Shown here: positions 1 to 64,000 of the stretch, piece after piece
Layout: each line of letters opens with the position of its first letter
How positions within the stretch are numbered: the first letter of the stretch is position 1
NCBI GenBank assembly: GCA_022925895.1
Contig: JAKSYS010000203.1
Location: 1 to 64,000 of the forward strand
From: Fragilaria crotonensis
Lineage: Eukaryota; Bacillariophyta; Fragilariophyceae; Fragilariales; Fragilariaceae
Length of the DNA: 64,000 nucleotides
Direction: 5' to 3'
The notes under the pieces: model-generated
Told to the model about the DNA's origin: nothing
Databases searched by the model: none
What the model saw: only the letters and a program-made list of their open reading frames with translations
Translations under genes and position numbers: made by a program

Positions 1-2377
1 TGTCCGGATTTCACATTCTACAGTATGACGGGGCACGTGGAAACGTGTGAATGTTGAAACAATAGTACTGGTACTAATACCAGGTATGTTATGCATACAT
101 ATGCCTGGTAAACGTCGTCTTTACTACCGGTATTCGCGTACCAGGTACTCCTACTCACTACACTCCGTTAATTGCGAAATCAGCGCAAATTTTTTTTTTT
201 AATGTACAAGATTCCTTCAAGATTCCTGACAGTAGGAGTAGTCAACCACTATGGTAGTACTCGTACCTAGTACCTTCAAACACATATTGTAAAACAAATG
301 GCATACTCGCTCAGCATATCTGGTTCATCGTGCAATTTGACACTGCTGTAGTTGTGACCTGCTGTTCTTGATGAAGAATGGCATGAGGAGAGGAGCAATG
401 AGTTACGCATCCCTGAAGCACCGCAATATTGCTCTATTCAGAATGTACATAAGATTCCGTCAAAATTCCGTCAAACTCTCTTGATCACCGCCATCCCTTA
501 GGGTGCATATTATCCGGATGAAATTTGTACTTTTTGTACTTTGTACTTTGTGCTTTCGAAGTTCAAAGTACAAAAAGTACCATGGGTCTCACCTCTCACC
601 CAGAAGGGCAAAACAAAAATTCTTCATTATGCAATTTCGTTTCGGTACACGTTTTGGGGTTCAAGTGCTATTTAGGTGAATATGCGCCCCTCAAAAGTGT
701 GAGGTGCGAACAAGATCAACCAAACCACTCATGACTTCCTGCTCATCACATCACCAGGAGATTGTGCAAACCAATCATATTAACTGTGCCCTACGCGCGA
801 AGTAATCAGTTTTTAACAAGTAATTTGCAGTTAGTTTTTATGGGGTGATTATTGTGGGTTAATAAAAGTTATGAGACTAGTTGATAAAAGAATTGAGAGC
901 AGTCCCATTCCAGATGGGATTGAACTGTTCTCATTCTTATTCTCTTGGACTCTCACTGAGTTTCCAAGAGTTGTCAACTAGTTCTCATTTTACTAGTATA
1001 TAATCACATGTTTGTACAGTTGTACTGTAGTACAGGATACCCTCCTCTTGGATCTTCACAGTGCAACGGTCCCGTGAAACAAGGAAGGTGAAGAACCGCA
1101 CCATAGTAGCAAATTGTCACAATCCGTCAAATACAGAACGTGCACTCATACAATCATACTAGTAGAGCAAATAGGCTTCGTCATTCGTCGTCAAATTTGT
1201 AGTAGAAACTGAAATTGCCACGGTGGTTCGCGCCACTATGGAGTTGTGTTGTATTGTTGTATGTGAATAGCTAGCATTGTCTAATTGTAGTGGCACTCGC
1301 AGCTTTTCAGATGTAAACTTCTGCATGGGCACACCATTTCTTTTCCAACAAGCAACATGATGCAATGTGTCTTATTATTGTACTGCTACGACTGCATCAA
1401 CGGGTGCTTGCAGATGTACTGCAAAGTGCCATTTGTAGAAGCAAGTAAGTCCCGACAAAAGTTTCAAGACAACACACCCCGAGTCGGTTTGTAAAATGTG
1501 TATCTACTTATTTCTCGGTATTTTGTACCCCTCAAACATACATCAAAAATGTCCGAAGGGTACAGGTCACCTGTTTAATACTAGCTACTGTATACTGTGG
1601 TGACAAAGTGGTGCGTCATTATTCGCTGACATGACGATTCGGATTCTGGGTATATACGAGCATGTACGTATGCTGTACGAGATTGCAATCAGAATGATTG
1701 ATAAAACACTTCATAGTTTTTAAACTTTGACTTTGTTATCTTCTTCCCTTCTATCTTTGATCTACTATCGTAAGTATATCCGCTATATTGACCAGAGTTA
1801 AACACACCGAGGAAAAAAAACAATGCGCAAACCACCAGTGAAAAACTTGAAAACAAAGATTCAAACTCATCAATTGATCATTGAAGTTATACATGTAAAT
1901 ATAGGTTTCGGCACAAAGAATTCAAATGACCTGACGTTTCAGCAAAACTCACTCAATTGACAACCAATATCTTGGAGCTCAGCGCTCAATGACGGTTTCG
2001 AAGAATTTGCCTATCTACAGTACAAGTCTAGTTGAGGTTGCGGATCGGAGCCACGACCAGTCAAGACATCCCAATCACAACAGATCCCATTGGAATAATG
2101 ATCCTGGAATTGAAGGCTTATTGTTTGCACCTCGATCGTGGCGTCCCGTGGGTGTCGTTTCGCCTTGAACTCCGTGCATTCTCTTAAACTATCCATTCGG
2201 AACATCAACACTTCAAGCGATTCCAAGTGAAAGCGTTGCGTTAAAGGATGACTGCCTTGCTTTGCATCATCCCTCCCTTCTTCAACTCGTTCGCGCCAAC
2301 AGGCATGAACGACATGCCACATGCTTTAGACATACAAATGGTATACCAAAACCTGTTATATGGATTACATTTACATC
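1..2377. other. Gene-poor region with two hairpins
   Basis: I see no open frame with recognisable protein character on either strand. Two inverted repeats stand out. A 17-nt perfect pair (527-543 with 564-580) reads gtactttttgtactttg and its complement. A weaker pair (about 873-884 with 974-986, gagactagttga-like) encloses about 90 bp. The first 300 bp are rich in GTAC-containing runs like other intergenic stretches of the window. The stop of the giant repeat-protein gene lies at 2378, so part of this stretch is its 3' flank. Confidence 0.5.
527..580. repeat. Perfect 17-bp inverted repeat
   Basis: The left arm at 527-543 and the right arm at 564-580 are exact reverse complements separated by 20 nt. 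No coding region is near it. It could be the remains of a small mobile element or a structured transcript end. Confidence 0.7.
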
Positions 2378-5300
2378 TCAGTCGACAATCACCCGGGAGC
2401 ATAATCCAAGCTGCGAACTCTCTATCCCAAGGGGAAAAAAAGATCGCAGGAAATTCTTCTTTGGAACGCCGGCAATTCCAGCACGATCCCGACGCCCAGA
2501 CTGAGGTTTGCAAAGACTGGGCTGACATTGAAGTACATAGCGATACTGACACGAATTGCGTCCGTCCAGTGGTGACGAACATGCTTTCGGGATGGCGATA
2601 TGTTCATCTCCATTGAAAAGCTCGTTGTCGGTAACATATACATCAATAATGGCTACTCCGTCAATACATCCTGAGGTGAAGGACGAAGATGCACCACACT
2701 TCAACAAGGTTTGTCCAACACACTTGAATTTGCTTTCGGCGTCGTCAAAGTCAGCGGCCAGCCAGTCAAGTGCCACAGCTGCACCGTCGACGCCACAACC
2801 CTTCCAAACCTGTGACAAGCTGAAGGTGACAGAACTTCCGTTTTGTGATTCAATTTTGATGGGAGTTACCTCGGGAGCGGCGCATCTATGATCAATCTCA
2901 ATTGTCGACACGTCGATCGTCTTAGAAAGGTCTTCACACGGTACTGCAATTTCGGCTCCTGCAAATGATTCTTTGAGTTGCAGATGCCTGTCTGCGACAT
3001 CGACGCAAGCGATTTTGAACTCCCAATAGCATCGTTTGTTCGGATTGAACTGGGGAAATGCACCTTCGAGCGGCGATTGACAGCGAGCTTCTGGGATCAG
3101 TGAAGTATCGACGCCAATCTGGTTGAAATCACCATCGTTACCTCCATACACACTGATCAATGCAGATCCAAGAGTACACTTCGCTTTGAATTCAGAGTTA
3201 ATATGTCCAGAAGAAACGAAATCCCGGTAGTAGCAGAAATCTTCGCTTTCGCTTTGCTCCGGGTTGTCAAACCAAACAGCGTATCGTTCCAGTCCACTAA
3301 GGAAGGGTTGAGACAGCTGAAAACTCACTGTTTCGCCGTCAGCACTGGTAACTTTGACGTTAGATTCGCCGTAGTACCCTTGCTTACAAGCCGTTGAGAA
3401 AACAGTCTCCCTTACAAGTGCAATTGTCGTCTTAGGCGAAGTCACACTCGTTCGACCAAAACTCGATCGTCCAGAAACCGTATTAGAAACCTTCGTTGAA
3501 GGCTCAGCAGACGGCATCGAGCTGCCTGTAGGAACCTGGCTAGGTTCTGACGAAGGAAGCCGACTCAGACTCGAGCTTGGCAAGAAATTGGGAGAAGGCA
3601 TTGAGGACTCAGGAGGCTGTGGAACGCCAGTAGGCTGAAACGTCGGGGACGCTGTGACTGGGACGCCAGCTGGCGGAAGGGTGGAACCTGGAGGGACGGG
3701 AGCGCCCGTCGGTTGCGACGTCGGCGAATTTGTGACGGGGACTGGACTGGCTGGATCTGGACTCGCAGGATTGAGGGGTGTAGGAGACTTCGTTCCCGAC
3801 GACACGTCAATCTTGATCTCAATCGCATCAAAATCGTTGCAACTGCACCCCTCAGCAGATTGACCATTCACCTCCACCCTATCAACATACCCCGCATCCG
3901 CGCACACACCAATCTCGACGGACTCAGATACAGTGAACGTTTCACTCGAAAACAACTGCAAGTTACCCGCAAGCAAATTGCGAGATTCGCCGTCGAAAGT
4001 GCGGTTCAGCTGCTTGATGTCGACCTTCGATTCTCCGTTATTGACGACCAGGTATGTGTATTGAATATCGACAAAGCAATCGTTGTTTCCCTCGCAATTC
4101 TTGAACCTCACAAGCTCCAACGATCCAAAAGAATCCAAAAGTTTCAGTCCATCGCCGCTGCACGTTGTGTCGATCTCAATTCGCTGAGCAGTGTCGCCGC
4201 TCTGGGACTCAACAAACGCAAAGAGCTTCGCAGGGAGCGCATCGCTATTGGATGAAACACAGATCTCGTCACCTGCTGCGAGAGTCTTCTCTACCAAGTT
4301 AATGCCACCGGGGTCATCATCGAGTGATACAACCATTCCAGCCACAGTCGGTAGAACACCCAAATCCTGACACATCAGCAGACCGCCCTTTCCAATTCTG
4401 CTCGCATCACACTTCGAAGCAGTGTATCGGAAACACAACTCGGTTGCAGCACAACCCTGGCAGGTGAATTGCGAGACCCCGCTTAAGTCTGCGCAGGTGT
4501 TGCTCGATCCTTTCACAGTGCAAGAAACGTCGACACCGAGAGAGCAACACTGTCCAGTCGGGGCAGCAGTTGGAGAAACTGCATTTGGTGGAGGCGTGGA
4601 GCCTGGAGGCACGGGTGCGCCAGTCGGCTGTGAAGCCGGGGATGTTGTGACTGGGACGCTAGCTGGTGAAGGTGTGAATCCAGGAGGCACGGGTGCGCCC
4701 GTCGGCTGAGATGCCGGGGAGAATGTGATGGGAACGCCAGCTGGCGATGTCGTGGACCCTGGCGGAACGGGTGCACCCGTCGGCTGAGACGCCGGGGATG
4801 CTGTGATGGGAACGCCAGCTGGTGAGAGCGTGGACCCTGGAGGCACGGGTGCACCTGTCGGCTGAAATGCCGGAGAGGATGCGACAGGGACGCCAGCTGG
4901 GGAAGGGGTGGACCCTGGAGGCACGGGTGCGCCTGTCGTCTGAGACATCGGGGACATCGTGACTGGGACGCCGGCTGGTGGAAAGGTGGAGCCTTGAGGC
5001 ACGGGTGCGCCCGTCGGCTGAGACGCCGGGGAGAATGTGACAGGGACACCAGCTGGCGGAGGCGTGGACCCAGGAGGCACGGGCGCACCTGTCGTCTGAG
5101 ACATCGGGGACGTTGTGACTGGGACACCAGCTGGTGAAGGGGTGGACCCTGGTGGCACGGGTGCGCCCGTCAGCTGAGATGCCGGAGAGGATGTGACAGG
5201 GACGCCAGCTGGCGAAGGCGTGGACCCTGGAGGCACGGGTGCACCAGTCGTCGGAGGTAGTGGGAACGTTGTGATGGGGACACCAGCTGGTGAAAGGGTG

Positions 5301-8300
5301 GACCCTGGTGGCACTGGTGTGCCGCAACGCTGGGGACGTTGTGACTGGGACAATAGCTGGTGAAGGGGTGGACCCAGGAGGCACGGGTGCGCCCGTCAGC
5401 TGAGACGCCGGAGAGGATGTCACAGGGACGGCAGCTGGGAAGGCGTGGACCCAGGAGGCACGGGCGCACCTGTCGTCTGAGACATCGGGGATGCTGTGAC
5501 AGGAACGCCAGAGGAGGGGTGGACCCTGGTGGCACGGGTGCACCTGTCGGCTGAGACGCCGGGGACGTTGTGACTGTGACGGGGACGCTAGCTGGTGAAG
5601 GGGTGGACCCAGGAGGCACGGGTGCGCCCGTAAGCTCAGATGCTGGTGAGGATGTGACGGGGACGCCAGCTGGCGAAGGCGTGGACCCAGGAGGCACGGG
5701 TGCACCTGTCGTCTGAGACGTCGGGGATGCTGTGACAGGAACGCCAGCTGGCGAAGGCGTGGACCCTGGCGGCACGGGCACGCCCGTCGGCTGAGACGCC
5801 GGCGAAGATGTTTCTGGGAGGCCAGCTGGCGAAGGGGTGGTCCCTGGAGGCACGGGTGCACCCGTCGGCTGAGACGCTGGGGAAGATGTGGTGGGCACAC
5901 CAGCTGGCGAAGGGGTGGACCCTGGAGACAAGGATCCGACCGATGGTTGCGACGTTGGGGGCATTGTGGTAGGAACAGGGCTGGCTGGATCTGGACCCGC
6001 CGGATTGATAGGAGTGGGAGACTTAGTGCCCGATGATACATTAAGCTTGATCACGTTGCTATCATCATCATTGCAACTGCACCCCTCAGCAGATTGACCA
6101 TTCACCTCCACCCTATCGACATAATCAGCATCCGCGCACACACCAATCTCAACTGACTCAGATACCGTGAACATTTCACTTGGAAACAACTGCAAGGCAC
6201 CAGCAACAATGCCAGAGAGCATATTGCGAGATTCGCCATCGAACGTGCGGTTCAGCTGCTTGATGTCGACCTTCGATTCTCCGTTATTGACGACCAGGTA
6301 TGTGTATTGAATATCGACAAAGCAATCGTTGTTTCCCTCGCAATTCTTGAACCTCACAAGCTCCAACGATCCAAAAGAATCCAAAAGTTTCAGTCCATCG
6401 CCGCTGCACGTTGTGTCGATCTCAATTCGCTGAGCAGTGTCGCCGCTCTGGGACTCAACAAACGCAAAGAGCTTCGCAGGGAGCGCATCGCTATTGGATA
6501 AAACACAGATCTCGTCACCTGCTGCGAGAGTCTTCTCTACCAAGTTAATGCCACCGGGGTCATCATCGAGTGATACAACCATTCCAGCCACAGTCGGTAG
6601 AACACCCAAATCCTGACACATCAGCAGACCGCCCTTTCCAATTCTGCTCGCATCACACTTCGAAGCAGTGTATCGGAAACACAACTCGGTTGCAGCACAA
6701 CCCTGGCAGGTAAGTTGCGAGACCCCGCTTAAGTCTGCGCAGGTGTTGCTCGATCCTTTTACTTTGCAAGCAACCTCCACACCGAGAGTGCAGCACTGTC
6801 CAGTCGGGGCAGCAGTTGGAGAAACTGCATTTGGTGGAGGCGTGGAGCCTGGAGGCGCTGGAGCGCCAGTTTGCTGAGAGATCGGGGAAAATGTGACGGG
6901 GACGCCAGCTGGAGAAGGCGTGGGCCCTGGCGGCACGGGCACGCCCGTCGGCTGAGACGCCGGGAAAGATGTGTCTGGGAGGCCAGCTGGCGAAGGGGTG
7001 GTCCCTGGAGGCACGGGTGCACCTGTCGGCTGAGACGCTGGGGAAGATGTGACGGGGAGGCCAGCTGGCGAAGAAGTGGTCCCTAGAGGCACGGGTGCAC
7101 CCGTCGGCTGAGACGCTGGGGACGTTGTGGCTGGGACACCAGCTGGTGAAGGGGTGGACCCTGGTGGCACGGGTGCGCCCGTCAGCTGAGACGCCGGAGA
7201 GGATGTGACAGGGACGCCAGCTGGCGAAGGCGTGGACCCTGGAGGCACGGGTGCACCAGTCGTCGGAGGTAGTGGGGACGTTGTGATGGGGACACCAGCT
7301 GGTGAAAGGGTGGACCCTGGTGGCACTGGTGCGCCCGTCGGCTGCAACGCTGGGGACGTTGTGACTGGGACAATAGCTGGTGAAGGGGTGGACCCAGGAG
7401 GCACGGGTGCGCCCGTCAGCTGAGACGCCGGAGAGGATGTCACAGGGACGGCAGCTGGGGAAGGCGTGGACCCAGGAGGCACGGGCGCACCTGTCGTCTG
7501 AGACATCGGGGATGCTGTGACAGGAACGCCAGCTGGAGGAGGGGTGGACCCTGGTGGCACGGGTGCACCTGTCGGCTGAGACGCCGGGGACGTTGTGACT
7601 GTGACGGGGACGCTAGCTGGTGAAGGGGTGGACCCAGGAGGCACGGGTGCGCCCGTAAGCTCAGATGCTGGTGAGGATGTGACGGGGACGCCAGCTGGCG
7701 AAGGCGTGGACCCAGGAGGCACGGGTGCACCTGTCGTCTGAGACGTCGGGGATGCTGTGACAGGAACGCCAGCTGGCGAAGGCGTGGACCCTGGCGGCAC
7801 GGGCACGCCCGTCGGCTGAGACGCCGGCGAAGATGTTTCTGGGAGGCCAGCTGGCGAAGGGGTGGTCCCTGGAGGCACGGGTGCACCCGTCGGCTGAGAC
7901 GCTGGGGAAGATGTGGTGGGCACACCAGCTGGCGAAGGGGTGGACCCTGGAGACAAGGATCCGACCGATGGTTGCGACGTTGGGGGCATTGTGGTAGGAA
8001 CAGGGCTGGCTGGATCTGGACCCGCCGGATTGATAGGAGTGGGAGACTTAGTGCCCGATGATACATTAAGCTTGATCTCGTTGCTATCATCATCATTGCA
8101 ACTGCACCCCTCAGCAGATTGACCATTCACCTCCACCCTATCGACATAATCAGCATCCGCGCACACACCAATCTCAAGGGACTCAGATACCGTGAACATG
8201 TCACTTGGAAACAACTGCAAGGCACCAGCAACCATTCCACCGATCAAATTGCGAGATTCGCCGTCGAACGTGCGGTTCAGCTGCTTGATGTCGACCTTCG

Positions 8301-11300
8301 ATTCTCCGTTATTGACGACCAGGTATGTGTATTGAATATCGACAAAGCAATCGTTGTTTCCCTTGCAATTCTTGAACCTCACAAGTTCCAACGATCCAAA
8401 AGAATCCAAAAGTTTCAGTCCATCGCCGCTGCACGTTGTGTCGATCTCAATTCGCTGAGCAGTGTCGCCGCTCTGGGACTCAACAAACGCAAAGAGCTTC
8501 GCAGGGAGCGCATCGCTATTGGATAAAACACAGATCTCGTCACCTGCTGCGAGAGTCTTCTCTACCAAGTTAATGCCACCGGGGTCATCATCGAGTGATA
8601 CAACCATTCCAGCCACAGTCGGTAGAACACCCAAATCCTGACATATCAGCAGACCGCCCTTTCCAATTCTGCTCGCATCACACTTCGAAGCAGTGTATCG
8701 GAAACACAACTCGGTTGCAGCACAACCCTGGCAGGTAAGTTGCGAGACCCCGCTTAAGTCTGCGCAGGTGTTGCTCGATCCTTTTACTTTGCAAGCAACC
8801 TCCACACCGAGAGTGCAGCACTGTCCAGTCGGGGCAGCAGTTGGAGAAACTGCATTTGGTGGAGGAGTTGCCCCTGGAGACGCTGGTGCGCCCGTTTGCT
8901 GAGAGATCGGGGAAAATGTGACGGGGACGCCAGTTGGTGGAGGCGTGGACCCTTGCGGAACGGGTGCGCCCGTCGGCTGTGACGCCGGGGATGTTGTGAT
9001 AGGGACGCTAGCTGGTGAAGAGGTGGACCCAGGAGGCACGGGTGCGCCCGTCGGCTGAGACGCCGGGGAAGATGTGACGGGGAGGCCAGCTGGCGAAGAA
9101 GTGGTCCCTAGAGGCACGGGTGCGCCCGTCGTCTGAGACGCTGGAGAGGATGTGACAGGTATGCCGTCGGGCGAAGGCGTGGAACCAGTAGGCACGGGTG
9201 CCCCTGTCGTCGGAGGTATTGGTGACGTTGTGACTGGGACGCCAGCTGGGGAAGGGGTGGACCCTGGAGGCACGGGTGCACCTGTCGTCTGAGACATCGG
9301 GGAAGAGGTGGTAGGGAGGCCAGCTGGTTGAGTGGTTGACCCTGGTGGGACGGGTGCTCCTGTCTGCTGGGATGTGGTGGGTCGTGTATCGGGAATGCCA
9401 GTTTGCGGAGTCGAGCCCGTCGCCTGCGACGTCGGGGAGCTCGAAACTGGAACGGTAGTTGGTGGAGGTGTTATCTCTGGAGACTTGGACCCGCCTGTCG
9501 GCTGAGACGACGGCGATTTTGTGACGGGAGCCTCGCTAGCTGGATTTGGACCGGTTGATGTGTTAGGTGTGGTCGCAGGTGTGGGATTCGGTGTGGCAGG
9601 CCCAGGCGTCGGGAAGGGCGTTACGCCAGTGCCAGGGATTGTTGGTCCGGGTGTTGGTGCTGTGTCAGGAACGCCAGTCGGAGCAGGTGTAGATCCCGGA
9701 GGTGTGGTAGCACCAATCGGCTCAGACGTTGGGGGTATTCTCACCGGACCGTCACTTCGCTGTGGCTGAGGTGTTGATCCTGGAGAGACGGGTGTGCTTG
9801 TCGGCGGTCTTGTGAAGGGATTGGGGCTTGCTGGATCTGGAACTGTTTGTGTGATAGGTGGTGGCGTAGAGGTAGGGGTCTGGTCAGTGCTAGGAATCGT
9901 AGGTCCAGAAGTTGGCTCTGTGAAGGTAGGATTCGGAGTTGGCTGCTGGGTTGGCCTTGGCGTCGGTGGAGGAGTCGTAAGGGTAGGCGTAAATTCATTC
10001 GGAGATGGCGTTGGGGCTGTAGTCCGAATGGGATTCTCCGTAGCCAGCGTAGGGAAAGGCGTCGGCCCCGGAATCGGAGGAGGAGTCAAAAGCGCAGGTG
10101 CAGATGTAAAAACGTTCGGAGCGGGCGTTGGGGGTGGAACTGTAGGCAGAACGGGATTCGCCGTAGATGACGTGGGAAAAGGTGTTGACAGCGGGCTTGG
10201 GCCAGGTGTCGGCCCAGGAGTCGGCAGAGGGGTTGGCCGAGGTGTCGGAAGTGGGGTGGGCCCAGGTGTCGGAAGTGGAGTCGGAAGTGGGGTGGGTCCA
10301 GGTGTCGGATTTGGAGTCGGCAGTGGGGTTGGCCCAGGTGTCGGATTTGGAGTCGGCAGTGGGGTTGGCCCAGGTGTCGGATTTGGTGTCGGCAGTGGGG
10401 TTGGCCCAGGAGTCGGTATTGGGGTTGGCCCAGGTGTCGGATTTGGAGTCGGCAGTGGGGTTGGCCCAGGTGTAGGATTTGGGGTTGGCAGTGGGGTGGG
10501 TCCAGGTGTCGGATTTGGAGTCGGCAGTGGGGTTGGCCCAGGTGTCGGGTCTGGAGTCGGCAGCGGGGTTGGCCCAGGTGTCGGGTTTGGAGTCGGCAGT
10601 GGGGTTGGCCCAGGAGTCGGGTTTGGAGTCGGCAGTGGGGTTGGCCCAGGAGTCGGGTTTGGAGTCGGCCGTGGGGTTGGCCCAGGTGTCGGGTCTGGAG
10701 TCGGTAGTGGGGTTGGCCCAGGAGTCGGATTTGGAGTCGGCTGTGGGGTTGGCCCTGGAGTCGGATTTGGAGTCGGCAGTGGGGTTGGCCCAGGAGTCGG
10801 ATTTGGAGTCGGCAGTGGGGTTGGCCCAGGAGTCGGATTTGGAGTCGGCAGTGGGGTTGGCCCAGGTGTCGGATTTGGAGTCGGCAGTGGGGTTGGCGGA
10901 CGGGTTCCTTCAAATACTCCATTAGTCGGAGCCGGTGTTGCAGGCACAGGCGTAGGGAAAGGTGTCGCTACAACAGGCTTAGAAGTCGGTTCGTCCTCGT
11001 CGCTTGGGTTTTGAAATGGGAAAACAAACGGCGAGTTAGTTCGAGCAGGGTTTGGGACAATGGACGGTGGCAATGTTGGACTCAGAGTATCTCCAACCCC
11101 TGGGTCTGGGACAAGGGGGACAGGGGGCCGTGGCGTCGGCGGAATGGTTGATCCGGTAGGAGTTGGCATCGAGTCAGGCGGAGCAGTAGGAGAACAACCA
11201 GGTGGCCGTGGCATCCCAGGCATACTTGGCATACAGTCCAAAGTTCCTTGGCAACGTTGATGCGAAGCCGGAAGGATAACAATACGACACGAATCAAAAA

Positions 11301-12699
11301 CGGTAAGACCTTTCCCTCCTTCATAGTCATTCTCTCCTTCGTAACCCTTCTTTCCTCCATAACCCTTCTTTCCTCCATATCCCTTCTTTCCTCCATATCC
11401 CTGCCTTCCACTGCCGTAGTCCTTATCTTTAGTTCTTCCGTATCCCTTCTTCCCACGATAGTCATTATTTCCTCCATATCCCTTCTTTCCTCCAGAGTCA
11501 TTACTTCCCCCATATCCCTCATTTACTTCATAGCCCTGCGTTCCGTCACAGTCCTCGTCTCCTTCATAACCCTTCTTTCCGCCATAGCCCTTCTTTCCGC
11601 CATAGCCCTTCTTTCCGCCATAGCCCTTCTTTCCGCCATCACCCTTCTTTCCTCCATAATAGTCGAAACCTCCGCCGCCTTTCTTTCCCGCCCCTCCACT
11701 TCCTCCTCCAGCTTCCACATACGACGGCAAGCTACATTGCATATCCCAAAGGGGACAGTCAATAGGTTCGCCAGGACAACGGTATTGAACATTTTCGCAA
11801 GACGAGCAGCTTTGAGAAAGGATGTATTCTCCGTTTACTTCCAACAAATTGCTAGCATCCAGATGTCCCTGCAAGGCCAGATTCCTGCTGCTTGGGAACA
11901 TGATGTCCACCAAGTTGGGGTCTCCTAATCGACGCCCATTGGTATACTTCCTCTTGGAGGATTTTCGAGACTTCCTCTTGGAGGATTTTCGAGACGATGC
12001 CTTGTTCCCTCCGCCCGATCTCCCATAAATATCTTCACCAGGGTACTCACAACGACATGGAACTTTCTGGCGACCACAACCACCGTTACGATTCTGACGC
12101 GATTGACGAGGCTCGGTACTGCGGAGTGGAGCATCGTTACTATCACGACGGCTGCGACTCGTAGCTTCCGCCTTGTCCCCGTCGAAGGCTCTGGCCAAAT
12201 CTCGCATGACACGACTACTCGAGGTTTTCTCGGTTTCGTGTCGTGCGTCCCGGTTTTCTTCATGACCAACTTGACGGCCTTGAAATAATTGAATGTTTTG
12301 AAGTAAAGTCTTGGTGTTGGCACGTCTAACTTGAGTGCCACCATCTGGGTTACGACTCATAAGGTATTCAGATATCTCGGCACGCTGCGACTGAGCACCC
12401 TTCGACACAAGAAGCATTCGGTGAACATGCTCTACCTCTGCATCCCCGATAGGTCCAACTTCGTTCTCAAGCATTTCTCTCACATTGTCGACGGTCATAG
12501 TAGGGATAACATCGATGAAATCATCGCTTTCGTCGAAGGCCTCTGTTCCTTCCAGAGTTTCCAATGAGGAGGAGTTCTCTCTTTCTGGAGGATGCTGAAA
12601 TTCACGTCTGAACGATGTCGCGGTCGTCGTGGCATCTGCAAGGTATGCAAGAATTACCAAAAAGCACAGGATCTTGGAGCTCATCATGATTGGCTTCAT
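2378..12699 (-). CDS. Giant secreted Pro/Thr-, Lys- and Gly-Tyr-rich repeat protein (cell-wall or adhesive candidate), frame-broken
   Basis: The start at 12699 gives a signal peptide (residues 1-24, core [14 protein letters not shown]). A Lys/Ser-rich stretch follows (233-251, [14 protein letters not shown]), then a Cys-rich segment (298-323), GGKKGY repeats (about 333-465), a second Cys patch (471-502) and [12 protein letters not shown]-type repeats (about 515-930). After these come many 26-residue units of the [19 protein letters not shown] type. They are interrupted by three copies of a Cys-rich module with the core [16 protein letters not shown] (about 8826-8040, 6801-6010 and 4555-3780). 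The C-terminus (about 3390-2530) holds two related modules, each ending in a Cys-x-Tyr-x-n-Cys motif. Three frame changes (near 5510, 5437 and 5320) break the gene. The duplicate block 2,025 bp upstream lacks them, and adding back the missing 13 nt gives one 3,444-codon frame. The lysine clusters and Pro-rich repeats resemble silaffin, cingulin or pleuralin composition. Silica or adhesive function is inference; I recognise no named family. Confidence 0.8.
3600..9340 (-). repeat. 78-bp coding minisatellite (26-residue [10 protein letters not shown]...PAGVPVT units)
   Basis: Three blocks of imperfect 78-bp units code for the Pro-rich linkers of the giant secreted protein. The blocks lie around 8.85-9.4 kb, 6.85-8.0 kb and 4.56-5.95 kb, with a short one near 3.65-3.75 kb. 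Units differ mainly at the residues after VPVT and before TGAPV. The pattern implies repeated unequal exchange within the gene. Confidence 0.9.
5105..8905 (-). repeat. Tandem segmental duplication, 2,025-bp offset
   Basis: The segment at about 5,105-6,880 repeats at about 7,130-8,905 with near-identical sequence. Example: 5536 aligns to 7561 and 6001 to 8026, both at an offset of 2,025 bp (675 codons). Each copy carries one Cys-rich module plus its Pro-rich linker. The third module (about 3,780-4,555) is more diverged, so the 2,025-bp duplication is the youngest event. The lower-coordinate copy carries three indels that the other copy lacks. Confidence 0.9.
10196..10910 (-). repeat. 36-bp coding minisatellite ([12 protein letters not shown])
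   Basis: About 20 copies of a 36-bp unit encode a 12-residue Thr-Pro repeat in the N-terminal third of the giant secreted protein. The period is exactly two 18-bp half units, so all six frames stay open. This explains the long apparent open frames on the opposite strand. Confidence 0.95.
11318..11700 (-). repeat. 18-bp coding repeat (GGKKGY)
   Basis: Tandem 18-bp units encode Gly-Gly-Lys-Lys-Gly-Tyr, with some units altered to acidic or Asn/Asp versions. Paired lysines at regular spacing beside tyrosines recall polycationic diatom wall proteins; this likeness is by composition only. Confidence 0.9.
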
Positions 12700-14999
12700 T
12701 TAATCGATGAGTGCAAGAAATCAATGCTCAATGTGTGAAAAAATGGTTTATGGTGTGCTTGGAACGAATTTATTGCATCTTCATGCATGCGACTCGTGAC
12801 TCTCGGACTTGGGAATCCACCCAATGGTTTTTTAATCAATTACACTATGTCATACTCGGGAGGACTCGGTATATGAACAACAATCGAATTTGGAAACGCG
12901 AAGTGACTGGTTCCTTGGAATTAGCCGCCACCAGCCGGATCGACAGATATGTCCAGCCAAGCTTACAGGACCACCCCAAAATACAATCCGTAAGGTGTCT
13001 GTTTCATTAAAGCAAATCAGTTGCGAAACTTGCCGCGACAGGACAAAATGTTGACAAGACCAATCGCTGTAGCAAAAAGAAAGGCATTCGACGACAAGAA
13101 TCTTGCGTCCTGGTCATGTGGCATCATTTTGAGACAAGTTCGTTCACGAACGGATACGTCTCGGATCTAAATGGCAACTTAAAACATTGATTTTACCATA
13201 TTGCTTCTAACGTGACGGAAATCAATACTGGACGGTATGTAGCCGTCCAAACCTTTCGGACAGAAATGCCGTTTCAATATTCAGACGCGTGATTCCACAA
13301 ATTTCAATAGACACGCCTTGGGTGTCGTTCAAGGAGAAAACGAGTATCAGCTGGTTCTATCGTTACCAGTCACGAATGGGTGACGGCTGATGCTGCTGAA
13401 TTAACGAATTTACCACAAATAATCAATTGCATCATCCTTCACGTACAGTACATACCTTAAATTGTACCCAGCACCCAGCGACCAGCGACCACGGGACTAC
13501 GTAGGATGTGATACATGAGGTACAGCCGAAAAATAGGAATATCTTGTTAGAATTCACCCTGAAACTGAATTCAGTGCTACGCTTTTGTTCTGTATCATCA
13601 TATGGGGTTGGTACATGGTACTGGAGTACTGTACAGTTTCTGGAGCAGTGCTAAAAAGTCCAGATTTCTTTCTTGACAGTTGTTCAAGGCTTTCATCAAT
13701 CTCTTCTGCCTCATCAGTCGCATGATCCCCACCCTCCATATTGTCGTGTGACGGTCTTTCTAATATGAATTCATGCAATCCTTTCTGGTTGAAGCTTGAA
13801 AAATGGATCACAGCAGAGAGGATTTGATCCTTGTCAGAAAAAGTTTGATGTGTGATGCATTGATGCATTGAGACAGTCCTGCTATTCCTTGCAAACACCT
13901 TTCTCCTCATGTCCCACAATATGAAGGTCACCAATTCCATCATTCTTTGATGCATTGGGGTATTTAGCACAATCCATTGCACTAGGGTGGCGCAATGTCT
14001 TGTTGGCCAAGATCTTGGATCTGACACAATATTGTACTAACAATAAAAAATCTTTTGTCTGCCAAACTTCATGAGGTCATGTCTCAACTTCTACCAAAAA
14101 AATTTGGTCATCTAAATTTCTTATATTGGAAAGTACCAGTACTAAGTTCATAGTCATATTTGTTGAAGATGCAAAGATCAATTGACAGCACGTTTTAGAT
14201 TGTGGCACTGAATCTAGTCAAAAATACTGAGGTCAGTTGGGATGGTCAAATGTCATGGTATTTGGTACTAGGCATACATATCCTATAAGGCCATTCCTAA
14301 CCGTCAACAAAAACAAAACTGCATTTTGTTTTTTCACAAATCCCTCCCCTACCGTTGACAACACCTCCGAAAAAAGTGAATTCAGTAATTGTTTATACAT
14401 GGTACTGGTACTTGATGTTACAACAATGGGAGTGGTATTCTAGCCGTGTTCATCATAGACTTCCCAAAATCAAGTAAATTATTGCTGTTTGTCAGTAAAT
14501 AATTACTGACTGTCAGTAAAAATTGCAGATAGTCAGAAAATCTGGTTTGTCTTTAAGGAGTTCTCGTGGACACATAGTAGTATGTTCTTATATCAGCAAT
14601 TTGTTTTGACCGTCAGCAATTTTTTACTGACCATCAGTAGTTTTATACGGACCGTCAGCAATTCTTTACTTAGAGTCATCCACATGATAATTGCGCTGGC
14701 CTATGCTTCCCGTTGCGTCACCACAACTCAGAATGGAAACAATTTTCAGACCCCCAGGGTGTCGCGAATCTTCACCTTATTCACAATTCCCTACTAGGTA
14801 TGGCCGGACCTTCCTGAGGCCTTGCTTAACGCGTATTTTTCATCAGTATAGTCGGCTAAAATCTTGAGCAGAGGTATCCTTGCTTTTGGGTGAGGCTGTG
14901 GGTTCAAGTCCTGTAGGAAAGTCAAAAACCTATTGATTAGTGAACCTACAGCATGACGCTATCCACTTGTAGAGGGTAGAATTGTGCTGTGTGGCATGA
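12700..14999. other. Sparse region with one unassigned ORF and short repeats
   Basis: A 157-codon frame on the minus strand (13554-14027) encodes a Met- and His-rich sequence that I do not recognise; it may be chance. Near 14,470-14,670 a motif built on tcagtaat/attactgac recurs at least five times in direct and inverted order. The stretch 12,700-13,550 is the 5' flank of the giant gene and shows nothing I can name. Confidence 0.4.
14470..14670. repeat. Short interspersed tcagtaat / attactga repeats
   Basis: Copies of a gtcagyaattwtttactgac-like motif occur near 14,492, 14,508, 14,612 and 14,656 in mixed orientation. They may mark the end of a decayed element. No coding potential is associated. 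Confidence 0.45.
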
Positions 15000-17450
15000 G
15001 TCCTCATAATCATGAGCACAGCAGCAGCCTGTGAAATAGATTTGGGATATTTATGATTAAGGAGCCAAGGTTTGAAGATGCTTTGAAGTGAAGGTACGAA
15101 TCTCTAACTTTGTTTATTTCTTGCTTTGCGTGAATGAATTCATATTGATTTTTTGTCCCACCATTACATTGCCCAACACGCACTCGTCTCTCACTTTTGA
15201 TCCTGTGTAGCTTGTGATGATAACTATGCTGGTCAAACCTGTTGACCAAGAGACTTCTTTTGGTGCATTGTTGTTTGAAGCAAAAGTAATGCATGACCTC
15301 TTCCTTCTGGGGCTCAGGGCTTTTGCAGCACCTCATTTGCAGTTAAACCCGGATTTCTTGTGATTCAATAGAAGGATGTTCAACACCAAACCCATTATGG
15401 TAATGCTTGATGCTAATAGTAACTTCTTTGTTGCAAATGTGATGAAAGAAGTTGAACCCTTGTAGTCTGGAGGATGTTGAATACTCTGCGTGGCGCGATG
15501 AACATGTAGATTCATTTCGGTTGAACTTGGTGACAATCGCATTAGTACCTACATTGCCACGTGACGGGCTCCTGTTGTGCGTATGCCATCAAAGCTGTCA
15601 CTGCATAACATCCATTGTTGCTAAAGGATGCTGGAGCTAGACATTAGCAGCAGCAATTGGAGTACGTTTACTAGTTGATTCAGCAGGCAGGACTGTCAGG
15701 GCAACTATGATGACACCAACTGGTTATTCAGCTTTTGTGCCACAAGCAAGAATGATAGGTTCCTCCCAAAGTGCTTGCTTCTTCAAGGAAGCCGTCAATT
15801 GAAGCATATCAGCCTGCAGTGGAACACAAGATAAATGGACTTTTGGTTGCTTGGGTGATCCCAGTATGAAGACACTTTGGAGTGCTTGGTGGCAATGTGG
15901 ATTTGCTACACCATCAAAGTAAAGTTAAGGCACTCCTCATCAATCATATTTGGCATGAATCCAATGTCTTCAAGCTTGATGACCATATGCTTATTGTCTG
16001 TCTCCTTGCTTCTGACCAAACAGTGTCCTCGGCTTGAGGACAGAGTTTTGACCAATATCTTGAACTTTAAAGCCTTTTGAGATGGCCATGTACTAGTGCT
16101 GGCACTCCAGATCTGGTTGAGTAAAGGCCATCATGACCACCCTTGAATCAAGGTCATGATAAGCACCATTCTGGTGACTACCCATGATGTCACAGGGTAG
16201 AAGGTTTCACAATGATTGACTGCTTCCTCTTGTTTGGACCCATCAGCATTGAGTCTTGCCTTCCATTTCTTGTAGACTAACCCGTTTGCATTTGGCACTT
16301 GCACTTCATGACCCAACACAACTGCTGGAAGATTCTCGGTTCCTCATGGAACTGATGACCTTGACACCAACTCCCTGACATAATTTTCAGCCAGCAGAGT
16401 AACCCTGGACTTCTCCACGGCCTCGATGAATTTGCCATGATCAGGCTACCTCACGGCCTCATGGTAGTACAAAGGGTTGGGATTTGCATAGGCTGCATAT
16501 GCCAGCAATGCTCTCCCTCAATGTCTACCCACTACTTGATGGTTCCATAGGCCTCACAACAAGGAACTTTGCTCAACAACATGGCTTCAAAACCATACTG
16601 CGCTTCTAACACCTTGGATTCCTTGCTAAAAGGTTCATCAGCGACCTCAGTTTGTTGACTCTTCTACAACCTAGTTAAGCCTTGAAGACCTCATGAGTTA
16701 GGCTTAAGGTTCACGATCTGGCTATCCCTCAGATGAAGGTACTAGTTGACTGCTGTCCCAGACTCCAGATCAAAGTCCATGAAGGGCACATACACTTGCA
16801 ACTCTTGAAGTTGAACTCGTTGTTTGATGCCGGAGTACCTGATAGATGACGAGGCTTTTTGAAACAGCACATCATCTGCCATTCTGAGGGTGGAGAAAGC
16901 AGGTTTGCAAGGGATCAAACTTGGAATGAAAATCACATGGAACTGAGAGGAGACATCAGCACCCATCTTCAGGTTGAGAGCACAAAACACATTGGATGTA
17001 TGTTGCATGGAGCGACATGCTAAGGTATAAACCCATTACTCATATGCAACCTGACGTCCCACTTGGGCAATTTCTTGCCAGGTTGCATCTTGATGTCAAG
17101 GACAAAACACAGGATATCCAATAGGTTGTTGAAAATGATTCATAATTGGAATACTTCAGATCTTGTAAAGAACAACTCAATAAGTCTTGTTGTGATCCTG
17201 TTGCTCAATCTTATGTGTAGAGTTGTGAACTTCATTGGCAACCCTGATGGCATAAGGCCATAGATAACCATCAATAGCAGTGGGCCACACCGTGTTGTGC
17301 ATGGATAAAGATGGTTCTTGCAAGGTGTTGATCCTTGTTTCAGCAACAGCATTGGTGAAATTACATGCTTCATCTGCACCAGCCAGTACACTAAGAACAG
17401 TGAAGAATGCCTCCAGCGTTTGCCTATGTCCCAGGAACACGGCAAGCAAA
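15000..17450 (-). mobile_element. Decayed Copia-like retrotransposon pol (integrase to reverse transcriptase)
   Basis: Reading the minus strand from high to low coordinates, pieces appear in Copia order. The integrase tail is at 17449-17177 (LWPYAIRVANEVHNST). A post-integrase segment at 17008-16742 contains VSSQFHVIF. The start of the reverse transcriptase is at 16319-16131 (YKKWKARLNADGSKQ, then NHCETFYPVTSW). These match the usual Copia layout (KARL..G..Q..G..Y.ETF.PV..W). Stops and frame changes separate the pieces, so the element is dead. An RNase H end would fall near 15.0-15.6 kb but I cannot recognise it. A gag-like fragment at 20.6-21.4 kb on the same strand may be the other end. Confidence 0.75.
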
Positions 17451-17728
17451 ATCTACAAAAGTGGTAGTATGTCAGTAAGCAAGAATGCCTCCAACTGCAA
17501 GGCTGAGAGCTGTATCAGTTCCTCAAGGACGTGCGCGACCGCGCGGACGAGATGCCATTAATGGTGGTGCTGCAGACGAACGTGAGCAGAGCTTCATGGA
17601 CAACTAAGGCATGATCATGCTCCACCATGTGGTTGCATCGGAACTCCAATACCTTGATGAAGAGGAAGAAAGGCTTGTCAAAGACACTTGTGAACTAAAC
17701 AAGTGACTCATTGCAAGCCTAACCAAGG

Positions 17729-18960
17729 ATGAAGGAGTCAATCTGGTTTGAACCCGTATATGTCAAGATGAGATTGGTAAAACAAAGTTGGGAGGATGAC
17801 CAGGAGCTCACACACGCCTTCCTGATCCCCGACTTGAATAACGTCCCCGATGCCAAAGTAGGGCTACTCAGCCCGAAACAATGGGCAAGATTGCTATCAA
17901 AGAATCGCAAGCTGCGAGTAACGTGTGGCAAAGGAACTGATGGAAACAAATGTGTCCTGTTCTGGGACAATGGAAAACACAATCTGCACAACTGATTTGC
18001 AACCTTCCCTTTTGACGCATGGATACAAGCAATTTGTAGTCTTCTGCAGTGAAGTCACTCTGATGATCCCATGACTGACAATAAAATCATTTCCTTGCCA
18101 ACCTCTTTCTTTGTTTCTGTCGACGAGAGTGACCATGATGACGTGGAGATACCATCACCACCGCAGTGGTAAGAAGCAATGCAACCAACCACGCCGATCC
18201 CCACGAATCAAACTGCAAAACTCACGAACTTGAAGTTTCGCTAAATGGGCGAACCACAACGGCTTCAGACAGGGAATTACAGCTTTAGTTGCAAATGACA
18301 TGTCTCTGAATGTAATCATGGACAAGGAACACAGAAAGTCCCAATCAGGAATGGCAGAACTTGCATGATGCACCACAAATGTAGGCGCATATCAACATGG
18401 AAGATTCAGAATTGGTTAAGCAAGGTATCATAACCCAGCAGTGCCTTGCCAACTGCCAAATATCTGTATGCAAAGGCGACAAAGAAGCCATGGAGCGGAA
18501 AACCAAGCAGCAAATTAGGAGAAGATCTGGAATGATCAATGAGACCTGACAATGGGTCGACTTGTGTCCCCAACTCCAGGCCTGATTGCGTAAATGACGA
18601 GCAGACTAGGCTTCGTGTACCTGCTAGAGACAGCATTGGCAGAGAAAAGGTAAAAAGAAAGAATGCCTTCAAGACCTATGACAAACATCGCAGAGCACAA
18701 GACACCAACTACCTGGCGGATAATGGGATATTCAAAGCAAACCTGTGGGTCAAATCTTGCTAACAGAGCGGCAAGGGCCTGACATTTTCTAGCTATAATG
18801 AACGAACACCAAACAACGGGATTGCAGAATGACGATTCAGGTCGTTGCAGAAAGTCATGGGTTTGTTGGGCGAAAGCAATTGAAAATAACAGCGAACAAG
18901 TCCAAAATCCCATCAGCCGCAACAATGGAAGGAACCACCAGCATGATGACGGAGACAAAT
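17729..18960 (+). mobile_element. Decayed Copia-like retrotransposon, protease-integrase segment
   Basis: On the plus strand, 17729-17995 encodes HAFLIPDLNNVPDAKVGLLS followed by PKQWARLL. This is the segment between protease and integrase in diatom Copia elements (..IPN..YVP...LLSPQHWAQ). Farther on, 18690-18830 reads YLADNGIFKANLWVKSC and, after a stop, TFSSYNERTPNNGIAE. These match the integrase core (..ADNG.F....W...C...... ..GVNAHHQNG.AE). Several stops and shifts interrupt the frame. It runs opposite to the neighbouring Copia remnant, so two insertions are involved. Confidence 0.7.
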
Positions 18961-19072
18961 GGCGGAGATGGTGCTGCCCCAGAGGGAGGCAGACCATCCA
19001 AATACTGAACACGAAAGTTGCGGCTGGAGGAAACCAATAAAGTAGCAGCAGGCTATCCACGAACACAAAACT

Positions 19073-20200
19073 GTGGGCCAGCTGCAGCAAACGTTGGGCG
19101 TGATGGCCCACCACCAACACTTCAAGTCGACCATCGTGAGGCCACAGACAAGTAAGCTTATGGAGCAAGAAGACTATACCACAAGGTCCGGCCAAAAGAT
19201 GAAGCAAGCACCAAGGTTGATAAGCGCAATGATTGCTGAGGTTCAAGATTTAACGTTGGGAGACTTACCGGGCGAGACATTCTGCTTTCAGGCTGTGTTT
19301 TCCTCATGGGTCCCGCGTTTGGATTACACCCGCAATCAAATCAAGCAGAACGATATGGAATGTTGTCGTTCTTTTGCTTCCTAATGCGAATAGCAGAATT
19401 TACAAACAAATTGGATCCATGGAACGGCATCATCGGCGCTGATAGTCAGATTGTACTAGATACCTTAGCGAGGAAAGCAGACAAGGATGATGAACATAAA
19501 CCATGCCAAGAACCGACAAGAATTAATGGAGACACAATTACTCTCAATCCACTAAGTGCAGATTGGGAGGTATTTATTGACATTCAATATGCATTAACAC
19601 CACTTCCCGGACCACAGCATTAATGCATTAAAGGGCATCAAGATTGAACAAGAGCATTGCCATTGATGGCACAGTTGAATGTGGAAGCAGATACAAATGC
19701 AGCAACATATCAGGATGCAGAAGGAGGCGACAGACCAGTGGTATCGATGACGCCACAAACTTGAGCACATTTGCATTCCGGTCGGGAACAAGAACGTCGA
19801 GATTCCAAGCAGCAGTACGCAGAGAGTATAGTGGCGATGCATTATTTCAAGCAACACATGAAAATCCGGAATTGATGGACAGACGAGACAGCGATGGAGA
19901 TCAATTGGGATTCATATGGCGCAGCCCTGAGTAAACATATCCAGCAGAAGAGACTCCATTACTCCAAATTAGTGCACAATATCTACCAACTTTGGCATTC
20001 CTCAATAAACGGGACAAATGTACACGGCTCTGCCCTTGTTATCCTCTTAAATTGTCCGCCGGCACCCGCGAGAAACCGATGGTGCCATTCCTTTTTGACA
20101 TCGCCGGACACCTTTTGCATCACCACAAAAACGGATCCACAAGTGCAACAATTATTGCAAGACATCTTCAGGAAATAGTTTTATCCCGGCGAAGCATCGG
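19073..20200 (+). mobile_element. Remnant of a second retroelement: RNase H-like and C-terminal region
   Basis: Fragments in different plus-strand frames line up in one order. SNQAERYGMLSFFCFLMR with a following GADSQ (19306-19460) resembles the E-x-x-G/acidic part of an RNase H domain. A GTVxSRF-like stretch sits near 19.77-19.82 kb. INWDSYGAALSKH then KLVHNIYQLW (19897-19995) comes just before a CP..C/H-type segment. I recognise this combination as the C-terminal half of reverse-transcriptase polyproteins common in diatoms. The reverse transcriptase itself is not visible. Stops and shifts make it non-functional. Confidence 0.45.
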
Positions 20201-20593
20201 TCTACATCCCGGACAAAACGCATCATCCAGTGAGACTTCGTCACCTTGTTCAATAACAAACTGCAATCGGGTGGAGACAACTGATAAAGGGAAGGTTTAG
20301 TGTCCAATGGAGTATAATTCAGGATGCTTATCTTTATCAAATGCAAGTTGAAGGAAACGGCACAACTAAAAATTAACAGGGGCACAATGGCGAACCAAGT
20401 TAAAACTTCATATTTGGGAACAATGGCAAGGAATATGGACACTTTGAAATGACAATCTTCATGGGAACGATACCGCGGCCAAGGCAACAGCCGAGGCAAA
20501 AGAAGTGCTGAGGAGGTAACCAGAAGAAATATACGACGAGGTCACATGGAACCAAGTCCACAAGCGTTGTTATGTACGAACATCCATCGGCAT

Positions 20594-21373
20594 CTACAAA
20601 AATGACCGTGGACAACGAATAACTGGTTGCAAATTCACATTCCTCTGTTTCAAGCGAGTACGCGAAGAGTAAAAGCCAGAGCAACACAAGGCGTCTGTAA
20701 CATTTGGATGTACTTTGGTCCCCAATAAAGGACATTCGATGCCTAACACTTCCGACGTTTGGATAACGTCAAAGTATTTGGCGTTATCCATTTCGAAGAT
20801 AATAATCTCAGTGAGGATTTGATCCGCACTACAATCCGGTTTGTGGACAATTGAATCTCGAACGAGTTCAAAGTTGTCATCTTGAATTGCAACCAGGAGT
20901 AGAGCTCTGAGAATCGCAGTGTCGTCCGAGAGTTCATAGGTGTTATTCTTATGCAATTGCTGAAGACAATCCCGCACCTCGGAAATGAACTTTGTTGCCG
21001 TGTTGCCGGGAGTAAGACACTAATTAAGGAGGCGTCAAATGTCAAGGATCACAACACTTGTCCGACTGAGCACCGTATTATACTAGCTCTCAAGCCCGGA
21101 CCAAAGATCAGCCGGATCCATTTGCTTGTCGTCAAGCATGAACCGAGCAATAGATTGTACCGCACCCGGCAACGCATAAAGCACACTCTCAGAGACCTCC
21201 GGATACATAGGTGTCCAAGTCGTTTTGTCAAGGAAATGCCTGAACCCTGCGGTTCCTAAGATGTTTATCGTCAACTTCCACCAAGCAAAGTAATCCTCAT
21301 CGTGTCCCGAGAACTTATCCAAAGTCAGAATGGATTTCTTGTCGAAAATCTGAACCGAACGCCGCGTGGGCAA
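20594..21373 (-). mobile_element. gag-like fragment of a Copia-type element
   Basis: A minus-strand frame beginning near 21373 encodes KSILTLDKFSGHDEDYFAWW and a following KLTINILGTAGFRHFLD. This resembles the start of gag in Copia elements (FsG...yf.W...v...L...g...yl). A second frame at 20977-20594 continues with a Thr/Leu-rich helical segment typical of gag. If it belongs to the minus-strand pol remnant at 15-17.5 kb, about 3 kb of plus-strand element DNA separates the two, as expected for a nested insertion. That link is inference. Confidence 0.5.
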
Positions 21374-21720
21374 GCTTGCATAGGATGATGGGGACGTGAC
21401 GACGTGACCATAGAAACATTCTGGGTCATTGTGATATCCTCTGTCAATTCACCAATTCTGTCGTAGTCCACCATGTACACAAGTTGTCATACACCAGTAA
21501 TGAGCAACAGTGACTATTACATAGATATAGATCTCTGTGATGTGTTGGCATGGTGAGCTACGTGCTATACATACGTGGCCAGCAAACGGGGGCGGGAGCA
21601 GGACAGACAACATTATCCTGACATCTTCCATCCACGTACTGCAGCAACGAACATAATGCACAATCATTAACCAAACTCGTCCACATCGTGAGCGTCCGTT
21701 CGAGACTCTGGTAAAGCGTC
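21374..21720. other. Upstream flank of HYPK
   Basis: These 347 bases separate the retroelement remnants from the HYPK start. I see no coding frame and no clear core promoter motif. Confidence 0.4.
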
Positions 21721-22008
21721 ATGACTGCAAGAGAAGAGGCCAAGCAGTTGGATTCTGTAACGGATCGCGTACAGGACAAGGAGTTTGATGAAAATGTGGC
21801 CAAGGACGCCATGTCAGCACTTCGACAGCAGTCTGAAAACCAGACCGAACAGCAACAAACGGTCGCGGTTTCGAAGGAAGACGTGGACCTTATTGTTGAA
21901 CAACTGGAAGTTTCTAGAGAAGAAGCGGAAATGGCACTTCGAGAAGTTAAGGACGCAGATGGAAAGAGCGCTTTGTTTTTGGCGCTGAAAAAGCTAGTGA
22001 ACGGCTAG
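21721..22008 (+). CDS. HYPK: HYPK-like protein (NatA-associated, UBA-like domain)
   Basis: This 95-aa single-exon protein has an acidic, Gln-rich N-terminal half predicted to be helical. It ends in a compact UBA-like domain (about residues 55-95) with VSKEDVDLIVEQLEVSREEA, matching the C-terminus of huntingtin-interacting protein K. In other eukaryotes HYPK binds the NAA10-NAA15 (NatA) N-terminal acetyltransferase at the ribosome and tunes its activity. The length is normal for the family, where only the C-terminal domain is well conserved. The stop lies 53 bp from the stop of the convergent tsaD gene. NatA association is inferred from the family. Confidence 0.8.
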   Translation: MTAREEAKQLDSVTDRVQDKEFDENVAKDAMSALRQQSENQTEQQQTVAVSKEDVDLIVEQLEVSREEAEMALREVKDADGKSALFLALKKLVNG

Positions 22009-22061
22009 AAATCAATTATACATACGTTCCCCTGTACTCTGTCAGGCACAAACGTTGTAGG

Positions 22062-23580
22062 TCATGGTTCTTCGAAAACCGAGAATGGATACCTCGCGTA
22101 GACTTCTTGTGTTACGGCATTGTCCGTCGATCCCACCATTATACGTTCGACGGCCGCCCAAGCACTCATCGCACCCTGATCGGTACAAAGTCGAGGAGGA
22201 GGTACGTGCATGCTCCAATTCCTCTCCGAACAAATCGCATCCAAGCGCAACCTTAACTCTTGGTTGGCAGCGACACCACCAACTACAGCTAGCGTTTTAA
22301 TGCCGTCTTCTTCTTCACAAATAGTCATGGCACGCACAATGCGTTGTTCAATGTGTTTGATGGCAGTATTCTGGAACGAGGCTGCCAGGTTGGACTTGTC
22401 TTCGTGTGATAGGTCGCCAATCGTCATCAAACCTCGCTCGACCCTCAACTTCTCCGACGCTACGCGCACTGCAGTTTTCAAGCCTGCATAGGAAAAATCG
22501 CAATCCTTGCGGTTGCGCAAGGGTATGGGAAGGACAATTGACTTCGGATCGCCGTCTTTGGCAAGTTGTTCAACAGCAGGACCACCCCCACCGCCGACTG
22601 GAAGACCCAACAAGCGGGCAGTCTTGTCAAAGGCTTCACCTGGAAAGTAATGAGAACAACGCGTATCTGACATTAGTGCAACGTTCGATGTAACGAAACT
22701 CACCTAATGAATCATCAATTGTCCCTCCAATAATGGTGTAGTTTCCAATCCCATGACATTTCATTAGTTGACAATGCCCACCCGACACCAGCAAGGCGAG
22801 AAATGGAAAATGCATGGCTCGTTCTGAGGCATGAGTTTCGGTAGTCTCTGGCAATGTTGCCCCTGAACCTATTCTGGCCATCAAGATGTGAGCCTCCAAG
22901 TGATGAATCCCGATGAATGGTTTCTTGTATAAGGCAGCCAATTCGCGGGCCTTGTTGCATCCGACACGAAGACAGATTTCCAATCCAGGTCCAACCGTCA
23001 CACCAATGGCATCGATATCTTCCAGAGTCATATTCGCATTCCGCAATGCTTCTTCCACGACCGAGTCCATATTCGCAACATGGGCATCACGTGCAAGCCC
23101 GGGCACAACCCCTCCCCATTCTTCATGAATTTCTTGTTGCGACGCCAGTGCCTCGCCTAGTATTAATCCATCGCTACTTACAATCGCTGCACCTGTATCA
23201 TCGCAGCTACTCTCGATACCCAAGACGGTAAAGAGTCGTGTTCGATCGGGTAGGCCGGATCGCGCTTGAAAGGTAGGAAAGCCTGGATTGTACGTCGTAA
23301 CGTTGATTTGACCTCGATCGACTGCCTTGGCCATGCCGATGAATTTGCGACGCTTTTCTCGCGCTTTTTTATAACGCTCTTCTTTCATGACGTTACCAAT
23401 CAGTCCTGGTTGCAGCACAGAGACAGTGTCGGCATCTACATTGTCGCTTGCGTCAGTTTCAGTGGAAAATAGTTGAGTCTTGGTGGTGCGACGGGGAATA
23501 CTTCTTCGTATCTGAGAAAAGGCACCTGCCAGTCTCGTCGAGGAGCAGAGTGCCATAGTCCAGAGAAGAGGAAGCTTCAT
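22062..23580 (-). CDS. tsaD: tRNA N6-adenosine threonylcarbamoyltransferase, organellar (TsaD/Qri7/OSGEPL1)
   Basis: Two exons, 23580-22704 and 22639-22062, give 484 aa. The 64-bp intron (22640-22703) has GTGAGT and TTTCCAG borders, and joining it restores DSLG|EAFDK. The enzyme transfers the threonylcarbamoyl group to A37 of ANN-decoding tRNAs. Visible family motifs are GIESSCDDTGAA (121-132), the metal-binding HHLEAH (226-231, H-x3-H), LVSGGH and, late in the protein, VVGGVAANQELR. The N-terminus is hydrophobic and contains AGAF (18-21), the A|F cleavage motif of diatom plastid preproteins, then an Arg/Thr-rich transit-like segment; plastid import is therefore likely. A second organellar copy for mitochondria would be expected elsewhere in the genome. 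Confidence 0.92.
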
Positions 23581-24517
23581 TTACTGGAATCAATGGCGTA
23601 TGCTATGCCCATCTACTTCACTTTGACAATTCCCGTTCTGCGTGTCTGATGCTTGTATAGGTGATTGATGGCCGAAGGTCAGATTTCAAGCCTGATGGAC
23701 TGATCGAACATCAGACGAGACTGAGAAGAGCAGTGAGAAATGAAACATCAATAGCCAGCCAAGCCAAAGAGTGACGAAAGTACTGGTACAGTGCAATGGC
23801 TACAGTATCTGCAGTACAGGTAGAGGCCGGTAGTACCATGGTACTCTGGCGAACTGGTACTAGTACACTCGTACCCAGTACTCCAAGCATGCAGCATCGA
23901 GGTGCAGCATCGAGGTGCAGCCTCTTGGCGCTTGCCACATTCCGGCTGCGCGAGCGCGAGAGACGACGAGGGCAGGGTACGAGTACCTGTATGGTATGGT
24001 ATGTATGAGGCACAAATGTAGGCAACTCCGTACTCCAGTACCATTTACAAGTACAATATATGCGTTAAACAAAACGTCGTGAATGTACTGTATACGATAC
24101 ACATGCACATGCCTTGCTCCAGTTGTAATACACCATGTATGCGCATACGAGCCAACTTCTTCAATTGTTTCATTTTTGATTTGACCCTTGTGCTGTGTGG
24201 CCATTCCTGTTTAACATCATTCATCGGAAGAGGTCTACCGGTAGAGTTGATTCTCAATCGTGTAGATTAAATTCAAGTGGGGTCGAAGCTACCGGTAGAG
24301 GGTGGTTGATCGACATTGAGTCCAAGGTAAGGCGAACTTTCACCATCACGAAGCGGCGCGCCCATAACAAGCGTGGACGAGTGTAAATGAGATCCCTCTC
24401 GAGTACGAAAAGAGGTCGTGAGTCTCTCTTGAATCTGGCAGGTCCGTCGTCAACATCTAACACGATCACCATACCTCATTCCCACTCAGATTAGAACTCT
24501 CCAACTGCCGAATCATC
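23581..24517. other. Divergent intergenic region, GTAC-rich
   Basis: This lies between tsaD and the methyltransferase gene, which point away from each other. It contains dense palindromic runs such as ccatggtact, agtacc and actggtacta around 23,780-24,060. I see no gene. It presumably holds both promoters. Confidence 0.5.
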
Positions 24518-25907
24518 ATGCAGGATCAATGCGACGACCACCATTCGCTCTCACAAGCATTCCAAACATACCTTCGTCACGATAAAGAAGAACAATCGCA
24601 TTGGGAGGATGTTTGCAATGCCTATCGTCAATACGCCACGTTTGCACTTTGTAGTTGGGGGAATCAACGACATCGACTCGATCGTCTGCCAGACAATCAA
24701 CGGAAACTGCTACCACCGGGTCTGCGGAGCGGAACGCCGGAAGCGGAGGAGCGGGCACGAACCTTCAAGGAGGCCGCTGTGCGGAACCAGTACACGTTGG
24801 ATTGCATCTTGCGACATGCAGGAATGCCGCATTCTCAACAAGTGGGACCCACCACGACGGTGGTGGGGGATGGACAGATATCCAAAGTATCGTCGGTATT
24901 GAAGTCGCTTGCAAGGGATTGGTCGTTAGATGGTAAAGGGGAACGCGATCAAGCCTATGAGCCGATTTTGAATGCTGTGATGGAGTATGTGCCGATTGGG
25001 CTGGGAGGTGACGAGGCGCCGAAAGTATGTGTGCCGGGCGCAGGTGTGGGGCGACTTGCGTTGGAGCTCACGGCCTTGGGGTATCGTGTACAAGGAAATG
25101 AGTTTTCGCTTTTCATGTTATTAGCGTCGGATTTCATCCTAAACGGTGGGGTGTGTACACCGGATAAGCCCATGGCTCTTTCACCGTGGTTGCTCGAGAC
25201 AAGAAACTTGCATGCACCAACGGATCCGACGAGGTGAGTACGACGAATGAATGCTCAGGCAGCCGTTGTTGTAGGCAGGATAATCACAAAGGTGTCTGCC
25301 AGGATTGCAAGCTCACAGCCTTGACAACCTCCCCGCAAAACAAAGAAAGGTCTTGATTCCGGATGTAGACCCAGCTTCGTATTTGCTCAACAACGATGAG
25401 GATGAAGACACACCTCCGCCAGACTTTTCCATGGCTGCTGGCGATTTCGTAGGAATATACGGCAACGCCAGAGAGGTGGGTCAATGGAATGCCGTTGTGT
25501 GTTGTTTTTTCCTCGACGCTGCCCCGTCCATCATTGAGTACATTCAGGTAATCTACAAGATGCTCAATGACGATGGCATTTTGGTCAATTTCGGGCCACT
25601 CCTTTACCATTGGTCAGGTCCTGCCATGAGACCGGACGACCGGTCCACGTCCGACTACGAAGCGCGATTCTCGTACCTTGACTCGCGGTATATGACCAGC
25701 GTCGACCTATGTTGGGAGGACGTGAGAGAAGTCCTTTTGAATGTCGGCTTTGAATTTCTCGAAGAGAAAGTGGGAATCCGGTCCCTTTATACAGCAGACA
25801 GACGGGCCATGATGAACATGGCATATCGATGTATTCACTTTGTGGCTATCAAACGAGGACCTACGTCCAAGGGAAGGAAGGAGAGCAACGGCGATCAATC
25901 GTCATAG
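24518..25907 (+). CDS. Carnosine N-methyltransferase-like (N2227 family)
   Basis: Exon 1 is 24518-25233, ending before GTGAGT. Exon 2 most likely starts at 25319 after CACAG, giving 434 aa; an in-frame alternative acceptor at 25291 would add nine codons. The protein has the N2227 fold: an N-terminal helical part, then VCVPGAGVGRLALELTALGY with GNEFSLFML (SAM-binding Rossmann core). The second exon carries IPDVDP, FCCFFLDAA-like and LVNFGPLLYHW motifs. Human CARNMT1 methylates carnosine to anserine. In algae the substrate is unknown and may be another His-containing peptide or protein. The last 150 residues keep the conserved order of the family, so I expect an active enzyme. It converges on minD, 152 bp apart. 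Confidence 0.85.
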
Positions 25908-26059
25908 CATCATTTTCAAGCTAGAGGGAACGATAGATGTTTCGGAGTAATGGAACAATTGTCATGTATGTTACTCCAACTGTAATTTTCGGGTTGTAAA
26001 CGTTGTTTTTCATACTGCAGCAAGGGCGTCCTAGCTAACCCTAAAGGCCGTCCCTACTT

Positions 26060-27162
26060 TTACCCAAAGATGCGTCTGAAGAATGACACAGGCTCTGGAG
26101 TAGTGAAGCGAAGTTCCTTTTCCTCGCCCAGGTATCGATCAACCGTATCTCGAAAGGCGCCGGCAACTGGCTTGTCCTCGCTCAACAGAATAACTGGGCT
26201 GCCGACGTTGGTACACGAAAGCACTTCTCTAGATTCTATCGAGGAGGTTCATCAGAAAGGTATGGAGAGGCGATGAATTACGAAATCGACATCGTTTCCT
26301 CATATGTGTAGACCACACTAAACAACAAAAAGGACAAAACAAACGTACCTGGTATTACCCCGACAACCGGCAATCCCAATAATTCTTCTATATCAGCTAT
26401 CGACAACGCTTCTTCTGCTGCCGCGCGCGCTGGATCATAGCGATTGATGAGAAGCGACTGCTGTACAGGAAGACACTCGAGCTGTCCTAATTCCGCACGT
26501 CTCGACTTGCTGGCAATAAATCCGACCATTTTGTCTGCATCTCGACAAGAACTTAATTCTGGATTAACCACCAACACAGCATCATCGCAAAAGTACATGC
26601 TGTGTCTGGCACCACTCTCGATCCCCGCAGGACTGTCTAAAACAACATAATCAAAAGTGCTGCAGAGTTGAGCCAAAATCATTTCGACTCCTTCCACAGT
26701 GAGTGAATCCTTATCCCTCGTTTGACTTGCCGCCAACAAACTAAGATTTGGTTCTCGTTTGTCCTTGAGGAGTGCCTGGTGCAATTGACACTCTCCCAGC
26801 AAGACGTTGACAAAATCGAAGATAACACGCCGCTCACATCCCAAATGAATATCCAAATTCCGAAGGCCAATATCAAAATCGACCACACAAGTCTTGTGGC
26901 CCTTTTGGGCCAATCCCATGGAGAAGGATGCGGCGGCTGTCGTCTTCCCAACTCCTCCCTTTCCAGACGTCACGCAAACAATGCGACCTCGCTTCTGTTG
27001 TTCCGATGCCGGATTTTGGTCGCTGCGACGAGGATCAACGACCGAAGGATGGGACAAAACAAACGGATGCGACGAGGAGGACCGTTGGAGGGCGCGTCGA
27101 CATGCTACCGAACACCAAGTAGACGAGGGGAGGCGGCGAGTGGGAAGCAAGGATATCATCAT
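26060..27162 (-). CDS. minD: MinD septum-site ATPase with mitochondrial-type presequence
   Basis: Exon 1 is 27162-26349 and exon 2 is 26226-26060, with a 122-bp intron (GTACGT...CTAGAG), giving 326 aa. The deviant Walker A motif is SGKGGVGKTT (66-75, both lysines present). VVDFDIGLRNLD and VVLDSPAGIESGA follow. After the splice, VIPE and NVGSPVILLSEDKP match the bacterial C-terminal half. The protein ends in SFFRRIFG, the amphipathic membrane-binding helix. MinD positions the FtsZ ring together with MinC and MinE. The first 55 residues are rich in Arg and Ser, have almost no acidic residues and lack a hydrophobic signal core. That does not fit a bipartite plastid signal and looks like a mitochondrial presequence. 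A missed upstream exon could change this. Confidence 0.88.
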
Positions 27163-28661
27163 TCAAGGGCAATCACAATGTGTACATACATTCAGTTTGA
27201 TTACATCTCACCGAGACTTCATGTGTATAGATTACAGATATTATGCATTACAAGCATGATGCATGGTATGGTACTATTCATATACTCCGTAGTACGTTTT
27301 GACGTATACTTGTAGTAGTACCTGATACGCATACAGTACATGCATACTACCAGTAGATCTGCTCGTCGGTCTCGAGTACTAATGGGATCTACGCTAGTAG
27401 ATTAGAGAGCTACTGTAGTAGCTAGCGGTGTCGCTGTATGTATACGGGGTGGGTTTCTAACATGGAGCCCGTACAGCGTACATTCTCCCTTAACCATACG
27501 CAGTGGTACCAGTAATACTCTACTAGAGTTCCTGTACAACTGTACCAAAGTTTTTTTCGTACTACTCCAGTAGAATACTAGCATGTACGAAGACCTCGGA
27601 GTTGCGACAAGCGAAACAGGGCACGGCATGCTGGGAAGTCTCTTCCGTTTTTTTTAGTATGAGCAGATTGAGCATACGGAAAAGTGCAAAGTACCTGTAG
27701 CTTTATCGTTAGTCTCCGTACCAGGTATCCTAGCCATACCAACACGCTTGTAAATCTGGATGACATGTCATGACAATGACCTCACCCTGTCATACGGAAG
27801 ATACGACACACGACACACATGTATGTAACATGTACAGCACATCACATACATCCTACGATAAATATGATACTCCGAGTATATGTCATGTGACCCTGGGCTC
27901 CATGGTCGGGGAGTGCACATGTTTTTATTTTACTGGAGTACAACTACTTGTACTTGTACTCCGAGTACCTACTACATGTACTACCGGTGTAGGGTGTTGT
28001 AGTAACATCTACAGTACCGCACACAACACACATGACATACTTGGAGCATGGTGCAAACACGGAGTACAGTACCAGTATCATCGTACGAGTACTTGTTTCT
28101 ATTCTACCACAGTGAATGTGAGTGGATGAGGATGTTATGTCACCTCGCCAAAGATTTTTCTATTTCCAGCTCGAGAGGTAAATTTTTCGTAGTTGAGCAT
28201 GCGCAAAAACTCTATTCCCGGAAACTTCGAGAGCATGTCTCGGTGTCCAGGTGCATTGGCGTGTTGTTCGCGCAGATTTTCACTGTGGCTCCGAGCGCGT
28301 AAATAAAACAGTGGTCCCACAAATAGCACCTTGCAATTGCACACGTTCCTTCGGCCCTCGTCCATGCTTGTGTACAGGCCGGTGCTTCCAGACTGTTACA
28401 ATCCGATCAAGGGAAGCACAAGTTCGAAACTACCACCCTGTTCCATCACTTCTTGTGATTCTGTGTTGAATCCAGATTCACTTTTCGTATTGGAACGTAT
28501 ACTCCGCGCTGCACTGTTGTAGTTTCCCACTGTTAATTCCATTGGGAATCTTAAGAAAATCCATCGGAAATCCGAAGATACCCGCACAAAATTGCAAGTG
28601 AGCGTGTGAAAGGAGCGGCGACCCTTTGGTTATAGAAACTACTCGAGTTGATCCCACAACC
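27163..28661. other. Divergent intergenic region, GTAC-rich
   Basis: About 1.5 kb between minD and the kinase gene, with many runs built from gtac, ccggtag and actccgagtac. No frame of coding character is visible. Promoters of both genes must lie here, but I cannot pick out a TATA or initiator element. Confidence 0.5.
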
Positions 28662-29958
28662 ATGCAACACGCAGCTGGCACCCACCACGCATCCCTAACA
28701 TTCGACCAAGTCGCCTCGCACGGCGAAGCCTGTCGCCCACTCGACTTCCCTCCCCCCGTCGTCGCCCGCGGCGTCCGCGTCAACGCGCTTGTGGTGCATC
28801 CCGCGTCAGGCAGCCGTCAAGTATGCTCCGGCGTTGTTCACCGTGAGGATCTGCAGGGATCTGCCTATTGGCCGCAGCGTCGATTGCAGGATGCTATTTA
28901 TGGAAGTGTCTGGGCGTGTCTGGTACTGCAACGCCATTCGGGCCCAGCAGCAGACGATGCTGCACGGGCGGCGGGAGTCGAGCCAGGAGCGGCAGATGCG
29001 CCGATTGTGTGGGAAATTACGCCAAAACATGTGGCGATCAAAATGGTGGAGTGGGGACGAGTGCATCAAATGAGAGGACGACTGTTGGAAGACCCAGTTA
29101 AGGAAGTTGCGGCGTTGCAACTATTGGGGGAAATGGGGAGCAGTCCTCATGTTTTGAGCAGTACTGAAGTGCTGCAGGATGGAGACTTTCTGTATTCTGT
29201 CATGCCCTATTGTTCCGGAGGAGACTTGTTCGGTGTTGTGGTTCAGCATGCGGAAGAAAGCGGCGGCGATGGAGGTATGAGTGAGCCTGTCGCTCGATAT
29301 TGGTTTCGACAAATTTTGTTGGTACGTTCCTCTTCATACGTCACGCGGTAAAGGGATTGATTGTCTGATTTGCTCTAAAACCTTACCCACTATCTTTTAG
29401 GGTCTGATGCATCTACAATCCCTGGGTGTTTGTCATCGCGACTTATCGCTGGAAAACATACTCGTTGACGATGTCAAGTGTTTGATCATCGATATGGGCA
29501 TGTGTTTGCGAGTCCCCTACGATACTGGTACCCCCGACAGCGAAATTGTTGATGTCACCCAAGGTTCCCGTCGACGACTACTGAAACCACAAGGAGTTTG
29601 TGGCAAACACAACTACATGTCTCCAGAGATCTATAACAATACGGAAAATTTTGATGGATTTGCGATCGATTTATGGGCGGCAGGAGTTACTCTGTACATC
29701 ATGCTGACTGGCTTCCCTCCTTACGATCAAGCTTCGATGACAGATGCAAGGTTTGCTCTAATTGTCGGTGGACGGCTGGTGGAACAGTTGATAAGTTGGG
29801 ACATTCATCTGTCTCCGGAAGCAGGTGATTTACTTCAACGGATGCTTCGCCTCCATCCACGAGATCGATTGACATTGGCCGAAACAATGGCGCATCCCTG
29901 GATTACTGATGGTCCGGTGGAAGGGCCAGCTCCCAGCGAAGCCAACGTTATCTATTAA
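28662..29958 (+). CDS. Serine/threonine protein kinase with DMG instead of DFG
   Basis: Exons 28662-29321 and 29401-29958 (79-bp intron, GTACGT...TTTTAG) encode 405 aa. I start at the ATG at 28662. Kinase landmarks are VAIK (ATP-binding Lys127), an E in the next helix (DPVKEVAAL), MPYCSGGDL hinge, CHRDLSLENIL catalytic loop (Asp234, Asn239), IIDMGM (Asp251), YMSPEIY and DLWAAGVTLYIMLTGFPPY. The catalytic Asp, the Asn and the metal-binding Asp are all present, so activity is plausible although Phe of DFG is Met and the usual catalytic-loop Lys is Ser. The glycine loop is poor (IYGSVWACL). There is no regulatory domain outside the kinase fold, and no subfamily is clear. Confidence 0.88.
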
Positions 29959-31626
29959 CGAGGCAGAGCTGGACGAGAACACCAATGGATCCACATTCCA
30001 CACGCAGCTGACGTTGCTGGGGAAGCGTCGCCCTTGGAGAACAAACCCACACGGAAATCCATGCTCGCAAGCAAGAGTTTGGCACGTGGGTCTTATTTTA
30101 TCTACTCTACTCTAGAGTGTAAGGTTAATGTTTTACAGCAACACTCGCCTATGTTGGAATGGACCAATTATAGTTGCATCGCAGGTTGAAAAATGCTAAA
30201 ACACAAGGGATAGAGCGAGATATAAAAACAACAACTATGTTTGCTCCAGGTCGCCACTCTGGAGTCACTTAATCGACACGTGTTGGCATCAGATTGCCAT
30301 AAACTTGGACGAAATCGAGGCATCAGACGTTTGTCCAAAAACCACCATCAACAGGAGTCGAATCAGAGTATTGGAGGCAACGCGAAAACAAGGCATCTCC
30401 TGATTTCTTTTCAATCGCGCCGTACACTCTACGATGACATCAGCATCCTTGTCTTGGTGTTGCTCAGACTCACGTAGACCTGATAACAACATATGAGACT
30501 ACCCTCGTTCGCCACGCTACGGTAGACTTTGCTTGAGTTGAGAGAAAATAAAAGGTGTTTGCGTCAGATAAGGACCCAGTTCGAGATGGAATAATAAAAC
30601 ACGTGTGGGCTGTGATCGACGATTATTGTTCTTCCCAACCGGTAACAAGAGAGACCGCTCCTTCTCGCGAAAGAGCATACCGTCCCTCATGAACGCATCC
30701 CTTTCGGGATGCGTTGATACGACCAAGATGGGTTCATGGTTGCTTGTTGTGATCAACGATTGCCACGTACCTATTTCATGAATGATTGACCATACCTAAC
30801 CTTCAAGAATGCTACGCTCGGGGAGTAGTTGTTGTGTCGTTTGCGAAACAGCGAGAGTGAGAATAATGCGAGGCAATGACCGACGGGTTTGCTGCCGGAA
30901 AAACCCTACTGACGCCAAACCGCACGGATTCATAGGAGATTGTAGATTCAGATCCATCGCAGGAACATTGGATGGAATTGAAATCCCTATAAAGGCGAAA
31001 GCGGAAGGGAAGCCTTGCACCAACGAATCGGTGCCTGACGGCGTCACGTTTCATGACATGTGGGAGGTAGAGGCAACACCATTCCTTCAACTCCTGTCTA
31101 TTGACATGGTACAGGTCACAGCGATTTGAGATGTGAGGCTTCACTCAGAGGCTTCATACATTCCTGTGATAAATGTGCGGACAAACTCAATTGGCGTGTA
31201 TGATATATGCATTGGGTAGAGAACGTAGAACGGGACGGACGAATAACATATCTTCGGATGGTGCACAGACGCTGCTCCTGCCATTCACCCCGTCTCGGTG
31301 TTGGGGTTGTGATTAGTACTCGTACAGTAGAAAATAGAAAATATAGTACTACCTCTGGTATAAGCAGTTTTTGACAGTACTCCGTATGATATTCATACAC
31401 AGTACGACAACATTTCGTCCTATGTCTACAGTCGACAGTTTTCAGCATACCAGGTAATACAGTGCTCGACTAACTAAGATACACCGTACGCCTCCCTCTA
31501 CCGGTAGTAGGAGTACAAACATAGTAGTACACCATACACTACTTGTAGTACCCTTCTTTACGACACCCACTGAGAGGTTTTGCTCACATCATTTTTCTAT
31601 CCGGTCTCCACGTCCCCAACATTGAC
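29959..31626. other. Intergenic region
   Basis: No supported gene. Short open frames on both strands around 30.8-31.1 kb overlap each other and carry no recognisable sequence. The last 400 bp before the sulfotransferase contain the usual GTAC-rich runs, including accggtagtag near 31,500. Confidence 0.45.
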
Positions 31627-32985
31627 ATGCCGTCGACTGTCATCGGTCCAATTCGAATGCGATCATCCCTTCAGGAGTTGTGGAAGAAACACCCTAATGA
31701 GAATGGGTTTGACAAGATGAGGGCTGAGAAGGAACACCGGTTGTCAACAGCGGTCGTATCGATCAATCGATCTGTAGTGAAGTCAATCCTGAAACGTTGG
31801 CAACTTCCTGTCATTTTTGTCCTGTTGATCCTGCACTTATCCACCCTGGTGCGACGCCCAATAGAGATTTCTAATGCATCCTGTTCCTGTGACAACGAAC
31901 GCAACCTACCGCTCAGATCGGACTCAACATCGCATCCAGCCAGATCTATCGTCTACAATGGCCCTCAAACAACCTGGACTCCTTGGGCACATGACTTTCC
32001 GTGTTTCCCAGACGAGCCTGACTGGCAATCCGTTACCGTGCAGCGAAGTCCTTCTGGAAGAGGACTTTTGTTTGTCCGTGAAATGAAGACGGCGTCGTCT
32101 ACATTGTCGGGTGTTCTTTTGCGCCTTGCCCATCGACGGGGACTTGTCGTCAACAATAGCACTAGTAGCGGTGTTGAGACGATTCCCTGCCGACTCCGCA
32201 TCTCTCATTCGAGCGCCCGCGAGATGGAATACTACAAACGAGATGTTGAAAAATCCTTCCTTCTTTCATTGTTGCGCGATCCAACAAAACGCGCCATTAG
32301 CCACTATTTTCACTTCATTGTTTCCCAACAGAAACACGACCCTACAGATGAGAATTTTAAAGGCTATTTCTTACGAGAAAACAGCCCGTGGTCCAGTTAC
32401 TACATCAAAGATTTAGCGATGAGAACCGAAGATTTGCCTGACGAGGATACTGACTCAAAGGACGATCTTAGCGTAAACCAGATCTTGAGCCAGTACAACT
32501 TCATCGCCATTACTGAGCGGATGGAGGAGTCACTCATCGTGTTGAAACTGTTGCTTGGTTTGGAAATGGAGGATATTCTCTTCATGCCTGCGAAAAAGCA
32601 TGGATCCTTCACGACAGGAGTGCCTCCTGAACGTCCATGCGTGTACATTGTTCCCCCTTTCCTGACACCCGGGATGCAGGAATTTTTCCAGTCGCAGTAT
32701 TGGAAGAATTATACTCGCATCGATCAACGACTGTACGATGCTGCAGTGCAATCGCTGGACAATACGATTGAAGCCCTGGGGCGGCAGAAGGTACAAGAAG
32801 AGCTACTGGTATTCCGCCAAGCGCTTCAATACGCTCATCAGCGATGCGAGGAGCGCACTGTTTACAAATGTAATTCGAAAGGTGATTTCGTGGATAGCAA
32901 TAGTACATGCTACATGTGGGATGTTGGATGTGGCTATGAATGCTTGAATGAAATCTCGATTACAAAGGATGTTCTGATGAAGTGA
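31627..32985 (+). CDS. Type II membrane sulfotransferase-like protein
   Basis: This 452-aa single-exon protein has a short cytoplasmic tail, one membrane anchor (about 58-75, WQLPVIFVLLILHLSTLV) and a lumenal domain, the layout of Golgi sulfotransferases. REMKTASSTLSG (151-162) fits the 5'-phosphosulfate loop of PAPS-dependent enzymes. LLRDPTKRAISHY (215-227) fits the 3'-phosphate site (R-x-P...S-x-Y type). The closest general class is the carbohydrate sulfotransferases (galactose-3-O or heparan 2-O type). The acceptor is unknown; diatom sulfated polysaccharides are reasonable candidates. Six Cys residues near the C-terminus may form disulfides. Confidence 0.75.
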   Translation: MPSTVIGPIRMRSSLQELWKKHPNENGFDKMRAEKEHRLSTAVVSINRSVVKSILKRWQLPVIFVLLILHLSTLVRRPIEISNASCSCDNERNLPLRSDSTSHPARSIVYNGPQTTWTPWAHDFPCFPDEPDWQSVTVQRSPSGRGLLFVREMKTASSTLSGVLLRLAHRRGLVVNNSTSSGVETIPCRLRISHSSAREMEYYKRDVEKSFLLSLLRDPTKRAISHYFHFIVSQQKHDPTDENFKGYFLRENSPWSSYYIKDLAMRTEDLPDEDTDSKDDLSVNQILSQYNFIAITERMEESLIVLKLLLGLEMEDILFMPAKKHGSFTTGVPPERPCVYIVPPFLTPGMQEFFQSQYWKNYTRIDQRLYDAAVQSLDNTIEALGRQKVQEELLVFRQALQYAHQRCEERTVYKCNSKGDFVDSNSTCYMWDVGCGYECLNEISITKDVLMK

Positions 32986-33914
32986 ATCATATTCATGCAG
33001 GGCTACAGATCATTCGCGTGAATATCATGTCGTCTGTTATTTGGCTCAAACCTTGCAATACAGCATGCGTTGCTGTCTGGTTGTGTGTATGCAATATCCA
33101 AGGGAGAAGGCCGCCCATCTGTTCATAAGTTGCACTCAAGGAAGTTGCAATCAAAGCGTTTCTGATCATCTGTGATCTGTGAGGTGCGCTGATGCGGATG
33201 CCTTTTATGTCAACTCTATGCTTGGGTGGACGGAACAAACATTCTGCACAATGGACGGCGGTGACCAGTGTGATCCCTCTTTCCATCGTGTGTCAATTTG
33301 GGTAATCCCACGGAATTGGGCTTGATGAGGAGAATGAGTCATCTTGCTTTGCAACTGAGGCATCAAATTAAGGAAGCCAGCGATGTGCTCAGCAACGTTT
33401 CGCCAGGAAGCATTGAGACACATCGTCCACTTGCACTTTTTAATAGGCAGCGAATTCCTCGTACCCTTCAGCGCTTTCGAATCCTCTTTCCAACGCATCG
33501 TTCTGGAAAAGTTGGCGGCTAAGCCCGGGCCCAGTGCATCAGTATACGGCGTCGTATGCGGATTGCCACTCAGCGCCTTCATGGTTGGCAAGTCTTCTTC
33601 CCTGCATCCTCTACAACAAGCATAGACGGTTGATAGTAGTCTCATGGTGCATGTTGTGTGCTCGTTACGGTGCTGGTGATCGCACTTGTCTGATTGTGCT
33701 AGTGTCTTGACACGATCTCAAGCATCGTGACAATAACTTTGCTATCCTTCCGTCTCTCAACAGCGAACCCATTCTAGCTTTTTTACAATTTCTGGAGAAA
33801 TTTTCGATGCGCTCGATCTCTGACGTTGATAGTGTAGCATTCGCCCTTGATTCATGCGTTTCCACTTCTTCATGTGGAAAGCAAGCGATAGTCTCCTTCC
33901 TTTCCTGCATTCAG
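32986..33914. other. Intergenic or 3'-flanking region
   Basis: Minus-strand open frames of 97 and 146 codons (32993-33286 and 33205-33645) overlap in different frames and show no family I know. They may be fragments of a spliced or decayed gene. I cannot support a model. Confidence 0.35.
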
Positions 33915-34345
33915 CTACGCGCTTGAGTACAGTGCCTTTTCAATCTCCTTCATGGACTTTAGTCTCTTGGCATACTCGTCAACTTCGTTCCACAGTGCAC
34001 TGGCGTCCAGTGGCGGTGTCATTTCGATCAGATCGAGTCTTTCCACGATCAATCTGATATCTCTGTCCAAGAAACCTGTAATCTATACTGGCGTCTTAGC
34101 AAATTAGTCTGCCATCAGAGCTGTCAACGATACATGATTCCCGTTCGTCGCATTTACCTTCGAACTTCTTGGGGATGATGGCGGATGACCTCCCGCTGGT
34201 GTGGTATGGCGTCTTCTTCTTGAGTTTCGAGCTACTTATCCTTGGCTCGCAACTCCATCAGAATGAGAACCATGTTATAAAAGATGATGTTGAATTCACA
34301 AATGCAGAGCGTACCTTCTCCGTGTCAACAGACAATGGATCCAAA
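33915..34345 (-). CDS. Unidentified small spliced gene, 3' part
   Basis: Three exon pieces join in phase across plausible introns. The first, ending before GTACGC near 34303, encodes IVWIHCLLTRR. The second, 34231-34158, starts after AAGTAG and ends before GTAAAT; it encodes SKLKKKTPYHTSGRSSAIIP then KKFEG. The last, 34075-33915, starts after TTACAG and encodes FLDRDIRLIVERLDLIEMTP, ALWNEVDEYAKRLKSMKEIE and a stop. The last exon is helical and well behaved, which argues for a real gene. The 5' end is unresolved; it may reach an ATG near 34557. No family is recognised. Confidence 0.4.
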
Positions 34346-34676
34346 CTATACTGGAAGGTTTAAAGAAATTCTAAACCAGATAAAAATTAATGAGCTTTGT
34401 ACATTTCGTTGTAATCGCCAAACAAAGGAGTTTCAAGACCATTGGCGGACACTCGCTCATCATTTGTCACGAACGGATCTTTCGTCTCCGAGGCATGACG
34501 GTAATCCATCTGTCTGCGTTTTCGCTTTGTCGGCATCGCTTGGTGCCGGCACCATTATTAAACAGCTTCATGCTAGTGAAGCCCAAGTAAATTTGTAGTA
34601 CCCACTATTCGGGTTAATCAGATTCCTTGTCGGCGCAATCACTCTAGACAGCGACCGAAGCTGTGCAAGGTAAACC

Positions 34677-35090
34677 TCATTTCAGAGCAGCGTTCATGGT
34701 TTGAAACACAGGCTCCACGCACTGTTCATAGACCGATTGCGCCAATTCTACCTTGACCAGGTGGATTCCAGGAACCATGGCCTGCGCTAAAACTCGCTTT
34801 GTAGTTATAATCTTTCCACCCGTTGATCCAGAATAGAGCGCCGAATCCACCGTTCGTTCTTCGACGACTTGACTGAGGATCAAGTTCTTTCTGTGCCATG
34901 CGGAGCAATATAGGATGAGTGAATTACGCTGCAGCACGGACTAAGGGGTCTTGTTACAGGCAGTCTGAACTTACAATCGATCGATACAAATAAGGGTTCC
35001 TGTCGCTGTCCTCCCATCTGCCAACGTACACTTGAGTGTCTGTCCCAAAAGGTTGCGAAGCGCCTGCTGATGAGGATTCGTTGTCCCCAT
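34677..35090 (-). CDS. NAA38: NAA38-like Lsm protein (NatC auxiliary subunit)
   Basis: Exon 1 (35090-34975) and exon 2 (34890-34677) with an 84-bp intron (GTAAGT...GCACAG) give 109 aa. The intron start is in phase and restores ICIDR|LKNLILSQ. The Lsm fold is visible: LLGQTLKCTLADGRTATGTL (Sm1), IDRLKNLILSQVVEE, and VLAQAMVPGIHLVKVEL (Sm2, with the AMVPG motif of NAA38/LSMD1 in place of the RNA-binding RG). NAA38 joins NAA30 and NAA35 in the NatC N-terminal acetyltransferase. The length matches the family. No separate gene lies within 1.4 kb on the 5' side. Confidence 0.85.
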
Positions 35091-36565
35091 TTTCTTTCGT
35101 ATGCGATGTCAAAATGCTGAGTGTTCTCTAAAAATGATTTCTGATAATCTTTTGTACGGTAATACGACTACAGGTAGCCGGTACCAGGTATGATAGTACT
35201 CAGACTCAGACTCACACTGCACCGTGCACCGCTCCTTTCCGAGCATCGTACTTGTACTACGGTAGAGTACAATGTACGCATACAATGTGTACCTTGTACT
35301 TGTACTGAATGTACAATACTACGGCTCTTTTAGTTCAACGAGTACTGGTACTTGTACTGAAGAACTGGAGTACAACCATAGCTGCAACCTCCAACCTCCA
35401 ACGAAAACCGGAAGATGCGTCCTGAGGCCCGTTCTTATCGAAAAATTCTTCATCCAAAATCTCGATCTTCATCCGACACGTCATTGACACATCAGCAAAT
35501 GTCGCAGTTTTGCGAACCCGGAAATAATTTTCGATGAAGAAATGAAGGACCCATAACCTTCATCCTGCAGGGGTCCCGAGGATGAAGGTTATGGGTCAAA
35601 ATTGCACCTTCATCCTCTTCATCTCCTTCATCTCTTGACAGCAACATACACGTGTAATTTTAATAAGCTCTTTTAGCGACAGTAAAATTGGTCGCCAGTA
35701 TTTATCGCACTATCGACGTCTGGATGTACGGTACTCGAACCTGCTATGCGTACCATTGCAGCGATGAAACGACTAACACAACGATGGCGCGCAAGTGCAC
35801 AGGTGCCACACCGTTGTGACACCGATTCTTCTATCGGGTAAGGAATTGCAATTTCCTTACCCGTACCCGTACCCGTGGTCAGAATGCTCTACCCGTACCA
35901 GCACCCTGTGATCCGCGGGTACGGGTACGGGTACGGGTACGCGGGTAAACCACGGGTTGGGTACGAACCCGTGCATGGCTCTTCGTCTGCCTTGTGAAAT
36001 GAAGTGTGCGCATGCGCGCAGAATTTTGATGAACAACCAAGATGAAGGGATGAAGGGCAGAAAAATCGATAAGAACAAAAATATCTTCATCGAGTTTGGT
36101 GGACTTGCTACGTCAGCAAGATGAAGATGAAGATGCAGATTTTGGGTGAAGAATTTTTCGATAAGAACCGGCCTGACGCGCGATGTGTCGCGCAACCTAT
36201 GGGATGCACAAATGCGCCACAAATTTGTGCAAAACGTCAGTTTCTGGATCTTTCTACGGAGGGTACTCTCCGAAATCGATTGGACAAGACTCGGAGACTC
36301 CCCGAACGTACTGTACTCTGGCCTCTGGCTCGCCATCTCCCAGTCTATCGCAAAACTCTTTAGGTACCGTCTGTGCCGTTCATTTTCAATCTATTTTAAT
36401 CATCCTTCAAGTACTTGTTGTACAGTTGAGCACATTCACACACATATACTCAAGCAAACACACACAGTCAACACAAGAGCGAGAGCGAGAGACAGAACAG
36501 AAGAGACCATTTGATCTCACCTTGTTTGTGGAAAGTTTAGTCGAGTTAGGTTTCAAACCTTCGTC
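35091..36565. other. Intergenic region holding an inverted-repeat element
   Basis: It contains GTAC-rich sequence (35,160-35,370), the inverted-repeat element at about 35,417-36,182 and a gggtac hexamer run near 35,918-35,945. The open frames here are parts of the element or chance. Confidence 0.6.
35417..36182. mobile_element. Non-autonomous TIR element, about 766 bp
   Basis: The left end (from about 35417) and right end (to about 36182) are inverted copies over more than 50 bp. The shared core is gttcttatcgaaaaattctt, followed inward on both sides by catc/cacc-caaaatct and gatcttcat-like sequence. The outer ends differ by a 2-3 bp indel (gcgtcctgaggccc against gcgtcaggcc). A GCG next to both ends could be a target duplication. 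It encodes no protein. Inside lies a perfect 19-bp hairpin (35548-35566 with 35579-35597). Confidence 0.65.
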
Positions 36566-37350
36566 ATGAGTGACATTCGGTGGGCCGATTCGTCCGACGA
36601 CGAAGATGACTTTGTCGATGATCATCCACAGACCGTGATCAACGAACCGTCAATAGCATCGATCTCACAGGTATGGCTTCGTCTGACTTCCCCATTTGCT
36701 TTCGCTTGGTAGACCCAGCGTATGTCGTATCGATTCTAACTCTGTTTTTGATTCAGATGAAGGAACCAATTCCTCAGGGAGAAGCGGTACAGGTCCCCAA
36801 GGGTCGTTTTCACATGGGCGACGACGAAGAACACGCTGATGATGAAGGCGAAGCTGCCGCGGACGACGACGAGGAAGAGCGACAACGTCGGTTAGCGGAG
36901 GCAAGAAAGAGGGCTGAGGAAAAGGAATTGAAAAAACAGAACAGCAAGAAACAGAATCTCAACGAGCAGCTGGATGATCTGGACGATATTCTAAATGAAT
37001 TTGGTCTTGTTCCTAATAGTTCTGAGAAAGATGAACAGCTTGAGGACGAGGAAAATGACAATGGCGGACAGGCATCTGCCGGAGGAGCCAACAAGAGGCG
37101 AGGAAGGAAAAAGAAGAAGGGGAAGGCTCCTGGTGCTGAAGAGGAGAGTCTTGTCACGGATGTTGCTGTTGCCGCTCCAGCTGCCGCCGAAGTGGATGTT
37201 GCTGCTGTCATGAGAGCCAAGACCAAGAAAAAGGAGAAGTCTCCCGCTGAGATTGCGGCAGCAACTGCTGCAAAGGAAGCCAATTTGAAGAAGGAGGCAG
37301 AAGCCAAGAAGAAGAAAAAGAAAAACAAAGAACCTTTCGTTATGAGATAA
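36566..37350 (+). CDS. Small highly charged protein, function unknown
   Basis: Exons 36566-36670 and 36757-37350 (86-bp intron, GTATGG...TTCAG with a TTCTAAC branch-like site) give 232 aa. The first exon begins MSDIRWADSSDDEDDFVDD. The rest alternates acidic stretches with Lys/Arg-rich coiled-coil sequence (EEERQRRLAEARKRAEEKEL), a conserved-looking segment LNEQLDDLDDILNEFGL, then Lys runs and an Ala-rich tail ending in KKKKKKNKEPFVMR. The composition suggests a nuclear or ribosome-associated protein. I recognise no family. Confidence 0.75.
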
Positions 37351-38399
37351 GGCAGCGACGTGGATCTTTGGACTTGCGTATGCCGATGCTAACAAAATGC
37401 TGGTGTGCGCCTTGACGTCCCACACATTGCAACCGATGCGAGTTCTATAGCGTAAAAGTAGTAGAACTATAGGAATCATCGTCCTCCATTGAAGGCTTGA
37501 GGCTCCTGGGATCATAGTGGAACACAACGCGAACACAATGTCTACGTACAAGGTACGAGTACTGCGTATTGCACTGTGTACGTCACCAAGAATCATACAT
37601 ACAACCCATACATGATACTGTGGCAAACTACATGTAGTGACTGTGACAGTGGCAAGACGTTTCGGTTGAGGGTTGGGTTTACAGTTTACAGTTTGTCCAA
37701 GCTCCCGTCTGTCTTTCATCCATACAAATTCAGAACTACAGTATTGGTTATATATTATATACTACTAGTTATCCTACTATATTATAAATTAATTGTGTGC
37801 GTGTGTGCGTGCGTGCGTCCGTCTGTTACGGAGTATGACCACTCTGGGGTACTGGATCAAATGAATACTGTCTCATACTCGGAGTATGATATATGTCATA
37901 CATGCATACTGGAGTACTCCGTAAGCGATGTCGGTAAGATTTGCATATACGTAGTTGCGTCAGTGCGTGCGTCTGTTACGGAGTATGACCACTCTGGGGT
38001 ACTGCACTACTTGCGTATAGTACTGAACTGTACAAACAGTACACACAACCGTGCACAACCCATACCGTACACGTATTCCAAAAGTCCGACCAATTGGGAG
38101 GTACCCACTAGTATACTATATATTGATTATTGATAGGTACAGTACAAATGTGCTACAGTACATGCAACTCGTGTCCAATGAACTAGACCAGTACAAGTAC
38201 CAGGTACTTGTACCGGTGTAGGTTGACAAGGAAGTCCCACGCGCCATCAATCTCCACATCTCCACCATCGCAGGCAGGGAATGGGTGTGTGCTGGGGTGC
38301 GCTGGGGACTGGTTGATTTGCAGCTGTCAATTGTTCGCCATTAAGCAAGGGTATCATTCGCACCACGTTGATATCAGAAAGCAAAAAGCGCTGCTCGCA
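37351..38399. other. Intergenic region with a 37-bp direct repeat
   Basis: A sequence of about 37 bp beginning gtctgttacggagtatgacc occurs near 37,822 and again near 37,970, about 150 bp apart, in the same orientation. The rest is GTAC-rich. The frame of the next gene is open for 64 codons upstream of its first ATG, so a 5' exon with a targeting sequence is possible here. Confidence 0.5.
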
Positions 38400-41237
38400 A
38401 TGGATCTGGATTTTACAGAATCGAACAATGTTGGCTTTGATGGGAAGCAATGGGAAGTTCACAAGTTTGGAGGAACATCTGTGCAAAATGCGCAGTGTTA
38501 TCTGAGTGCCGCTGCCATCGTGGAAGAACAAATCGGCATTACCAATAAGAATCCAATGCCCACAAGCACCTTAAACTTGGCGATAGTCGTGTCGGCCATG
38601 GGTGGCAAACCCAAGACGACTGATCTGCTCCTCTCCACGGTCGAAGCGGCTGCGGTTCGCGATTCTGACCAAGTAGATGCCGCGATCGCGACGATTACCG
38701 CCAAGCACGTGACATGCCTGGAACAACTTTTTTCGGACGAGACGACTCAGGCTCGCCTAAAGCAGCTCATTCTTAAGGATCTGGAGGACATTCGAGACAT
38801 TCTCAAGACTGTGGCACTTATGAAGTGGCAAGCATCTCGCATTTCGGAGTTGGTGTCCGGCTATGGCGAGGTTTGGAGTGCTCAGATCTTGGCTGCCCTT
38901 CTGCAACTTCGATCGGATGAGCGTGGTACAGAAGGCCAACCCTACTTCGCTTACCTCGATGCCAGACGAGTTATAACTATTGACGAGGAAGCGATCAAAG
39001 ACGGAGCAGTTTGTTGGGATATCAGTGCAGCGAAGCTAAAGGAAGTATATGAGACCGAGACGTTTCCAGCAGGGAGAACTTTGAATTTTGTTATTACAGG
39101 CTATGTTGCCTCCAACACCCATGGAGTTGCAACCACACTTCAACGCGATGGATCTGATTACAGTGCTTCAATTATGGGAAAGCTTTTGCAATCTCGTAAT
39201 GTTACAATCTGGACCGATGTTGACGGCGTCCTCTCAGCCGACCCTCGCCGTGTGCCCAACGCTTTTGTAATTCCAGAAGTTTCCTATAATGAAGCCATGG
39301 AATTGGCGTACTTCGGCGCTAAAGTCATTCACCCCAAAACAATGCAACCAGCCATCACAGCGAACCCGCCGATCCCCATCTACATTCGTAACACCTTCAA
39401 CCCGTCTTTTCGAGGAACTCGTATCTACACATCCAGCACGACACACACCGACCGCGATCGCAGTGTATGCGGATTTAGTAGCATTGAGAACATGGCATTG
39501 ATCAATGTGGAAGGTTCAGGTCTGGTGGGCGTGCCAGGTGTTGCCAAAAGACTCTTTGGCACACTTGAGACTGTTGGAGTGAACGTTGTGCTTATTTCGC
39601 AAGCCTCCTCTGAGCATAGCATCACCTTCGCAACTGTCGAAAGTCAAGTACTCGTAGCCAAGGAAGCCATTGAAGAGGAATTTCACAAGGAGTTGAAGCA
39701 AGGCAGAATCTCACAAATTGAAGTGCAGGCGCCGTGCGCTATCATTGCAGCGGTTGGAGATGGCATGAAATTAGTCGCCGGAGTGTCCGGTCGTTTCTTT
39801 TCTGCCCTCGGAGACGCAAAGATCAACATCCTCGCCATTTCGCAGGGCTGTTCGGAACGAAACATTAGTGCCGTCGTCTTCACTCGAGAATCCACTCGTG
39901 CGCTCCGTGCTGTCCATGCTGCGTTTCGCCTTTCTCACACGACGGTTCGTGTCGGTGTTATCGGCATGGACGACGTGGGAGATTCTCTCTTGAAGCTTTT
40001 GCAGACACAGCGCGCCAAGTTGCGAGAGAAGTTCGAGGTCGACTTGCAGGTTTGTGCTGTCCTTGCAGATGGGTTCAGCTCAGATTTGGTGTGCTTGAAG
40101 CAAGACGAAGCTGGGTGCGCTGATTCCATCACCTCAGCAGCTTACACCTTGGTGACTGGTGAATTAGCAACGGGATCCAAGGTTGCTTTTCACAATGATG
40201 CAGAATTCGCAAAGCGGGTGTCGGGAGGAATAAGTGCCGTCAAGGACGTTTTGATTCTGGAAGACTGCGCTCACCATGTCATTTTCGACTGCACGGGTGA
40301 CAAGGAAGTCGCTTCAAAGCATGCTGAATGGTTGACGGCAGGTGTTAATGTTGCGACAGCGAACAACTGGGGCCTCGCCGGTCCGAAAGAACAGCGCGAT
40401 GCCATCACTGCAGCTGAAACAGCCAACGGTAAGCTCTCCGCCAAGTATTTGCGGGAAGTCACAGTTGGAGGAGCCCTTCCAGTCATAAACACCGTGAGGA
40501 GTCTTCTGAACTCAGGCGATAGGATTCGCAGAATCGACGGAATCATCTCGGTGTCCATGTCATACATTCTGTTCCGCATCTCTCCACCACCCCAAGCCGA
40601 CCGAAACAGTCAATTCGATGAACACATCAGCAACGGGGCCTTCACGGAAGAATCAGCTTATAACTCGGGCGAGGCATGCTCCTTTTCTCAAGCAATTAAA
40701 GAAGCTGTGGCCTTAGGCCTCATGGAAGACGATCCTGCGAAGGATCTTAATAACGAATACAGCGCCAGGTGCTTGATGATTTTGGCCAAAGAGCTTGGAC
40801 TTGATCACAACACTTCCACCGAAGCCATTCAAGCTGCTTGTGAAAAGTTGGTCGAAGGGCCCGTCGACTATACCAACATTTCAGAGGAAGTGGACAAATT
40901 GGTACAGGAGAAGGTTAATGCAGCGCACGAAAAGGGCTGCGTGCTACGTCAGATTGCAAGCGTGGACGTCGCTCAAGAGCTGATCGAAATCAAATTGATG
41001 GAAGCTCCCAACAATCACATTTTCGCAGTCACTCCACCTAGCTGCGAGTGCGTGCGCTTCTTTACACAGAGGCATCTACGATATCCTTTGATCATCCAAG
41101 GACCGTCCGCTGGGGCAGATTCCACTGCTAGTGCTCTGCTCGCTGAGTTCTTGAGTCACATGCGCAGCAAGGTGGGTGTGCGCACAGGAGCCCTCTCCAG
41201 GCCCAACTCTGTCAGCCAACTTAAGACTCTAATCTAA
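38400..41237 (+). CDS. Aspartate kinase fused to a degenerate homoserine dehydrogenase domain
   Basis: From the first ATG the protein has 945 aa. Residues 20-330 are aspartate kinase, with KFGGTSV (22-28), SGYGEVWSAQ, TLQRDGSDYSASIMGKLL and TDVDGVLSADPR; two ACT domains follow (about 350-510). Kinase motifs match plant-type bifunctional AK-HSDH. The C-terminal HSDH half keeps the fold (VGGALPVINTV, GIISVSMSYIL) but has lost key residues. The NAD loop reads GMDDVG for GxGxxG. TANNWG replaces the usual T(A/P)NKK lysine motif. EDDPAKDLNNEYSARC replaces EPDPRDDLxGxDxARK, so the catalytic Asp and Lys are gone. The first step of the Asp-family amino acid pathway is thus likely active, while the second domain is probably structural or regulatory. 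No plastid signal is visible; an upstream exon may be missing. Confidence 0.9.
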   Translation: MDLDFTESNNVGFDGKQWEVHKFGGTSVQNAQCYLSAAAIVEEQIGITNKNPMPTSTLNLAIVVSAMGGKPKTTDLLLSTVEAAAVRDSDQVDAAIATITAKHVTCLEQLFSDETTQARLKQLILKDLEDIRDILKTVALMKWQASRISELVSGYGEVWSAQILAALLQLRSDERGTEGQPYFAYLDARRVITIDEEAIKDGAVCWDISAAKLKEVYETETFPAGRTLNFVITGYVASNTHGVATTLQRDGSDYSASIMGKLLQSRNVTIWTDVDGVLSADPRRVPNAFVIPEVSYNEAMELAYFGAKVIHPKTMQPAITANPPIPIYIRNTFNPSFRGTRIYTSSTTHTDRDRSVCGFSSIENMALINVEGSGLVGVPGVAKRLFGTLETVGVNVVLISQASSEHSITFATVESQVLVAKEAIEEEFHKELKQGRISQIEVQAPCAIIAAVGDGMKLVAGVSGRFFSALGDAKINILAISQGCSERNISAVVFTRESTRALRAVHAAFRLSHTTVRVGVIGMDDVGDSLLKLLQTQRAKLREKFEVDLQVCAVLADGFSSDLVCLKQDEAGCADSITSAAYTLVTGELATGSKVAFHNDAEFAKRVSGGISAVKDVLILEDCAHHVIFDCTGDKEVASKHAEWLTAGVNVATANNWGLAGPKEQRDAITAAETANGKLSAKYLREVTVGGALPVINTVRSLLNSGDRIRRIDGIISVSMSYILFRISPPPQADRNSQFDEHISNGAFTEESAYNSGEACSFSQAIKEAVALGLMEDDPAKDLNNEYSARCLMILAKELGLDHNTSTEAIQAACEKLVEGPVDYTNISEEVDKLVQEKVNAAHEKGCVLRQIASVDVAQELIEIKLMEAPNNHIFAVTPPSCECVRFFTQRHLRYPLIIQGPSAGADSTASALLAEFLSHMRSKVGVRTGALSRPNSVSQLKTLI

Positions 41238-42038
41238 TAAGTCTGCGGTGGACTCGCCGCCTTTCTTCAACAATTCCATTCGTACCAGAAGTAGTACTTC
41301 GGCAATTTGCATACTTTTCAATTCTTCTGTCCATTCAGTGTGTCGACACAGTGCTATGAATGAGATCGGGTCAAAGCCGCCTTGTTCAATCCATAAAGTC
41401 CTCGTTTTGCCTTCACCTGCAATTATTTCATGCTGCCTCTCCTTCTTGGCGACTAACAGGTGTTCCAGAGTGGGTGCAAGCTCGCGACAGAGATGACAAA
41501 GCGCTTTGTGAACGGGATGCTCACCCAGACTATTGAAACGTTTTGGCCCACCCGCAACCCAATACTTGGCATTTTCCCACCCCACGTGCCCACCTTCACC
41601 CTCCGCATCGCCTTCCAGTCGATGAAGTAAGGAATGAACCAAGTCGTCCTCATCTGAAAATGGATGTTCTTGGGTCCAATTCGTTTGTCCCCGATGTGTC
41701 GCAGCATATTCGGCCGCGTCCAAATTCGTCCAGTCAACACCCAGGAGAACTTCGTGAGCTGCATCGAACCTTTTTTGCAACAAGAGCTGCAGGGCAGTGA
41801 ATGTCTTGGTACCCTTGAAGCGAGACGGCAATTTGCGCAGCGCAGAGCGTCCCGAGAAAATGGAATACTCCAGAGGACATGGTGCACTCGAGGAGAATAG
41901 CTCCACAGCCTGCGGTGACAGTCCTTCAATAGTAGCATGCACAGACAACGGAAGCAAAGATTCCATTGCAACGACGGAGAAGGCATGCGGCGTTTGGATG
42001 TGTAGACATAGGAAGATACAAATGAGGAGGACGATCAT
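41229..42038 (-). CDS. Plastid-targeted conserved protein of unknown function
   Basis: This 269-aa single-exon protein starts with a strong signal core (MIVLLICIFLCLHIQ) and PHAFS at 18-22, the A|F motif of diatom plastid preproteins. The mature part contains VHSLLHRLEGDAEGEGG, then GWENAKYWVAGG, EHPVHKALCHLCRELAP and GGFDPISFIALC. This order of H-x-L-x-H-R-x-E-G, N-A-x-Y-W, H-P-V and D-P-x-x-F-x-x-L-C is shared with uncharacterised proteins of algae and bacteria as I recall them. Its stop codon overlaps the 3' end of the AK-HSDH gene by 9 bp. Confidence 0.78.
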   Translation of the reverse strand: MIVLLICIFLCLHIQTPHAFSVVAMESLLPLSVHATIEGLSPQAVELFSSSAPCPLEYSIFSGRSALRKLPSRFKGTKTFTALQLLLQKRFDAAHEVLLGVDWTNLDAAEYAATHRGQTNWTQEHPFSDEDDLVHSLLHRLEGDAEGEGGHVGWENAKYWVAGGPKRFNSLGEHPVHKALCHLCRELAPTLEHLLVAKKERQHEIIAGEGKTRTLWIEQGGFDPISFIALCRHTEWTEELKSMQIAEVLLLVRMELLKKGGESTADLLD

Positions 42039-43375
42039 TGATCACTTCTTCTTGTGCACAGGCAACGTCTTATATGTAGCTAACAGCTGGATGTCTAACC
42101 TATCCACTCGGAGTATCTTGAGTATCACGCTGAATACCTTCATTCATTATGTATGCATGATATATCGGAAGGCTGCGAACATCTTAGGCTCAATCTTAGC
42201 GTGGACACAGTGTTTTTTTTTTCGACACAAACGAAATAGTTTCTCCGAAAAAAATGATTTGTGTCTGTGTTTTTTGCCTTAGCGTGGACACAACCAGGAC
42301 ACAAACACAGTAAATTGGAGTTTGTGTCGGCGTTCGACACACGAGATTTGATGAAAAATACAATTGTGTCCCTGTTTTCGCGGACACAAACTCAAATCTC
42401 GTGTGTCGAGCATTCGACACAAACTGAATTTTTAACCAATAGCATTAAGTCGTTCTAGTCAGAGAATTTAAATTCGAATAATATTTTCCTACGGTATTCG
42501 AGTACTTCAGAGGAAACGACACAAAATGATTTTCTTAACCAATGGCATGAAGTCGTTCTAGTCAGAGATTTTCAGATTTGAATTATTTTCATCCTACAGT
42601 ACTTATGTACTCCAGTACTTGGGTAGACGATACAGATTCCGCTGTGTCGATGACAACACACTTTCAAATCTTTGGCCCGAAAATTCGCTAAGGCAAGCGA
42701 CACGACCATCGAACCGTGTTCTGACATCAACAAATATTTTTTTAGTTTGTGTTCTCTTTCAACACACTGTGTCCTCGCTAAGATTGAGCCTTAGTTGCGA
42801 TGTCAGGATTCTGCGCGCACTATTACGCTCATCACTCAGCGTTGGTTGCTTGATACCGTACGGTTATACGTGTAACTGTTATTGCACTGCTGGGACGAAT
42901 CAATTCCTACCGTAGAGCTGTACTCGAGGAATCCAAATGTCCGTACCATACTCCGGTACAGCTGAACTAGTGTATTACCACTAATACTACTGCATTTAAA
43001 AACGCAGTACTGGAGTACATGTACCTTGTACTTGTGCTATGGTACTACCTTAGCACTCCGACTATACGAATTGCTGGTTAGGAACATGTACGTGCGTACA
43101 GCACTGGAGTACGGAGTACCTGCTACTGGATACTGGACTTACACAGTACTGGAGTACCAGATACGAGTATAGACTCGGGCGTAGTGGGGCTTTACATCAC
43201 AGCGTCATATATATTTTACTCGTACTGGTGTACCAGATCCCTAATTGACGCATGCGATCACCATCTTCGACGGTTCGCCTCCATGCTCACAGGAGTGTCA
43301 TGTCAAATGTCAATTGCAAATATCATTAAGTGCACCCGATCGTGTCCTTACGGCCATTAGTTCTAGTTCATTAGT
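42039..43375. other. Intergenic region with a TIR element
   Basis: Besides the TIR element at 42187-42790, the stretch 42,890-43,240 is made of GTAC-rich runs (tactggagtac, accagatac). No gene is visible. Confidence 0.6.
42187..42790. mobile_element. 604-bp MITE with TTA target duplication (PIF/Harbinger-like)
   Basis: The ends are inverted repeats that start GGCTCAATCTTAGCG and continue GGACACAGTGT after one variable base. TTA flanks both sides (42184-42186 and 42791-42793), the target site typical of PIF/Harbinger elements. The inside is AT-rich with many gacacaaa/tttgtgtc motifs in both orientations and a direct repeat of about 90 bp (from 42433 and from 42534, sharing agtcgttctagtcagag). 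It encodes no transposase, so any movement would need one supplied in trans. Confidence 0.85.
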
Positions 43376-44675
43376 ATGGAGGACTCATCCGAAGCCTTTC
43401 GCAACCTCGAAAAGTCGTCTACCGTTCCTTTCTATCGCGTTGTCTTGACGGGCGGACCGTGTGGTGGAAAAACAACTGCGTTGGCCCGTCTGTCGTCCTA
43501 TCTTCGCGAACGCGGATTCGAAGTGACCATGGCTCCTGAGGCCTTTACTCTTCTTTACTCGAACGGCTTGCAATTGGAATACTTTGCGACAGAGGGTATG
43601 GATTTGGTCATTCAAGCTGCTGTGCTGGACCTACAAGAAGCTATGGAGGATGGGATGGAAACGATATTGAAGGCCAGAGGGAAGCCAGCAGTTGTGCTGT
43701 GCGATCGAGGTGCGATGGATGGGGTTGCGTACATGGGGGCTGAGCGTTTTCACAAACTGTTGAAAAGTCGCAACAGGGAGGTAGCCGATGTCCGTGAAGG
43801 GCGATACAATGCTGTATTTCACATGGTTACGGCAGCTGATGGTGCCGAGCAGTTCTATACGCTCGAGAACAATGATGCGCGTAGCGAAACAGCTGAAGAA
43901 GCGATTGCAATGGACCAGAAAACTCAGCAAGCTTGGATAGGCCACCCTCGACTGTTGGTGTTGGATAATAGCACTGATTTTGAGGGGAAGATGCAGCGTT
44001 TGATTGAATCCATGGCCAAACTTGTAGGGTTACCAACCAATCTCAGTCGATCGTCAGCCAAATTCATACTTCGAGGGCCGCCTGACTTGTCGAAGTTTAC
44101 GGTGGAATACCACATGTTTGAAGTGGAAAAGGTTTATCTTGTCAATCCAGAGCTGTCATCAATGTCGGATGTCTACGAGGATCAATACACTTTTATTCGG
44201 AAGCGCACGAATATCGGGAGGGATGGCCAACGAATCGGTGGACCTGTGTATGGTATAACTACAGTACAAAAGACGTATGACGGACAAATCGTTGAAAAGA
44301 AGCGCATCATGAACGGTCGGGAATATGCATCCTGTTTAAAGCAAAGGGATTTGTCAAGACATGTAGTCCGGCAGCAACGAATCTCATTTCTATACCTACA
44401 TCAATCGTTTAACATCCATGTAAGTTTGCAGGATTGGGACTAGATACTTTTTCCGTGATGGCGCGCCTCCTTGTTCTAACATTGTTTGTTCTCAGGTCTA
44501 CGAGGAACCAATCAAAGATTTGTGGATTCTGCATGCTCAGGTGGAGACGGCGAACGAGGGAGAGCTGCAGGTAGACTTACCGCCATTTCTTGAGGTGATG
44601 CGCCGAATCAAGAATACCAAGGAAGATGATTGCAAGTATGGTGCATTTGCGATTTCGTTGATTCATAAATCATAA
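43376..44675 (+). CDS. TTD14/NadR-like P-loop ATPase with CYTH-like C-terminal half
   Basis: Exons 43376-44419 and 44496-44675 (76-bp intron, GTAAGT...TTCTCAG) give 407 aa. The N-terminal half has Walker A GGPCGGKTT (26-34) and the acidic VVLCDRGAMDG, as in the AAA_28 ATPase group. The C-terminal half (about 225-407) has FTVEYHMFEVEKVYLV, QYTFIRKRTN and a VYEEPIKDLWILHAQVE end, as in Drosophila TTD14. TTD14 binds GTP and phosphoinositide and acts in channel trafficking. A role in nucleotide or lipid-regulated trafficking is inference. The intron falls in phase 0 just before the last 59 residues. Confidence 0.8.
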
Positions 44676-45398
44676 AATATAGAATTCCATCTTTATGTTC
44701 GATGAAGGATGCTCCACCATGAACACTTGACGTTTCGTCATAACAAAACCTGATGCTGCGCCAACGAATCGAGACAGAAGGGACCAGCTACGAGTAGTTA
44801 TTCATGGCATTCCTAGACTTCTCACACGTCACATCTGAACAGAGATGACGAGTTTTAGCGTGTGCATCTATATAAGGCATACCGCGAACACTACCGTACT
44901 ATTGCGAGCACTCCAGCTACAATATGTCATAAGTCGTAAGAGTGAATCGTGCATTCCAGCTTCAAAACCCAAACCCACGAACATCAGCCCTTACCGGTGA
45001 AGGACACTGGTACTATGTAGGAGTAGTGCCACGCACCGTGTTCGCCAGCATATACATATTATGTATACTGTATACAGCAGGACAGCTATACATATATGAA
45101 TACACATGACAAAGGTATCATACCAGGTATACACACAAGACGTATGACGTATGATGTACAATCTACATAATAATAGGATGTATACATCCACACATTCCTC
45201 TACTGGAAGGATACTAAATTCCGTTCTGTACGAGACAGATGCCATCCGTATGTTGGTGGTGGTCTCAACAAAGTTGTGTCCTGAAGATGGGTTGCGACTT
45301 GCGACGTCAACGATAGCCATCGCAGTCCCAGCAGCTCGTTTTAATCATCGCAGAATTCTGGCGTGAGAGAAGCATAAAACTCATTCGAGTTAAGAAGA
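44676..45398. other. Intergenic region
   Basis: This separates two plus-strand genes. It contains tata/gtat-rich runs near 45,040-45,180. I see no gene or RNA structure. Confidence 0.45.
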
Positions 45399-48300
45399 AT
45401 GAAAGGCCCTCAAGGAATACTCGCAGAAGCTATTGCGGTCGCGTTGGCTGACTTTTTCGTCATCGACCAGGAGGCGATGGAAACAAACTTGCTTGACAAT
45501 GCTGGAATTGTGCTTCACAACACGAAACTCAAACCTCAAGAAGTGCACCTTTCTCCTAGCATGAGCGCGCGAATTGAAGGCGTTGTCCAAAGCGTGGCAT
45601 TTCAATGGCACTGGGGTCAAGACTCTGAGGAGAAGGGAGGCAGCCATTGGGTCAAAGATGTCAAATTGACCATTGCTGGGCTTAATTTTACTGTAGAACT
45701 CTCGGATAGTACCACTTCGCCCGATCTGGAAGCGTCGACTGAAAATAACCCAAAACCAGAGCCGCTTCAGGAAGAAGTTGAAGCGACGGGATTCATGGCG
45801 TACGTGCAAGACCAAGTTCAGCGAATAATCGATACATTGGAATTGACTGTCACCGATTTGGAAATAAAAATACAGCTTCCCTCTGAAGAAGCACTTCTGA
45901 TTGGTGGGACTGGCTTTAATCTTAAGTCGCTTGGAGTGATTCAGGGCGAACCCTTGAGGCAAGAACTTGAATTTGCCACACTATACTCAAGTGTTGTGCA
46001 AGTCGACGGTTCAACTTTCCCTCTTTTGGAACCTGTATCATACAGGGCACACTGCATTCGTTTGTTCGGAAAGCGCTTTTTGAGTGGGATTGAAAGGGGA
46101 TTGAAGGTCGTAGGCGAATCCACCGATGAGGGCATCATTATCAACGTAGGTGCGGAACAGATCCAATTTCTCAATGAACTGGTAGGTTTGTTGCTATCAA
46201 TAAATCCTCCGGAAAATGAAGGAAGCTCAAAAGCTGGCAACGCTATGGTTGCCTCGAAAGTGGAATCAAAAGAAATTGTTGGTAGTGGCGAGCAGAGCTC
46301 ACTCTTTGAGCTTCCCCTGTCAGCGATATCACTAGTGTTTCCAAACGACACCAAGCTTTCACTCTCAGGCCTGGTTGCCAAATATCAGATGGATGGCAGT
46401 ATCATGAAAATTGAAGGTCACGAGGGAATCTTAGTAAGTGACTTTCCCGTCCTCAAGCTTGGTGCAACGTCATTGTGGTGTCTCGACATGGTCGCCTCTG
46501 AGTTCAACTTATGGAATCCAGATCACGACGAGAATGGCCACGATACAACGGTTGCTTTTTTTCACGTGCGAAACGATGAACTCCAATCAGTCAAAAACGG
46601 GCTCGACGAAGTGTTGTCAATTTTCAATTCTCTGGAAGATGGTGCTGTTTTAGCCCTTGCAAACGACGACAAAGAGCCACTACCAGAACCACCAGGAGCC
46701 CCACAATGGATCCTTCAGCTTCAAGGTCGAATTGGACTTTTGTGGGAAGGCGATGGCGACGCTATTGACGCCGAATTCTTTGTTCGGGACGTTGTTGCCG
46801 TTTCGGAGCCCGCGTCAGTGTTGATTACATCTGTCGACCAGCTCTATATTCCTGGAATACTCAAATTGAGCAAGCCGATTGAAAACACGCGGATTATCTT
46901 TGACGGCGCAGTCTTTGATATTCAGATCGGAGACATCGTCGCGACCCTTGAAGAAGCTGTATATGCACCACCGGTTGAAAAGCAGCCTTCGATCAACGAA
47001 TCGGAAAGCTTCGGAACTTGCGACTCGTCCGTATCAATGGCAGACTCATCGCACACATCGACTGCCCCTCCAAGCCCTTTTGTCATGCCATTTGGTGTTG
47101 TGGCATCACTCCACACAATAACTCTCTACAAACTCGACGGCCAAACAACGCACCTTTCGGTGATTGACACACGTCTGGCGCTTGGCCCACACCGGTCGCT
47201 ATCACAACTGAGAGATCAAGACTTCGGAGGAATCCGACTTGCCTTGAAAATGGAAAGAATCGTCCTTGACCTGATCCTTGTTGAAAAGCCATGCATTTCC
47301 GCTGTCGTGTACCTCGAGGATTTAGATACCATCCCCACTTCTCCTTGCAAGCAAAAAGTGTCGCGGTTTCTGCTGGCTACACGGCTCTCGACTGGAAGCG
47401 ATTGAGAGACTTTCGTGGTCCAAACACCAAGAAGAGAAAGCAAAAAGTCAAAAAACAGGCGCGCAACGAACCAAACAAGGCTATTAAGCTGCCATTCGCG
47501 CACGTCAAGCCCTTGAAGGTCAGCGTCGTGGTATCTAGCGATCTCGTCGGAGTCAAGGATTCCACTCTGCACTTCAACGCCTTCCAAGGAAAACGCAACA
47601 CCACTTCTGACGACCTCATTGGTTTCTACGCTTCTCGACTGATATCAAGGGTTCCCAATATCATCGTCAATGCCGAACTCTTTGGAACTGGTGTGGCTGA
47701 TACTGTTGCCGGGTCCTATGGTGGTGCTACCGGTGCAGTTGCAATGAGTCACCTTGGGGTTGCAGCTGGTCCGCTGGGAGGAATTCTCGGGATTGCAGCC
47801 TTCGATGGAGTGCGAAACACAATCAAGGCAGGAAAGGAGAGTCGCGGAGCTGATGCTAATGACAAGTTTCAGTTGCTCGACCTCGCTCGAGGGCTGAAGT
47901 ATGCAGCTGTCAGAGCAACGCGTGGTGGAGCGGCGAAACGTGGTAAAACCGACGACCAAAGAGGAGATCCTATTGACTGGGCTGTTGGAGCAACGACCGA
48001 CGTTGCGAAATACACATCGAAAAACAAGGCAAGGCTGGGGTCTGCAGGGGCTGGAACTGTCGGATTTATGTATGGCATGATGTTTGGCGGACCCATCGGG
48101 GCAGTCGTCGGAGCAGTCACGGCAACTGTAGTAGCAGGCAAGGCCATAGACAAGGTGGATACCCTCGCGAGGCGTTCCAGGCAATTAAAGCAACAGAGGA
48201 GAAAAGAAAAATTAGCAATTGAGGCGCTTGAAGTCAATGTTGCCGTTCCCCAGGCTGACGTCGACCTAGCTGCCCAAGGAGTGGAGTATACTCTCACCGA

Positions 48301-48754
48301 CCTACAGGACAGGGTGACGGCAGAGACAGAGGCAGCGAATTCGTTTGAGGTCAATCTTAGAGACAATCCGATTCCCGTTAGAGGCGTGTTATTGAAGCAA
48401 CGAGAATTTTGTTTCTGGGATTGGCGAGCTCACTATTTCGTGCTTGACGAAGGTGAGCTCCAGTATTATCCGATATCCCTCACGCCACCACCGGATGCGA
48501 TTCCAGAGGAAAGTGCCACGGAACATGAGGGAATATTATACATCGACACCAAAGAACCTCGGAAAGTGTTAAATGTCTCCGGACTTTCCGTCGAAGTTGA
48601 CGACGGTCTGAGCAAACCAAACGAGCAATTGTTTGTGTTCACTGTTTCCTATACGGGAAGACGCGACGTACTGTGGGTTCTCGCAGCCGCTTCGCAGGAA
48701 ACTAGAAATCGCTGGGTGACGCAGATCCAGCTGCATGTTGAAAACGAACTATAG
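45399..48754 (+). CDS. Chorein-like lipid-transfer candidate with C-terminal PH domain (one frameshift)
   Basis: Two long frames (45399-47405 and 47291-48754) join into one 1,118-aa protein if one A is added to the A5 run at 47353-47357; no GT-AG intron gives the right phase. The N-terminus (LAEAIAVALADFFVIDQEAM, NTKLKP) resembles the chorein_N start of VPS13/ATG2 bridge proteins, followed by beta-rich repeats. Residues about 740-935 contain a Gly/Ala-rich hydrophobic region (GAVAMSHLGVAAGPLGGILG and GTVGFMYGMMFGGPIGAVVG) like a glycine zipper. The C-terminus (about 990-1118) is a PH domain: VLLKQREFCFWDWRAHYFVL to TRNRWVTQIQ. This suggests membrane-contact lipid transfer. The frameshift is probably a sequencing error. 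Confidence 0.75.
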
Positions 48755-48800
48755 TTTTAAGTAGTAAAGAGATTTCTTGACTTCGGAATAGAGGCGGCAA

Positions 48801-49624
48801 CTATTTCTTCACGTCCTTTTCTACAAACTCCACGTCAATCACCTCATTCTTCTTGAAATGATTCTTTCCTAGTCCAGAGCTTTTTGATGAAGACGCAAAG
48901 ACGTTGCTATTCCTGAGTCCGTCAGCTGACTTATACAAGGGAATGTCCAAAACGCGTCCACCAACGTTGAGGTAGAGGCTTTCAATGACATCATCTGAAG
49001 CCACCATTGTCGCAACGCCAAGCTGGCGCGTACCTTGAACATGAAACGAAGCCTGGACTTGCGATGAACTTTTCCCGTTGATGCTCACGCTGGAAGACGA
49101 TTGCGAAAACGGTGGTTGCATTACGAGCGGTTCTCCTAGAGCCGACGTGGCTTCAGGATCCGATAGAATGTAGTCATGCGCAGTCTCAAGCAGGTCCTGG
49201 GTCTGCTGCTGCTGCTCCTGTATGACTGACGCAAGACCTGAAAAATAGGAGCCACAAGAGAGCCAAGCATGCGAACTGCCAAGGGTGCATCCTTGAGCAC
49301 GGCGGTGATGCTGCTCTCGACGTCTTTCTTCAGTTCCTTGCGGGTAATTTCAGCCTTTCGTTCTTCTTCTGTTTGTGTCCAGCTTTTCGGTAGAATTGAT
49401 TTGACTACCTTCTTAAGACCACCGAAGAAGCCTTCGTCACCTCGAGTCGACGAAAAGAGACGAGTCTGGGGTTGGAATGAAACTGGTTTGGCTTGTACCA
49501 GCGGTTGGAGGGGTGAAAACGCGTAACCATTTGGCAGAGTTGAGCCCAAGGCTGCTGCAGCAGTCAGGAGCATAAGTTTCTTTGGACGGTGAGATATCAT
49601 CGTCAATGATCGTGCTCTTATCAT
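48801..49624 (-). CDS. Plastid-targeted COA1-like protein (one frameshift)
   Basis: The N-terminus has a signal core and YAFSPLQ (34-40), the A|F plastid motif, then an Arg/Ser transit region. Two frames (49624-49136 and 49121-48801, the second open further upstream) meet at a T5 run (49241-49245). Adding one T gives 274 aa reading LVAPIF|SGLASVIQEQQQQ. The rest has LGEPLVMQPPFSQSSSSVSI and NGKSSSQVQASFHVQGTRQL, a pattern like the COA1/TIM21-type small beta domain. Its job in plastids is unknown. The stop lies 46 bp from that of the convergent chorein-like gene. A very short intron is a less likely explanation of the frame change. Confidence 0.65.
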
Positions 49625-50148
49625 TTGTGTGGGTTCTCAACACTTTGTGTGCTCCACAACCTCTTCGTTCATATCACAGTGCAGAAATCTGGAGGGCTCC
49701 GGAGTTCGCATCTTCTCTTGTTGATGAATTGACACAACGAGACAACTGACGCCAACATCATGTGACTGCGACAATCCGAAGTACTGTACGGTAAGTACGA
49801 GTACCTGGTTCGTGCGCACGGTAGACGGTACCAGTACTCCAGTACTGGGCAAAAAACAAAACCCTCCAGTGTCCAGTGTATATGTAGGACTTGACGTTTT
49901 TCTTACCCGTAGCGGTATGTTTGTATGCAGGTATTCTGCATATTCGGTTACTCCTTCTACTACGAGTACTAGACCTAGTAGCAAGTGGCAACGGTAGCCA
50001 AACGGCCGAACAAGCCACGCCTGAGCACGAGCAGTATATAATTGTGTGTAACAACTGATGCCAGTATCGGAGGTTGATCATTGTATGAAATCTTAAAAGT
50101 TATATTTATATATCAAACTTTCCGCCTGCCAAATAACAACCCATAATA
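49625..50148. other. Intergenic region upstream of the tRNA gene
   Basis: GTAC-rich sequence (49,780-49,990), then an AT-rich stretch leading to the permuted tRNA. No protein-coding frame is supported. Confidence 0.5.
50101..50138 (+). promoter_or_regulatory. TATA-like box and CAA start region of the tRNA gene
   Basis: tatatttatata (50101-50112) lies about 37 bp upstream of the tRNA 3' half, and caac at 50137-50140 lies about 10 bp upstream. A TATA-like box plus CAA near the transcript start is the arrangement described upstream of plant and some algal Pol III tRNA genes. Position and composition fit; function is inferred. Confidence 0.4.
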
Positions 50149-50231
50149 TTCGAATGGTCACGTGTTCGACTCACGTTTGGTGCTAAGATAGCTTGCACTA
50201 ATAGCTCAGTGGTAGAGCGTTCGATTGCAGA
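50149..50231 (+). tRNA. Circularly permuted tRNA-Cys(GCA): 3' half precedes 5' half
   Basis: The 3' half comes first: anticodon-stem strand TCGAA (50150-50154), variable TGGTC, T arm ACGTG-TTCGACT-CACGT (50160-50176), acceptor strand TTGGTGC (50177-50183) and U73 (50184). Ten bases follow (50185-50194). The 5' half is next: acceptor GCACTAA (50195-50201), TA, D arm GCTC-AGTGGTA-GAGC (50204-50218), G26, anticodon stem TTCGA (50220-50224) and loop TTGCAG(A) with anticodon GCA (50227-50229). Placed in usual order, all four stems pair fully (one G-U in the acceptor). U73 and the 5-nt variable loop are those of tRNA-Cys. The B box (gttcgactc) thus lies upstream of the A box (tagctcagtgg). Position 38 can come from either half. 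Permuted tRNA genes are known from red and green algae; maturation would need end ligation and splicing. Confidence 0.85.
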
Positions 50232-50240
50232 GGATGTTTC

Positions 50241-50245
50241 TTTTT
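50241..50245 (+). terminator. Pol III T-run terminator
   Basis: TTTTT begins 10 nt after the end of the 5' half of the permuted tRNA, preceded by TTTC. This is where a Pol III transcript of the permuted gene would end. Confidence 0.55.
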
Positions 50246-50269
50246 CGCTTTTGCAGTTTGCATGTGTGA

Positions 50270-51360
50270 AATTGGCCGTGAGATAGTTTGCACTAATAGC
50301 TCAGTGGTAGAGCGTTCGATTCAAGACGGTGTCTCTTCTTCTCCACTTTCACAGGTGTGAAGTTGGTGGTATAGGGTTCGATTGTAGAGGATATTTCTTT
50401 TTCACTCTTAAGAGCATTCGAGTGCAGAGGATGTTTCTTTTTCACTTTTGCAGGTGTGAAGTTGGCGGTGAGGTAGCCTGCACTAAGAGCATGTCTTATC
50501 ATGGGGTACAAAAATTCCATGGATGTACCTGGGGGTAGATCGATGTACCCTTCCAAAAACTTCACAAAATATGCAATTCTTATCGTGTGGTCTTGTACAC
50601 GATTTATTTTCCATATCCATACATTAATATATCCTATGTCGCTATGTCTTGTCTTGCGTGTACATATTGTAATCTACATACTGAATATTTTATATGCGTG
50701 TAATGACAATTCGAGTGATCCTTGTTGTTGTTGACGAAAGCCACGAAGGCAATGACGTCTGGAATGACGACACGGACTCGATGGCTGAGTTCGTGGCGAG
50801 CGTAGAAATGCTGGGAAGGCCTCTTCCTTGTGCGGGAGTTCGGGGCAAGTGTCGAAACAATGCAATGGCAGCATCTTGGCAAGTTGTTGGTGGAGTTGTT
50901 GCTGTTGGAGGCGCTGCCATGAGCCATTGTTGAGCAATTCTCACATGTTTTATCGTGTATGACAACACAAGGAACAGGTACGGAAATGTGGTGAAACGTG
51001 ACAAAAGGTCACTGCACATCACCACTGGAGTCTTGCAACAGTAGTGTACCTAGGTAGATGAGGGGGGGTCAGATTTTCAAAATCTGACCCAGGTACGTCA
51101 GGGGGGTACATCATCTGACCCCCCCCAATTCGATGTACCCCCCTTCATAAGAATTGCTTTTTTCGACGAAAATCGAAAATTCGGCGGGATGTACCCGATG
51201 ATAAGACATGCTCTAATAGCTTAGTGGTAGAGCGTTCGATTGCAGAGGGTGCTTATTCTCCACTTTTACAGGTGTGAAGTTGGTGGTGAGTTAGCTTGCA
51301 CTTAAAGCTCAGTGTAGAGCGTTCGATTGCAGTCAGTGTTGATTTTAGATTTTTGCAGGT
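50270..51360 (+). repeat. Decayed tandem copies of the permuted tRNA-Cys unit
   Basis: Copies of the 5' half recur at about 50290-50323, 50411-50433 (partial), 50478-50486 continued at 51214-51250, and 51294-51335. All keep tagct(c/t)ag-tgg-tagagc-like sequence. Before each copy lies ttggnngtgag(a/g)tag(c/t)ttgcac, which corresponds to the acceptor end and 10-nt linker of the intact gene. The T arm is missing in every copy, and the anticodon is spoiled in some. A common spacer contains ctttttcacttttgcaggtg. The intact gene therefore sits at the left end of a decayed array whose units share the permuted order. Confidence 0.75.
50487..51213. mobile_element. 727-bp MITE with TAA target duplication, inserted in a tRNA-derived repeat
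   Basis: The inverted ends read GAGCATGTCTTATCAT and its complement, with GGGTAC just inside. TAA flanks both sides (50484-50486, 51214-51216). Removing the element and one TAA restores the tRNA-unit sequence tgcactaatagct, so this is a clean insertion. Inside is a near-perfect hairpin (51066-51077 with 51079-51090, gggtcagatttt). The open frames inside (for example 50690-50933) have no known relatives. Confidence 0.85.
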
Positions 51361-51753
51361 GTGCAGTTTTCCAAAATGTAGCAATTCACAGCGAACAAGG
51401 GGCGATCATCGCGATGCTTATGAGCATAATTTTGGAGTTCTTTACCATGAGTTCGACGTTCTCTGAACATAATTGTATGCAAGGTGTTCAGGTGTCAGAT
51501 CCTCCAAATGCGGACTCGAATACGTACAACACTATCAACTACCAAACCCCCAACACAAACTGATGTCAACACATTCACCTAGGGATTACAAAATACAAAA
51601 CTTGCTTCGAATTCGTCCTTTTGGGGAGGTGTCAGACTAGCGCGGGCTAGCTTTACGTAAGCTGCATCCGTTGTCCTTATCCCTGTTTCCCTTCAGCTAG
51701 GTAAGGTTGTAGGAGCCTCCGCAGGCATAGATTCCAACGGCGCCGCCACGCCA
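51361..51753. other. Intergenic region
   Basis: This follows the tRNA-derived repeats. A 78-codon open frame (51327-51563) starts within a tRNA-like repeat and has no recognisable content. Nothing else is seen. Confidence 0.4.
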
Positions 51754-52655
51754 CTATTTACCGAAAGAAAGAGGATTGAAGTTCTCAAACTCAACTAGTG
51801 CGGTCACTTTCCATACACCGCTTGGCTGCATACCACCATGTTTAGTCGCCAGAGAGGTCGACTTATGGTAGACGAACTGCAATAAGCGCATGCGCATTAG
51901 GCACAGTGAAAGCAATCGGACGAGACAAGTGATGACGTACGTACATTCAGCTCCCAAACTTCGTCATACATATTCGATGGATAAGCTGTGGGGCAGCCAT
52001 TCGCATTGGTGCAACCCATCACGTTGGCCAAGGTCGCGATATCAGAGTGTTTCCATGATGCCACCGCCATTTTCCCACACAGCTCGCCATTATCCATGAG
52101 CTGGAACATTTTTGCAGCCAGGTCTGCAGTGTGATGAGTGTCATACGAAGCATCAATGTTGAGGTGAAACTCGGTTGCCATTGGCGTCAAGGTTTCAATT
52201 TCTCGGAAGTTGTGTGTCGCGGGGTTGTTGCGTCCTGTTGGGTTTTCAGCAAAGAGAAACGACGGAACTGGCCATCTTGCTTTAGGACCGAAGAGAGATA
52301 CCAGGAAATCAGATCGCTCGAAGCCGACGGAGGAGCAATGTTCCCGAATGTTTTCTTTCTCGCAATGTCGCATCAGCAACACTGTTGCATTGCAGCCGTT
52401 GAGGACATTGCTCGATGTGTCGTGGAGAGCAGGTTGTATTACGACGGAGTTATTAGGTGCATGAGGTTCTTTCCCTTTTCGTGTCTTTATCCGTAAGGAT
52501 CCAATTGAAAGTAGGGCGAAAATGCCGAGAAGGATGGCAGCGATGATAAGATACCATGGACGGCAACCAAGTCCGTTTGAACGACTAGGATTACCTTCGG
52601 CGATCGTTGATAGCAACAAGCGAGATTTTTCAGTAGAGCGTCGATCGCTCGACAT
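51754..52655 (-). CDS. Membrane-anchored histidine phosphatase (phosphoglycerate mutase-like)
   Basis: Exons 52655-51945 and 51876-51754 (68-bp intron, GTACGT...ATTGCAG) give 277 aa. I choose the ATG at 52655; an upstream in-frame GTG is unlikely. One membrane segment lies at about 34-52 (WYLIIAAILLGIFALLS). VLLMRHCEKEN (92-102) is the catalytic RHxE-type motif, and ASWKHSDIATLANVMG carries the second catalytic His. The cysteine in place of Gly (RHC rather than RHG) occurs in a branch of this superfamily. The topology suggests a lumenal or extracellular phosphatase. The substrate is unknown. The downstream exon ends in VWKVTALVEFENFNPLSFGK, which fits the usual last strand. Confidence 0.78.
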
Positions 52656-53490
52656 CGCTTCGCCAGGCAGAACAGGACAGTTAATTGGGAAAGAAATGCT
52701 TTGGCCAAAAGTTGCGGTTTGAGTGCGCTTCACATAAAACGAACTACAAGTACATGTACAAGTCTACCGGTAGTTTGGGTTGACAGGTTTCCGATTAGAA
52801 TGCAAGGAAATGACGTCAAGCCGTATGTCGTATGTACTATGTACCAATCAGCATCCGAATCGGATCCGTATGCATGTGTATTGTGTCTTGAGTATTGCGT
52901 ATGCAGAATGCAGAATGCACTGGATGCATTCGTTTCGACTTCATCCATGGCTGGTAATCGAGTACTCCAGTATTCTGTAATACGAAGTACTCCAGTACGA
53001 AGTAGTAGCAGTACTGTATGCATCGACCCTGACAGACAAATATGTATTGCGCATTACGTATTATTTTAGACTACAACACCAGTTCCAGTGTATGCGTCAC
53101 ACCCAGTTCCCAGTGTCCAGTACTTGGTACCTGGGGTATCGAGGAGTATTACAACAATGCGGACTCGGAATACGATGCGTCTCATAAACAAACCGTGAGG
53201 CCGTGAGAGACATAACGTTTGTTCCTACGGTAGTGACCATTAACTTCCACCTATGACAGGGTGGCAGTCACAAAACTGGTGATAATCTATCGGTAGAGTC
53301 AATCAACTTCTCAAATGTTGTGAATGAAACCACCATTACAATGACTTGGGGATAATAACAGTCTGTCCTAATCTAGCTAGATAGTTCCTTTGTACTGAAG
53401 TGCGACGAGTTGTTCTATACGTTCTCTCAAATTTACACCGACAGACTCGATTCGCCTTTCGCATCTCCATGAAATCTGAGTCTTCCCGTC
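52656..53490. other. Intergenic region, GTAC-rich
   Basis: This lies upstream of the phosphatase and downstream of isocitrate lyase. Runs such as ctccagtac, agtactcc and ggtacc fill 52,740-53,130. No gene is seen. Confidence 0.5.
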
Positions 53491-55396
53491 TTAGTGCGCT
53501 TTGAATTGAGCTTCTGTTACCCCAGCGCCCATGGCAGCTGTAGAGGAGACGCCACCGCTAGCTACATTGACCATGTTGTCAACAAGTTCAGCGCCTGACC
53601 ACCTCTGATGCGTCAAAAGCTCAACTTGCTGATCGCGTTCTCGACGCTGGATCGATTGGACATAGGCCAACATGCCTCGATCTCCGAAAGATCTTGCGAG
53701 TTCAGTTACGATAAGACCATTTGAATGAAATCCGGCAAGTGTGATAAACTGCCATGTATAGCCAAGACGACCTAGGTCGTCGTTAAAGGACGCCAACTCA
53801 TTGTCCGACATACCTGACGCATCCCAATTGAAGCTTGGGCTGAGATTGTAGGCCAGCATCTGATGGGGGAACATAGCCTATAATTGACAGAAGGTTAGAA
53901 GCTGCACGAAAAAAACAGACAACGATTGACAGAGACGTAGCACCTACCATAACACCTTCAGAGAACTTTCTGGCATCCGGAATGCCTGGAACGGCGGTCT
54001 CCATCCAAATGAGATCGGAGTATGGCGCATAGGCTCTGGCTCTTTGGATGCAGTATTCAATACCAGGCTTGATTTGGTAGTATCCCTCACGTACACGGCA
54101 AAGTTCCCAATCAAAGTAAACGGAATTTCTCTCACCAAAGATGGAATCGGCGACACGTCGGGCTTTGGCATTGCTGAGAGTATCGGGGTCAGTAGCCATC
54201 CACTGATTGATCATGCGACGCTTGTCGTAGCTGCTGACACTTAGACTTTCGATCTTGGCAATAACTGCCTCGCCAAAGGTCATGAGCTTGGCTCTGATTG
54301 CCCAGTTCTGTGTCACGCTATCAACATTACGCCCACCGGCACTGTCAGTGGCATCTTGGAGGGCTTCAACTCCTGGAACCGTGACTCCCAAGATGAATGG
54401 ATGATCCCGTCCGTCGATGTTGGAATCCAACAGTGTAGCAGCCTCTGCATCAGTTCGAGCTACAATTATTGTTCCAGTACCAAGAATATCACAGGCAAGG
54501 CGAGCAGCGACCAACCTATCAACATGTTCCTGCGTCGACACTAATACCTTGCCTGATGACTTGTTTGAGAAAATGAAGACTCCGAGATGCGGCAGGCGAG
54601 TGAGCACACGTACGTACCTCCCATATGCCCGCACTTCTTAGTTCCTGGCTTCTGATCTTCAAAGTGGATTCCAGCAGCGCCTGCCTCAACAAAGAGCTTC
54701 ACAAGCTTCATGACAGCGCTCAATCCACCGTGCCCGGTGTCGCCATCTGCCACCACTGGAGTCAAATAGTCCACTTTGGGACCAGGATCAACACCAGCCA
54801 ACAAAGCCTTGGTGCGCTCGTTGTGTTGACGACGATCGTGGTGCAGCTGAGCCCGCACCAACTGGTCAACCTTGTTTGGTACAGTGTTCATTGGATAGTC
54901 CGCAAAATCTGGCCCAGGTTCATTCGTGGTGGAGGCGGTCGATGAGCATTGCCAACCAGATACATAGATCGACGACAAATGAGGAGCCATCTGTACAACC
55001 TGAACAGTGTCGAGCGCACCGAAGGTATGGCTGTAGCCCCCGACTCTCTGCAAGTTTCGAAGGAGGTTGTACAACTTATCGGCGGCCTGGGAGGCGTACA
55101 AGGTCTTGGGAGAACGGAACAGCCCCCCACGCGCTTCTGGGGAAGGACGAAGGCAGGCGACATCCTTGGCTGGAAGAGAGAGAACGAGTTAGCGCAAACC
55201 GGGAACAGACGAGAACTGTTCGCGTTTTATGCAACGCACCTGTAAATGGGCGTTTGGTGTGTCCCCATCGATGGGTGTTTGACCACCACTGTTCAATATC
55301 AGCGGTCTCCTGAATCATACGATCGTACTCCTCTTGGGTAGAGATGTCAGTCTTTGGAGGAAGACTGCGGAGGCCACGACTGATCTTGGCTCTCAT
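53491..55396 (-). CDS. Isocitrate lyase (glyoxylate cycle)
   Basis: Four exons (55396-55240, 55169-54618, 54552-53948, 53877-53491) with introns of 70, 65 and 70 bp encode 566 aa. All junctions restore family sequence: [25 protein letters not shown] and SEGVM|AMFPHQM. The enzyme splits isocitrate to glyoxylate and succinate. The catalytic loop is KKCGHMGG (Cys232), with [14 protein letters not shown] before it and [10 protein letters not shown] and [12 protein letters not shown] later. The length is normal for eukaryotic isocitrate lyase. The C-terminus (EAQFKAH) is not a typical peroxisomal PTS1. The N-terminus [15 protein letters not shown] is basic and might be a weak mitochondrial signal. 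Expected to run with malate synthase during lipid use. Confidence 0.95.
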
Positions 55397-57458
55397 GTTG
55401 ATTTCTTTGGTGGTGACCCTGTGAGAATCACAGATCGCAGACGAGTGAAATTGTGGAGGTGGGGCGAAAAAGACATTTTTCCGTGAGTGTCAGTGACGCT
55501 GCGCAAATACGACCAGGCGTCAAGATATTTGTCATCGACGCTGCGCGGGATTGGGAACACCGGATCCGATGCCCACTGTCGAAATTTGTGACTGTACGAC
55601 AACCAAAACAGTAATCTGAGAATCTGAGTATCAGCCTGTCGTATGATAAGTCGAAACCAACCGTCCTCAACGAGAGGGCTTACTTTGGGCATCTATTCAA
55701 TGTAGACATGGTTGGCTTGGAAAAAGAGATAGCTTGGCTTATTGTCAATATTGACGTCGCTCTGGATCAACATCATGGTCCGAAGTCAAAATGTGAACCT
55801 GTGTAGGTCGTGCCCAATACCTGCGATCGGACAGACAAGAGGTCGATTTTTGGGACACCTGGTGGGGTGCCAAGGGTTGACACTCTCTGACTTGAAAGAT
55901 ACCTTTTGAGAAGGAAATAGCTATGATTTCATAGGAGCACCTGCAATACATACGTACTGGTGTACAACGCTATTAGTATACTACTGCATGCGTTTTTCAC
56001 ATTATAGATAGGGGTATGCAGTATGCATGTCATAGAGTAGTACAATTGTACTTGTACTTTACACAATACTCAATACTTGCACCTGGTACTGTAGTACCTG
56101 GTACAGTACACTCCGATACGCTGGATGAAAAGAAGGGACAAGGGACTGATAAAGTACTCACTGCTCACTACTACTACTACTAGAGTAGAGAGTAGTGAGG
56201 AGTAAAATGGACTCACATCTCGGATAACACATCATCAGCATCACGAGATTTCGGCTTTGTGTTGCACGTCCAGGACGGTATTGGTACGAGTACTCGTATT
56301 GTAGTCCTATTAGAGCATCTCTTATGGAGGGGATAACTCAATCGTGTTTCACATAAAATTAAAAGCAATTCTTATGGGGGTACAAGAGTTTTGGGGTCAA
56401 ATAATAGACTTTTTTATACCCAGGGTCAAATCTCCGAGATTTGACCCTGGGTATAAATATTTGACCCTGGGGTCAGTACTGTATCATTTACTTGATGGTA
56501 AAAATCAGTTTCTACGTGAATTTTAACACCATTGTTATACTAGATTGCTTGTCATCACCATTTCATTCCGTGTGAAACCAGTGACCAGGGTTCATGACAC
56601 CAAGAAGAGACCAGCACCGTCGACAGTTGTCGTAAAACGAGCTCTCCACGAGGGCAACACGACGAAGGCAACGACGATCTCGAATCCGTGCTGCTGGCAG
56701 TGTTGTTGGAGCAACAACGAGGCAAGCAAACATGCATGTGAGAACATCAATGTGTCGGTCAATCCACTTCAAGTAGATGCTGTGTAAAACTTGAAGGAAG
56801 TATTCTACCGTTAGAGTAGATGGTAGTACAGTATATGCTTAAAAGCGACAGTACCATACCCCAACGGTACCCGTACCACGGCTTTAACCATAAGAATTGC
56901 GTTTTTTTACTTTTCGACAAAGGTCTAAATTTTACACCCGGGGTACATAATTTTGCTTTTACACCCCCCACCATAAGAGATGCTCTTATAGGAGCTCGAA
57001 AAATCGGAGTACGAGGTTGCCACGATGTGCAAGGGTGGTGGCAGTCAGCCCACCGTGCGCAGGACGAGTACCACGAGATGCTTGTTCGCTTGATGGAAGA
57101 ACGCTGACATGCAAACATCTGAAATGAGATCACACCTGCCAGACAGAGTCATGGGGATAAACTCTCTTGCTTGCAACTCGCAACCGCTACCGTGCCTCTA
57201 CTCCAGTAGCAGATTTCCCCCCCAAGTGCGTTGTCGCCTCAGGATGAAATCGAGACCATGTGAAAGGCAGGGCTTGCAGGAAAGAGAGAAATCGATCTCG
57301 ATAGCAGCATCGTGTGCATCGCATCGATAGCTGTACTGTGGTCAACGATCTTGTTCCTAGTCCTACCTACTGCTGCGTCGTCGCTGCTGATCGGAGCCCA
57401 ATACTACTAGGAATTAAAGTCGCCTGCTGACGGTGGCTGCCAGCTGTGGATCCGACGT
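55397..57458. other. Intergenic region holding a TIR element
   Basis: The 300 bp upstream of isocitrate lyase carry a 99-codon open frame (55393-55692) in another frame, which I cannot support as a gene. GTAC-rich sequence fills 55,950-56,310. The TIR element occupies 56313-56985. The rest (57,000-57,458) shows nothing I recognise. Confidence 0.5.
56313..56985. mobile_element. 673-bp MITE with TTA target duplication, same family as the 50.5-kb element
   Basis: The ends are GAGCATCTCTTATGG and its complement, flanked by TTA (56310-56312, 56986-56988). The ends and the subterminal sequence (cataagaattgc...cttttcgac) resemble the element at 50487-51213. A perfect 19-bp hairpin (56416-56434 with 56436-56454, one-base loop) sits inside, with the same gggtcaaat core. 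It has no transposase gene. Confidence 0.85.
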
Positions 57459-58079
57459 TTATTCGGTCTTTTCCTTGTTGGTAGCTCTGATTCCTCCGAG
57501 AATGGCTTTCAGCGCAACGATTGCGACAAGTAGGACAGTCAATGCCCTTCGGAGGGTTGTAACAGATTTTCGTTCCGTGAAAACGACATCGGGTTCACCG
57601 AACACGTCATCCACAACTTTGGTGAACCACCGAGGTAAAACAAAGCCTTTGGTTTCGCGTGGGATTACAGGAGCGGGAGGAATGTCGTATGCAACGTCGC
57701 TCAGAAACCCACTACGGAGATACTCCACAATGTCCTCAGTCACAAAGCTCCTATTCGGGTCGACCTTGTAATACTTGTCTCCAACGATGTACACAAACAT
57801 GGGAGTGGTCGTAATTCCAAAGCGCTGCACCAGCCCCTTATTTGGATAATAGTCGATTCGTCCAATCCAGATATCTTCCTCACCATTACCCAACGCAGTG
57901 TCAATGGCTAGCAACGTATCAATCATACCGATGGAATCATGACAGCCAATACGCCAGAACTGAATGAAATGCTTGCCCGTCACGGTCATCTTCTCAAAGG
58001 TTCTATCATTGTATGCTTCAATGTCTGCAAGAGCCCCGATGAGACAAGAAAGAAGTGCTACAAGTCGCAAGGTCCACAT
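57459..58079 (-). CDS. Thioredoxin-fold single-pass membrane protein without CxxC
   Basis: I use the ATG at 58079, which begins a signal peptide (MWTLRLVALLSCLIGALA). The protein has 206 aa. A thioredoxin-like domain follows: KHFIQFWRIGCHDSIG at the active-site position (one Cys only, so no CxxC), DIWIGRIDYYPNKGLVQRFG, and TTTPMFVYI with the cis-Pro. A membrane segment (about 180-196, LTVLLVAIVALKAIL) and a short basic tail end it. This is the TMX-type layout of ER-membrane PDI relatives. Without a second Cys it cannot do dithiol exchange and may act as a substrate-binding or redox-inactive partner. A paralogue lies at 62689-63345. Confidence 0.75.
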   Translation of the reverse strand: MWTLRLVALLSCLIGALADIEAYNDRTFEKMTVTGKHFIQFWRIGCHDSIGMIDTLLAIDTALGNGEEDIWIGRIDYYPNKGLVQRFGITTTPMFVYIVGDKYYKVDPNRSFVTEDIVEYLRSGFLSDVAYDIPPAPVIPRETKGFVLPRWFTKVVDDVFGEPDVVFTERKSVTTLRRALTVLLVAIVALKAILGGIRATNKEKTE

Positions 58080-58780
58080 GTTGTGATTGGATCGATTGAG
58101 AATTCCACGAAGTAGACTCAAAATTGTGCTCAAAAGCACGGCTGAGATTCTCGAGGTTCGTTTCTGGCCGTGTGCGCCACACGAATAGAAATACCAGCAT
58201 GTACTCGGAGTGCTGGCATGATACACATGATACTCCATCTATCATACAGACTCGAGTATCATACATGAATGTGCAGTGCGCGTACTTAGAAATACGAACG
58301 GCCGGCGTACTACCGGTAGCTATCATAGTACGTGAACCAGGTAGTACTTGTACCATGTACAAGTAAAGCATACTTGGTACCAATACTACGATGAACGTAC
58401 GATACGAGATACGGAATACTCAGTGTACTAGGTACCGAGTACTACTACAGTTTACAAGTACTTGTACTTCACCATTGTATTAATAGATACTGGAGTATGA
58501 GTATGTCATAGCAAGAGTGAGAGGGAGTGGCAATCGTTTGATATGTACCAGATATCATACCAGTATTACCGGTAGTATGGTACTACCGTATTACCTCGGA
58601 AATGCGACCGAGGTAGTACTTCTCTTATAGGATTCCACGAAATTCCGGATCTTGCACTACTGGTACTATGCACCATAGTTGGGGTACTTGAAGACGTTTT
58701 CGGTAGATTTATGTGGACCATACTCAGTCCAAACAATAGTACCAGCAGTTTGGGAACTGCGACTTTCGTTGCACTTGCAG
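58080..58780. other. Intergenic region, GTAC-rich
   Basis: Runs of gtac, ccggtag and ggtacc from 58,300 to 58,620. It separates the thioredoxin-like gene from the Crypton-like remnant. No gene is seen. Confidence 0.5.
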
Positions 58781-58861
58781 TAAATTTACATGTGGTACAT
58801 ATGGAACGAATGCGACAAGTTTCGTAAGGTACCCTTTGGCTCATTTGTAATACTTGTCGAT

Positions 58862-60871
58862 AGAATGGTTGACACCAAAACTCTGACAAAGTACAAATGT
58901 ATTCTTGCTTCGTTCATGTCTTTTCTCCACAATCGTCCTGTTGGAGGTGAGTATCATCGGGATCATGTTCATGCAATGGAGGTGTTAGCTGCTATAACTC
59001 CGAATGATGTGCTGCGGTATATGAATTTGAAGACTTTTGGGACAACAGAACCTGCAGGAGATGCGAATCCCATTTCAGCACGAGCAAACTCCTTGGCAAT
59101 GGACAAGAAAGCAATCTCGTATTTCATGCCTAATCGCGACATGTGGAGTGTGACAAGAACTGAAGGTAACCCTACCCGTAGTGCGCTCGTAAATGGTCTG
59201 ATCAAGCGTGTCAAGAAGAAAGAGGCAAGGAAACAAGGGGTGGATTCGCAGACTCGACGGCCCATGCTTGGTCAGGAATTTGTTGTAATGCATGACCTTT
59301 TGAATCGTAATGTTTTGTCTGCAGGCCAGAGGGTGAAGGTGCACATGATGTATTCTGGAAAGGTATGGTATATCGGCGATGGTGAACTTCCAATTCCATT
59401 TGATAGCTCGAGTTGATGACTCAACTCAACTTGTACTGGAGCATATTCGAGTCCACGATGCGTTTCCAAATGCATTGAAAACCAGATTGAACTGGTCCAA
59501 AAATGTGGACGATGAACGAGATGCACCATGGCAGATTGTGTTGGGGTCCCTGAATCCTGTATATTGTGTTTTGTGCTCACTCGCATTGTGGCTTGAATTA
59601 AATTTGAAGTTGAATCCGACAGCAATGAATTCTCCATATGTTTTTTGCATCAGCGATGACGTACGTGTTCCAGATGGAGGACTGAAGACAAAGGCAATGA
59701 TACAATCTTTATTTACACGTATGTTCAGACGCCAGGAATTCAAGGGGGAGGAGAATGGTGACGGTGAATTGTCTATGCTGAAGTCACAGCATTCGAAAGT
59801 ATGCTGCGACATTTGCCCGACGATGTGGGGTCACTAAAGACGAGAAAGATATCAGAGGTAGATGGAAAGGAACAGGTAGAGTATCCGATGTCTATGATGA
59901 TGTTGAGCTTCCATTTCCCGATGCGAAGGTTGCTGAGAAGTTGTGTGGTGGCGGTCCTTGCTTTTATGTGCCTGACCAGACACTTGACGCGACTATGATG
60001 AACACATTCGTTCTGAGTCGAGTCGTTCCAAATATCAGGAAGCGACTCCCAGAATCGGCGTGTCTTGTACTTGGTAAGGCGTTGTTGTGGTTGATTTGCT
60101 CTCCGCTTGCTGATGAGTACGTTCCGGGTGATTTCAAACGTGACGTTCTTTCGGAATGGGAACATGTTCGCGGGGCAGATGTTGATCCTGAAATGAATCC
60201 AATCAAGAAGATGGCGGTGACGGTGTCAGGCGATCACGGAGCAGTCTTCATTGATATGGTTGGGGCAATTGATGTGGATGGAGTAGCTGGACAGCCTGCG
60301 CTTGGGACGAATGTGACAATGCGAAATCAATTGTTGGGTATGCAGTCGGGTTTGTTGTCCCTACGACAAGACAATGTGGAGTTAAAGACAGCGGTCAATC
60401 GAATTCAATTGAATCTGGAGCGGTGTTTTGGCATTTTGAATGGAAATGTGAGGCGAATTGCATTGCAACCTGCGAGGCGACGGACTGCTGGTGGGGAGAG
60501 AGGCGAGGGCGAAGCAGGAGCGGAGGAGGTGCCTGAAAGAGCTGCTGCGAACGACCTCGCAATGATGGCGACGCTGATGCCGACGCCCAGAAGTCTTCAC
60601 GACCTCTGGCAAGAGTATCATCATGGAGTCGGTGGGAGGAAAGCAGCTAGACTGTTCTCCTACACTGAGCGAGGTCGCTCAAAGCATCGGTACAGCCGCG
60701 CAAGGTTGTGTGGGACTTGGTATCAAGATTGATTCGCATGGGGATACTGCAGAGACCGCCATAGACAAGATTTATGCTGTCTATGGTGGTCAGACTTCAG
60801 TGACCAACATCATTAATGGGCTGAAGAGGGATAAGAAGGATGGGACTCTGAATCCCAACTTTAGAATTTAG
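58862..60871 (+). mobile_element. Decayed Crypton-like element: tyrosine recombinase plus GCR1_C-type domain
   Basis: Plus-strand pieces in successive frames line up as one protein. 58,862-59,330: YKCILASFMSFLHNRPVGGE, KAISYFMPNRDMW, GNPTRSALVNGLIKRVKKKE. 59,379-59,770: FQFHLIARVDD, NALKTRLNWSKNV and APWQIVLGSLNPVY. From 59,785: HSIRKYAATFARR, then IRGRWKG and VSDVY (59,881-59,895). These carry the H-x-x-R and Tyr of a tyrosine recombinase. From about 60,590: LHDLWQEYHHGVGGRKAARL and KHRYSR, which resemble the GCR1_C DNA-binding domain of Cryptons. At least four frameshifts (near 59,375, 59,775, 60,700 and 60,740) make it a pseudogene. No terminal repeats are seen, as expected for Cryptons. 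Confidence 0.7.
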
Positions 60872-61256
60872 CTCGCCGTAGTATGTTTTCTACTGTACTA
60901 GTACGATACGAAGCTTTTTCTTACCATTTATACGTACTGTCGTACGCCGGAATCCTCCATTTTAGCACGGCGACAGCACGGAGTTTTTTCTACTTGGTGA
61001 ATATACGAAGCCCTACATGGTTGCTTTATTTGTTTCATGAATTTTAGGTACATCCGTAGTACTCGTAGTACCATTCGCAAACAGGGATTCGCCAGCTTCG
61101 AACGATTGACAGGCACAGACAACGTTACTGGTTATTCCATCCTCACCGCATTCACTCCCGCATCTCCCATCCCAACTCGTCTGAACACTTTTGTTGCGAA
61201 GGAGGTCAAGTTGTCTTAGTTGTCTGTATCTTGAGTAATTTCAAGTTGTTGCAAAG
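60872..61256. other. Upstream flank of the folate-receptor-like gene
   Basis: No firm gene. The downstream protein lacks a signal peptide, and a ttgttgcaaag acceptor-like sequence lies directly before its ATG. An upstream exon encoding a signal peptide could therefore be hidden here. Confidence 0.35.
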
Positions 61257-62072
61257 ATGGCAGGGAGCCAGACGTGCGCTGGTTACATGTATACCGACGA
61301 CAACGGCACCATCACATACAGCGCAAACGAGCCTCCTAAAGCGGTTCCTTGTGCGAACCAAACTCTAAACGGCTGGGGACCTCCTCAGCATCAGACGCTG
61401 TCTTGTTGTGATGAAGGCGCGCGGTTTGCCTCTCAAGTTGGATTTGTAGGCGGGTTCAGCAATATGCCTTATTTTCTCCCCGGAAAGGGAGAGCTTGATT
61501 CAGACTTTGCTGGTGATGACAGGTACAACGTGCAATGCGCTCCTTTCATCGACAACTTGAAGGCGACTGTTTGTGATCCCAATCAGGGCTATTACGTGCG
61601 AAAGGACCCCGCCACCAACCAAACTGTGCTTCGAATATGCCAAAAGTCATGTGACCTGGTCTTTCAACAGTGCCAATATCTCCTTCCGAATGTCAACGCA
61701 ACTGCCCGTATCGTCAATGGAACACAACTTTGTCGCGCAGCCTGGGGGACTATTTTTTTCCAAGGAGCTGCCTGTCGTTTTTCGGATTATAATCTTAGCC
61801 GCGGATTTCTTTGCGTTGCTCAAGTTCACATTCAAGTTGTGGAAAATGATTGCTTGAGCATCATAACGCCGTCAAGAGACGACATTGAAAGCTACAAATA
61901 TAATGGGTATCCAATCGACGCGTGTGTTCTACCTGAGAATATCACCGATACGCAGCTGGGTGTTGTAATCGGAGTCAGTGCCTTGGCGGGGATAGCGATG
62001 GTCATTGCTCTCTTTTTGTATTGCTGGATAAGGCGACGTCGCAAAGAAGAAGAGTTTGCTGACAATATATGA
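61257..62072 (+). CDS. Cys-rich type I membrane protein, folate-receptor-like
   Basis: This 271-aa frame has about 16 cysteines spread over residues 7-222, several NxT/NxS sites, one membrane segment (about 232-256, LGVVIGVSALAGIAMVIALF) and a basic tail (RRRRKEEE). Segments such as LSCCDEGARF, ICQKSCDLVFQQC and LCRAAWG recall the folate-receptor/riboflavin-binding fold, but the match is loose. The first ATG gives no signal peptide, so the true start may lie in an upstream exon. A surface ligand-binding role is possible. It could also be a lineage-specific receptor. Confidence 0.6.
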   Translation: MAGSQTCAGYMYTDDNGTITYSANEPPKAVPCANQTLNGWGPPQHQTLSCCDEGARFASQVGFVGGFSNMPYFLPGKGELDSDFAGDDRYNVQCAPFIDNLKATVCDPNQGYYVRKDPATNQTVLRICQKSCDLVFQQCQYLLPNVNATARIVNGTQLCRAAWGTIFFQGAACRFSDYNLSRGFLCVAQVHIQVVENDCLSIITPSRDDIESYKYNGYPIDACVLPENITDTQLGVVIGVSALAGIAMVIALFLYCWIRRRRKEEEFADNI

Positions 62073-62688
62073 CAGAACGATGCCTGCATACCCACACCCC
62101 CGTACCTGGTACCAGATACACTAGTACCCATGAATAAATCGCTCGATGTATCACATCAATACATGCTCACATGACGACGATCATAATCGATTCAGAACTG
62201 ATTTAGAGGAAAGTGCCTATAATACTCAACACCCAGCGAGCCTACACCAAAACAATGCATCTCTTGCTACAGCCCCTTCGTTTCATCGATACTTGGCGTA
62301 GACCGTTAGGGTACCGGATGTAGTTATGAGTAATTACAACAATGTTGCATCACCTCGAGTCGATTCAAATGTATTTAGACACGGGTGGGCACAACGAAAA
62401 TCTAAATCTAATCCATGCATCAGGTCTCTTCAAAGACACTACACGTACACCTTCGGCGCCGCAAAAATGCGACATGAGCGTTGATCCTTTCCGTCCCGCA
62501 AGTCGATCTCAACATCTCTGGGGTTGATGACGATCACGAGATTGCAACTTGTGCACGCACCCCCAAGAAAATAATCAATTTCCTGCTGCCACGACACTGT
62601 CCACTCGAATCTAAAACGCTAACTCGGGTGGGTACCACCGCGACGGGGAACTTACAAATTATTGTCGATACGACATCGTCAAGTGATG
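62073..62688. other. Convergent intergenic region
   Basis: This lies between the stops of the folate-receptor-like and thioredoxin-like genes. A few short open frames overlap without recognisable content. Nothing else is seen. Confidence 0.45.
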
Positions 62689-63345
62689 CTAGTCTACCTT
62701 TTCAAGTTTGGTAGAGGTCGCTTTTTTCCCGGGAAAGACAATTCTCAAAAGCACTACGAAAAGGGCACCTACGACTCCTCCGATCAACATCAATGCGACG
62801 GCCGCATTCTTTCGATATTTCGCAATGTGATCCATATCCTCCAGTACGACCGATACGAATCGAGATGAGTTCCTCCATACTTTTTGAACAAATTCCATCC
62901 AACCATCCCAAAACGTCGGTGGTGGGGGTACGACCGACCCCACTATACTCTGGTACCGCGTTTCTACAAAGGACAGCATGGCTTGAACCGCGCCATCGCC
63001 GGATATTGGGCCTCGGTAGGTGCACATGCGGTTCTTGACAAAGTAGAGGTGGGTGGGATAAAAGCGAATCCCCAAGCGTTGCGAGAGCTTGCGATTTTCT
63101 AGAACGTTCACAATGCCAACGTGAATTCCGTCCGAAACGATGGATGCAAGGTCCTGAAGCACCGGGTCGCGAGAGATTTTAGATGTGGTGAACATAACAA
63201 ACCATTTACCATTGGTTTGGCCAGAAGATGCTCTCGTCAGACGCTCAAAGTTGGACTCGTCAAGCTGTATTACTGCGGACGACAAAACCAGGGGCGAGGA
63301 ACAGAGGAGAAGAATTACAAGACGGGTTACCATGGTTATTGTCAT
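62689..63345 (-). CDS. Thioredoxin-fold single-pass membrane protein without active-site Cys
   Basis: I use the ATG at 63345 (a second lies at 63333), giving 218 aa. The signal peptide core is RLVILLLCSSPLVLSS. The thioredoxin-like domain reads KWFVMFTTSKISRDP at the active-site position, with no Cys at all. VGIVNVLENRKLSQRLGIRF and YPTHLYFV (cis-Pro) follow. A membrane segment (about 182-203, AVALMLIGGVVGALFVVLL) and a Lys-rich tail end it. The layout equals that of the gene at 57459-58079, so they are paralogues 4.6 kb apart on the same strand, with the Crypton and the folate-receptor-like gene between them. Confidence 0.75.
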   Translation of the reverse strand: MTITMVTRLVILLLCSSPLVLSSAVIQLDESNFERLTRASSGQTNGKWFVMFTTSKISRDPVLQDLASIVSDGIHVGIVNVLENRKLSQRLGIRFYPTHLYFVKNRMCTYRGPISGDGAVQAMLSFVETRYQSIVGSVVPPPPTFWDGWMEFVQKVWRNSSRFVSVVLEDMDHIAKYRKNAAVALMLIGGVVGALFVVLLRIVFPGKKATSTKLEKVD

Positions 63346-64000
63346 CGCACTGCTCCCGCGTCCCTTAGCAAGCCTCTTGTTGTCACGACGACTTGTGTGT
63401 GATACGGTCTCACGGTATAGGATGCGCAATGGCCGGATCGATTTTTTTCGTGGACGACCCTGTGGAAGGGCCCCCAGCCATTGCCTCTAGTGGTATACGG
63501 GAGTACTGTCGTCTACTAACTACTGGTACGGTGCGGGGCTCAAGATTTGTAGGCAGTACAGTACTCCAGTACTTGTACCGGTATTCTTCTTCTTCTTCAT
63601 TTGCAAGCATGGATCTCTGTGATCGGGGCATAAACGGTGTCTTTTCTGTAGGTACAATATTCAGTACCTTGTACAAGTACTCGTACCTCGTCGAAATTGT
63701 GAGACGCGGCAGGGCAGGCTGCACGTTGTGAATTGACGTTACCTGTCAACTGACTTTGTGCTTTCGTATGCTCTTGAACAAAGGAAATGGGTCCGCAATC
63801 TTCACTATTTCTTACATTCCCATCACAAACTGTGCCATGTCAGTCGTCGATTCTGTATAGCGACTTCTTTATCTGCTCTATAGTATGATAATCAAAGCCC
63901 CCTTCTATACCTATGCCCTAGGTCGAACGCTCTACATTCCCATCACATGTCGTAGCAACTCGCGAACTTTGCCCGAGACGCGTGGCCCCGGATTCACTCT
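63346..64000. other. Terminal region
   Basis: 5' flank of the second thioredoxin-like gene, with GTAC runs around 63,500-63,690. No gene is supported up to the window end. Confidence 0.45.

Follow-up and report, generated by a model that had tools for sequence, protein, structure and literature searches.

The locus described here raises the question of whether a tRNA-Cys gene whose 3′ half precedes its 5′ half is a working gene or the remains of one. The window (the whole stretch of 64,000 nucleotides of Fragilaria crotonensis DNA that was analysed) is the start of contig C118 in an assembly of 62.1 Mb and 881 contigs. A first-pass annotation had proposed a circularly permuted tRNA-Cys gene; the order of the halves, the GCA anticodon, a TATA-like box, a T5 run and the finding of no ordinary copy all fit this proposal. 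The order, the fold of the joined halves, an array of further 5′ halves, the position of the terminator, the lack of any detected ordinary copy and the presence of endonuclease domains in the genome are established here. The locus is quite likely a working circularly permuted type II (37/38) nuclear tRNA-Cys(GCA) gene in a diatom. It probably supplies most or all of the cytosolic tRNA-Cys.

On the + strand, the 3′ half is followed by a linker of 10 nt and then by the 5′ half (Table 1). This order and the length of the linker had been annotated as such and stand; the 5′ half ends at 50230 (G37) and not, as annotated, at 50231. The ranges 50149-50184 and 50195-50231 sum to 73 nt and give an anticodon loop of 8 nt; position 38 is either T50149 or A50231, not both. 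A 37/38 cut on the leader side makes position 38 a U. A38 is usual in tRNA-Cys. The halves joined in normal order are called tRNA-Cys(gca), 72 bases, by ARAGORN; the call is unchanged whether position 38 is U (leader side) or A (trailer side).

The stems of the joined tRNA comprise 7 (acceptor), 4 (D), 5 (anticodon) and 5 (T) pairs, i.e. 21 pairs, one of them G-U. The joined tRNA-Cys is complete and includes U8, U33, G18G19 and UUC at 54-56. The pairing of four stems in normal order, the anticodon GCA, U73 and the variable loop of 5 nt, all of which the annotation had listed, are seen in the joined halves.

Table 1. Coordinates of the permuted tRNA-Cys gene and of the array that follows it (positions in the window; c1 to c6, copies of the 5′ half).
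Feature	Position	Strand	Remarks
TATA-like A+T-rich box, putative Pol III promoter element	50101..50114	+	35-48 nt upstream of the 3′ half
Putative leader of the permuted pre-tRNA	50115..50148	+	Assigned from position alone
3′ half of tRNA-Cys, positions 38-73	50149..50184	+	U73 = 50184
Linker between the acceptor strands, 10 nt, without a T4 run	50185..50194	+	AAGATAGCTT
5′ half of tRNA-Cys (c1), positions 1-37, anticodon GCA	50195..50230	+	
Trailer	50231..50240	+	AGG right after G37
T5 run, putative Pol III terminator	50241..50245	+	10 nt past the 5′ half
5′-half copy c2	50290..50325	+	2/36 differ from c1, both in the anticodon
Partial 5′-half copy c3	50366..50387	+	3/22 differ from c1
Partial 5′-half copy c4	50411..50427	+	2/17 differ from c1
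5′-half copy c5, first part	50480..50486	+	Cut at TAA by the insert
Transposon-like insert, 727 bp, inside c5	50487..51213	.	Ends inverted, agreeing at 23 of the first 24 nt; flanked by TAA on each side
5′-half copy c5, second part	51217..51245	+	Whole c5: 1/36 differs from c1
5′-half copy c6	51298..51332	+	2/35 differ from c1, one base missing

Detectors of ordinary tRNA genes find nothing in the window: ARAGORN reports 0 tRNA genes, and no Rfam match reaches its gathering threshold. A model of tRNAs in ordinary order (R1), built from three known tRNA-Cys and the joined window sequence, scores linear stretches of the window no higher than 29.1 bits, against 65.4 bits on the plastid tRNA-Cys and 43.5 bits on the mitochondrial one. 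R1 is not specific for Cys (tRNA-Phe, top among the other ordinary tRNAs, reaches 69.6 bits). No ordinary tRNA-Cys was thus found within the window by any of the three. Another model (R2) was built with the window sequence, and its 68.1 bits are not counted as evidence.

For the permuted covariance model, nine ordinary tRNAs from this genome were rotated at 37/38, the window sequence being left out. The model gives 61.0 bits on 50149-50230 (E 3.2e-18 for 64 kb); its three remaining matches in the window have 21.3, 18.1 and 7.6 bits. On 23 ordinary tRNA loci, which include its training tRNAs in unrotated form, the maximum is 32.5 bits. The first-pass annotation had considered chance pairing of the stems very unlikely and had held that a low score with a rotated model would count against the gene. 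The score is high with a model that owes nothing to the window, and the next best match lies far below it.

The best sub-threshold Rfam match over the permuted gene is YrlA (RF02553; 50130-50247, 33.2 bits, gathering score 69, E 5.9e-5 in a 1.7-kb stretch). YrlA is an RNA of bacteria that associates with Ro60 and contains a tRNA-like domain in permuted order. On the strength of this match, the locus could encode a Y RNA-like or other non-coding RNA of the YrlA type with such a domain, and not a tRNA. This is very improbable: the score is below half of the gathering score, the features needed by a decoding tRNA (GCA anticodon, U33, U73) are present, and the match is explained by the order T arm, acceptor, D arm, which is common to both. 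The Fragilaria gene differs from YrlA in that its anticodon loop is decodable and its acceptor stem complete. The YrlA model picks up the permuted tRNA gene at low score and may be a crude detector of such genes in eukaryotes. An overlapping match to SCARNA7 (9.9 bits, E 9.3) was rejected as chance.

The neighbours of the locus look nuclear. They encode an aspartokinase-homoserine dehydrogenase (38208-41234, +), a PH-domain protein (47291-48751, +) and an isocitrate lyase (53801-54634, -). Elsewhere in the window (2378-12699), two minus-strand ORFs (2509 and 991 aa) match DUF7467 and contain long tandem repeats (78 and 36 bp); their products are perhaps cell-surface or cell-wall proteins. Contig C881 carries plastid genes, including that of the Rubisco large subunit (490 aa), whose best matches, over all or nearly all of its length, are the solved chains 7yk5, 5n9z, 5mz2, 5oya and 6ftl, which come from diatoms. 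Contig C880 (107979 bp) is taken as mitochondrial. Its tRNA matches recur about 81.6-81.7 kb apart, so that it probably runs past the start of a circle. It also carries six tRNA matches of equal score, 1.03-1.36 kb apart (69508-75687).

To look for an ordinary nuclear tRNA-Cys, three patterns of the 5′ half ending in a GCA anticodon loop (D-loop of 7, 8 or 9 nt) were searched genome-wide. Matches without mismatch are at 50202 and 51217, both in the array. With 0-1 mismatch, the first pattern gives 12 places (2 in the window, 5 inspected, 1 plastid, 4 judged by their letters), the second 22 (12 inspected as stretches, 10 judged by their letters) and the third 6 (all judged by their letters). 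The tRNAs found at one mismatch are the plastid tRNA-Cys or have other anticodons; the remaining places that were fetched are not tRNAs. At two mismatches, the first pattern gives 161 places in all (those up to contig C406 being listed) and its reversed control 205; this level is therefore noise. A further tRNA-Cys pattern gives 30 places, against 26 in its control (6 inspected for it). A pattern of the 3′ part, spanning anticodon to B box, matches 36 places, of which the 11 inspected yield the mitochondrial and the plastid tRNA-Cys and no other tRNA. Overall, the scanned stretches contain the mitochondrial and plastid tRNA-Cys, one tRNA-Met (a locus chosen from the Rfam candidates) and two tRNA-Tyr; the others contain no tRNAs.

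The reach of the patterns was gauged on ordinary tRNAs. As a control of the D arm, 13 of 15 ordinary tRNA types (class II tRNA-Ser not included) fit one of the first two patterns without mismatch; the other two, the tRNAs for Thr and Ile, have by eye a longer D-loop, as in the third pattern. A tRNA with a strongly divergent D arm would escape these patterns. A genome scan with the Rfam tRNA model, in which 63 of 2258 candidates were scored, is not an inventory. A DNA search with an Arabidopsis tRNA-Cys gives 0 matches and misses even the window, which makes it too insensitive to count. By these patterns, no ordinary nuclear tRNA-Cys was detected in an 881-contig assembly that may have gaps, many places being judged by their letters. 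The count of ordinary tRNA-Cys genes, which the annotation had put forward as a check, thus turned up none in the nuclear contigs within the limits of the patterns and the assembly.

When the joined tRNA is searched as DNA against the genome, this locus alone is returned, with four 5′ halves and one 3′ half. In one piece, the joined sequence is found at 0 places in the assembly. These results bear on a possible assembly artefact, in which the halves of an ordinary tRNA gene would have been joined in the wrong order. The order is known from one contig only. Such an error is nevertheless exceedingly improbable: the joined ordinary tRNA is nowhere in the genome, and the linker resembles the stretch before the following 5′ half of the array. 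The sequence is also no dispersed repeat derived from a tRNA (SINE), as a DNA search gave 4 matches, all at this locus on C118.

The array, which is absent from the first-pass annotation, is a decayed tandem array that runs from 50195 to about 51368 and comprises six copies of the 5′ half (c1 and five more). Copies c3 and c4 are partial and c5 is split by the 727-bp insert, which we take to resemble a PIF/Harbinger-type MITE, from its 3-bp target site. Copy c2 has a Cys body with the anticodon letters CAA (a Leu anticodon), and no 3′ half lies downstream of it within the window. The spacers after c1, c2, c4 and c5 end like the acceptor strand of the permuted gene; except for that of c2, they also resemble the linker (compare TTGGTGGTGAGTTAGCTT after c5 with TTGGTGCTAAGATAGCTT). 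No second 3′ half was found in the window, the next best match having 21/34 letters. All the 5′ halves lie downstream of the sole intact 3′ half; hence, permuted order is the only one in which this locus can yield a tRNA.

Compared with c1, the five copies that lack a 3′ partner show changes at 10/146 sites, none of them common to two copies. At this rate, the probability that about 60 structure-bearing sites (an estimate) would all remain unchanged is about 0.014, in a calculation where the 3′ half has no second copy for comparison; when only the 36 sites of the 5′ half are counted, it is 0.08. Identities of the 5′ halves and of the spacers are, by copy pair, 34/36 versus 33/44, 35/36 versus 40/52 and 33/36 versus 39/42. 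Selection on the extra 5′ halves was considered and dropped, the halves surpassing the spacers in two of the three copy pairs only.

The permuted gene probably arose by decay of tandem intron-bearing tRNA-Cys genes. In the review that tabulates permuted tRNA genes (PMC3978253), one of the origins proposed is a tandem duplication after which the outer exons are lost, and the array is the intermediate of duplication then loss proposed there. It retains the steps of tandem duplication and outer-exon loss, which makes the origin of permuted genes testable. Tandem duplication of tRNA genes is also seen elsewhere in the genome: two tRNA-Trp(CCA) genes lie 73 nt apart (C256:47736-48254), and a like pair is found on C560.

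The same array could also mean that the locus is the dead edge of decayed tRNA-Cys genes, the first unit having lost its 5′ half and the next having kept its own. The permuted look would then be incidental, and cytosolic tRNA-Cys would come from an ordinary gene missing from the assembly or missed by the searches. Decayed units are indeed present, a recent edge would also retain complementary halves, and the assembly is a draft of 881 contigs in which the flank 48800-50140 occurs once. This explanation is nonetheless unlikely. The array is old (10/146 sites changed, two truncated copies, the 727-bp insert), yet the permuted halves are intact and fully paired; a terminator sits after the 5′ half; and the pattern searches gave no ordinary nuclear tRNA-Cys. 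A working gene is more likely than a relic, because its halves are intact whereas the copies are decayed and because no ordinary gene was found.

The signals expected of a transcribed permuted gene surround the two halves. The sequence TATATTTA, 48 nt upstream of the 3′ half, has 7/8 matches to the consensus used, which is weak evidence in an A+T-rich stretch; a TATA-like box before the 3′ half had been noted by the annotation. The A+T peak above the 3′ half is at -60 to -31, and that of 24 ordinary tRNA genes at -50 to -21. In these 24 genes, single TATA matches are weak and scattered, with no sharp box. The T5 run follows the 5′ half at a distance of 10 nt and the 3′ half at 56 nt. The first run of T4 or more is 0-15 nt past the end of the gene in 24/24 ordinary tRNA genes (some near-identical; one with a T4 inside), so that the spacing of the T5 terminator annotated after the 5′ half is that of ordinary genes. 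No T4 run was found between 50115 and 50230, linker included. This placement of the T5 run is what a transcript running from the 3′ half to the 5′ half needs.

Both tRNA-Tyr genes seen have short introns that start with AGG after G37. AGG also follows the 5′ half in the permuted gene (as the start of its trailer) and in c3, c4 and c5; c2 has ACG and c6 TCA. As the trailer starts like the tRNA-Tyr introns, it may derive from the 5′ end of a former intron. PF01974 (tRNA intron endonuclease) has two matches above cut-off in the genome, which therefore encodes an enzyme of the splicing endonuclease family.

Folding of the flanks at the junction, with the cloverleaf held fixed, gave values as low in 452 of 1000 shuffles. 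A significant leader-trailer helix was thus rejected, the pairing being no better than in shuffles, and no clear bulge-helix-bulge motif was found in the folding of the flanks against shuffles. When transcripts are folded freely, mean probabilities are 0.83-0.99 for the acceptor, T and anticodon stems (five transcripts from 50125 or later); in the transcript from 50120, the anticodon stem has 0.47. The D stem has 0.07-0.12 in all transcripts and is mostly displaced.

In other algae, permuted genes are described as transcribed by Pol III, the transcript being cut and ligated at 37/38 into a circle, freed of its linker by RNase P and tRNase Z, and completed with CCA (PMC3978253). Transcription, circularisation, linker removal and charging would proceed at the Fragilaria locus by analogy with these algae. 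RNA polymerase III would start below the TATA-like box and transcribe the leader, the two halves (3′ half first) with the linker between them, and the trailer, ending at the T5 run. The resulting pre-tRNA would form a cloverleaf with its acceptor stem closed by the linker and its anticodon loop open. The tRNA splicing endonuclease would cut off the leader and the trailer, and a tRNA ligase would join G37 to position 38, giving a circle. RNase P and tRNase Z would then excise the linker, and CCA would be added to the end of the mature tRNA-Cys.

A more far-reaching reading is given a slight preference. The only cytosolic tRNA-Cys gene of this diatom would be permuted and caught in mid-birth, in an array that would have lost all its 3′ halves but the first. 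All cytosolic Cys decoding would pass through a circular pre-tRNA, and the extra 5′ halves may partner the 3′ half by read-through. A sole permuted gene for an essential tRNA would, if true, impose dependence on the processing of circular pre-tRNAs.

Permuted tRNA genes are reported from red algae, green algae, nucleomorphs of green origin and one archaeon (PMC3978253, PMC4494063); 34 are tabulated in the review (PMC3978253), and a later report concerns the green alga Auxenochlorella (PMC12633428). No report from a diatom or other stramenopile was found in titles and abstract openings of a mostly non-subscription literature, nor in passages of PMC12633428, PMC4090602, PMC8450103, PMC13353863 and PMC4929541. 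The permuted gene is thus in a lineage for which no earlier report was found. A diatom case would put permuted tRNA genes in the nucleus of a lineage outside the red and green algae, the nucleomorphs and the archaeon. In known permuted tRNA genes, the intervening sequence is 1-74 bp and the halves are on the same strand; at the Fragilaria locus, it is 10 nt and they are also on the same strand.

With the red alga Cyanidioschyzon merolae, the locus shares a TATA-like sequence at most 50 bp upstream, a T stretch after the 5′ half and none in the linker; the review places such a TATA-like sequence within 50 bp of the 3′ half in most C. merolae cases (PMC3978253). C. merolae differs in having 11 permuted genes with several junction positions, none of them for tRNA-Cys (PMC3978253).

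The closest likeness is to green algae. Type II permuted tRNA-Cys(GCA) genes are tabulated for Ostreococcus lucimarinus, O. tauri and Micromonas pusilla, with the same amino acid, anticodon and 37/38 junction as in Fragilaria (PMC3978253). Their linkers are of 26, 38 and 12 bp, respectively, against 10 in Fragilaria. The hBH junction motif that the review describes in green algae (PMC3978253) is not clearly seen at the Fragilaria locus, and the permuted tRNA-Cys gene is here in the nuclear genome of a diatom. In O. lucimarinus, the review mentions one additional 5′ half downstream of the permuted tRNA-Cys gene (PMC3978253); Fragilaria has five (two partial, one split by an insert). The Fragilaria locus is the anatomy of O. 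lucimarinus in fuller form.
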